Source: a virus. Taken from it: DNA of 31,901 nucleotides. Under the pieces are notes generated by a model. It had not been told where the DNA came from. It did no database searches and saw only the letters and a list, made by a program, of their open reading frames with translations. This document shows positions 1-31,901 of the stretch, in pieces (position 1 is the stretch's first letter; the number at the start of each line of letters is the position of its first letter). The position numbers and the translations under genes were made by a program. The stretch lies in IMG/VR virus record IMGVR_UViG_3300031198_000007, positions 1-31,901 of that record; one strand, 5' to 3'.

Positions 1-22
1 CGAGCCGTGGGTGAGCGCATAG
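1..22 (+). CDS. 3' tail of the gene starting at 31762, if the ends are joined
   Basis: The partial gene at the right end (31762-31901) stops after 46 codons plus two bases. Joining base 31901 to base 1 keeps the frame open for seven more codons (T-E-P-W-V-S-A) and ends at TAG 20-22, giving a 53-residue protein that overlaps the next gene (start 7) by 16 bp. This is inference from the frame; the junction itself is not in the window. If the window is a linear fragment, these 22 bases are just the leader of the Lar-like gene. Confidence 0.55.
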
Positions 23-390
23 CGCCGTGCCCGCTGCACCTTGGAGTCGCGCCGGTCCTCAAGGAGTATCAAAGAAACTGGTCGCCTTGGCGCGTGCGGT
101 GCGCCGTCAACAACATCGGCTGTTGGGCGGGGCCGCTCAGTGCTACCGCCGACGAGGCCATCGCCGCGTGGAACGCGCAGATGCCGCTACCACTGACGCT
201 GCTCGCAACGCATGTGCTGGTCGAGAAGGACTCGCACGAGCGCGTTGCGGCGGTGATACGGGCGGTGTATGGATGGGAACACGCGGGCGAAGATGTGCCG
301 GTGGAGGCGTCATGGATGGCCGTCAGTAGGGCCCTCGCCGCCCTCACGCCCGAGGACTTGGCGCGCTTCGGGATTGTGGAGGGCAAGTGA
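7..390 (+). CDS. Lar-like restriction alleviation protein (zinc-ribbon family)
   Basis: The 127-residue product starts with a Cys-containing segment (CPLHLG at 8-13, a variant of the usual CPFCG), then WRVRC near 28-32 and GCWAGPLSAT followed by EAIAAWN near 50-56. That order (N-terminal Cys motif, V-x-C, G-P-x-x-x-T, EAIxxWN) is the signature of the Lar/Rac restriction-alleviation family, which in lambdoid phages modulates host type I restriction. The second Cys of the first pair is replaced, so zinc binding may be altered. The C-terminal half (residues 60-127) is not part of that short family and I do not recognise it. GTG at 7 is the first start in the window; another in-frame GTG would lie at 31881 if the ends are joined. 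The stop overlaps the next GTG start (GTGA). Confidence 0.6.
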   Translation: MGERIAPCPLHLGVAPVLKEYQRNWSPWRVRCAVNNIGCWAGPLSATADEAIAAWNAQMPLPLTLLATHVLVEKDSHERVAAVIRAVYGWEHAGEDVPVEASWMAVSRALAALTPEDLARFGIVEGK

Positions 391-821
391 CGGACCACAT
401 CTGCTACGAGAGCGATGTCTGCCCGTGTCGCGGGGATGCGCTTGAGCCGGACGAGTCGTGTCCGATTCATGGGCGCGGCGAGTGGCCACCGCGCTGCGCT
501 CAGTGCGGACGACTGATGCCGTGGCTGCGTGAGAATCCTGCCATGACCGAACCAGCGAGCCGCGAGCGCGTGCTGTTCGTGCTGGCGGGCAACCACGCGC
601 AGGCGGAGTACCACGCACGCGACGCAGGGTTGAAGCCGAGCCAGTGGCACTACCTGTTCGACGCGACGCCGCTGCTCGGAACACGCAAGCCGCGCGTCTG
701 GATGGTCGGACATTGGAGCGAGCACCCCGGCGTGGCCGAGATCAGGCGCGAGATGCGAGCACGCGACGCAATCAACATGACCGTGGCGATGGTGCAGGCG
801 CTCGATGGGGAGACGCGGTGA
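387..821 (+). CDS. Hypothetical early protein with Cys-rich N-terminus
   Basis: A 144-residue product read from GTG 387 in a GTGA overlap with the upstream stop. Residues 1-52 are Cys-rich (C6, C12, C14, C25, then CAQCG near 37-41) and could bind zinc. Residue 53 is a Met (ATG at 543, in frame) that begins a different-looking alpha/beta segment (RERVLFVLAGN, then WMVGHWSEHPG, then a helical end). The second part could be a separate product from an internal start or the second domain of a fusion. No clear Shine-Dalgarno precedes 543, so I favour one fused protein. The hydrophobic-strand-plus-Gly pattern resembles small phage proteins of unknown function; I assign none. Stop TGA overlaps the next GTG. 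Confidence 0.65.
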   Translation: MTDHICYESDVCPCRGDALEPDESCPIHGRGEWPPRCAQCGRLMPWLRENPAMTEPASRERVLFVLAGNHAQAEYHARDAGLKPSQWHYLFDATPLLGTRKPRVWMVGHWSEHPGVAEIRREMRARDAINMTVAMVQALDGETR

Positions 822-1327
822 ACACGCCCGCGTGGCTCTGGTGGCTCGCCCCGCTCGTCTACTTCGTCGGCTGCTTCTCGATCCTGATCGCGTATCGCGA
901 GGGCGCGAGCCGCCGCTTCTGGGTCTTCGCCGCCCTCTGGGCAATCGGCCTGATCGGGATGCTCACGCTGCCCGCTCCGTCGCACGGCGCCGAGCGCACC
1001 TACACGCTCACCGTGCCCCGCGTCGGAAGCCGCAACCGCTGCGCCGAGGCCGAGACGCTCTACACGATCGACAGCGTGCGGGTCTTGCGCTACCGGCGAC
1101 AGGCGCACCCGTTCGCGAGTGCACCGTGGATCGCGATCCAGCAGCAGCGCCCGGCGATCATGTACCAAGCCGCGTGTCGCGCGGGCGACGCGCTTTCGAT
1201 CACGGTGTCGCTGGCGGACACCGGCTGGGTGAACGAGTTCACGGTCCACAACTGGATCACGACTCTGGACGGTCGCGTCTTCGGAGCGTGGGGTGATGCC
1301 TGTGGCGCGACAGTGAAGGCGTGGTGA
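818..1327 (+). CDS. Membrane protein, hypothetical, two predicted TM segments
   Basis: The 169-residue protein starts at GTG 818 (GTGA overlap with the upstream gene). An open frame extends further upstream to 644, but that part is a shadow of the preceding gene. Residues about 3-24 (PAWLWWLAPLVYFVG region) and about 34-54 (FWVFAALWAIGLIGMLTLP region) are hydrophobic and look like membrane segments. The second is followed by APSHGAE, which resembles a signal-peptidase-type boundary. The rest (55-169) is soluble, probably beta-rich, with two Cys (C69 region and C112 region) consistent with an extracytoplasmic domain. It could be a superinfection or envelope-modifying protein. Function is not recognised. 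Confidence 0.65.
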   Translation: MNTPAWLWWLAPLVYFVGCFSILIAYREGASRRFWVFAALWAIGLIGMLTLPAPSHGAERTYTLTVPRVGSRNRCAEAETLYTIDSVRVLRYRRQAHPFASAPWIAIQQQRPAIMYQAACRAGDALSITVSLADTGWVNEFTVHNWITTLDGRVFGAWGDACGATVKAW

Positions 1328-1345
1328 AAACGTAGGAGGTGCATC

Positions 1346-1480
1346 ATGGTCGGCTGTGGCGAGGAATGGTGTTACTACCCGTGGGACGCGCTGATGGGCT
1401 ACATCGTCCTGAAGCTCGCGATGTACGGGCGCGATGGCATGTCGGCCGGCGTGCCGTATAACCCGGTGTGTGGCGGATGA
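1346..1480 (+). CDS. Small hypothetical protein, 44 aa
   Basis: A 44-residue frame beginning at ATG 1346 behind a near-perfect Shine-Dalgarno (AGGAGGT at 1334-1340, six bases before the start), the strongest ribosome site in the rightward unit. The product (MVGCGEEWCYYPWDAL at the start, ending NPVCGG) has three Cys and many aromatics. Its stop TGA overlaps the ATG of the next gene (ATGA, 1477-1480), which supports real coupled translation. Function unknown. Confidence 0.6.
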   Translation: MVGCGEEWCYYPWDALMGYIVLKLAMYGRDGMSAGVPYNPVCGG

Positions 1481-1656
1481 TCGGCGCCTTGCTGTTGGCG
1501 GGCTCGCTGTACGTGACGCCGGTCTTGTGTCCGGCCGATCAGAACGACCCGCCGTGGCGCCCGATCACCTGCTACATTCTGTCGCGGCTGGGTGAACCCG
1601 ACGACCGGATCAGGCTGTACGAGGGGGAGCCGGTGGAAGGGAACACCGAGTCGTAG
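1477..1656 (+). CDS. Small secreted or membrane-anchored protein, 59 aa
   Basis: Starts at ATG 1477 in an ATGA overlap; a GTG nine bases upstream (1468) is possible but less natural. Residues 1-17 (MIGALLLAGSLYVTPVL) are hydrophobic and end before a Cys (C18), so this may be a signal peptide or short lipoprotein-like signal, although no canonical lipobox is clear. The mature part is about 40 residues with one more Cys and an acidic tail. It is the last gene of the rightward unit and is followed after 11 bases by a strong terminator. The Cys close to the signal raises the possibility of a small outer-membrane lipoprotein such as an o-spanin, but the lysis genes are on the other strand and I do not assert this. 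Confidence 0.6.
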   Translation: MIGALLLAGSLYVTPVLCPADQNDPPWRPITCYILSRLGEPDDRIRLYEGEPVEGNTES

Positions 1657-1667
1657 CGAAGCGGAAC

Positions 1668-1704
1668 GAGCGGCGTCGTGTGGGGACGGCGCCGCTCTAA
1701 TTTT
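1668..1704 (+). terminator. Rho-independent terminator of the rightward operon
   Basis: Arms GAGCGGCGTC (1668-1677) and GGCGCCGCTC (1688-1697) pair over 10 bp with one G-U wobble, around a 10-nt loop, and are followed by TAATTTT (1698-1704). It begins 11 bases after the stop of the last gene in the rightward unit. Confidence 0.8.
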
Positions 1705-1718
1705 GCCGCCGAAGGGGG

Positions 1719-1775
1719 GTGATCCCCACGTTCGAGACGCTGCTTATCGACCTTCTCTGGTGGATCCGCCGCTAG
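1719..1775 (+). CDS. Possible 18-aa micro-ORF between two terminators
   Basis: GTG 1719 opens a frame for VIPTFETLLIDLLWWIRR then TAG. The product is a short amphipathic, Leu/Trp-rich helix with a basic end, a shape seen in tiny membrane-active phage peptides. A G-run sits directly against the start, which is too close for a good Shine-Dalgarno. It lies between two terminator-like hairpins. Low confidence that it is translated. Confidence 0.2.
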   Translation: MIPTFETLLIDLLWWIRR

Positions 1776-1789
1776 TACAGGACGGAGAC

Positions 1790-1827
1790 GGCGGCGCGGC
1801 AGGACGCTGCGCCGCCTGTTTATTCTC
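1790..1827 (+). terminator. Second terminator-like hairpin
   Basis: GGCGGCGCGGC (1790-1800) pairs with GCTGCGCCGCC (1806-1816) over 11 bp with one G-U wobble and a 5-nt loop, followed by TGTTTATTCTC (1817-1827). The tail is T-rich but interrupted. It lies in the gap where the rightward and leftward units converge. There is no T-run on the other side, so it reads mainly as a rightward terminator. Confidence 0.6.
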
Positions 1828-1838
1828 GGGGTTCGACC

Positions 1839-2081
1839 ATGACTGGAAGTCGACGCGGCAACATCACCTGCGAAGTCTGCGGCGGGTCTTGCCGGCACCA
1901 CAACTCGATCATCGTCGGCCGCAAGCGCTCGGGCTCGCCGCGCCTCGTGTGTGGCAACCGCAAGTGCCGGATCCGTTGGCGCGTGTTCGGCGACGACATC
2001 CGTGCGATGTGGCCCGAGACGCGCGCTACTTCTTCCCGTCCGTCAGGCCCCGGATCGTCGCGTCCTTCGAGCGGCTGCTGA
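1839..2081 (+). CDS. Small zinc-ribbon protein, possible transcription regulator (Ogr/Delta-like)
   Basis: An 80-residue frame with TCEVCGG near 10-16 and LVCGNRKC near 36-43: two Cys pairs separated by a basic stretch ending in IRWRVFG. The spacing (CxxC, about 22 residues, C-x4-C, then aromatic/basic) resembles the Ogr/Delta/P2-type zinc-finger activators of late phage genes, but that match is by eye. No strong ribosome site is seen. The last 18 codons overlap the 3' end of the convergent holin gene by 56 bp and look low-complexity (Ser/Pro/Arg), so the useful domain is residues 1-60. It follows two terminators, so it would need its own promoter or read-through. Confidence 0.5.
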   Translation: MTGSRRGNITCEVCGGSCRHHNSIIVGRKRSGSPRLVCGNRKCRIRWRVFGDDIRAMWPETRATSSRPSGPGSSRPSSGC

Positions 2082-2553
2082 CACTGGAGCCGAAGTAGTA
2101 GCCCAAGACCATGTCGGCCTTCGCACTCGCGTAGCCGATGACGGTGCCGGTCAGGCCGATCGCCGCCGCCTCCTTGATGTTCGTCGCCCTCCCCGAGAGC
2201 ACGTACCAGATCACGGCGATGAACGCGGAGATCGTCAGGAACGCCAACACCCGCGGCGTCCAGTCGTGCGTCTCCACCTCGCGCTTGCGGGCGTCCGCGC
2301 GATCGGCGGCGTCGACCTTCTCCAAGTCGATGTCGAGCGCCTTCATGTCGCGCGCGAACTGGTTGTCGGCCGCCTTGATCGCGATGAGATCCCCCGCGGT
2401 GAGCGAGGCGACCTTCTTCTCCAAGGCGGCCGGGTCGGAGGTGTCGAGCTTCAACGCCTTCGCGAGTGCGTCGATCGCGATGCCGCCCACCGGGCCACCG
2501 ATCGCGCGTGCGATGGTGGGTGCGACCCCGGCGATCGCTTTCTTCCAGTCCAT
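2026..2553 (-). CDS. Holin, 3-TM GTA-holin family
   Basis: A 175-residue protein. The start MDWKKAIAGVAPTIARAIGGP, the charged central helix (about 40-95), the segments 101-119 and 128-154, and the ending GYYFGSSVSSRSKD followed by a polar tail match the holin family described for gene-transfer-agent release (Pfam 'GTA_holin_3TM'; recalled, not searched). Holins permeabilise the inner membrane to release or activate the endolysin. It abuts the small coiled-coil gene (TAG, then ATG with no gap) and lies two genes downstream of the muramidase, forming a lysis cassette at the end of the leftward operon. No terminator with a T-run was seen after it. Confidence 0.85.
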   Translation of the reverse strand: MDWKKAIAGVAPTIARAIGGPVGGIAIDALAKALKLDTSDPAALEKKVASLTAGDLIAIKAADNQFARDMKALDIDLEKVDAADRADARKREVETHDWTPRVLAFLTISAFIAVIWYVLSGRATNIKEAAAIGLTGTVIGYASAKADMVLGYYFGSSVSSRSKDATIRGLTDGKK

Positions 2554-2736
2554 CTAGTTGTACCCCGTCATGCGTTCGAGCCGGGCGAGCCGCTCCCGGA
2601 GGTAGGCGTTCTCGGTCTTGATCTGGTTGATCTGGCTTCGCAGGTCCGCCCAGCTTCCGACGATCAGGGCGATCAGAGAGATGCCCCAGACGATCTGCTG
2701 CCACGTCAGGCGGATGCGGCCGTTGGTCTCGCTCAC
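2554..2736 (-). CDS. Small one-TM coiled-coil protein of the lysis cassette
   Basis: A 60-residue protein from GTG 2736 (GTGA overlap with the endolysin stop). The open frame extends upstream, but only as a shadow of the endolysin gene. Residues about 15-30 (IVWGISLIALIVGSWA) form one membrane segment, followed by a heptad-like coiled coil (LRSQINQIKTENAYLRERL) to the end. Single TM plus coiled coil between endolysin and holin suggests an inner-membrane spanin subunit or an anti-holin/second holin. It is short for an i-spanin and no overlapping o-spanin was found, so the role is inference. Confidence 0.7.
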   Translation of the reverse strand: MSETNGRIRLTWQQIVWGISLIALIVGSWADLRSQINQIKTENAYLRERLARLERMTGYN

Positions 2737-3236
2737 GCGATCAAGTCCTCGATCTGGGCACAGGCCCGGTTGAGCCACCCGTTCAGGAACTTCGCCTGCG
2801 TCGGATCCTTCGCGACGATCTTGCCGAAGTAGCGCACCCGTTGCGTGCAGACGTGCACGGACAAGATCGTCCCGTCGAAGCCTTCGAGCGCGGCGAGTGT
2901 GACGGGCCCGATTTCGCCATCGTCCTCGACGCCGATCGCGCGCTGCAAGAACTTGATCGCGGCGTGCTCGCCATGATGCACGGCGGCGTCGAACACGGTG
3001 GCGCGCAGTGCCTCGTCCTCGATGTCGGCGATGTTGGTGACGTCCATGAACCATTCGTAGATCACCCCCGCTCGCTCGCGGGTAAGCCCCTCGATCTCGT
3101 CGACACTGACGGGGCGCTTCTCGTAGCGTTCGAGAAAGGGCTTGGTGATGCCCCAGTTGGTGAAACCCCCGCGGTCTTGTGGATCGTCGACGCTCCCGCC
3201 TTCACGTTCCAACACGGCCTCGATGATCGGGTCCAA
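2733..3236 (-). CDS. Endolysin, GH108 N-acetylmuramidase
   Basis: A 167-residue protein that cleaves peptidoglycan glycan strands at lysis. The N-terminal motif V-L-E-R-E-G-G followed by D-x-GGFTNWGIT is the GH108 signature, with Glu12 as the expected catalytic acid. The C-terminal part (from about 95: AIKFLQRAIGVEDDGEIGP) matches the peptidoglycan-binding domain usually attached to this family (PG_binding_3). Full family length. Start is TTG 3236, eight bases after AGGAAA; no ATG in frame gives an intact N-terminus. No signal peptide or SAR anchor is visible, so release should depend on the holin two genes downstream. Confidence 0.9.
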   Translation of the reverse strand: MDPIIEAVLEREGGSVDDPQDRGGFTNWGITKPFLERYEKRPVSVDEIEGLTRERAGVIYEWFMDVTNIADIEDEALRATVFDAAVHHGEHAAIKFLQRAIGVEDDGEIGPVTLAALEGFDGTILSVHVCTQRVRYFGKIVAKDPTQAKFLNGWLNRACAQIEDLIA

Positions 3237-3256
3237 ATCCGTTTCCTTTCAGTCGT

Positions 3257-3309
3257 CCGGGAGCCGGCCCACGTCCTTGTGTTGCCTTCCGCTGGCAACC
3301 GGCTCCCGG
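3257..3309 (-). promoter_or_regulatory. Nested inverted repeat between virion gene and endolysin
   Basis: CCGGGAGCCGG (3257-3267) and CCGGCTCCCGG (3299-3309) are perfect 11-bp complements. A second hairpin, GTTGCC (3281-3286) with GGCAAC (3294-3299), nests inside. The structure fills the gap between the TAA of the transglycosylase gene (3310-3312) and the endolysin leader. There is no T-run on either side, so it is not a simple intrinsic terminator; an RNA-processing, stability or attenuation element that sets lysis-gene expression is possible. Confidence 0.6.
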
Positions 3310-6300
3310 TTATCCGTCGTAGGTCGCCATCCGAACGCCGAACAGCGCCGGGATCGACATCAACGCCCCCGTTGGCCCCTGCTCCTGCATCACGTCGTAG
3401 ATGTCCTGCATCATCAGCGGGATGAAGCGGTCCGCCACCCACGCCGGGACCGCGGTGTCCTGCCCGCCGTAGGTCAAGGGCTGATCGAGCGGCATCCCCT
3501 TGAAGTCCTTGCCGCGCAGGAGATCCAACGCGAAGCCCGCCGCCGGGCTCGCCTTGCCTTGGCCGAAGCGCGCGAGGTAGTCGAGCCGGCTCCCGGAGTC
3601 GGGGCCGCCCGCGAACGGCATCATGTTGGCCGCCAACCGCGCGTACTGCGTGAAGCCGCCGAAGATGTCGTAGCGCGTGTTGCCGACCTTGATGCGGCCG
3701 AAGTCGGTCGCCTTGGGATCCGCCTCGACTTCGGCACCGGCCGCCTTCGCGAGCCCCAACAGCGTGCCGCCCGCGGTCGCCATGCCGAGCACGGAGCGCA
3801 GCGCCTGCTTTCTGACCACCGGGTTCTGGTGGACGTAGAGGCCGGGGTTCAAGAGCCGCACGCGCGACATCATCAGGCGCGGCGAGAAGAAGCCGGCGTT
3901 CAGGAGATCGGCGTGCCGCGACAGGTCGATCTTCGCGTCCTTGCCCAGCGGAATCTGGAGCTTGCCGCGGCCGGTCGCGTCGTTGACGAAGTCCGCCACC
4001 TGCCGGGTGAAGACCAGCCCCTCGTCGCCCGACAGATTGATGCCGCTGGCGCGCCCCTCGCGGATCATCTTGTCGAAGACGTCGGCGCGCATCTTGTTCA
4101 GGAACGCGACGTAGGCCCGGTTGGAAGCCGCGACGCCGGGGATCTTCTCGGCGAAGCTGGACGCAAAGGCTTCCTCGCGGTCCGACAGGATGTGGCCCAT
4201 ATCGGTGAGCCCGAGCCCCGAGCGGCGCATCAGCAGGTAGGTGGGGCGATTGACGATCTGGTTCGCGAGTTCGTCGAATGCCTTCGGCGACACGGCCGAC
4301 TTGAACATGCTGCCCAGCGCCTTCACGAACTCCTTCGGGTTGCCGGCCGCAGCGTACAAGCCCTGATTGAGCGGCGCCGAGAGGTCGTAGGAGGTGATGA
4401 AGCTGCGCCAGCCGCCGAGCGTCTGCAACGCGATGTCGCCGAGCTTCGCGAGATCACCCCGCTTATCGAGCACTTCCTTCACGAACGCGTCGCCGAAGAC
4501 GGCGCGCAGCTTCTTCAGTTCGTCGGTGGTCGGGAGCTTCCCCGAGAACATCGAGGTCAAGCCCCGCTCCGCAGTCATCCGCTCGAAGAAGTCGATCTTC
4601 TTCGAGGTGTAGATCATGTTGTGCAAGGCATCCATGTCCGCCTGCGGAATGACATCGTGGAGCGCCTCGAAGTCGAGCGCGGTCATCTCGCCCGCCATCG
4701 CCGCCTTCTGCTGGCGAAAACCCGCGGCACCCCCACCGCCTTCGGGCCGGCGCGCAGCACCCGCCGCCGCACGACGCCCGCGCTCCGCACGGATCAGCGC
4801 CTTCTGGCGGTTGATGATGCGCGGCGCCTTACGCAGCGCCTGCAAGACGCGCTCGACCGGGCCGGCGTCGGCCCCAAGCGCGGTCGCGACTTCCGCTCGC
4901 GCCGAATTGGCGACCGACTCCGGCACCGGACGACCGGCCGCGATGTGGCGCTCGATGTCGTCCATCGCGGAGGGGATCTTCTCGGGCGGCTTGAAGCCGG
5001 CCGCCTCTTGGGCAGCGGGCGCCTTCTTGCCGGGCGGGGTGAACTCGCCGGGCTTCTCCACACCCTTCAGGCGCCCCGCCTTCTCGGGCGGAACGAACGC
5101 CCCGGGCTCGGGTGCCTGCCCGCCGGCCACCACCTGCGGCGCGACAGGCTCGGTCTCCAAGGGGGTGACTTCGACGGCGTTTGCGTCCGGGGGAAGACGC
5201 CGGAAATTGGGAACCCCGACATCACCGGGCGTTGTACCGCTCCGGAGGGCGGGATCGTTTTCGTTGAAGAACTGCTTGGTAGCCGGATCCCAGAAGCCTG
5301 ACTCGACGTCGGGCGCGGCTGCGCCGCCGCGGATCCCCGGACTCACCCCGGTCTTCAGTTCCGAGGGCAGCCCCTCGAAGATCTCGCCGTGGTTGCCGCC
5401 GGTGAAGACGCGCCCGCCGGCACGGATCGCGGCCTGAAGTGGCCGTCGCTTGCTGGGCGGCAGTGGCTCCAAGGCGGCACGCCCCGCCGCCATCTCGATC
5501 GAACCGGGCTCGGGGGGCACGCCGAAGTCGGCCGGAGTAGCCCGGATCGTCGGCTCCAAGCCCACCATCCCCGGCTCGGGGGCCAGCCCACCCTCGCGGG
5601 TCGGCTTGATCGGTGCCGGCTCCATCGGGATGTCGTGCACGTTGGGCTCTGGTGCGATCGGGGTACGGGGCAGCGTCCCGCCGCTCTCCAAGAGGTCGGC
5701 CATCCGCTCGACCTCGGCCTTGGTCGGTGTCCCACCGGTGCGCTCGATCTCCAGCTTCGCGAGCCGCCGCGCGGTCGCGCGGTTCGCCCCCGCGGGCAAG
5801 CGCACCACCCCCGGCTCGGGCGGAGGCACCGCCGCGGCGTCCAGTTCCTGAGAGGTCCGAACGAGGTCGGCGATCTGCTTCACGTTCTTCGGGCTCGCCA
5901 CCCGACCCGCCGACTCCAACTCCAACTCCGTCAACCGCTTCGTCAGCCGGCTCTGGATCAGCGCCTTGATCCGGGTGGCCGCCGGGCCGAGCAGCTTGCC
6001 GGCGGCCTGCCCGGCGAAGTCGCCTGCGGGGCCAGCGATGCCCCCTACGGCCGCGTTCGGGAGCGCTCCGACCAGAGGGTTGCGCTGGTCGGCGATGTCG
6101 CTCACAGCGCCCGCCACGACGTTCTGGGCGGCGTTGCGCCCCACACTCTCCAAGAGCTTGTTGCCGACCGCGAACGGGAGCTTCAGCCCCGAGGTGGCGA
6201 CCCCGCCGACCAAGGCTTCCAAGGGGTTGCCGATCGGGTTCGCCTCGATCGGCTCGTCGGGCTTGCCGGAATAGGGGCGGGGGCTCTGTGGGTAGCTGGC

Positions 6301-6822
6301 CGCCGGCACCGGTGCCGGCGCGGGCGCCCCGTAGCGCGCCGCGAACGCCTCGTCCACCGAGCGCTTGGGCTTCACGTCCGTCGAGTCGCCCATGATGCGC
6401 TTCACGTACTGCTGGGTCTCGGGGATGTCGGGGATCCCGCCCGCGCGATCGACCGCGGTGGGGCCGGCGTTGTAGGCCGCCAGCGCCAAGTCGTAGCTCC
6501 CGAAGCGATCGAGTTGCTGCTTCAGGTAGCGCGCCGAGCCGTCGAGGTTCTCCAACGGGTTGGTGGGATCGACACCCAGTTCGCGTGCGGTGTCGGGCAT
6601 TAGCTGCCCGAGACCGATCGCTCCCTTCTTGCTCACTGCCGCCGTGTCACCCGCCGACTCCTGCCGGATGAGGCGCAGGAACACCCTCTCGTCGATCCCG
6701 TGCTTCGCCGCTGCCGCCCGCGCGCTGTCCTCGATCGAGACCCCGGGCAGCTTCTTCTTAGGCGCTGCCGGCTTCGCCCCGCCGTAGCGTGCGGCGAACA
6801 CCTCGTCGACGCTGCGCGCCAT
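3310..6822 (-). CDS. Large internal virion protein with N-terminal lytic transglycosylase
   Basis: A 1170-residue protein, the size class of T7 gp16. Residues about 28-148 are an SLT domain: IRQESAGD with catalytic Glu55, then GAIGLGQLMP, then LALAAYNAGP. It should open the cell-wall layer as DNA is ejected. The domain is flanked by two copies of a short motif, RSVDExFAARYG (about residues 3-14 and 154-165). A long Pro-rich middle (about 300-650) carries repeated PPEPG/APEPG boxes. The C-terminal half (from about 780, SYDLSAPLNQG) resembles domains of large polyvalent phage proteins. Start ATG 6822 overlaps the upstream stop (TGATG); a GTG one codon earlier (6825) is the alternative. Confidence 0.85.
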   Translation of the reverse strand: MARSVDEVFAARYGGAKPAAPKKKLPGVSIEDSARAAAAKHGIDERVFLRLIRQESAGDTAAVSKKGAIGLGQLMPDTARELGVDPTNPLENLDGSARYLKQQLDRFGSYDLALAAYNAGPTAVDRAGGIPDIPETQQYVKRIMGDSTDVKPKRSVDEAFAARYGAPAPAPVPAASYPQSPRPYSGKPDEPIEANPIGNPLEALVGGVATSGLKLPFAVGNKLLESVGRNAAQNVVAGAVSDIADQRNPLVGALPNAAVGGIAGPAGDFAGQAAGKLLGPAATRIKALIQSRLTKRLTELELESAGRVASPKNVKQIADLVRTSQELDAAAVPPPEPGVVRLPAGANRATARRLAKLEIERTGGTPTKAEVERMADLLESGGTLPRTPIAPEPNVHDIPMEPAPIKPTREGGLAPEPGMVGLEPTIRATPADFGVPPEPGSIEMAAGRAALEPLPPSKRRPLQAAIRAGGRVFTGGNHGEIFEGLPSELKTGVSPGIRGGAAAPDVESGFWDPATKQFFNENDPALRSGTTPGDVGVPNFRRLPPDANAVEVTPLETEPVAPQVVAGGQAPEPGAFVPPEKAGRLKGVEKPGEFTPPGKKAPAAQEAAGFKPPEKIPSAMDDIERHIAAGRPVPESVANSARAEVATALGADAGPVERVLQALRKAPRIINRQKALIRAERGRRAAAGAARRPEGGGGAAGFRQQKAAMAGEMTALDFEALHDVIPQADMDALHNMIYTSKKIDFFERMTAERGLTSMFSGKLPTTDELKKLRAVFGDAFVKEVLDKRGDLAKLGDIALQTLGGWRSFITSYDLSAPLNQGLYAAAGNPKEFVKALGSMFKSAVSPKAFDELANQIVNRPTYLLMRRSGLGLTDMGHILSDREEAFASSFAEKIPGVAASNRAYVAFLNKMRADVFDKMIREGRASGINLSGDEGLVFTRQVADFVNDATGRGKLQIPLGKDAKIDLSRHADLLNAGFFSPRLMMSRVRLLNPGLYVHQNPVVRKQALRSVLGMATAGGTLLGLAKAAGAEVEADPKATDFGRIKVGNTRYDIFGGFTQYARLAANMMPFAGGPDSGSRLDYLARFGQGKASPAAGFALDLLRGKDFKGMPLDQPLTYGGQDTAVPAWVADRFIPLMMQDIYDVMQEQGPTGALMSIPALFGVRMATYDG

Positions 6823-7826
6823 CACTCATACCACGGGCGCGCGACCTCGCGCGCCGCTTCGCCCACGCGCTTGCGCGCTTCCTCGTCGATCACCCAGTCG
6901 CCGTTGACCTTCTTCTTCACCCGCTCCCCGGTCAGGGCATACCGAAGCTCGTTCGGGGTCTGCTTGAAGTGCGGGTGATACATGCGCTCCAAGCGGTCCA
7001 TCATCTTCTCGGGATCGTCCTCGCCCGCCCAGCGGGTCGTCGCCAAGTCCATCACCAGATTGAGCGCCGCGTTCTTGCTGGTGGTGTCGCCCTTCTTCGC
7101 CATGTCCATGCGGCGCGTCATCTCGCGCATCGCGAAGGGGCGCAGGGTGAAGCCTGAGTTCGGATCAATCCCCTGTCGCACGAGGGCCGCACGCTCGGCC
7201 GGGTTCTTCTCCGCCTTGGTGGTCGCCGTCATGCGCTGCTGGGCACCGGTTGCCGCGATCTGGGCGAGCTTGTTGGCCTGCTCGGTATCCTGATCGTGCA
7301 GTTCCTGCGTGCGCTTCTGGTCGGCCTTCTTGGTCGCGGCTTCTTCGTTACGCAGCCGGTCCATTTCCTCGATCGCCTTCGTCACCTTGTCGTGCGCCTG
7401 CCGGGACTTCAGTTCCAGTTCCGCGTTGCCGAGTTCGCGCGCCATCCGCGCCTTCTGCTCGTGCAGATCGCCCATCGCGATCAGGTTCTGCCGGCGCGTT
7501 TCCATCAGATCGCTCTGGGCCGCGAGCCCGCGCGTGCGAGCCCCCTGTGCGTAGTCGGGGTTACCGCCGAGCACAGAAGCCGCGTTCGAGAACAGTTGCG
7601 GAACGAAGTTGTTCGCCTGCGGGGGCGGCGCACCAGCCGCCGCTTGGAACTGCCCTTGTGCCGCCTGCGCCTGCGCGTCGGCCTCGGCCGCCTGCTGCGA
7701 GACCGCGTCGATCTGCGCCTGCTCCTGCGCCTGCGCCGCGGTCAGGGCGCCTTCGGGCGTCAGCGTGCCCATCAGCGGACCCAAGGCCGCGAACAGTTCG
7801 GGGTTGATGCCCTGCGGGATCGGCAT
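6822..7826 (-). CDS. Internal virion protein, alpha-helical (middle of three)
   Basis: A 334-residue protein from ATG 7826 (MPIPQGINPELF); the frame runs further upstream only as a shadow of the next gene. It is Ala/Gln-rich and helical: residues about 30-75 are nearly all A, Q and E; about 115-200 is charged and coiled-coil-like (RQNLIAMGDLHEQKARMA and following); the C-terminus is globular. Position between a 200-residue and an 1170-residue virion protein parallels T7 genes 14-15-16, so this would be the gp15-position ejection protein, though much shorter. There is no sequence motif to prove this. It overlaps the next gene by one base (TGATG). Confidence 0.65.
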   Translation of the reverse strand: MPIPQGINPELFAALGPLMGTLTPEGALTAAQAQEQAQIDAVSQQAAEADAQAQAAQGQFQAAAGAPPPQANNFVPQLFSNAASVLGGNPDYAQGARTRGLAAQSDLMETRRQNLIAMGDLHEQKARMARELGNAELELKSRQAHDKVTKAIEEMDRLRNEEAATKKADQKRTQELHDQDTEQANKLAQIAATGAQQRMTATTKAEKNPAERAALVRQGIDPNSGFTLRPFAMREMTRRMDMAKKGDTTSKNAALNLVMDLATTRWAGEDDPEKMMDRLERMYHPHFKQTPNELRYALTGERVKKKVNGDWVIDEEARKRVGEAAREVARPWYE

Positions 7827-7830
7827 TGGC

Positions 7831-8433
7831 CTAGCTATTCCCGAAGATGCTGGCCCAGTTGCCCCCCTTGCCGGCGAGGTACTTCTGGAGCAGCGGGCCG
7901 AACGCGTCGAGTCCGCCCGCGAACTGCTGCTGCGTCGCCGAGGGCTGGCCGCCGGTCTGCTGGAGCGTGCGAAGCTGATCCTGCAACGTCTGCTGCGCCT
8001 GCTGCGTCCCGGCGTTGTACGCACTCGTCTTCAGTTGGCCGAGTTGGCTGCCGACGATGCTCGGGGTGAGCGAGGACAGGATCGCGCCGGTGCCGCTCGT
8101 CCCGATGCCGCGCGCGCCGAGTTCGCGCGAGAGTTGCCCGGCGCCGGCATTCGCACCGGCGGCGATCGTCCCCTGCGCCTGCGCGTAGGCCGGACTCGCG
8201 AGGTTCTGCTGATAGAACTGGTTCTGCATCGCCGCCTGATTCTTCGGCGCCAGCAGTTCCATCATCTTCTTCTGGAGTTCCTTCTGCGGATCCTTGCCGA
8301 ACAGGTGTTGCAGTAGGCCGGGGGCTCCCGACATGAGTGCGGCCATCAGTAGCGGTCCCATCGGACCGAGGGCGAGACTGCCGGCACCCGCGGCAGCGCC
8401 CGCTCCAGTTCCCATTCCGGGCGGCGTGAACAT
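7831..8433 (-). CDS. Internal virion protein, small (gp14 position)
   Basis: A 200-residue protein. Start ATG 8433 is chosen because AAGGAGG lies eight bases upstream; an in-frame start eight codons earlier (8457) would bury that site. N-terminal 45 residues are Gly/Ala/Met-rich and hydrophobic (LALGPMGPLLMAALMSG), suiting membrane insertion during ejection. The rest is Gln/Ala-rich helix with SRELGARGIGTSGTGAILSS in the middle, a pattern common in podovirus internal or ejection proteins. It is comparable in size to T7 gp14 (about 196 residues). It shares an extended ribosome site, TCCAAGGAGGGA, with the major capsid gene, implying high expression. Confidence 0.65.
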   Translation of the reverse strand: MFTPPGMGTGAGAAAGAGSLALGPMGPLLMAALMSGAPGLLQHLFGKDPQKELQKKMMELLAPKNQAAMQNQFYQQNLASPAYAQAQGTIAAGANAGAGQLSRELGARGIGTSGTGAILSSLTPSIVGSQLGQLKTSAYNAGTQQAQQTLQDQLRTLQQTGGQPSATQQQFAGGLDAFGPLLQKYLAGKGGNWASIFGNS

Positions 8434-8472
8434 GGCGTCCCTCCTTGGACGGATCAAACGATAGCAGGCGTA

Positions 8473-10320
8473 CTAGCCGAGGTACAGAACTCTCACGTTG
8501 AGCGAATAGCGGCTGGTGGTCTGGGTGACGACGTTGGTCTGGTAGGAGATTTCGTTGGCGTTGCGCTGGACGACGAACGAGCCGCTGTCGAAGCCGACCG
8601 CCGCCAAGGTCAGGACCGCGCCCACCGGGGCTTGAGCACCGTTGACGTCGGTGTAGTTCACCTGAAACTGGACCGAGACGTCCGTCACGTTGGCGGTCGT
8701 CACGGTCAGGTAGTAGGTGATGAGGTAGGCGCCGGTCAGTGCCCCGTTCGTCAGGTTGGTCGCCCCCACCGCGGCGGCCAAGCCGGCCGAGTCCACCTTG
8801 CCGAGAGCACCCGCCGCCACCGCGGGTGGATCGTCGCCCACCACCGGCAGGCTGCCCGTCATGTTGAGCGTCGTCCACGTCTTCGCCGCGGTCGCACTGC
8901 TGATGACGATCGCGTTGTTCCCGGCGAAGGCCCCCGAGAGGACGAAGCGCAGCTTCTTGGTCTGCGTCGTGTTGTCCTCGAACGCGACGCCCGTGCTTGT
9001 GTTGAGCGAGCGCAGCGTGTTGCTGCTCGTCGTAAAGGTTTTGTTGGAGATGAATTGAACGGCGGCGGCCAGAACGAGTTCGCCAGCGCCATCAGGCAGC
9101 AGTATCACCCGGTCGGTGGTGAGCCCGCCGCTGGCAAGTGACACCTCCGACTTGAAGCCGCTCGCGATGTCGTGAAACGCAAACCCGTTGAGGCCCGTGT
9201 AAATCGCGGCGTTATCCCAGATTTCTACCAAGAGGGCGTGGTCGTCCTGTACCGTATTGATGAAGCTCGCGTGCCCGTCGAAGCTCGCCGGCCCGCTCAC
9301 GTCCACCGCCGGAGTCGCCGCATCGCCCACCACCGTCAGCCACGACGAGAGCGACACGTCGCCGGTGCCGAGCCCGAGCTTCGCCGCGTTATCGACGATC
9401 GAGGTGACGACCGAGCCGCCCGCGGTGTCGAGGTTCACGAGGTTGGTCGGGGGGACGGCCGCCACTTCAAGCTCGACCCACGACACCTCGAAGCAGTCGT
9501 TGTTGGTCCCGGTGAAGCCCGTCCCGCTCAGAAAGATGGTCAGGAGCGAGTAGCTCGTCAGGTTCGTAAGCTCGCCGGCCGACAACACGTGGCTGATGGT
9601 CTGGAAGCTGGTCCCGACCACGTTGCCGGTAGACGAAACCACCGACACGCTGTTCGACTGAAGCTCGTAGTTGAAGGTGGGGTCGGGGTTCGCACTGCCG
9701 AACTCGGCGCGACGCACGCGAATCCGCAGCGTGTGCGTATCGCTCGCCGATTGTGCGGCGCCGACCGTCAGCGTCAGCGAACAGAGCGACGAGCAGTTGC
9801 CCACCCCCTGCGAGATGTAGTCGGCGTCGTTGGCCGCGACCTCGTCGATATAGCTGAACAGGTTGGGGAAGCCCCCGGCGTCCTGTCCGAGCCACGAGCC
9901 GGCGGTGGTATCGCTGACCGGGCGGAAGAACACCGGCGCATAGGCTTGCGCCACTTCCAAGGCGGCGGCCGGCGAGAGCTTGTAGATCCCGAGCCGGTTG
10001 TTCGCCTCGTCGAACTCGCTGAAGTCGCCGAGGAAGATGCTGCCGCGCGTCGTGTCCGCGGTGCTATGCAGCGTCAGGTCGTCGCCCGGGCCGGTGCCGC
10101 CGTGGCCGACCTGCGGGGTGGCCCGCCCCGGGAGGAAGAAGAAGTCCGAGGTGTCGATGCTCCCGGGGAGCGGGTTGCCGGAGCCGTCCGGCACCTCGCC
10201 GTTCTGCACGCGCGCCACCCCGCGCGAGAGATCGCGGAGGAAGTAGTCGATCGTCGCCAAGCTGCGGCGGATCATCGGATCGTCGATCCGCGAGAACGGA
10301 ACGCCGGTGTAGTCGCGCAC
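8473..10320 (-). CDS. Tail fibre or receptor-binding structural protein
   Basis: A 615-residue beta-rich protein. It starts at GTG 10320, sharing one base with the upstream TAG (TAGTG). N-terminal region VRDYTGVPFSRIDDPMIRR then a helix should anchor it to the tail. Residues about 190-310 form a beta-sandwich-like domain (SDTHTLRIRVRRAEFG ... ELTNLTSYSLLTIFLSG ... VSWVELEVA), a motif order I recognise from phage adhesion and structural beta domains. About 400-480 has LPDGAGELVLAAAVQFISNKTF, a fibre-shaft/stalk repeat style. The C-terminus (TTSRYSLNVRVLYLG) is short. No chaperone or cleavage domain is seen. Order after the nozzle gene fits a tail fibre. Confidence 0.7.
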   Translation of the reverse strand: MRDYTGVPFSRIDDPMIRRSLATIDYFLRDLSRGVARVQNGEVPDGSGNPLPGSIDTSDFFFLPGRATPQVGHGGTGPGDDLTLHSTADTTRGSIFLGDFSEFDEANNRLGIYKLSPAAALEVAQAYAPVFFRPVSDTTAGSWLGQDAGGFPNLFSYIDEVAANDADYISQGVGNCSSLCSLTLTVGAAQSASDTHTLRIRVRRAEFGSANPDPTFNYELQSNSVSVVSSTGNVVGTSFQTISHVLSAGELTNLTSYSLLTIFLSGTGFTGTNNDCFEVSWVELEVAAVPPTNLVNLDTAGGSVVTSIVDNAAKLGLGTGDVSLSSWLTVVGDAATPAVDVSGPASFDGHASFINTVQDDHALLVEIWDNAAIYTGLNGFAFHDIASGFKSEVSLASGGLTTDRVILLPDGAGELVLAAAVQFISNKTFTTSSNTLRSLNTSTGVAFEDNTTQTKKLRFVLSGAFAGNNAIVISSATAAKTWTTLNMTGSLPVVGDDPPAVAAGALGKVDSAGLAAAVGATNLTNGALTGAYLITYYLTVTTANVTDVSVQFQVNYTDVNGAQAPVGAVLTLAAVGFDSGSFVVQRNANEISYQTNVVTQTTSRYSLNVRVLYLG

Positions 10321-12872
10321 TAGCGCCCCGAGTCTTCGAGCCCGAAGTCGGAACCGTCCAAGATCAGGAACTCGGTCGAGAACGCGGACGCCGTCGCCAC
10401 CATCGAGATCGTCGCACCTTCGAGCATCTGGTGGAGCGTGCCCGCCTTGTGCAAGCTCGACCCTTGAAGGACAACCGTCTTCGAGCCCTTCGTCACCTCG
10501 CCCGTGTCGTTCGTCTTGCTCGCCTTCACCGTGTACGTCGCGGTGGTCGTCGCTGCGGTGTAGCCGTGCGCGTGCGCGTAGACCTCGTCCAGCATCCACT
10601 CCTTGCTGAAGCCCGCCAAGTACATGCGGCGCGTCGTGTACTGGATACGGGGGTCCAAGGCGGGCATGTCGGTGCCCGTCTCAAGGAACACCTTCCCTGC
10701 CCCGCCTGCGGTGTCCGCGCCCCCGTATCCGAGATACGTCGAGACCGCGCCCGTGCTGCGCTGGACACACCACGCCGATTCCAACGAGCCCTTCACGCCG
10801 CCGATGTCGTTTCGCATGTGGATCAGGCCGCACACCTTCGGCCGCCCGTTCACCCAATGGCCCTCGCCGTAGGAGAGCGGCAGGCACAGGTAGTGCTCGG
10901 CGCCGAAGTTGTCGGGGTTGTAGAAATAGTAGAGCAGCAGGCAGCGATCGCGATCGTTCACCAACGCAATCGGCAGGCTGTTCGAGGACATCAAGCGCCG
11001 CCAGTCGAGCCCATCGGTGTAGGTCTCGAAGTTGAAGGCTTCCGTCCCGTGGATCCCGTGGTGCGAGACGAACGCCGCGACGTCGGTCCCCCCACCCGGC
11101 GAGAACACCGCGACGCACATCGGATCGAGCGCCCCGTAGGTGCTCGCGATCGACTTGATCGCCTTGCCGCGATCGAAGCTGGCGTCGCGCTCGCTCGGCA
11201 GGTAGTTCACGCGCCACGTCGAAGTGTCGAGCCACACGACGAGATTGTCGTTGACGGTCTTGATGCAGCGCACGATGTCGTTGTCGCGGGTCTCGAAGTC
11301 CAAGTAGTAGGTCTCGGGGAAGCTCTCGGGGAAGCCCGGGTAGCTGTAGCGGATCAGGGCCGAGTTGGACGTGTCGTTGACGACAAGGCTGTCCTCGTAG
11401 AGATCCCCGGTGGTGCTGGAAGGGGGCGGGCCATGCTTGCCGACCTGCGAGGTGATGTCGCCGAAGGTGTAGACCACGGTCGGGAACACCTCGACCGAGT
11501 CGTTGGTCGCCCCGTAGTAGACGCGCGCCTTCAAATAGTCCACGGCGATCGTCGTCGAGGGCTTCTGGTGGCCGATCGTAATCATGAAGTTGGCGGTGAA
11601 GTCGGCGTCGGTGAAGATCGAACCCTCGATCGGGCTCCAGATGTCGGTCGGGCTACCCACCACCATCGTCTGCCCGGCGGCGGCGGCGGCGGTGATTGTC
11701 ACCGAGCGGTAGCACGCGCGCTCGACCAAGTGCCCGAGCGAGTTCAAGACCTTGCCGAAGCCTCCGGTCGAGGCCACCCGCGGACCGATGCCCACGACCA
11801 CCGGCACCGATCCGCCGCCGGTCTCGATGAAGGCTTGAAACTCCACCTCGACCCCGCGGATCGTCCCGCGAAAGCCGCCGAAGTTGTAGCCGTAGGTGCC
11901 CTGATAGCTCGGCCCCGGGAAGGCTTCACTCCGAATGATCGAGGCGTAGGTGCCGTCGTCCGCGATCAGGGCCGTCGCTTCGACGCCCGCTGCGATGAAG
12001 CCTTGGGGGCTCACGTTGAAGGTGGCGGGCGGCACGTAGCCGGTGATGGTCGCGACCGATGTGTCGCTCACCGACGCGGTCGCCCCGGCGCCGGTCGCGA
12101 TCACCGCCTGCGCGATCATGAAGCCGGTCGGGAACGCCTTGTCGGTCAGCGCGTCCTTCTTCGGGCTCCGGTACACGCGCCAGTGCGTCGTGATCGTGTT
12201 GCGGATCGGCGGCTGCTGAATCACCGGGACCACCCCCACGGACGAAACGAAGATGGTGGTCGGGGATGCCGAGAAGGTGCTCTCCAAGAACAGGTCGGCC
12301 CCGTTGGTCGTCACCAAGGCGACCTCGGTCGTCCAGTATTCGTAGTAGCCGGTCACGGTCAGCGCGAACGTGCCGGCCGCCGTCACGTCGGGCGGCGGCG
12401 TGATGACCGGCAACAGCCCGTGCTGGCGCAGCGTCGGCGGCGTCGCGGCAGCCGTCGCCGACAGGTAGACGACGCGGTTGGTGCCGATCCCCGAAACTTC
12501 GGCCGTCGCGCCATTGAACAGGAAGAAGCGGTTCTGGAAGTGCGCGACCTCCAACTGGCTGCCGATCGGCTGCGCGGAAGCGAGCAGGGTGAAGGTGCCG
12601 GTGGTGCCGACCGGGGCGGTCTTGTAGGTGTCGCCGGCCAAGGCGATCAGGTAGTGGTCGCCGTTGTCGTAGTGGACGTCGCGCAGGCCGACCACCGCGG
12701 TCGCGTTCGCCGAGACGGCGCCGAAGGAGGCGCGCCCCGGAGCGCGGTTCAGCGCCTTGGAGCCGCCGAGGTAGATGCTGTTGCGGGCGTCGACGAGTTG
12801 GCCTTCGTCCAGCATCGCGGGGTCGGCTGCGGTCCACATCCCGCCGTCCAACGGCTCGGTGTGCCGCGCCAC
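10320..12872 (-). CDS. Tail nozzle / tail tubular protein B-like
   Basis: An 850-residue protein with start GTG 12872. The N-terminus (EPLDGGMWTAADPAMLDEG, QLVDARNSIYLGGSKALNR, PGR) is the standard opening of podovirus tail-hub or nozzle proteins (the T7 gp12 / P22 gp10 group), which bind the adaptor ring and form the tail tip. The next 200 residues carry WD-like strands (VVGLRDVHYDNGDHYLIALAG, NRFFLFNG) consistent with the beta-propeller core. A region near 305-460 looks like an inserted beta-sandwich (SIIRSEAFPGPSYQGTYGY; ATAAAAAGQ). It sits one base after the adaptor gene stop, as expected for tail assembly partners. Confidence 0.75.
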   Translation of the reverse strand: MARHTEPLDGGMWTAADPAMLDEGQLVDARNSIYLGGSKALNRAPGRASFGAVSANATAVVGLRDVHYDNGDHYLIALAGDTYKTAPVGTTGTFTLLASAQPIGSQLEVAHFQNRFFLFNGATAEVSGIGTNRVVYLSATAAATPPTLRQHGLLPVITPPPDVTAAGTFALTVTGYYEYWTTEVALVTTNGADLFLESTFSASPTTIFVSSVGVVPVIQQPPIRNTITTHWRVYRSPKKDALTDKAFPTGFMIAQAVIATGAGATASVSDTSVATITGYVPPATFNVSPQGFIAAGVEATALIADDGTYASIIRSEAFPGPSYQGTYGYNFGGFRGTIRGVEVEFQAFIETGGGSVPVVVGIGPRVASTGGFGKVLNSLGHLVERACYRSVTITAAAAAGQTMVVGSPTDIWSPIEGSIFTDADFTANFMITIGHQKPSTTIAVDYLKARVYYGATNDSVEVFPTVVYTFGDITSQVGKHGPPPSSTTGDLYEDSLVVNDTSNSALIRYSYPGFPESFPETYYLDFETRDNDIVRCIKTVNDNLVVWLDTSTWRVNYLPSERDASFDRGKAIKSIASTYGALDPMCVAVFSPGGGTDVAAFVSHHGIHGTEAFNFETYTDGLDWRRLMSSNSLPIALVNDRDRCLLLYYFYNPDNFGAEHYLCLPLSYGEGHWVNGRPKVCGLIHMRNDIGGVKGSLESAWCVQRSTGAVSTYLGYGGADTAGGAGKVFLETGTDMPALDPRIQYTTRRMYLAGFSKEWMLDEVYAHAHGYTAATTTATYTVKASKTNDTGEVTKGSKTVVLQGSSLHKAGTLHQMLEGATISMVATASAFSTEFLILDGSDFGLEDSGR

Positions 12873-12873
12873 G

Positions 12874-13800
12874 CTAGTAGTCCCAGTTCACGCGACGCGT
12901 CGAGTTGGCGTCTCCGAAGTCGAACCACGCGGCACCATACTGGAACGCCAAGTCCTCGTCGGGGATGCGGGTCTGGTCCGACAGCATCGTCTTGATCCCC
13001 TCCTGCGCGAAGCTGATCCACGTCTGCCCCTGCTCGGAGCGGCCTTCACCCTTGTCGGTGATGAAGTGCCACTTCGCCCACGCCACCAAGAAGCTGTCGT
13101 AGTCCTGCGGGATGTCGAGTGCCCCGGTATCGCCGCTCGCGGTCGCCTGCGTCATCCGGCGGTAGTAGCGCAGTTGCAGGGCGTCGCTCGCGTTGGGCGG
13201 CAGCACAAGGCCGAGTGTGCCCTTGCCGCCGATGTTGAACACGTCGTAGTAGCTCGGGGTCGAGGTCTGGAACTCGTTGGGTGCGGAGCGGTCGTAGGAG
13301 CGCCGCCGCAGCGGGCGCAGCGTCACCTGTGCCGCCAAGAGCTTCGCGGTATAGGGCGCCTTCCACGCCGAGGGCAGCGCGTAGCGGTCGCGCACGACGT
13401 TGCTGGTGACGACCACCACGCCCGGCCCGATCGAGGGCAGGATCGTCGTGTTGATGCCGATCCCGCCGGCCGCGGTCGCCGTGACGCGCGTGCCAATCGA
13501 GAAACCGGGGCCGGTGACGAGGTCGTCCAAGACGAAGCCGTGGCCGGCCGGCGCCGCCGCCGAGGTGTTGGTCGCCGAGCAGGAGACGCCGGTGATGTTG
13601 AACGGGCCGAACACGTTGACCGGGACCGACTCGACCAAGAGGAAGTCCCAGTTCGCACGCGTGTTGAAAAATCCCACCGCCGCGTTCAGCGAACGAAACG
13701 CCCGCCCCTGCATGTCGGTGTCGGCCGACGCACCGACTGCGTCGGCAATCTCAAGAACCGCGGCCGAGACCGCCTTCGTTGATTGATTGAACAGGGCCAC
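12874..13800 (-). CDS. Head-tail adaptor (tail tubular protein A-like)
   Basis: A 308-residue protein from GTG 13800, placed directly after the stop of the GT4 gene. The segment LQLRYYRRMTQATASGDTGA then IPQDYDSFLVAWAKWHFITDKGE is the recurring motif of podovirus adaptor proteins (T7 gp11 / P22 gp4-like): YYR strand, 'IP' and then a long helix. The adaptor ring joins the portal to the nozzle, and the gene lies next to the nozzle gene. Residues about 70-150 (SCSATNTSAAAPAGHGFVL region) are a beta insertion. Ends NSTRRVNWDY. The family call rests on motif and position. Confidence 0.75.
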   Translation of the reverse strand: MALFNQSTKAVSAAVLEIADAVGASADTDMQGRAFRSLNAAVGFFNTRANWDFLLVESVPVNVFGPFNITGVSCSATNTSAAAPAGHGFVLDDLVTGPGFSIGTRVTATAAGGIGINTTILPSIGPGVVVVTSNVVRDRYALPSAWKAPYTAKLLAAQVTLRPLRRRSYDRSAPNEFQTSTPSYYDVFNIGGKGTLGLVLPPNASDALQLRYYRRMTQATASGDTGALDIPQDYDSFLVAWAKWHFITDKGEGRSEQGQTWISFAQEGIKTMLSDQTRIPDEDLAFQYGAAWFDFGDANSTRRVNWDY

Positions 13801-15135
13801 TCATGCCTCCACCGGCTGACCGTTGGCCTCGGCACTCGCAGCGGCGGCAGCGGCCTCCGCGGCTTCCTGCTCGGCACGCTGGGCCGCCTCGAACTTGTCC
13901 CACTGCCCGTCCGGCATGTGCGGCATCTCGCGCCGGTTCAGTTCCCGAAGCTGCTCGAAGTAGGCGAACTGCTTCGGCACCTGCTTGAAGGCGTCGCGGT
14001 TATCCGAGACCCAGTCCTTCGCGTTGCTCGCAAGGGTCTTTCGCAAGGTCGCGTCTTCGATCAGGAGCGAAAGCTGCGCGACGAACTCGGCCGGCGTCTC
14101 GAACAGCAGGCCGGTCTCCCCGGGCAGGATCTCGTCCTTGTAGGGGCCGGTCGCCTGCGCCAAGGTCGCCGCCGGCTTCTTCAGGACCGAGCCCTCGTAG
14201 AACTTGATCGCCGAGCGACAGCGGTTGAAGCGGTTGTTGTTGAGCGGTGCGAGGTTGATGTCGTGGTTCATCATCGCGAGCCGGAGCTTGTATTCCGGGT
14301 ACGGGCACCAGTTCTTGAACGTGTAGCGGTCCGGGGGGATCAGTTCCGTCACCCAGTTGTACATCTGCCCCCAGATCGTCCAGTGCACATGCGGGTACTT
14401 GCGCGTGATCTCGCCCAAGGCCTCGCGCAGCGGATACCAGTCCTCGTAGTGGCTCGCCCCACCCTGCCAGAGAATGTTGAGCCGCGCGGGATCCTGTGCC
14501 AACGCCACCTGCTCGTAGTGGTCGAAGCGCACCAGATTCGGGAACACCTGCACGCGCCGCGGCTTCGCGTCCGCCTTCACGCACGCCGCCACGTGCGGCG
14601 TCGAGCACGTCACCGCGTCCGCCATGTCGACGATCTGGCGATAGGTCTCGATGGTCTGGCGGTTGCGCGTGATGTCGAAGCCGTCCTTGCCGTCCTGCCA
14701 GAGCACCTTCTTCTCGCCGTTCTGCATCACGCCGATCATGTGCCCGGGCGGGATGTCCACCCCCTCGTGGTCGCGAATCCCCAAGCCCCGATAGGCGACG
14801 TTGTAGGGATTCACGTTGAACAGGTTGTCGTCGGTGTCGATCACCACGCTCGGGGGATACTTCCAGCCGCCGTCGCGCTTGGACGGCAGGAAGCGCTTCG
14901 CGGTCCGCAGATTCTGCAACGTCGCGTCGCTCACCGCCTGATACAACTGGATGATGTCGGCTTCGCAGAACGCCGTCATCCGCTGCTGCGGGTCCACCGA
15001 CCCGTCAGTGTCCACGTGCACACGGATCGGCAGCCCCAAGTCGCGTGCCGTGTGATACGGGACGAACAGGCGGTAGTAGAAGCTCGCGTTCCAGTTGCTC
15101 GGAATGTACGTGTAGAAGACGAGGGGCTCGGCCAT
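13801..15135 (-). CDS. Glycosyltransferase, GT4-like (GT-B fold)
   Basis: A 444-residue protein. Features of a GT4-type enzyme are visible: N-terminal strand LVFYTYIPSNW, VVIDTDDNLF near 97-106, VQVFPNLVRFD (the 'v-P-N-g-vD' element), LNILWQGGASHYEDWYPL (start of the C-terminal domain) and SAIKFYEGSVLKKPAATLAQ with a downstream GETGLLFETPAEF, equivalent to the E-x7-E donor-binding region. It should transfer a sugar from an NDP-sugar to an unknown acceptor. The last 40 residues are an Ala/Glu-rich tail. Unexpectedly, it sits between small head genes and the adaptor, with TAATG and TGA/GTG junctions, so it is co-expressed with virion proteins. Confidence 0.85.
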   Translation of the reverse strand: MAEPLVFYTYIPSNWNASFYYRLFVPYHTARDLGLPIRVHVDTDGSVDPQQRMTAFCEADIIQLYQAVSDATLQNLRTAKRFLPSKRDGGWKYPPSVVIDTDDNLFNVNPYNVAYRGLGIRDHEGVDIPPGHMIGVMQNGEKKVLWQDGKDGFDITRNRQTIETYRQIVDMADAVTCSTPHVAACVKADAKPRRVQVFPNLVRFDHYEQVALAQDPARLNILWQGGASHYEDWYPLREALGEITRKYPHVHWTIWGQMYNWVTELIPPDRYTFKNWCPYPEYKLRLAMMNHDINLAPLNNNRFNRCRSAIKFYEGSVLKKPAATLAQATGPYKDEILPGETGLLFETPAEFVAQLSLLIEDATLRKTLASNAKDWVSDNRDAFKQVPKQFAYFEQLRELNRREMPHMPDGQWDKFEAAQRAEQEAAEAAAAAASAEANGQPVEA

Positions 15136-15353
15136 TACTTCTTCCGGAACTTGGCGATCACGCGCTTGCCGAAGTTGACGAGCTTCTCGCCCGGCGTCTC
15201 GGCGTTGAACTCGGGATGCGCGCCGGGCTGAATACCGCCCCCGCTGCGCGCCGCACCCACGTTGCGGCTCTCCAAGTCGTTCGTCCGGAAACCGACCTTC
15301 ACGCTGTCGGGCCGCGACTTCACGGAACGCTTCCCAAAAATCGTCAGAGGCAT
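15135..15353 (-). CDS. Small basic hypothetical protein, 72 aa
   Basis: A 72-residue product from ATG 15353 (ATGA overlap with the upstream stop; its TAA shares a base with the GT4 ATG). Contains MPLTIFGKRSVKSRPDSVKV and ends GEKLVNFGKRVIAKFRKK, strongly basic at both ends. It belongs to the run of small genes between capsid and adaptor. It could be a minor head component or DNA-binding internal protein; no family recognised. Confidence 0.65.
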   Translation of the reverse strand: MPLTIFGKRSVKSRPDSVKVGFRTNDLESRNVGAARSGGGIQPGAHPEFNAETPGEKLVNFGKRVIAKFRKK

Positions 15354-15706
15354 CAGAGCGCCACCTTCCCGTCGATCATCGTCAGTTGCTTCGAGATCGG
15401 ATCCTTGCGCCGATCGTACGTGCAGTGCTGCGGGTGCTTGGAAAGCCACCGGTAGAAGTCCTTCTTGTTCTTCATCCAGTCCGGGTTCAGCACGTGCGCG
15501 AGCGACTCGATCGGCCCCTGCAAGCTCGCGACCCGGTAGAAGCCGTTCGCCTTCGCTGCCTCGTCGACACCCATCACCGTGCCCATGCGGTCCTGCTGGC
15601 GCAGTTCGTGGATCGCGTTGTAGCGGTCCGCGTACGCCGGATTCGCCGCCATCCGCTCGGTGACGAGATCCAGCGCCTCGTCCGACTTGTCGACGAAGAA
15701 GCTCAC
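15353..15706 (-). CDS. Small head-region hypothetical protein, 117 aa
   Basis: Begins at GTG 15706 (GTGA overlap upstream) and ends in an ATGA overlap. Charged, mostly helical (DEALDLVTERMAANPAYADR; KNKKDFYRWLSKHPQHCTYD), ending QLTMIDGKVAL. No family recognised; position next to the capsid genes suggests a minor virion or assembly protein. The frame continues upstream to 16135 but that part shadows other genes. Confidence 0.65.
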   Translation of the reverse strand: MSFFVDKSDEALDLVTERMAANPAYADRYNAIHELRQQDRMGTVMGVDEAAKANGFYRVASLQGPIESLAHVLNPDWMKNKKDFYRWLSKHPQHCTYDRRKDPISKQLTMIDGKVAL

Positions 15707-16020
15707 TTGGCCCCCGGCATCCCCGGATAGGGGTCGGCGTGGGTGCCACGCTTCGCGTCGCTGCCCTGAAGATCGTGCGCCTCGGAGCGCTTCGCCCAGT
15801 CGGGCGTGCCCGGGGCCGAGCCCTGTTCCGGCGAGTGGCCGACGAAGGTCGGATCGCTCATCGCGCCCGGGATCGGGCCGCCGCCGTCCGTCTGATACGG
15901 CGTCTCGCGCACGTTGTAGTCGGCCTCGATCGAGCCGAAGCCCTGAATCACGTCGGGATCCCAGCCGTTCTGCTTGCTGATGATCTTGAGCGAGCGCGAC
16001 TGGTTGTTCATGCGAGACAT
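15703..16020 (-). CDS. Hypothetical protein downstream of the capsid gene, 105 aa
   Basis: ATG 16020 follows AAGGAGAT at a seven-base spacing, a strong site. The protein is polar: SRMNNQSRSLKIISKQNGW, then GFGSIEADYNVRETPYQT, then a Gly/Pro-rich disordered second half (GGGPIPGAM ... DPYPGMPGAK). The position right after major capsid, with its own strong ribosome site, would suit an abundant head-associated or decoration protein, but no family is recognised. Confidence 0.6.
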   Translation of the reverse strand: MSRMNNQSRSLKIISKQNGWDPDVIQGFGSIEADYNVRETPYQTDGGGPIPGAMSDPTFVGHSPEQGSAPGTPDWAKRSEAHDLQGSDAKRGTHADPYPGMPGAK

Positions 16021-16046
16021 GCTGATCTCCTTTCCGGTTCAGCCGA

Positions 16047-16068
16047 GGCGGGGCCAACACGCCCCGCC
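16047..16068 (-). promoter_or_regulatory. Hairpin after the major capsid gene
   Basis: GGCGGGGC (16047-16054) and GCCCCGCC (16061-16068) form a perfect 8-bp stem with a 6-nt loop in the 66-bp gap between the capsid stop and the next start. No T-run follows on the leftward strand, so termination would be weak. A post-capsid attenuator or mRNA 3'-end protector is plausible, as many phages reduce read-through after the capsid gene. Confidence 0.5.
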
Positions 16069-16086
16069 CCAGCGTCCCCGAATGAA

Positions 16087-17091
16087 CTACGACACCAGAC
16101 CCGCGGCGCCCGTCACGAACGTGAAGGCCGCCCACGAGGACGGGTGCGAAAGCTCAAGGGTCAGTTCCATCAGGAGCAGCCCCTTGGTGTTGTCGCCGGT
16201 CTTGCCCATCTCCTTGTGCTGCGGCGGGCGGTAGAATGCGAGCTTGCCCATCGAGCGATCGCCGAGGAAGTAGGCGTAGCCGTTCGCCGACGTCGTCCCC
16301 ATCGGAATGAACCGATCGGTGATGACCGCGAACAACTGGTTGAACGGCGTCTCGAAGACGTCGATGTTCGCCACCAGCCGCTGATCCGTGGCCGCGATGT
16401 TGCGGACATTGATCGCCGTGCCCATCGTCTGATTCACGAACTGGAGCTTGCTGGACGGCGCGAACCAGACGGAGTCGGGCTCGGCACCGTTGTTGAACAT
16501 CGTCATCGCGAGATTGACCATGTCGCCGGTCGCGAAGACCGTCACCGCCGCGGCCGAGGCCGTGGAGATGGAGCCGCCGCCACCGAACAGACCGCGCAGA
16601 CCGACCATGAGCGGCGAGTTGGAAACCGCCGAGGACTCGATACCCGTTGCCGCCGAGGCGGTGATGGACGAGTTCTTGAAGATGGTGTACTCGCAGTTGC
16701 GGGCGAGCACCTTCATCTCCTTCATGATCTGGTGGTCGTACATATCGCGAATGCCGGCCGGGTTGGCAACCCGCTCGCGATCCGACACGGCCACGTCACG
16801 CCGGAAGATCTGCGTGTTGTTGTAGAGCCGCAGCGGCGTGGTGAGCGCGTCGCCCGCGTGCTCGGCGCCGTCCGGCGAGCCCGCCGACGAAACCGCCGTC
16901 AGCGAGTCGATCGGCCAGCTATGGACCACGTCCCGGGCTCGGATCTTCGGAGCACCCGAGAAGAACGGGGTCTGGAAGCTGTCGATGATGGTGAGAACGT
17001 CGGTCAGATCCTCGTGATGGACCGCACCGGCGCTCGGAAAGAACCCGATGTCGAACGTCGACAGCAGGTTGGCAGGAAGTGCACCAGCCAT
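16087..17091 (-). CDS. Major capsid protein, SU10/DUF5309-like
   Basis: A 334-residue HK97-fold candidate. The N-terminus HHEDLTDVLTIIDSFQTPFFSG then VVHSWPIDSL matches the opening of the SU10-type capsid family (E-DLsd-i--i-p--TPF, then -W--DsL). The middle has NPAGIRDMYDHQIMKEMKVLARNCEYTI-like helix and GDMVNLAMTMFNNGAEPDSVW; the C-terminus NTKGLLLMELTLELSHPSSWA is the usual closing strand. It is preceded by the scaffold gene and portal, the standard order. Start ATG 17091 has GGAGGGA upstream (in TCCAAGGAGGGA). It should be the most abundant virion protein. Confidence 0.85.
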   Translation of the reverse strand: MAGALPANLLSTFDIGFFPSAGAVHHEDLTDVLTIIDSFQTPFFSGAPKIRARDVVHSWPIDSLTAVSSAGSPDGAEHAGDALTTPLRLYNNTQIFRRDVAVSDRERVANPAGIRDMYDHQIMKEMKVLARNCEYTIFKNSSITASAATGIESSAVSNSPLMVGLRGLFGGGGSISTASAAAVTVFATGDMVNLAMTMFNNGAEPDSVWFAPSSKLQFVNQTMGTAINVRNIAATDQRLVANIDVFETPFNQLFAVITDRFIPMGTTSANGYAYFLGDRSMGKLAFYRPPQHKEMGKTGDNTKGLLLMELTLELSHPSSWAAFTFVTGAAGLVS

Positions 17092-17129
17092 TGTTCGCTC
17101 CCTCCTTGGAGCGGCAACCTCGTGACGTC

Positions 17130-17795
17130 TTACTTATTCAGGAAGTCGTCCGAGACCGCCTGTGACAACCGCGCCTTAGCGAAGGCCCGAGGATCGCCCG
17201 TCTTCTGGTAGTGCTCCCACGTCCGGTTCAGCCGCTCGTCCTGCTGGGCGGCCGGCTGGGTGCGCGCATCGCCGGCTCGGCTGCTCGGAATCTGCGCCTC
17301 AGAACGCGCGATCTGCTGCGGCGTCGAGTCCCCGTTCGGGTGCTCGCGACGCTTCACATCGCCGTACTTGAGAAACGCGAACTCCATCGCCGAGACCGGA
17401 TCCGCCGCGAACAGCTTCTGATAGCTCTGCGACAGGGAGGGGTCTTCGTTGATGAACTGGGCGACATCGGCCTCGTATTTCTGGTAGTCGGGGTGTGACG
17501 ACAGCATCGAGTTGCGGGCCATCGCGCCACGCGCGATCGGCTCGAACGTCTCGTTCACTCGCGAGCGAACGTATTCGTCGAGCGCATCCACCGGCACGCC
17601 ATATTCGGCAAGCCGGCTCGCGGGGTCGCCACGCTGGGGAACGGCCTGTCGCTGAACCTGCTGTTCGAGCAGGGTGCGGGCCGCCGCTTCCGCGGTGTCA
17701 GCGCGTTGACGCTGACGCTTCCCTTCGTCGCTCGACGATCGGTAAGCCTTCACCAGATCATCGACCGAATCGTATCCTGCAAACTCGTCTGCCAT
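17130..17795 (-). CDS. Scaffolding protein
   Basis: A 221-residue acidic, helical, mostly charged protein between portal and capsid, the normal scaffold position. N-terminus ADEFAGYDSVDDLVKAYRSS is typical of podovirus scaffolds, followed by a Gln/Arg/Ala coiled coil (KRQRQRADTAEAAARTLLEQ) and a Q/P/R-rich region before a helical C-terminus. Start ATG 17795 has AAGGA eight bases upstream; ATG 17804 overlaps that site and is less likely. It would guide capsid shell assembly and leave before or during DNA packaging. Confidence 0.75.
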   Translation of the reverse strand: MADEFAGYDSVDDLVKAYRSSSDEGKRQRQRADTAEAAARTLLEQQVQRQAVPQRGDPASRLAEYGVPVDALDEYVRSRVNETFEPIARGAMARNSMLSSHPDYQKYEADVAQFINEDPSLSQSYQKLFAADPVSAMEFAFLKYGDVKRREHPNGDSTPQQIARSEAQIPSSRAGDARTQPAAQQDERLNRTWEHYQKTGDPRAFAKARLSQAVSDDFLNK

Positions 17796-17810
17796 CTTGA
17801 GCATCCTTGC

Positions 17811-18125
17811 TCACGGGTTCGCCGTGCTTGGGGTTCCATCCCTCCCGCGGTCGAGTTCGTCGAGGCGGGCGTTGCGGTCGTGGACGAGAAGTTCGTTCTC
17901 CCACGCCGTCACCATCCACTCATCCTCACGGATCATCGCACGAAGCACATCGTCGTCCGTGTCGAAGACCGTCTTCGCGTAGCTCGTGGCTCGTTCGGAG
18001 CGCGAGAGCGTCAGCGCCTTGATCGCGGTTCGTGCCCGATCCGCGATCTTCGGCTTCATCACATCATTCCATCCGTCGCCGGTCAGCACAACCCGAATTT
18101 TGTTGATCTGGTCCTCGTTGAGCAC
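17811..18125 (-). CDS. Small hypothetical protein between portal and scaffold
   Basis: A 104-residue protein from GTG 18125, placed immediately after the portal stop (TAG 18126-18128). Helical and charged: LNEDQINKIRVVLTGDGWND, KPKIADRARTAIKALTLSRS, then MVTAWENELLVHDRNARLDE. Many podoviruses have a similar-sized protein here, but I do not recognise the family. Confidence 0.65.
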   Translation of the reverse strand: MLNEDQINKIRVVLTGDGWNDVMKPKIADRARTAIKALTLSRSERATSYAKTVFDTDDDVLRAMIREDEWMVTAWENELLVHDRNARLDELDRGRDGTPSTANP

Positions 18126-20057
18126 CTAGCCCCCTGTCCCGCCGGTCATGGTGCCCACCATCGAGGGCGCCGCGTTGTTGCCGAGCATCTGGAGCAGGCC
18201 CGGATTGAGCCCCTGCAAGGGCTGGCCGGCGGCGTTTGCCACCGCCATCGGGTCCATCCCGCTCTCCTGCGCCATCATGTTCACCATCGGCACCTGCTGG
18301 ACGAGCAGTTCGTCGACGTTCGGGTAGTCGAACAACTCGAACGCCTGCCGCGCGAAGTTGGCCCAGTTGACGATCTGCATCATCGCCGGGTTCGCGTTCA
18401 ACACCTGCAAGAGCGAGACGAGGTTCTGCTGGCGGACCGAGCGCGACAGCATCTGGCTCGCCCCCACCGCGCGGGCGCGGTAGTCGGGGACGAGGTCGTC
18501 TTGGTCAATCGACACGTCGGTCGACTGGTACGGGAGCCCGGTCCCGGGGTTCACCGTGGCGAGGCTCCCCAAGATCTTGATCTCATGCGGGAGGTCGAGC
18601 ATCACGCGGTCCTGATTGCGAAACTCGTTGGCGAGCGGCTCGACGAACTGTTCCTCCAAAAGCCGCGCCTCGAACGAGAGCCGCGTCATCACGTTCTCCT
18701 GCCGGCCGAGGAAGCCGCGCGCGGTCTCGCGATCGCCCTGCGAGAGACCCATGATGATGTCGTTGATGCCCACGCCCAACTGCATGAACTGCCAGAGTTG
18801 GCCGATCTCCTGATACGCGGCCTGCACCCCCTGCATGTTGGGCGCCATCGCGCGGACGTTGCTGTCGTCGGCGGCACCGTCCACCAAGAGGATCCGCCCC
18901 GCGCGCGTGAACAGGTTCTGCGAGTTCACGTTCGCCGAGTTCGACATCACCCACATCGGGTCGATCAGTTGATCGAGCGCGTCGAGCTTCTGGTTGGCAA
19001 GCCGGTTGGCGGTCATCTGCGGGCCGTAGGCGACCTCCGCCTTGCCGACGCCGTCGAAGCTGTAGGGGTCGGGCATCGGCGCGTAGGAGAGCCACGGCTT
19101 CTTGCCCGGGAACTGGCTGGGCCGGTTCTTCAGGACGACGCGGCCGTTGCCGATCGCGATGCAGCGATCGCGAATCCCGTCGGGTGCGAACTCGGCCGGC
19201 ACCGTCCCGTGCATCTCCCACACCTCGATCGGCTTGTTGAAGCGCAGGGACGAGCGCGCGGTGTAGTCGTATTCGTTGCGGTACATGACGCGGCGCTCCT
19301 GAAACATCGTCTGCGCCCCTTGGCCCATCGGGTAGTCGCGCAAGAGGCGGACCGCGATCGGGTCGAAGTAGCCGTCCGGCTGCTGGGCATCCTCCAGCAT
19401 CTCGTCCAAGTCGAGCCAGTAGCGCTCGATCGCCCAGTCCATGTCCTCGATCCGCTTCTTCGCCGGCTGCTGCCAGAAGTCGAGCCGGTCAATCGCCTTC
19501 CACGTCGGGCCGTTGAATAGTTCGCTGTCCTGCTCATGCAGTACCGGCACCCGCAGCCCCGGGGCGATCGACTCGTAGCGGACGAACTTCGACTTGCGAA
19601 CGGTATGCTTCCAGCCGTAGCGCGCGACCGCGGTGCCGCAGATGTCGGCTTGCAGCATGAAGTCCACGGCGTTCAGGAGCGAGCCGCAGTCCTTCATCTG
19701 GGCCGAGATCAGGACGCTGTTCTTCTTGGCCCGCCCGACGTCTTCCGGTGCGTACCCTTCAAACTCGACGATCGGCCATGCGCCGAACGTGGTCTGCACC
19801 TTGCGCGCGACGTCCGACTGGATCATCGCGAAGGTGAAGGGCAGCGTCACGTTGTTGCGAAACTGCGAGAGCCGCCCCTGCCAGTAGCCGCGGTAGCTGT
19901 TGTACCAGTTCTGGAGGCGCGCGAAGATCGAGTAGTTGTAGCGCAGCGACTCCTGCCGGCGGGTGTCGACCAGTTCGATCGTCCGCGCACTGCTCGGCCC
20001 CGCCACGCGGGAGTCGCGCGACGGGGCGCCGGTGTTCAGATTGATTCCGGAGGCCAT
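18126..20057 (-). CDS. Portal protein
   Basis: A 643-residue protein forming the dodecameric DNA entry/exit channel. Typical features are RYNYSIFARLQNWYNSYRGY with WQGRLSQFRNNVTLPFTFAM at the N-terminus, a run through QADICGTAVARYGWKHT, the clip-like region with DFWQQPAKKRIEDMDWAIER, and a long C-terminal half with FLGRQENVMTRLSFEARLLE and a Gln/Met/Gly-rich tail. Position after terminase and before scaffold and capsid is diagnostic. Start ATG 20057 lies after AAGG with context AGGCCACGGATGGC, shared exactly with the gene at 27747. Confidence 0.85.
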   Translation of the reverse strand: MASGINLNTGAPSRDSRVAGPSSARTIELVDTRRQESLRYNYSIFARLQNWYNSYRGYWQGRLSQFRNNVTLPFTFAMIQSDVARKVQTTFGAWPIVEFEGYAPEDVGRAKKNSVLISAQMKDCGSLLNAVDFMLQADICGTAVARYGWKHTVRKSKFVRYESIAPGLRVPVLHEQDSELFNGPTWKAIDRLDFWQQPAKKRIEDMDWAIERYWLDLDEMLEDAQQPDGYFDPIAVRLLRDYPMGQGAQTMFQERRVMYRNEYDYTARSSLRFNKPIEVWEMHGTVPAEFAPDGIRDRCIAIGNGRVVLKNRPSQFPGKKPWLSYAPMPDPYSFDGVGKAEVAYGPQMTANRLANQKLDALDQLIDPMWVMSNSANVNSQNLFTRAGRILLVDGAADDSNVRAMAPNMQGVQAAYQEIGQLWQFMQLGVGINDIIMGLSQGDRETARGFLGRQENVMTRLSFEARLLEEQFVEPLANEFRNQDRVMLDLPHEIKILGSLATVNPGTGLPYQSTDVSIDQDDLVPDYRARAVGASQMLSRSVRQQNLVSLLQVLNANPAMMQIVNWANFARQAFELFDYPNVDELLVQQVPMVNMMAQESGMDPMAVANAAGQPLQGLNPGLLQMLGNNAAPSMVGTMTGGTGG

Positions 20058-20078
20058 CCGTGGCCTTTCTGCGCTCGC

Positions 20079-20909
20079 CTACGCGGGCGCTTCGACTCCG
20101 ACGTGCAGCCATCGGTCGCGAAACGCGGGCCATGTGTCCCGCAGTTCGCGTTCCGTGTCGTTGATCTGATTCTCGCCCAAGTTCGACCAGATGACCTTCG
20201 CGTACTCGCCGATCGGGTCGTGCACCCGCACGCAGGGGATCCCCAGCAAGCTCGCCAAGACCACGTTGGAAGACCCCGAGCCGATCACCATCTTCGCATT
20301 CGCCATGAACTCGGCGAGCTTCAAGAAATCCCCCTGATCGTCGAAGGAAGTCCACTGCGGGTAGACCTCCAAGGCGCGCGCGCGTTCCTCGTCCGTCCCG
20401 ACGAAGACGATCTCGTCGAAGCGGGTTGCCAGATCGTCGGCCTGATCGGAGAGGAAGCGCCAGAAGCCCGGAACACCGCTCATATGGCTCATGAACGTCC
20501 CGTGCAGGACCAACCGGCGGTGCTCGATCGCGGGGGAGACCACCGTCAGGCAGCGCTGGTTATCGCGCCGAGTGATCGAGAGCGGCACCTGATCGAGTGC
20601 GTCGAGCGTGATTTGGCGCATCGGGAAGCGGCGCATCCCGAGGTGGTAGATCTCGTGGTCCATGTGGTCCTTCATCGAGAGGCCGAAGTCCCACGGCTGC
20701 CCGCCCATATGCCAACTGGTGATCCCCGGCTTCAACTCGACGGCGTCGACGAACGGCTGTGCCGCGAACAGCTTCACCAGCGGCTTGCAGGTCGTCTCGT
20801 CGAGCCAGATCGTGCACGTCGTCTTCTGGTCCACGCAGTACCAGTAGGCGACCGGGAACTCGTGGAGCGAATCGCCCAGCTTGCCGGGCATCGTGAAGAC
20901 GAGGCTCAT
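20079..20909 (-). CDS. GT9-like glycosyltransferase (heptosyltransferase-type)
   Basis: A 276-residue protein from ATG 20909 (ATGA overlap with the methyltransferase); the frame upstream is a shadow. The N-terminus FTMPGKLGDSLHEFPVAYWY resembles the G-x-x-GD-x-l---P loop of GT9 ADP-heptose transferases. The C-terminal segment FLKLAEFMANAKMVIGSGSS then NVVLASLLGIPCVRVHDPIG fits the donor-site 'ig-dSG--hla-alg-P' motif. It is shorter than typical GT9 enzymes (about 320-350), with variant residues, so substrate and activity are uncertain. It sits between the large terminase and portal genes, paired with a sugar methyltransferase. Confidence 0.65.
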   Translation of the reverse strand: MSLVFTMPGKLGDSLHEFPVAYWYCVDQKTTCTIWLDETTCKPLVKLFAAQPFVDAVELKPGITSWHMGGQPWDFGLSMKDHMDHEIYHLGMRRFPMRQITLDALDQVPLSITRRDNQRCLTVVSPAIEHRRLVLHGTFMSHMSGVPGFWRFLSDQADDLATRFDEIVFVGTDEERARALEVYPQWTSFDDQGDFLKLAEFMANAKMVIGSGSSNVVLASLLGIPCVRVHDPIGEYAKVIWSNLGENQINDTERELRDTWPAFRDRWLHVGVEAPA

Positions 20910-22111
20910 AGGACCAGTCCGATGTCGGGCAGGGGATACAGGAACGTGGTGCCGGCGGCGCGGACGTGCGCTTCGCGGATGTCGAACTCGGGCTTGAACG
21001 CCCACGGCAGCGCCAAGGCGTAGCGCGGCGCCGCCTCGCGGAACTCGGCCTCGCTCTTGATCGGCAGCCACGTGCCGACCATCCGCAGGCCGTGCTTGCG
21101 CGCGTTGCGGTCGGCGACCGCCTCGAAATACTCGTGCATGTCGAGGTACTGCATCAGGGTCGAGCCCTTGGTGGACGCCCCGTAGGCCCACAGGTGGGGG
21201 CCGATGTTCGCGATCAGGTTGCCGAAGACGTGGCGCCACTTCCGCACGCGCTTCGCGAACGCCTCGGCGTCGTCGCTGGAGACGTTCGCGATGCCGCCCA
21301 ACAGCCCGACCGGGGGCGAGAGGACGCCCGAGGCGCGGCGCGCGATGACGCGCATCGAGGATCCGTTCGTCTCGTTGAAGGAGATGGATTCGATCAGGAG
21401 GCCGTGGCGGCGGTAGAGAGCGTCCAAGCTCCACGCGTCGTAGTAGCAGACGTGCTCGTGACAGATCGCGTCGAACGCGTTCTGCTGGAGCATGGAGGGG
21501 GCGTCGTTCAGTTGGTTGATCCAGATGCCGTGCTCGGTGAGGGAGTCGTAGATGTCATCGAGGAAGGGACCGGGGCGGTCCAAGTCGTAGAACATCGCGG
21601 CCGAGGTGATGACGTTGAAGCGCTCGCCGCCGGTCGCCTTGGCCGTGAAGTAGTCGCTGACGACGTGGTCGGCCAGTTCCTGAAGCTCGCTCGCGAAGTT
21701 CAACGCCGGCTCGACCGCGACCTTGCGAAACTCCTGACTCACGCACGAGAGCAGGTAGCCGTCGTTCGCCCCGATGTCCAGCCACGCGCCCGCGGTGAAG
21801 AACATCTCGCCCACCCGCACGATGTCGGCGAGCGAGGCGCGCATCGACTCGTTGATGCCGCTGCGATACCAGAACTCTCGGTACAGCAGGTCGGGATCGA
21901 CGGTGTGCGCGAGTTGCAGCAGGCCGCACTCGGCGCAGCGGATCAATTCGAGGGGCGCCTTCGGGAGGTCGGTGTCGGCTTCGGGGACGAAGCGGGGCAG
22001 ATACTGGACGCCGAGGTCCAAGATCGGCATCAGGTGGTGGGATTCGCAGGCGCGACAGGTCGCGCGCGGTTGGAAGATCGGCGTTGCGGTGCTCTGGGGC
22101 GCTGGCTTCAT
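20906..22111 (-). CDS. Sugar C-methyltransferase-like (class I SAM methyltransferase)
   Basis: A 401-residue protein from ATG 22111 (ATGA overlap with the terminase stop). Three domains are seen in the order of NDP-sugar C-methyltransferases of the TylC3/NovU type: an N-terminal zinc-binding part (CRACESHHLMPILDLG, C19/C22 and CAEC, C59/C62); a SAM-binding core with LDIGANDGYL at 111-120; and a C-terminal half with LWAYGASTKGSTLMQYL, the glycine-rich motif of the C-terminal domain. These enzymes methylate a sugar ring carbon of a keto-sugar nucleotide. No nucleotide-sugar dehydratase is present, so the substrate must come from the host. It is paired with the GT9-like gene. Confidence 0.85.
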   Translation of the reverse strand: MKPAPQSTATPIFQPRATCRACESHHLMPILDLGVQYLPRFVPEADTDLPKAPLELIRCAECGLLQLAHTVDPDLLYREFWYRSGINESMRASLADIVRVGEMFFTAGAWLDIGANDGYLLSCVSQEFRKVAVEPALNFASELQELADHVVSDYFTAKATGGERFNVITSAAMFYDLDRPGPFLDDIYDSLTEHGIWINQLNDAPSMLQQNAFDAICHEHVCYYDAWSLDALYRRHGLLIESISFNETNGSSMRVIARRASGVLSPPVGLLGGIANVSSDDAEAFAKRVRKWRHVFGNLIANIGPHLWAYGASTKGSTLMQYLDMHEYFEAVADRNARKHGLRMVGTWLPIKSEAEFREAAPRYALALPWAFKPEFDIREAHVRAAGTTFLYPLPDIGLVL

Positions 22112-23988
22112 GATCTGATCGGCTCCCGGGGACAGTCCCTGATCCATTCCGCGGCCTCACTGTCGTCGAACATCTCGCGCGCGAGCCCTTCCACCGCCAT
22201 CGCGGTCGCGCCCGGCTCGTAGGGCGCCTTCTGCGGACCGACCCGGCGCATCGGCTGGTAGAACTCGGGCTGGAAGGCGTCCGAATGGGCGTCAGCCCAG
22301 TCGTTTCGCAGCTTCGGGTTCACCATGTACTGCCCGATTTTCGCCATCTGCTCGGCGATGCGCTCCACCCCGGGAGCAGACTCTACCACCCTTACATGAC
22401 CGTCAACCCAAAAGGAGGCCGCCGAGACCATCCGCATGTACTTTTTCGTGTCCCCGCGGTTGTACTCGTAGTAGGGGGGCATCGGCTCGTTCGCGTCGGC
22501 GAAGAAGTTCTTCAGATTCGCCGCCAGCGAACCTTTCAGCCCCGCGCGGGCGGTTTCGCCGGAGATCCCGATGATGCGCCGCCCCTGCCGGCGATAACGC
22601 TGGACGGTCGCCACCAAGCGGTGCCCGAAGTCCTCCATGCGCCACGTCGGCGAGCCGTAGGCTTCGATGATGTAGACGTCGCCGCTGCCGTTTCTCGGGT
22701 AGCCGTGGACGATCATGACGGTCTCGTCCTTCTTCTCGCGGCTCTTGCCGTCCCAGAAGGCGATGTCGGTGGTGATGCCGAAGCGCAGGGAGGACCACGG
22801 CACCTCGGAGGACTTGATGTAGCACTGCTTGATCTGGTCCTTCGTGATCGGGTTGAACTCCGAAAGCTCGGGGTCGTTCATCACCTGTGAAGCGAAGCGC
22901 AAGGGATCGCGGCGCTGGTAGTCGTTCAGCCGCGTCTCGGGCCACACCTTCGGGCTCGTGGGCTTGCCCGCCGCGTCGCGGCCGGCGAGGAAATACACGT
23001 CCCACTTCCCTTCCGGGCTCGCCTCCATCGACTCGCAGGGCATCCCCGCCAAGGAGCGGATGCCTTCCTCGCGGAATGCGACGCCGAAGTGATCCTCGTC
23101 GTCGTAGCGCGTCCCGACCCAGACGACGATGCCGTCGCTCTGGAGCACGGGAAAGAGACTCGTCACCTGCGAGTTGACCGAGGTCAGCCAGTTCTCGTCG
23201 GAGAGCATCCGCTCGTAGCTGATCGGGTCGTCGTAGAAGATCGCGTCGGGATGTGCACCGACGATCGAGGTCTCGACGGCGAAGGTGCCAAGGCTCGGAT
23301 CGGCGCGTGAGGTCTGCTTGCGCGCGGAGTGGGTCATCGCGGTCGCGGTCCACTGCCGGGCGTTGGCGGCCCAGTTGCCGTAGAGCTTCGTGAACAACGA
23401 ATAGGGGTCCGAGCCGTCCAAGACTCCGCGCATGATGCTGGCGAGCTTGGTCGCGAGTTGGATGCTTTCAGACCCCGTGTAGCTGGACAGTTCCGGGTCG
23501 CGTAGGTGGAGCCAGAGTTGCCCGGCCGCCGAGATCATCCGGCTCTTGCCCATCTCGCGGTGCACGAGGACCGCGAGGTGCTTCTGGAGCGTCAAGCCCT
23601 TGGCGCGGTTCTCCAGCCATTCCTCGACGTTCTTCTGATACCAGTTCGCCATCGGCTCGTGAATCGCGGGGTCGATCCACTTCTGCCCTTTGGGCGAACG
23701 GCCGTCGCCGAAGCAGTGCAGGAAGAACGTCCAGAAATCGCGCCGGCCCAACTCGCGCATCAATTCGAGTTCGTCGTCGCTCTGCCAGCCGCCGATGTGG
23801 CGCGCCATGCCGGCGCGGGCGGCGGCACGCAGTTTGTTCCGCGCGGCGGTGCGAACCTTGTTGTAGCAGGTCCAGCACTCGCCGCGACGCGATTGACCGG
23901 GTGGCATCTCCCTCTTGCAGTTCGCGCAGAACTTGAGAAGGGGAGTCAGCTTCGGGTTATTGGGATCCTTCGCTGTGAAGCGGGCCAT
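22108..23988 (-). CDS. Terminase large subunit with N-terminal zinc-ribbon
   Basis: A 626-residue DNA-packaging motor. Walker A-like HREMGKSR (143-150), Walker B AIFYDD (249-254) and the coupling motif VWVGTRYDDEDHF (about 289-301) define the ATPase. The nuclease starts at ITTDIAFW with Asp408 and continues to DAHSDAF near the C-terminus. Start ATG 23988 has AAGGAC upstream and overlaps the small-subunit gene by 32 bp; an earlier start (24027) would add 13 residues. Unusually, residues 21-41 carry CxxC-x13-CxxC followed by a basic helix, a zinc-ribbon extension not typical of TerL, which might help select DNA ends or bind the small subunit. Confidence 0.9.
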   Translation of the reverse strand: MARFTAKDPNNPKLTPLLKFCANCKREMPPGQSRRGECWTCYNKVRTAARNKLRAAARAGMARHIGGWQSDDELELMRELGRRDFWTFFLHCFGDGRSPKGQKWIDPAIHEPMANWYQKNVEEWLENRAKGLTLQKHLAVLVHREMGKSRMISAAGQLWLHLRDPELSSYTGSESIQLATKLASIMRGVLDGSDPYSLFTKLYGNWAANARQWTATAMTHSARKQTSRADPSLGTFAVETSIVGAHPDAIFYDDPISYERMLSDENWLTSVNSQVTSLFPVLQSDGIVVWVGTRYDDEDHFGVAFREEGIRSLAGMPCESMEASPEGKWDVYFLAGRDAAGKPTSPKVWPETRLNDYQRRDPLRFASQVMNDPELSEFNPITKDQIKQCYIKSSEVPWSSLRFGITTDIAFWDGKSREKKDETVMIVHGYPRNGSGDVYIIEAYGSPTWRMEDFGHRLVATVQRYRRQGRRIIGISGETARAGLKGSLAANLKNFFADANEPMPPYYEYNRGDTKKYMRMVSAASFWVDGHVRVVESAPGVERIAEQMAKIGQYMVNPKLRNDWADAHSDAFQPEFYQPMRRVGPQKAPYEPGATAMAVEGLAREMFDDSEAAEWIRDCPREPIRS

Positions 23989-24544
23989 CCACGACGTCCT
24001 TGTCGTTGCGTACCACCGCGTCGCCATCGGCGAGCGCCTGCTGTGCGTCCGCGCGCTCTCGCGCGGCTCGTTCCACTTCGAGCTTCAGTGCCTGATCCTG
24101 ACACCACGCGGCCTTGATCGCGATGGATCTGCCGCTCGGGAAGCCGCGCGGCACCCCGCGGATCTTCGCCTCGGGGTACGCCTTGTTCAGCATCTTCAGG
24201 CTGGTGATGCGCTTGGCACGGAAGCGCATCTCGGGGGTTGCGTCCTCGGCCTCCGGCTTCGGCTTGAAGACGGTCGTCCGGTTCGCGTTCGGAAACGCGT
24301 AGCCGTACGCCGCCTGCGTCAGTCGGGCTCCTGCCCCTTTCATCACGCGCGCGAGACGTTCCACCACTTCGCCATCCGCCTGCGGCTCGGGCATGACGAC
24401 GCTGGCACTCTCGGTGGTCGCGAGCATCTTGAGTGCTCGGAAGCGGTCGGCGCCGGCCTCGGGATCACGCGCGACCTCGGTGACGTGATCCAAGATCTCG
24501 TCCAAGGACATGCGTCGCTTCTGGGGGAGGGTCTCGATCGTCAT
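23957..24544 (-). CDS. Terminase small subunit (by position)
   Basis: A 195-residue protein from ATG 24544 (ATGA overlap). N-terminal helices (MSLDEILDHVTEVARDPEAG, RFRALKMLATTESA) and a charged C-terminal helix (LKLEVERAARERADAQQAL) suit a DNA-binding, oligomerising terminase small subunit, and it directly precedes and overlaps the large subunit. The middle (GVPRGFPSGRSIAIKAAWCQ) is basic. No helix-turn-helix is certain. The call is mainly positional. Confidence 0.6.
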   Translation of the reverse strand: MTIETLPQKRRMSLDEILDHVTEVARDPEAGADRFRALKMLATTESASVVMPEPQADGEVVERLARVMKGAGARLTQAAYGYAFPNANRTTVFKPKPEAEDATPEMRFRAKRITSLKMLNKAYPEAKIRGVPRGFPSGRSIAIKAAWCQDQALKLEVERAARERADAQQALADGDAVVRNDKDVVDGPLHSEGSQ

Positions 24545-25344
24545 TTGTAGAGGTTCCCGTCGACCAGCCAGTAGGCGGCGGGAGCCGCGAGTTGGCGGCT
24601 CGACTCGGTGCCGCTGATGAAGCCGGTCGGGAACGCGCGGCTCGCCTGAGAGATCCAGCCCTGCGCGCCACCGCCGATCGGGTTGCCGACCAAGGAGACG
24701 CCCTGCTGCACGGTGGCGGGTGCCGCCCATGTGCCGGTGTCGGTGGTCGGACCGAAGTCGAAGGAGTTGTAGACCGCGATTAGGTTGGGGGTCGCGTTGG
24801 AGCCGGCGGTGAAGGTCGTGATCGTATCGTCGTCGCCGGTGCCGGTGTTGTCCTGATGCGCGCCCTGAACGAACTGGGTGGCGCCGATCAGGCGAAACAC
24901 GATGATGGAAATCGCTTCCAAAGCGGGGTCGTTGAGCGAGATGGTCAGGTTGGCGGTCGCGGTCGCGCTGACCAAGAGGACGAACGTGTCGGTCAGGATG
25001 ACGCTGTTGCCGCCCGGGTTGGTCTGCGCGAGTGGGGTCGCGCCCCACGTGACGCTCGGGAACACCGCGAGTGTTCCGTCATTGGCGGCGGCGACGTAGC
25101 AGCATAGGAGCGTGCCAGCCTGTACGGTCAGGTTCATGACCGAGAGCGTGATCGAGGTGCCGCTGCCGGTATCGGTGCCGATCGCCTCGTAGACGAGCGG
25201 TGTCACGACCGCGCCCCCCGCGCCTTCGACGTAGCCCGAGAGGACCACCTCGCCGAAGGGCTTGCGCTCGAAGCTGCAACGCGGGCAGCGCGCCCCCTGT
25301 AGCGGAGCACCGCAGTAGTTGCAGGTCTGGGGCCAGTTACTCAT
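24541..25344 (-). CDS. Virion beta-sandwich protein with N-terminal zinc ribbon
   Basis: A 267-residue protein. Residues 8-23 (CNYCGAPLQGARCPRC) are a compact CxxC-x8-CxxC zinc ribbon. The rest is a Thr/Val/Gly-rich beta domain (VYEAIGTDTGSGTSITLSVM, TLLCCYVAAANDGT, VSATATANLTISL) that matches the style of phage structural and head-fibre beta-sandwich proteins with 'tGsgTsit-sv' strands. It could be a head decoration or surface-binding protein, and thus a candidate substrate of the nearby sugar-transfer enzymes. Location between the transferases and terminase is unusual for a tail protein. Overlaps both neighbours. Confidence 0.6.
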   Translation of the reverse strand: MSNWPQTCNYCGAPLQGARCPRCSFERKPFGEVVLSGYVEGAGGAVVTPLVYEAIGTDTGSGTSITLSVMNLTVQAGTLLCCYVAAANDGTLAVFPSVTWGATPLAQTNPGGNSVILTDTFVLLVSATATANLTISLNDPALEAISIIVFRLIGATQFVQGAHQDNTGTGDDDTITTFTAGSNATPNLIAVYNSFDFGPTTDTGTWAAPATVQQGVSLVGNPIGGGAQGWISQASRAFPTGFISGTESSRQLAAPAAYWLVDGNLYK

Positions 25345-25546
25345 CGGGGATCTTCTGCGGGGGCGGGCCGAACGCCTGCGCCTCGCCGTCCTTGTAGACG
25401 ATCACACCCCAGTCGTGCGGACCGTTCTCGGGACGCGCGTCCACACACCAGTAGTCGGCCCCCTCGGCCGGGCGGCGCGTCTGGACGTCCTCGCACGAGT
25501 AGACGAGCGACGCCCCGCAACGGCATTTGGTCTTCCACGCGCTCAT
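25337..25546 (-). CDS. Small Cys-motif hypothetical protein, 69 aa
   Basis: Product of ATG 25546 with GAGAGG eight bases upstream. Short: KCRCGASLVYSCEDVQTRRP then DYWCVDARPENGPHDWGVIV. Four Cys with nearby His suggest a small zinc-stabilised fold. Its last codons overlap the next start by 8 bp. Unknown function. Confidence 0.6.
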   Translation of the reverse strand: MSAWKTKCRCGASLVYSCEDVQTRRPAEGADYWCVDARPENGPHDWGVIVYKDGEAQAFGPPPQKIPDE

Positions 25547-25548
25547 CG

Positions 25549-26289
25549 CTACATCCTCTCCCGAACCGCCTTCACGATACGCTTGCGCTCGGTGATGCAC
25601 CAGCGCGCGAAGCGCTCGCAGTCCTCGGCCGGCAGCCCGCTGGAGCCGAGGGTGGGCTGGTAGTCGTGGATGACCTCGACGTCGGAGGTCTTGGCGTACA
25701 CCATGCGGGTCGCGTCGCCGACCAGTTCCATCGCGGTGTCCCAGTACCACGCGTGCGCCGACGAGGGAATGGCGTAGTAGCCGATCGCCCCGACCATGTT
25801 CGCCGAGAGGGCGTAGAAGTTGATGTACTCGGCGTGGCCGCCGTCGTGGGCAAGCCCAACCACGCCGATCTGGTTGGGGAAGCCGTGGATGGTGCGGATC
25901 AGGTACTGGTCCCAGCCGGCTGGTCTGATCGTGGAGTCGTCGGTCATGTAGGTGAAGATGTTCGCCTGTGGGAACAGGCGGCGCAGCCCCGCCTCGGGGT
26001 GCTCGCCGTGGACGGCTTGGCAGAGCGTGTTGATTGCGTTCACGGGTCCGAAGCGCGGGCCAATCACGATCGTGAAGCGCGGGTCGGAGTCGCGCACGCG
26101 CAGGTAGGTGTTGTTCCCGGGCTTGTCGACCCGCACGACATGCGCCGGCAGCCCCTCGTAGAGCGCTTCCTGATCGGCGTCGACGTAGGCGAGGACGCAC
26201 GCCCGCGAGGTGTCGCGCACCGACTCCCACGCCTTCAGGAGCAATTCGGGCCGGTTGCGGCTCGGGATCAGGACGACGACTTCGTTCAT
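25549..26289 (-). CDS. GT2-like glycosyltransferase A
   Basis: A 246-residue protein from ATG 26289 (ATGA overlap). The N-terminal strand-loop VVVLIPSRNRPELLLKAWES, the acidic YVDADQEA and the central YMTDDSTIRPAGWDQYLI pattern match GT-A fold GT2 transferases (nucleotide-sugar strand and a D-D metal site). The C-terminal part has DVEVIHDYQP and a basic tail. It is a clear paralogue of the next gene (shared P-S-R-x-R-P-E, a DD metal box and GWD). It presumably transfers sugar residues to an unknown acceptor. Confidence 0.75.
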   Translation of the reverse strand: MNEVVVLIPSRNRPELLLKAWESVRDTSRACVLAYVDADQEALYEGLPAHVVRVDKPGNNTYLRVRDSDPRFTIVIGPRFGPVNAINTLCQAVHGEHPEAGLRRLFPQANIFTYMTDDSTIRPAGWDQYLIRTIHGFPNQIGVVGLAHDGGHAEYINFYALSANMVGAIGYYAIPSSAHAWYWDTAMELVGDATRMVYAKTSDVEVIHDYQPTLGSSGLPAEDCERFARWCITERKRIVKAVRERM

Positions 26290-26939
26290 CGCAGCACCGC
26301 CCGCAACTTCGCGAGGTCGGCGGCGAAGTCCTGCGTGATGTAGGCCAAGAACTCGTAGACGTCGGCGCGCGCGGCTTCCTGATAGCCGTCTCGGCGGACG
26401 ACGTGATGGACCACCGCCTCGGGCGCGATCTGTGTGATGCGATTCAACGCGATCGCGAGCACTTCGATGACGGTGTCGACGCAAAAGTTCTTCAGGCGCG
26501 GACACTCCAGCCAGCCGAGGGTCTCGATCCAGCGCCGCGAGACGCACGGGAAGTTCACGTGCGGCAGGCCGTTGTCGGAGGCGAGATGCACGCAGCCGAT
26601 GTCGTCTCCGAAAGCATCCATCGCGGCGATCACCTCGGCGTCCCAGCCCTTGCGCGTGAACGTGCAGTCGTCGGCGGTGACGAGAAACATCCGATACGTC
26701 TCTCCGAAGCTGTGCGCCAGCGCGTTGACCGCGCCGACGCGGCCGACCGGAGCGCCGATGACGGTGAACACCCGGTCCTTGTATTCGAGGTGAGACCACG
26801 AATCCCAGTAAGCGGCGAGGTCGTCCACGTCGTTGTATATCAGGACGTCCGCACGGCTCGTCGTGAGCGCGGTCGCGATCATGGTGTGCAACGCCTCGGG
26901 GCGCCCGCGCGAGGGACAGACGATCGCGAGTGGCTTCAT
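26286..26939 (-). CDS. GT2-like glycosyltransferase B
   Basis: A 217-residue protein from ATG 26939 (ATGA overlap with the FkbM gene). Opening LAIVCPSRGRPEALHTMIAT, acidic YNDVDDLAAY and FLVTADDCTFTRKGWDAEV are the same landmarks as its downstream neighbour, in the same order, so the pair likely arose by duplication and divergence. Both are short GT-A domains without a membrane segment. C-terminus ends in a helix (DFAADLAKLRAVLR). Confidence 0.75.
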   Translation of the reverse strand: MKPLAIVCPSRGRPEALHTMIATALTTSRADVLIYNDVDDLAAYWDSWSHLEYKDRVFTVIGAPVGRVGAVNALAHSFGETYRMFLVTADDCTFTRKGWDAEVIAAMDAFGDDIGCVHLASDNGLPHVNFPCVSRRWIETLGWLECPRLKNFCVDTVIEVLAIALNRITQIAPEAVVHHVVRRDGYQEAARADVYEFLAYITQDFAADLAKLRAVLR

Positions 26940-27532
26940 CGGACGTAGATCCAGTCGAACTCCATGTGCTCGACCATGCGATAGCCGTGGGGTGCTAAGT
27001 GGGCGGCGATCGCCTGCTGGTCTTCATCGGCGACCGACTCGACGATGAACGCCTTCGGCAACCAGTGCCCGATGTCGAGCCCCTTCAAGACATCGAGTTC
27101 GGTGTGCTCGACGTCGATGCTGACCAAGTCGAGGCGCGGAAAGGCGTGCTTCTCCAGAAGCTGATCGAGCGTTCGCACGTTGATGATGTGCCGGTTGTAG
27201 AAGTGCTTGGAGTCGCTATAGCGCAACGAAGACTCCGACATCGGGGCGGCGGGGTTGACGTAGAAATAGGCGTCGTCCTGCGACGCGGCGCCCGCCGCAC
27301 AGATTTCAACCAACGTGCGGCGCTTGCGTAGCACGTCCTCGTACTCCGAGTTCGCTTCGATGCACAGCACGGTCCAGCCACGCACCTCGGCGGCGATCGT
27401 GTTGCTGTTGAACCAGCCGTCGTTGGCACCCGCGTCGATCGCGTATCCACTATCGAGCGGCAGGTTGTTGAAGACCCACTGCTCCTGTCCGGCGCTCGAA
27501 TAGTGCGTACGGCCCCGAAAAAGCCGAATCAC
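26936..27532 (-). CDS. FkbM-family methyltransferase
   Basis: A 198-residue SAM methyltransferase from GTG 27532 (GTGA overlap). Motif I reads AIDAGANDGWFNSNT (31-45), followed by TVLCIEANSEYEDVLRKRR, and the family element LVSIDVEHTELDVLKGLD near 140-157. FkbM-type enzymes usually O-methylate sugars or polyketides, and in phages and surface-polysaccharide clusters they cap glycans. It starts a three-gene transferase run (FkbM, GT2, GT2). Confidence 0.85.
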   Translation of the reverse strand: MIRLFRGRTHYSSAGQEQWVFNNLPLDSGYAIDAGANDGWFNSNTIAAEVRGWTVLCIEANSEYEDVLRKRRTLVEICAAGAASQDDAYFYVNPAAPMSESSLRYSDSKHFYNRHIINVRTLDQLLEKHAFPRLDLVSIDVEHTELDVLKGLDIGHWLPKAFIVESVADEDQQAIAAHLAPHGYRMVEHMEFDWIYVR

Positions 27533-27747
27533 GCAGGCGGCTCGAAAGTGTCGATCGTCAGGATGACGGTCGAGAGGCTGCCCGGCATTCCGCCGATCAG
27601 GGGCTTGATCGCGTCCAACGCGGCGTTCGGATTCGCCGCGGAGGCGACGTTGTCGATGACGCCGTCGGTGGTGTCGAGCCGGTCGAACGTCCACGTCCAG
27701 CCGGCGGGGTTTGCGACCTTGAAGATCTTAGCCTGTGCGCGTGCCAT
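27529..27747 (-). CDS. Small hypothetical protein, 72 aa
   Basis: Product of ATG 27747 with AGGAGG close upstream. Starts MARAQAKIFKVANPAGWTWT and contains NPNAALDAIKPLIGGMPGSL. A beta-rich, non-membrane small protein of unknown family. Stop TGA overlaps the FkbM GTG, so the two are coupled; it shares a 14-nt start context with the portal gene. Confidence 0.6.
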   Translation of the reverse strand: MARAQAKIFKVANPAGWTWTFDRLDTTDGVIDNVASAANPNAALDAIKPLIGGMPGSLSTVILTIDTFEPPA

Positions 27748-27943
27748 CCGTGGCCTCCTTGCCAGTCTGTCGGATTTGAATCTGGGGCGTGCTCGCGGAG
27801 AGCGTTTTTTCGGCGTGGTTCAAGAGGTCGACGATCCGGTCGATGATCTCGGGGTCGGTGGATGACGGGTAGCTTGTGCTCGGAATTCCGCGCGAGCCGT
27901 CGAACGCGAGCCAGCCGCCCTCAATCGCGATGCGCTGCCACAT
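27728..27943 (-). CDS. Small hypothetical protein, 71 aa
   Basis: ATG 27943 is chosen because GGAGG lies seven bases upstream; a start nine codons earlier (27970) is possible. Reads WQRIAIEGGWLAFDGSRGIP, then EIIDRIVDLLNHAEKTL. Helical second half with a disordered tail. Overlaps both neighbours. Unknown function. Confidence 0.55.
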   Translation of the reverse strand: MWQRIAIEGGWLAFDGSRGIPSTSYPSSTDPEIIDRIVDLLNHAEKTLSASTPQIQIRQTGKEATDGTRTG

Positions 27944-28079
27944 CGGCGTCCTCCAGTGAAATGAGTTCATCGACGATCTTGTTGAGACCCTCGTCCCGCC
28001 CGTCGATCCCCCAGATCGGGTCGATGGGGTAGAACACGAGCCTCGCCCACAGCCACTTCTTCCGCAACCACCGCGTCAC
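27921..28079 (-). CDS. Small hypothetical protein, 52 aa
   Basis: GTG 28079 is in a GTGA overlap. Strongly basic, aromatic N-terminus (TRWLRKKWLWARLVFYPIDP) then an acidic end. It may sit on a membrane or bind nucleic acid. No family recognised. Confidence 0.5.
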   Translation of the reverse strand: MTRWLRKKWLWARLVFYPIDPIWGIDGRDEGLNKIVDELISLEDADVAAHRD

Positions 28080-28318
28080 GTGATCTTCACGCGCGGATCG
28101 ACGCGCGCCTTCCCGCTCGCCGCGGCGTCCGCGAGGCACTGGTCGATCTCGGTCATCAAGCGATTGCGTTCGAGATTGAGATTCACCGAGCGCGCGACGG
28201 TTTCGGGGCCGACGCCGGTGCCGTTGGTATTAGCCTTATGCAGTTCGTCTTGTACGAACCACAGTTTGATATTCGTGATTGAGAGGCGGTCGACGAGGTC
28301 GCCGAGGGTGTGGCTCAC
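28076..28318 (-). CDS. Conserved-looking 80-aa protein often seen near glycosyltransferases
   Basis: GTG 28318 (GTGA overlap). HTLGDLVDRLSITNIKLWFV and LNLERNRLMTEIDQCLADAA follow a recurrent pattern I have seen in short helical proteins encoded near glycosyltransferases in phages and bacteria (LgdLiDrLSI-NiKlW, then L-R-N-LieEID). I cannot name the family with certainty. Four genes downstream the FkbM/GT2 block begins, which fits that association. Confidence 0.6.
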   Translation of the reverse strand: MSHTLGDLVDRLSITNIKLWFVQDELHKANTNGTGVGPETVARSVNLNLERNRLMTEIDQCLADAAASGKARVDPRVKIT

Positions 28319-28548
28319 TTCTTGGGCTCCCAGCCGTGGGGGGCAGATCGAATGTCCATTTCGGTGATGCGCTCGTGGGTGTCTTCGGCGGCGCCGCCAA
28401 CCTCGTCGGCGCACTGATCGCGCGTCCATTCCATCTGCCGGATGCACTCGCGGACGATCGGCATCCAGAAGTCGCGGTCGTCTTCGGGGTCGAGCCCGTG
28501 GGTGGTTTCGCGGATCTTGTCGTAGAGCGCGTCTTCGAGGTTTTCCAC
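28315..28548 (-). CDS. Small acidic hypothetical protein, 77 aa
   Basis: GTG 28548 follows GGGAG at a six-base spacing. Acidic, helical (ENLEDALYDKIRETTHGLDP, ECIRQMEWTRDQCADEVGGA). It is the first gene after the only sizeable gap (about 90 bp) in the leftward operon between 30452 and 16087, with a promoter candidate upstream. Function unknown. Confidence 0.6.
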   Translation of the reverse strand: MENLEDALYDKIRETTHGLDPEDDRDFWMPIVRECIRQMEWTRDQCADEVGGAAEDTHERITEMDIRSAPHGWEPKK

Positions 28549-28569
28549 GCGGGGCTCCCGGGAATTGGA

Positions 28570-28614
28570 GCGGGGGCCGGTTCCCTCGGAGCGTTGTCAC
28601 CACCGGACCCCCGC
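28570..28614 (-). promoter_or_regulatory. Inverted repeat in the leader of the 28548 gene
   Basis: GCGGGGGCCGGT (28570-28581) pairs with ACCGGACCCCCGC (28602-28614), a 12-bp stem with a single bulged base and a 20-nt loop. It lies between the promoter candidate and the first start codon, so on the leftward strand it would be in the 5' leader. It could be an operator or RNA leader structure. Confidence 0.5.
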
Positions 28615-28635
28615 GATGTGCAGGTGACGAATTGA

Positions 28636-28665
28636 ATGCTAATCCTTGGGATCGGGGGTGGTCAA
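28636..28665 (-). promoter_or_regulatory. Candidate sigma-70 promoter for the head operon
   Basis: On the leftward strand TTGACC (28665-28660, five of six to consensus) and TAGCAT (28641-28636, four of six) are separated by 18 bp, just upstream of the 90-bp gap before 28548. It overlaps the end of the previous coding sequence. A moderate match found by eye. Confidence 0.4.
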
Positions 28666-28989
28666 GGACTCGATCGCGTGCTGGAGCTTGGCGTGGGCCT
28701 GCTCGGCCTTGTGCACCATGCGCGCGTGGCCGGCTTCGGCTTCGTCCCACGTGGGGTAGCGGTCCATGTCTTGATCGGTGGGGCCGCCGAAGGTCATCGA
28801 CTCGAACCAGAAGTCGCCGGATCCGGTCCACCAGTGGTTGAGCCCGAGGAAGACGGTCGAGACGTGGATGCCTTCGGCGACGTCGGTGCGCGCGACCCGG
28901 CGATCGCGCTCGAAGTTGCGCGCCCACTCGTCGCTGTCGCACGGGACAACGTTCTTCCCGTCGAGCTTCCCGTAGAGCATCCGCTTCAT
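28639..28989 (-). CDS. Conserved phage hypothetical protein, 116 aa
   Basis: ATG 28989 (ATGA overlap); a longer frame upstream is a shadow. The core HVSTVFLGLNHWWTGSG then WFESMTFGG and RYPTWDEAEAGHARMV is the fingerprint of a common phage protein family (VSTVFLGLdH, fETMvFgG, Y-TWdEAe-GH). Its function is not established. C-terminal helix is charged. Expected to be expressed with the replication initiator group. Confidence 0.75.
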   Translation of the reverse strand: MKRMLYGKLDGKNVVPCDSDEWARNFERDRRVARTDVAEGIHVSTVFLGLNHWWTGSGDFWFESMTFGGPTDQDMDRYPTWDEAEAGHARMVHKAEQAHAKLQHAIESLTTPDPKD

Positions 28990-29384
28990 GTCGCGACCCA
29001 GCGGCCGGCTCTCCAGCCGGCGCCTTGGAGCGCGCCGCGGCCGGAGCGCTTGACGGCTTCTTCGGCGCTGGAGGACGTCGGAACGAGGGGCCAATCGTCG
29101 TAACTGTCGAAAGCGACCCACAGGTAGCGGTTCGGGAACGCGAGGGCGTAGCGCTCGTCGATGACCGCGGCGAGGTCGGCCGGCGACAAGTTCGACGCTT
29201 CGCGCGTCCGGATCAGGATCCGGATGTGGGTCTCCGACTCGCTCTCTACGTCCGCGTGTGGGTTCCACCCTCCGTTCAGGGTGAACGATCCGCGGGATTT
29301 GGACTCACCATACTTGGAGGGTGGTCGGCGAGCCGTACGGCGATCCTCGGGCTCTTGGGAGGGTTCGAAGAAATCATCCGCCAT
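28986..29384 (-). CDS. Hypothetical protein, 132 aa
   Basis: ATG 29384 with GGAGA upstream. N-terminal third is polar and disordered (ADDFFEPSQEPEDRRTARRP). Middle has THIRILIRTREASNLSPADL and AVIDERYALAFPNRYLWVAF; the end is basic. Unknown family. Confidence 0.55.
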   Translation of the reverse strand: MADDFFEPSQEPEDRRTARRPPSKYGESKSRGSFTLNGGWNPHADVESESETHIRILIRTREASNLSPADLAAVIDERYALAFPNRYLWVAFDSYDDWPLVPTSSSAEEAVKRSGRGALQGAGWRAGRWVAT

Positions 29385-29604
29385 TTTCGGGGATCTCCGG
29401 CTCGTAGCGCTGTTTCAGGCTTTGGGGTTTCATCGTGAAGGGGATGCGGTCTTCGGTGGCGCACTGGATTTCGGTCCGGGTGCCTTGGGCGGGGCAGAGG
29501 GTGCCGTCCGAGTCGAGTTGGAGGACTTGGATGCGTTCGTGGCCGGGGCCGAAGCCGGGCTTACGGCGCCAGAAGTGCCAGCTAGAGACGAAATTGGGGC
29601 TCAT
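29374..29604 (-). CDS. Small hypothetical protein, 76 aa
   Basis: ATG 29604 (ATGA overlap with the initiator stop) rather than the earlier in-frame Met at 29661, which sits inside the initiator gene. Reads SPNFVSSWHFWRRKPGFGPG, then LDSDGTLCPAQGTR. One or two Cys, polar. Its end overlaps the next gene by 11 bp. Unknown function. Confidence 0.55.
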   Translation of the reverse strand: MSPNFVSSWHFWRRKPGFGPGHERIQVLQLDSDGTLCPAQGTRTEIQCATEDRIPFTMKPQSLKQRYEPEIPENGG

Positions 29605-30452
29605 GTCGCGACTCCGTTCAGCGCGGGCGGTGGATCCAAGAAAGCGGCCCCGGAGAGCCACGAACTCGGATGGGGGACGAATTGGAGTTCAGTCTTGCTA
29701 TCCGCGTAGTGATTGGCCCAGTCAGCGGCCCGGTCACAGATCATGTCTTCGGTCCATGTTGGATGCCTGCGAAGGGCGCTATGCCACGCGACGTTCGCGA
29801 AATGCCGCTTGACGCGCCGCGGCCAGATCTTCTCGTAGAACTCGACGAAGCGCTCGGTCTCGGCGACGCCGACGAGCGAGCGTGACGTCCGCGGCTTCTT
29901 CGGCGGCTTCGCAGATGCGGAGCTATCAGGAAAAAGAGTCGTCAGAACCTCCGGTTCGGACAAGTCTTTTGACTCTAATGCTTCTGCTTCTGCTTCTGCT
30001 TCTGCTTGGGTGGACATTCCACATTGGTCCACAGTTGTCCACGCGCGTCCACGTCCGTCATCACGTGTCATCACGTCCTGCTGACGCGTGGCTGACCGCG
30101 CGCGGGCCTTCGACTCGCGGTACTGGCGCTTGCGCGTCTCCTTGTCGCGGATCTCCCGGTATTTCATGTAGTTGACGATCTGCCAGCCCCACGAGCGGTG
30201 CTCGTCGAGCCGAACGATCCGCCGCCCGCCGGCCTCCCCGGTCCGACTCTCCGGATCCTCCGCCTCCAACACCACGATCGCCCCCCGCACCTGCTCCAAA
30301 GGGATCCCGGTCCGCGCCGCGATCGCCTGCGGCGTCAAGTCCAAGACCCCATCGTCCGTCGCGCTCGCGATCATGAAGACGAAAACCGACCACGCCGGCC
30401 AGTCCGTCGCCAACGTCCCGTCCCACAAGCTCACGAAAATCTTCCCGAACAC
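29601..30452 (-). CDS. Phage replication initiator / helicase-loader-like protein
   Basis: A 283-residue protein with GTG 30452 start and GGGAGG six bases upstream. N-terminal winged-helix domain (residues 1-95): KIFVSLWDGTLATDWPAWSV, LTPQAIAARTGIPLEQVRGA and WQIVNYMKYREIRDKE. A disordered linker (about 115-195) includes AEAEAEAEA (150-158). C-terminal domain (200-275): FVEFYEKIWPRRVKRHFANV, AWHSALRRH and FVPHPSSWLSGAAF. This is the RepO/DnaT-like organisation seen in phage replication organisers. Its own linker-coding DNA holds phased repeats typical of an origin. First gene of the leftward unit. Confidence 0.8.
   Translation of the reverse strand: MFGKIFVSLWDGTLATDWPAWSVFVFMIASATDDGVLDLTPQAIAARTGIPLEQVRGAIVVLEAEDPESRTGEAGGRRIVRLDEHRSWGWQIVNYMKYREIRDKETRKRQYRESKARARSATRQQDVMTRDDGRGRAWTTVDQCGMSTQAEAEAEAEALESKDLSEPEVLTTLFPDSSASAKPPKKPRTSRSLVGVAETERFVEFYEKIWPRRVKRHFANVAWHSALRRHPTWTEDMICDRAADWANHYADSKTELQFVPHPSSWLSGAAFLDPPPALNGVAT
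29980..30007 (-). repeat. GCTTCT hexanucleotide tandem repeat
   Basis: Four perfect copies of GCTTCT (29980-30003) and a partial fifth (to 30007) encode the AEAEAEAEA linker of the initiator on the opposite strand. Copy changes would stay in frame. It borders the phased array at 30010. Confidence 0.9.
30010..30076 (-). repeat. Iteron-like 10-bp phased array inside the initiator gene
   Basis: GTGGAC at 30010 (inverted), then TTCCAC at 30017, GTCCAC at 30027, 30037 and 30047, then two exact tandem GTCATCACGT at 30057-30066 and 30067-30076. Starts are spaced exactly 10 bp, one helical turn. A 10-bp period cannot come from codon repetition, which would need multiples of three, and the encoded residues 126-148 show no repeat. 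The lambda O gene places its origin in this same linker position. Confidence 0.7.
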
Positions 30453-30605
30453 CGAAACCTCCCTGTCAGGGTGAGTCAGAGCGGCGGCCGGGCTTGATTC
30501 CGGCTCGTGTAGTGGGCCTCCAAACAGCCGGACACTTCCAGAGCATCACCACGCGCGCCAGTCCGGGTCGCGCTGCGTGTCCTTCCACGCCGCGCCGCTC
30601 ATTTC

Positions 30606-30619
30606 GTGGACACGTCCAC
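30606..30619. promoter_or_regulatory. Palindrome GTGGAC-AC-GTCCAC upstream of the initiator
   Basis: A perfect 6-bp inverted repeat with a 2-nt centre, 154 bp upstream of the initiator start. Its half-site GTCCAC is the repeat unit of the array at 30027-30052, consistent with one protein binding both sites. Confidence 0.55.
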
Positions 30620-30690
30620 ACTCTACCACCACGCGAGTGCGTAGCAAGAGCAGAATTGTATAGGTCCGCCACCGTGCGGAGACCCAGCCT

Positions 30691-30727
30691 CGCGCGTACG
30701 CGTACATACACGCGCGCGCACGCGCGC
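30691..30727. repeat. Alternating purine-pyrimidine tract, 37 bp (Z-DNA prone)
   Basis: Every base alternates pyrimidine and purine from 30691 to 30727 (CG-rich with TA, CA steps, beginning CGCGCGTACGCG). CG-rich tracts of this kind are the sequences most able to flip to left-handed Z-DNA under negative supercoiling. Confidence 0.8.
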
Positions 30728-30739
30728 CCGGCGAAAGAC

Positions 30740-30754
30740 TCTACGCAGCGTAGA
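30740..30754. repeat. Perfect inverted repeat TCTACGC-A-GCGTAGA
   Basis: Two 7-bp arms around a single central base. A third partial copy, TCTACGC, follows at 30756-30762. Operator-like arrangement between the two alternating tracts. Confidence 0.6.
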
Positions 30755-30762
30755 TTCTACGC

Positions 30763-30780
30763 CGCGCGTACGCGCGCGCG
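30763..30780. repeat. Second alternating tract, 18 bp
   Basis: Perfect pyrimidine-purine alternation over 18 bp (CGCGCGTACGCGCGCGCG), 36 bp after the first tract ends. Confidence 0.75.
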
Positions 30781-31134
30781 AGCGGGACCGCGGCGTGCGC
30801 CGGTTTCCGTGCGCCGATTTTCTGCGCGGGATTGGCGCGTGGGTATTCCCTCCACGCAACGATCGAGCGGGGGCCCTCCCGCCGCCCCGCGCCACGCGCG
30901 CGTGCGTGCCCGTGCGTGGCAGCGCGTGCGCAGGCGTGCCCCTGCGCCCACGCGCGGCGCGCGAGCGTGCGTGCGGGCACGTACGGCGCGCTGCGTGCGT
31001 TTCCGCTACGTGGCGCGTGGCGAATCCCCTCGTGCACGCTGCACGCGCGTCGTGCGTCCTGCACACTCGCGCTCCCGGCGTCGTTCGTCGTTGCGTTCCG
31101 CATCGTCGTCCGTGCGGATTGCATAGTATAAGCC

Positions 31135-31143
31135 TGTGGATAA
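31135..31143 (-). promoter_or_regulatory. Perfect DnaA box
   Basis: TGTGGATAA here is TTATCCACA on the opposite strand, the consensus DnaA-binding 9-mer. It sits beside the AT-rich TTGCATAGTATAAG stretch in an otherwise very GC-rich region, as in replication origins. A single box, so supportive rather than conclusive. Confidence 0.6.
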
Positions 31144-31153
31144 CTCTGTAACT

Positions 31154-31168
31154 CGTTGCGGCACAACG
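31154..31168. repeat. Inverted repeat CGTTG-N5-CAACG
   Basis: Five-bp arms (31154-31158, 31164-31168) with a 5-nt centre, 11 bp from the DnaA box and within the likely rightward promoter region. Possible operator. Confidence 0.35.
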
Positions 31169-31210
31169 CTAGCGGCACATGGCACAGTGTTAGCAATGCT
31201 CCATGGTGCC

Positions 31211-31225
31211 CGGTCATGGTGACCG
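31211..31225. repeat. Inverted repeat CGGTCA-TGG-TGACCG
   Basis: Perfect 6-bp arms with a 3-nt centre, 25 bp upstream of the first rightward start. It could be an operator or a leader hairpin. Confidence 0.45.
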
Positions 31226-31249
31226 AAGGCGGAATGAGCGGAGCGGAAC

Positions 31250-31456
31250 GTGAAGCGCTATCAGGTTAGGACGTACCGGGCCAGCGTGACCTTGGTGCCG
31301 GTCAATTCGGGAGTTGACGCCTACGCGTGGGACGTCGTGGACGGGGACGGCAACACCCTGCACGCTGGCTGCGCGAAGACGGAAGCCGCCGCGTGGATCG
31401 AAGCGAGCGCAATGCTCGCGAACGCGGCACAGAAGGCGGTGCGCGATGACGCCTAA
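31250..31456 (+). CDS. Small early hypothetical protein, 68 aa
   Basis: GTG 31250 follows a GCGGAG-type site. The protein reads KRYQVRTYRASVTLVPVNSG, then YAWDVVDGDGNTLHAGCAKT and a helix EAAAWIEASAMLANAAQKAV: strands then helix, a layout common among small phage early proteins. First recognisable gene of the rightward unit; unknown function. Its last codons overlap the next start by 11 bp. Confidence 0.6.
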   Translation: MKRYQVRTYRASVTLVPVNSGVDAYAWDVVDGDGNTLHAGCAKTEAAAWIEASAMLANAAQKAVRDDA

Positions 31457-31544
31457 CGCGCTGGTCTTCGCGACTCTCGCGCTCATCTGGCTGCCGGTCA
31501 TCGTCCTTGCGGTTGCGATGGAAGCGCGCGGGGGGAAGTCATGA
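31446..31544 (+). CDS. Tiny single-TM protein, 32 aa
   Basis: ATG 31446 with AAGGCGG upstream encodes a 32-residue peptide whose residues 5-24 (ALVFATLALIWLPVIVLAVA) are one membrane helix, followed by a short basic tail. Stop overlaps the next ATG (ATGA). Tiny membrane peptides are common in early phage operons. Confidence 0.6.
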   Translation: MTPNALVFATLALIWLPVIVLAVAMEARGGKS

Positions 31545-31765
31545 GTCAACACTATTCGGACCCTGCGCGGGAGACGGACCCGCACGCGCTGCCCGACACC
31601 GAAGTATTCCACTCCGACGAATACCCCGCAGAGGATGGCGAAACCGCTCTGGAAAGCGGCTGGTACTGGTGGCCGTGCTTTCCCGGATGCCTGCCCGATG
31701 GCGACGCCTGCGGCCCGTTCGCGACGGAGGCCGAAGCGCTCGCCGATGCGCGGGGGGACGCGTGA
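31541..31765 (+). CDS. Small acidic hypothetical protein, 74 aa
   Basis: ATG 31541 (ATGA overlap) with GGGGGAAG upstream. Acidic and aromatic (EVFHSDEYPAEDGETALESG then WYWWPCFPGCLPDGDACGPF, EAEALADARGD). WYWW followed by PF-TE-EAL-DA resembles small phage proteins of unknown function that show a substituted substrate-like surface. No function assigned. Stop overlaps the next GTG. Confidence 0.65.
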   Translation: MSQHYSDPARETDPHALPDTEVFHSDEYPAEDGETALESGWYWWPCFPGCLPDGDACGPFATEAEALADARGDA

Positions 31766-31901
31766 CCGCGCGCGTCTGGGCAATCCCGCTCGCCGCGCAC
31801 GGCTTCGTCTCCGTGCACGAGACCGCAAACCCGGTTCGCTGGCATCTGGAAGACTACGACACTGGCAAGCTAATCGCCCCGTGGGGGGAAGGCTTTGCCA
31901 C
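31762..31901 (+). CDS. Partial small protein running off the right end
   Basis: GTG 31762 (GTGA overlap) opens 46 codons to the window end: TARVWAIPLAAHGFVSVHET then RWHLEDYDTGKLIAPWGEGF. The pattern W-L-DYDTGKLI-PWG is reminiscent of small phage proteins. Joined to base 1 the frame ends at TAG 20-22 (total 53 residues). No function recognised. Confidence 0.6.
   Translation, partial: MTARVWAIPLAAHGFVSVHETANPVRWHLEDYDTGKLIAPWGEGFA

Follow-up and report, generated by a model that had tools for sequence, protein, structure and literature searches.

Why a podovirus should carry six sugar-modifying enzymes among the genes that build its head, and on what those enzymes might act, is the question raised by the locus analysed here. 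The window is a stretch of 31,901 nt (positions 1-31,901 of IMG/VR record IMGVR_UViG_3300031198_000007) from an uncultivated soil virus of bacteria, which an earlier sequence-only reading had taken for a 32-kb genome. This size is wrong, since the IMG/VR contig 3300031184_000008, identical to the window over 17,977 nt (100% identity), extends 7,979 nt beyond the window end and lengthens the genome to at least 39.9 kb; the genomes of relatives measure 40-44 kb. The window is a fragment of the genome of an SU10-like podovirus, whose head module was recognized by Pfam detection of the major capsid protein (MCP), portal and adaptor, all of SU10 type. Between about 2 kb and about 30.4 kb the gene calls are on the minus strand, opposite-strand genes lying past both ends, and this block comprises the terminase, portal, scaffold, MCP and adaptor genes listed below together with more structural and lysis genes.

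12874..13800, minus strand: SU10-type adaptor (Pfam PF24175, 1.7e-10)
13801..15135, minus strand: GT4-type (GT-B) glycosyltransferase, 444 aa (PHROG 7162 glycosyltransferase, 1.4e-26)
16087..17091, minus strand: SU10-type MCP (Pfam PF17236, 3.8e-47)
17130..17804, minus strand: probable scaffold protein (from position and synteny only)
18126..20057, minus strand: SU10-type portal (Pfam PF23899, 1.5e-13)
20079..20909, minus strand: GT9-type (heptosyltransferase-like) glycosyltransferase, 276 aa (AlphaFold model)
20906..22111, minus strand: sugar 3-C-methyltransferase (CMT), 401 aa (Pfam Methyltransf_13/23/14)
22108..23988, minus strand: terminase large subunit, TerL (PHROG 38, 1.6e-36)
23957..24544, minus strand: probable terminase small subunit, TerS (from position and synteny only)
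24541..25344, minus strand: Ser/Thr-rich protein (20% Ser/Thr) with an N-terminal zinc-ribbon-like segment (DZR 0.0026, below cut-off)
25549..26289, minus strand: GT2-type (GT-A) glycosyltransferase b, GT2b, 246 aa (PHROG 14945 glycosyltransferase, 2.5e-11)
26286..26939, minus strand: GT2-type (GT-A) glycosyltransferase a, GT2a, 217 aa (PHROG 14945, 3.3e-13)
26936..27532, minus strand: FkbM-type SAM methyltransferase, 198 aa (Pfam PF05050)
28076..28318, minus strand: DUF4254-like small accessory protein (Pfam 3.6e-5, just below cut-off; synteny and alignment)

The six sugar-enzyme genes are intact minus-strand open reading frames with a base composition of the coding type, and the identities proposed for them in the sequence-only reading (GT4, GT9-type, CMT, two GT2 and FkbM) were recovered by family or fold. 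Their described placement among terminase, portal, capsid and adaptor genes was likewise confirmed, as the coding regions overlap by 4 nt at TerL/CMT, CMT/GT9, FkbM/GT2a and GT2a/GT2b, and the start of the adaptor gene adjoins the stop of GT4 with a spacing of 0 nt. The sugar cassette is thereby split over three sites in the window. The DUF4254-like small protein is part of the sugar-gene set too, its gene standing between GT9 and portal in relatives. The Ser/Thr-rich protein, encoded between GT2b and TerS, is a candidate virion surface protein and might serve as the glycan acceptor.

The CMT is the best supported of the sugar enzymes and is strongly predicted to be a sugar 3-C-methyltransferase. 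Three Pfam domains exceeded their cut-offs (best 3.7e-23), and full-length profile matches were obtained with D-mycarose 3-C-methyltransferase (PDB 4rv9; 1.6e-54) and TcaB9 (1e-45). The features of the TylC3/TcaB9 group were all recognized, namely a zinc-binding N-domain, a SAM domain and a C-terminal Methyltransf_14 domain with its EH motif, and the zinc-type cysteines and the HEH..YY motif were invariant among 28 sequences. The substrates of D-mycarose 3-C-methyltransferase and TcaB9 are dTDP-sugars, for which the biosynthesis genes lie nearby, whereas no sugar biosynthesis genes were found in the window virus. The assignment of the FkbM-type methyltransferase has good support from its Pfam match (55.8 bits against a cut-off of 22.7; 8.2e-15). 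For GT4, the Pfam Glyco_trans_1_2 match (0.00098) fell under the cut-off and the profile comparison with PDB gave a match of 1.6e-4; its C-domain Glu314 is invariant and a CRSxIKxYE block is conserved, the GT-B class being assigned here from sequence alone.

The GT9-type protein had no sequence-family match in PHROG, profile or PDB profile searches, and because the PDB sequence profiles of GT9 and GT2 gave chance matches only, predicted folds were used for these enzymes. The AlphaFold model of GT9 (pLDDT 84.7) aligned with WaaC over 244 residues (Z 16.6, rmsd 3.5) and matched 1psw in Foldseek (7e-7), and the model groups this gene product with the WaaC/TibC heptosyltransferases of GT9 fold. 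The likeness extends to the position of a catalytic-type N-terminal Asp13, present in at least 90% of the alignment rows, but not to overall sequence (10-14% identity to WaaC/TibC). TibC glycosylates a protein. The structural match list for GT9 also includes chains of the NDH-PSI supercomplex with a similar fold. GT2a is likewise modelled as a GT-A enzyme of family GT2: its model (pLDDT 94.5) matched WrtF with Z 18.5 and rmsd 2.4, and GT2 enzymes were aligned over 188-190 residues. The Asp-Asp donor motif of GT2 enzymes was recognized, GT2b included, and the GT-A fold was predicted for GT2a only.

IMG/VR scans with MCP and CMT queries retrieved dozens of related contigs, and a scan with one portal sequence as the query retrieved two loci only. 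A simple gene caller misses some genes in the lower-GC relatives, and absence was judged by tblastn or six-frame profiles where possible. Every one of the 26 contigs that reach from TerL to portal carries both CMT and GT9, GT4 was present in 26 of 26 spanning MCP to adaptor, and FkbM was visible in 25 of 26; part of these sets had been found by the CMT query, and the contigs found with MCP agree in result. Between 0 and 5 GT2 copies were counted per contig, and FkbM occurs in one or more copies, often several. Pairwise distances correlated with those of MCP for GT4 (rho 0.75), GT9 (0.72) and CMT (0.60), with none of 500 permutations as high, and the FkbM distances, for which the best-matching copy was used where a contig has several, gave a rho of 0.01. 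Against capsid, portal, terminase and adaptor, the values were 0.35-0.75 for GT4, GT9 and CMT and near 0 for FkbM. Among the close pairs of glycosyltransferases (GTs) and methyltransferases listed, dN/dS was about 0.02-0.17. GT4, GT9 and CMT are core genes of an uncultivated lineage, co-diverging with capsid and portal, and the sugar-enzyme genes (GT4, GT9, CMT, GT2 and FkbM) are under purifying selection.

The linkage of GT4 to the capsid gene reaches further still. A GT4 profile scan detected relatives at 25-46% identity, and in 53 of 53 contigs with both genes visible GT4 follows MCP on its 3' side, in the same orientation, including relatives about 25% identical; these loci were picked for carrying GT4, and the count measures linkage, not the rate at which GT4 is absent. 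In this wider set the GT4 and MCP distances correlated with a rho of 0.87 (50 taxa). More distant members have 4-6 kb between MCP and GT4, and in the distant aquatic relatives scanned this gap is filled with a methyltransferase, a GT2, a PIG-L deacetylase and a WbqC-like gene, from which the slot between MCP and GT4 appears specialized for glycan genes. The SU10-like phages MW202710, phiM5 and Lyrsu01 are without an annotated GT at the corresponding place; since such related podoviruses exist, the head needs no glycosylation as such. The MCP and CMT profiles had no relative among 84,980 species genomes searched by peptide patterns, and this yielded no prophage or host assignment.

What the enzymes act on was approached through the partners that different substrates would call for. 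The sequence-only reading had noted that sugar-nucleotide biosynthesis is missing, and this holds beyond the window: no NTP_transferase (nucleotidylyltransferase) was detected in 16 records, and an epimerase was found in only one, belonging to a relative, beside its cassette, and not to the window virus. The donors are therefore probably nucleotide sugars of the host. Late remodelling of host envelope glycans, which would act on precursors of lipopolysaccharide or capsule and so keep released progeny from sticking to debris or shut out competitors, is the main rival to virion glycosylation, and we consider it unlikely. The predicted fold of GT9 is that of the heptosyltransferases of lipopolysaccharide cores, and PIG-L and WbqC, found in surface polysaccharide loci, occur in relatives. 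Moreover, lipid-linked precursors are substrates of soluble bacterial GTs, and soluble phage enzymes could likewise use those of the host at the inner membrane face. However, flippase, polymerase and initiating-transferase families were not detected among 125 other proteins of related contigs, and none of the proteins of the window cassette has a predicted transmembrane segment; among relatives, the GT9 proteins of two showed a single weak one. The embedding of the genes among those of the head, outside any early or lysogeny module, also argues against envelope remodelling, as does the fact that GT4 follows the MCP phylogeny.

Glycosylation of modified bases in the phage DNA, the best-known role of phage GTs, appears highly improbable for this cassette in spite of the ArdC antirestriction gene carried by the window virus and of a cytosine methylase in 3 of 16 relatives. 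No cytosine methylase was found in the window virus itself, the thymidylate synthase/hydroxymethylase family (PF00303) was absent from 16 records in a search with a positive control, and the genes are located in the head operon. We also know of no role in DNA for sugar C-methyltransferases or GT9 enzymes. A search for the TET/JBP dioxygenase family gave no match, its control also remaining blank. We give hardly any weight to the view that the genes are loose cargo (morons) gained independently, and not a functional virion system. It would account for the variable middle segment, with its 0-5 GT2 and one or more FkbM genes, and for an FkbM that does not follow the capsid tree, but GT4, GT9 and CMT are universal, syntenic, co-diverging and under strong purifying selection. 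A moron-only reading is disfavoured by the universality and co-divergence of these three genes.

Of the readings considered, a glycan linked to the virion has the best support, because GT4, GT9 and CMT are universal and co-diverge with the capsid and because the searches above found neither membrane proteins or a flippase, as a lipid-linked envelope glycan would require, nor a hydroxymethylase, as glycosylated DNA bases would; the evidence suggests virion glycosylation, which we treat as putative. The phage-built particle glycan of the sequence-only reading gained partial support from three enzymes as universal in the lineage as the capsid genes, and that the sugar sits on a virion protein is what we infer. 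We assign a probability of roughly 0.6 to the cassette being a cytosolic machinery for glycan synthesis that acts late and decorates the virion during head assembly. In the simplest model, soluble enzymes glycosylate and methylate a virion protein late in infection. Expression would be late, judging only by gene position, and the donors would be nucleotide sugars of the host. The first sugar would be attached to a protein of the capsid, the adaptor or the particle surface, possibly through GT4, the sole enzyme always adjoining MCP. GT9 and the GT2 enzymes would extend the glycan, and C- and O-methylation would modify it. The fixed core of GT4, GT9 and CMT may set the backbone, and the exchangeable GT2 and FkbM genes could vary the outer sugars and so alter adsorption, stability or recognition. 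A more extended scenario, which we put forward tentatively and hold to be less probable, is that of a podovirus lineage with core head glycosylation, in which GT4 evolved with MCP since before the split of soil and aquatic members, the soil branch gained GT9 and a pathway for branched-chain C-methyl sugars, and interchangeable GT2 and FkbM genes confer a particle 'serotype' on each virus.

Glycan genes inside a head operon have precedents. In Corndogvirus (cluster O) mycobacteriophages, capsid modification was proposed for the genes encoding Firecracker gp33-36 and Corndog gp35-38 (PMC4351075), and PMC12363180, citing Freeman 2023, reports that Che8, Corndog and Myrna have glycosylated proteins and that gp38 of Corndog is essential for glycosylation of the capsid. 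These mycobacteriophages are among the few phages for which virion glycosylation is reported, with the glycans mainly discussed as an antibody shield. As in the systems of Corndog/Che8 type, the window GTs are phage-encoded, and as in Corndog they lie inside the structural operon. The Corndogvirus arrangement, compared here in Firecracker and Catdawg, places a methyltransferase and three GT genes inside the head operon, between the portal and capsid protease genes. In Firecracker the O-methyltransferase gene precedes three others, annotated in order as hypothetical, GalNAc-transferase and glycosyltransferase, and in Catdawg all three of these are annotated as glycosyltransferases. Unlike the window virus, a podovirus with a cassette at three sites and a lineage-wide core, these are long-tailed phages with an O-methyltransferase and no annotated C-methyltransferase. 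The GT2 profile, the only one compared, matched the Firecracker and Catdawg GTs with probabilities of 0.1-19%, indicating no sequence relation. As a counterpoint to the virion reading, the Corndogvirus function is carried over by analogy of placement.

The claim that no described system has such a composition and placement is wrong in part. The placement principle is already known, from Corndogvirus and from the two phages below, and the enzyme families, the virus type and the lineage-wide conservation differ. The combination of GT4, GT9, a sugar 3-C-methyltransferase and GT2/FkbM was not found among the annotated phage records searched, nor was any member of the lineage, and a tblastn search of 50,697 phage records with GT9 and GT2b produced no match. 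What is new is a GT4/GT9/CMT set that is core to an uncultivated lineage and inherited with the capsid protein. In these podoviruses, which come from both soil and water, glycan genes are a core feature tied to the capsid, some of them constant and others, the tailoring genes, reshuffled. Should the virions be glycosylated, glycans on phage particles would have an ecological role apart from animal immunity, and the tight pairing of GT4 with the capsid offers a small system for testing that role.

A podoviral parallel is MW202801 (podovirus ctQWt234, Manatee Spring), in which TerL, portal and MCP are followed by an Fe-S oxidoreductase, a GT, a PhyH, a methyltransferase, a NodB-like protein, a further GT that matches the window GT4, and more structural genes. 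Known by record annotation only, it differs in its other enzymes, with no CMT or GT9 in the stretch scanned. In Streptomyces phage KimJongPhill (Zukovirus), gp4-6 include a GT 26% identical to the window GT4 and a methyltransferase, directly upstream of the terminase, but its genome is 82.5 kb long, with a different head module and a UDP-glucose dehydrogenase of its own.

The proteins encoded upstream of the probable terminase small subunit gene (TerS) in related viruses are otherwise unlike one another and have in common an N-terminal Cys-rich, zinc-ribbon-like segment, which is followed by variable domains that are often β-rich or β-helical. They could be interchangeable proteins that lie on the virion surface or bind the receptor. 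Proteins of this kind are encoded at:

Window 24541-25344, protein of the window virus
L080:3490-4284, protein at a related locus
L080:4301-4921, second protein at the same locus
L069:6106-7227, protein at another related locus

Two proteins in the protein set scanned were matched by pentapeptide families. An early-region protein of the window virus has pentapeptide-like repeats (L101:3688-4221), and past the window end this virus encodes an ArdC-type antirestriction protein with a metallopeptidase domain (L100:18050-18940).

The glycosyltransferase and methyltransferase cassette has a companion gene encoding a DUF4254-like protein of about 80 amino acids (window 28076-28318), which in relatives usually lies between the GT9 and portal genes and in the distant contig L026 is found at 6949, near FkbM and CMT (sugar 3-C-methyltransferase) genes. 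Homologues of FkbM and CMT also occur at most 4 kb apart in a 735-kb uncultured phage (LR756501.1, 318571-322545). In one relative (L064:1098-3323), the CMT match lies inside an open frame of 741 residues, slightly under twice the usual CMT length, which may be a fusion or an assembly fault.

The only sugar-nucleotide enzyme detected among the 16 records scanned was an NAD-dependent epimerase-family gene located amid the GT2 genes of one relative (G029 contig 33306-33914, about L110:3734-4342). Cytosine-5 DNA methylase was matched in part in three relatives (G007:38033-38350, G028:4021-4329 and G029:21021-21323), and a search of the window virus found no such match. In a distant relative, a gene between those of the major capsid protein and GT4 matched the protein kinase domain (5.7e-9; L218:6959-7990).
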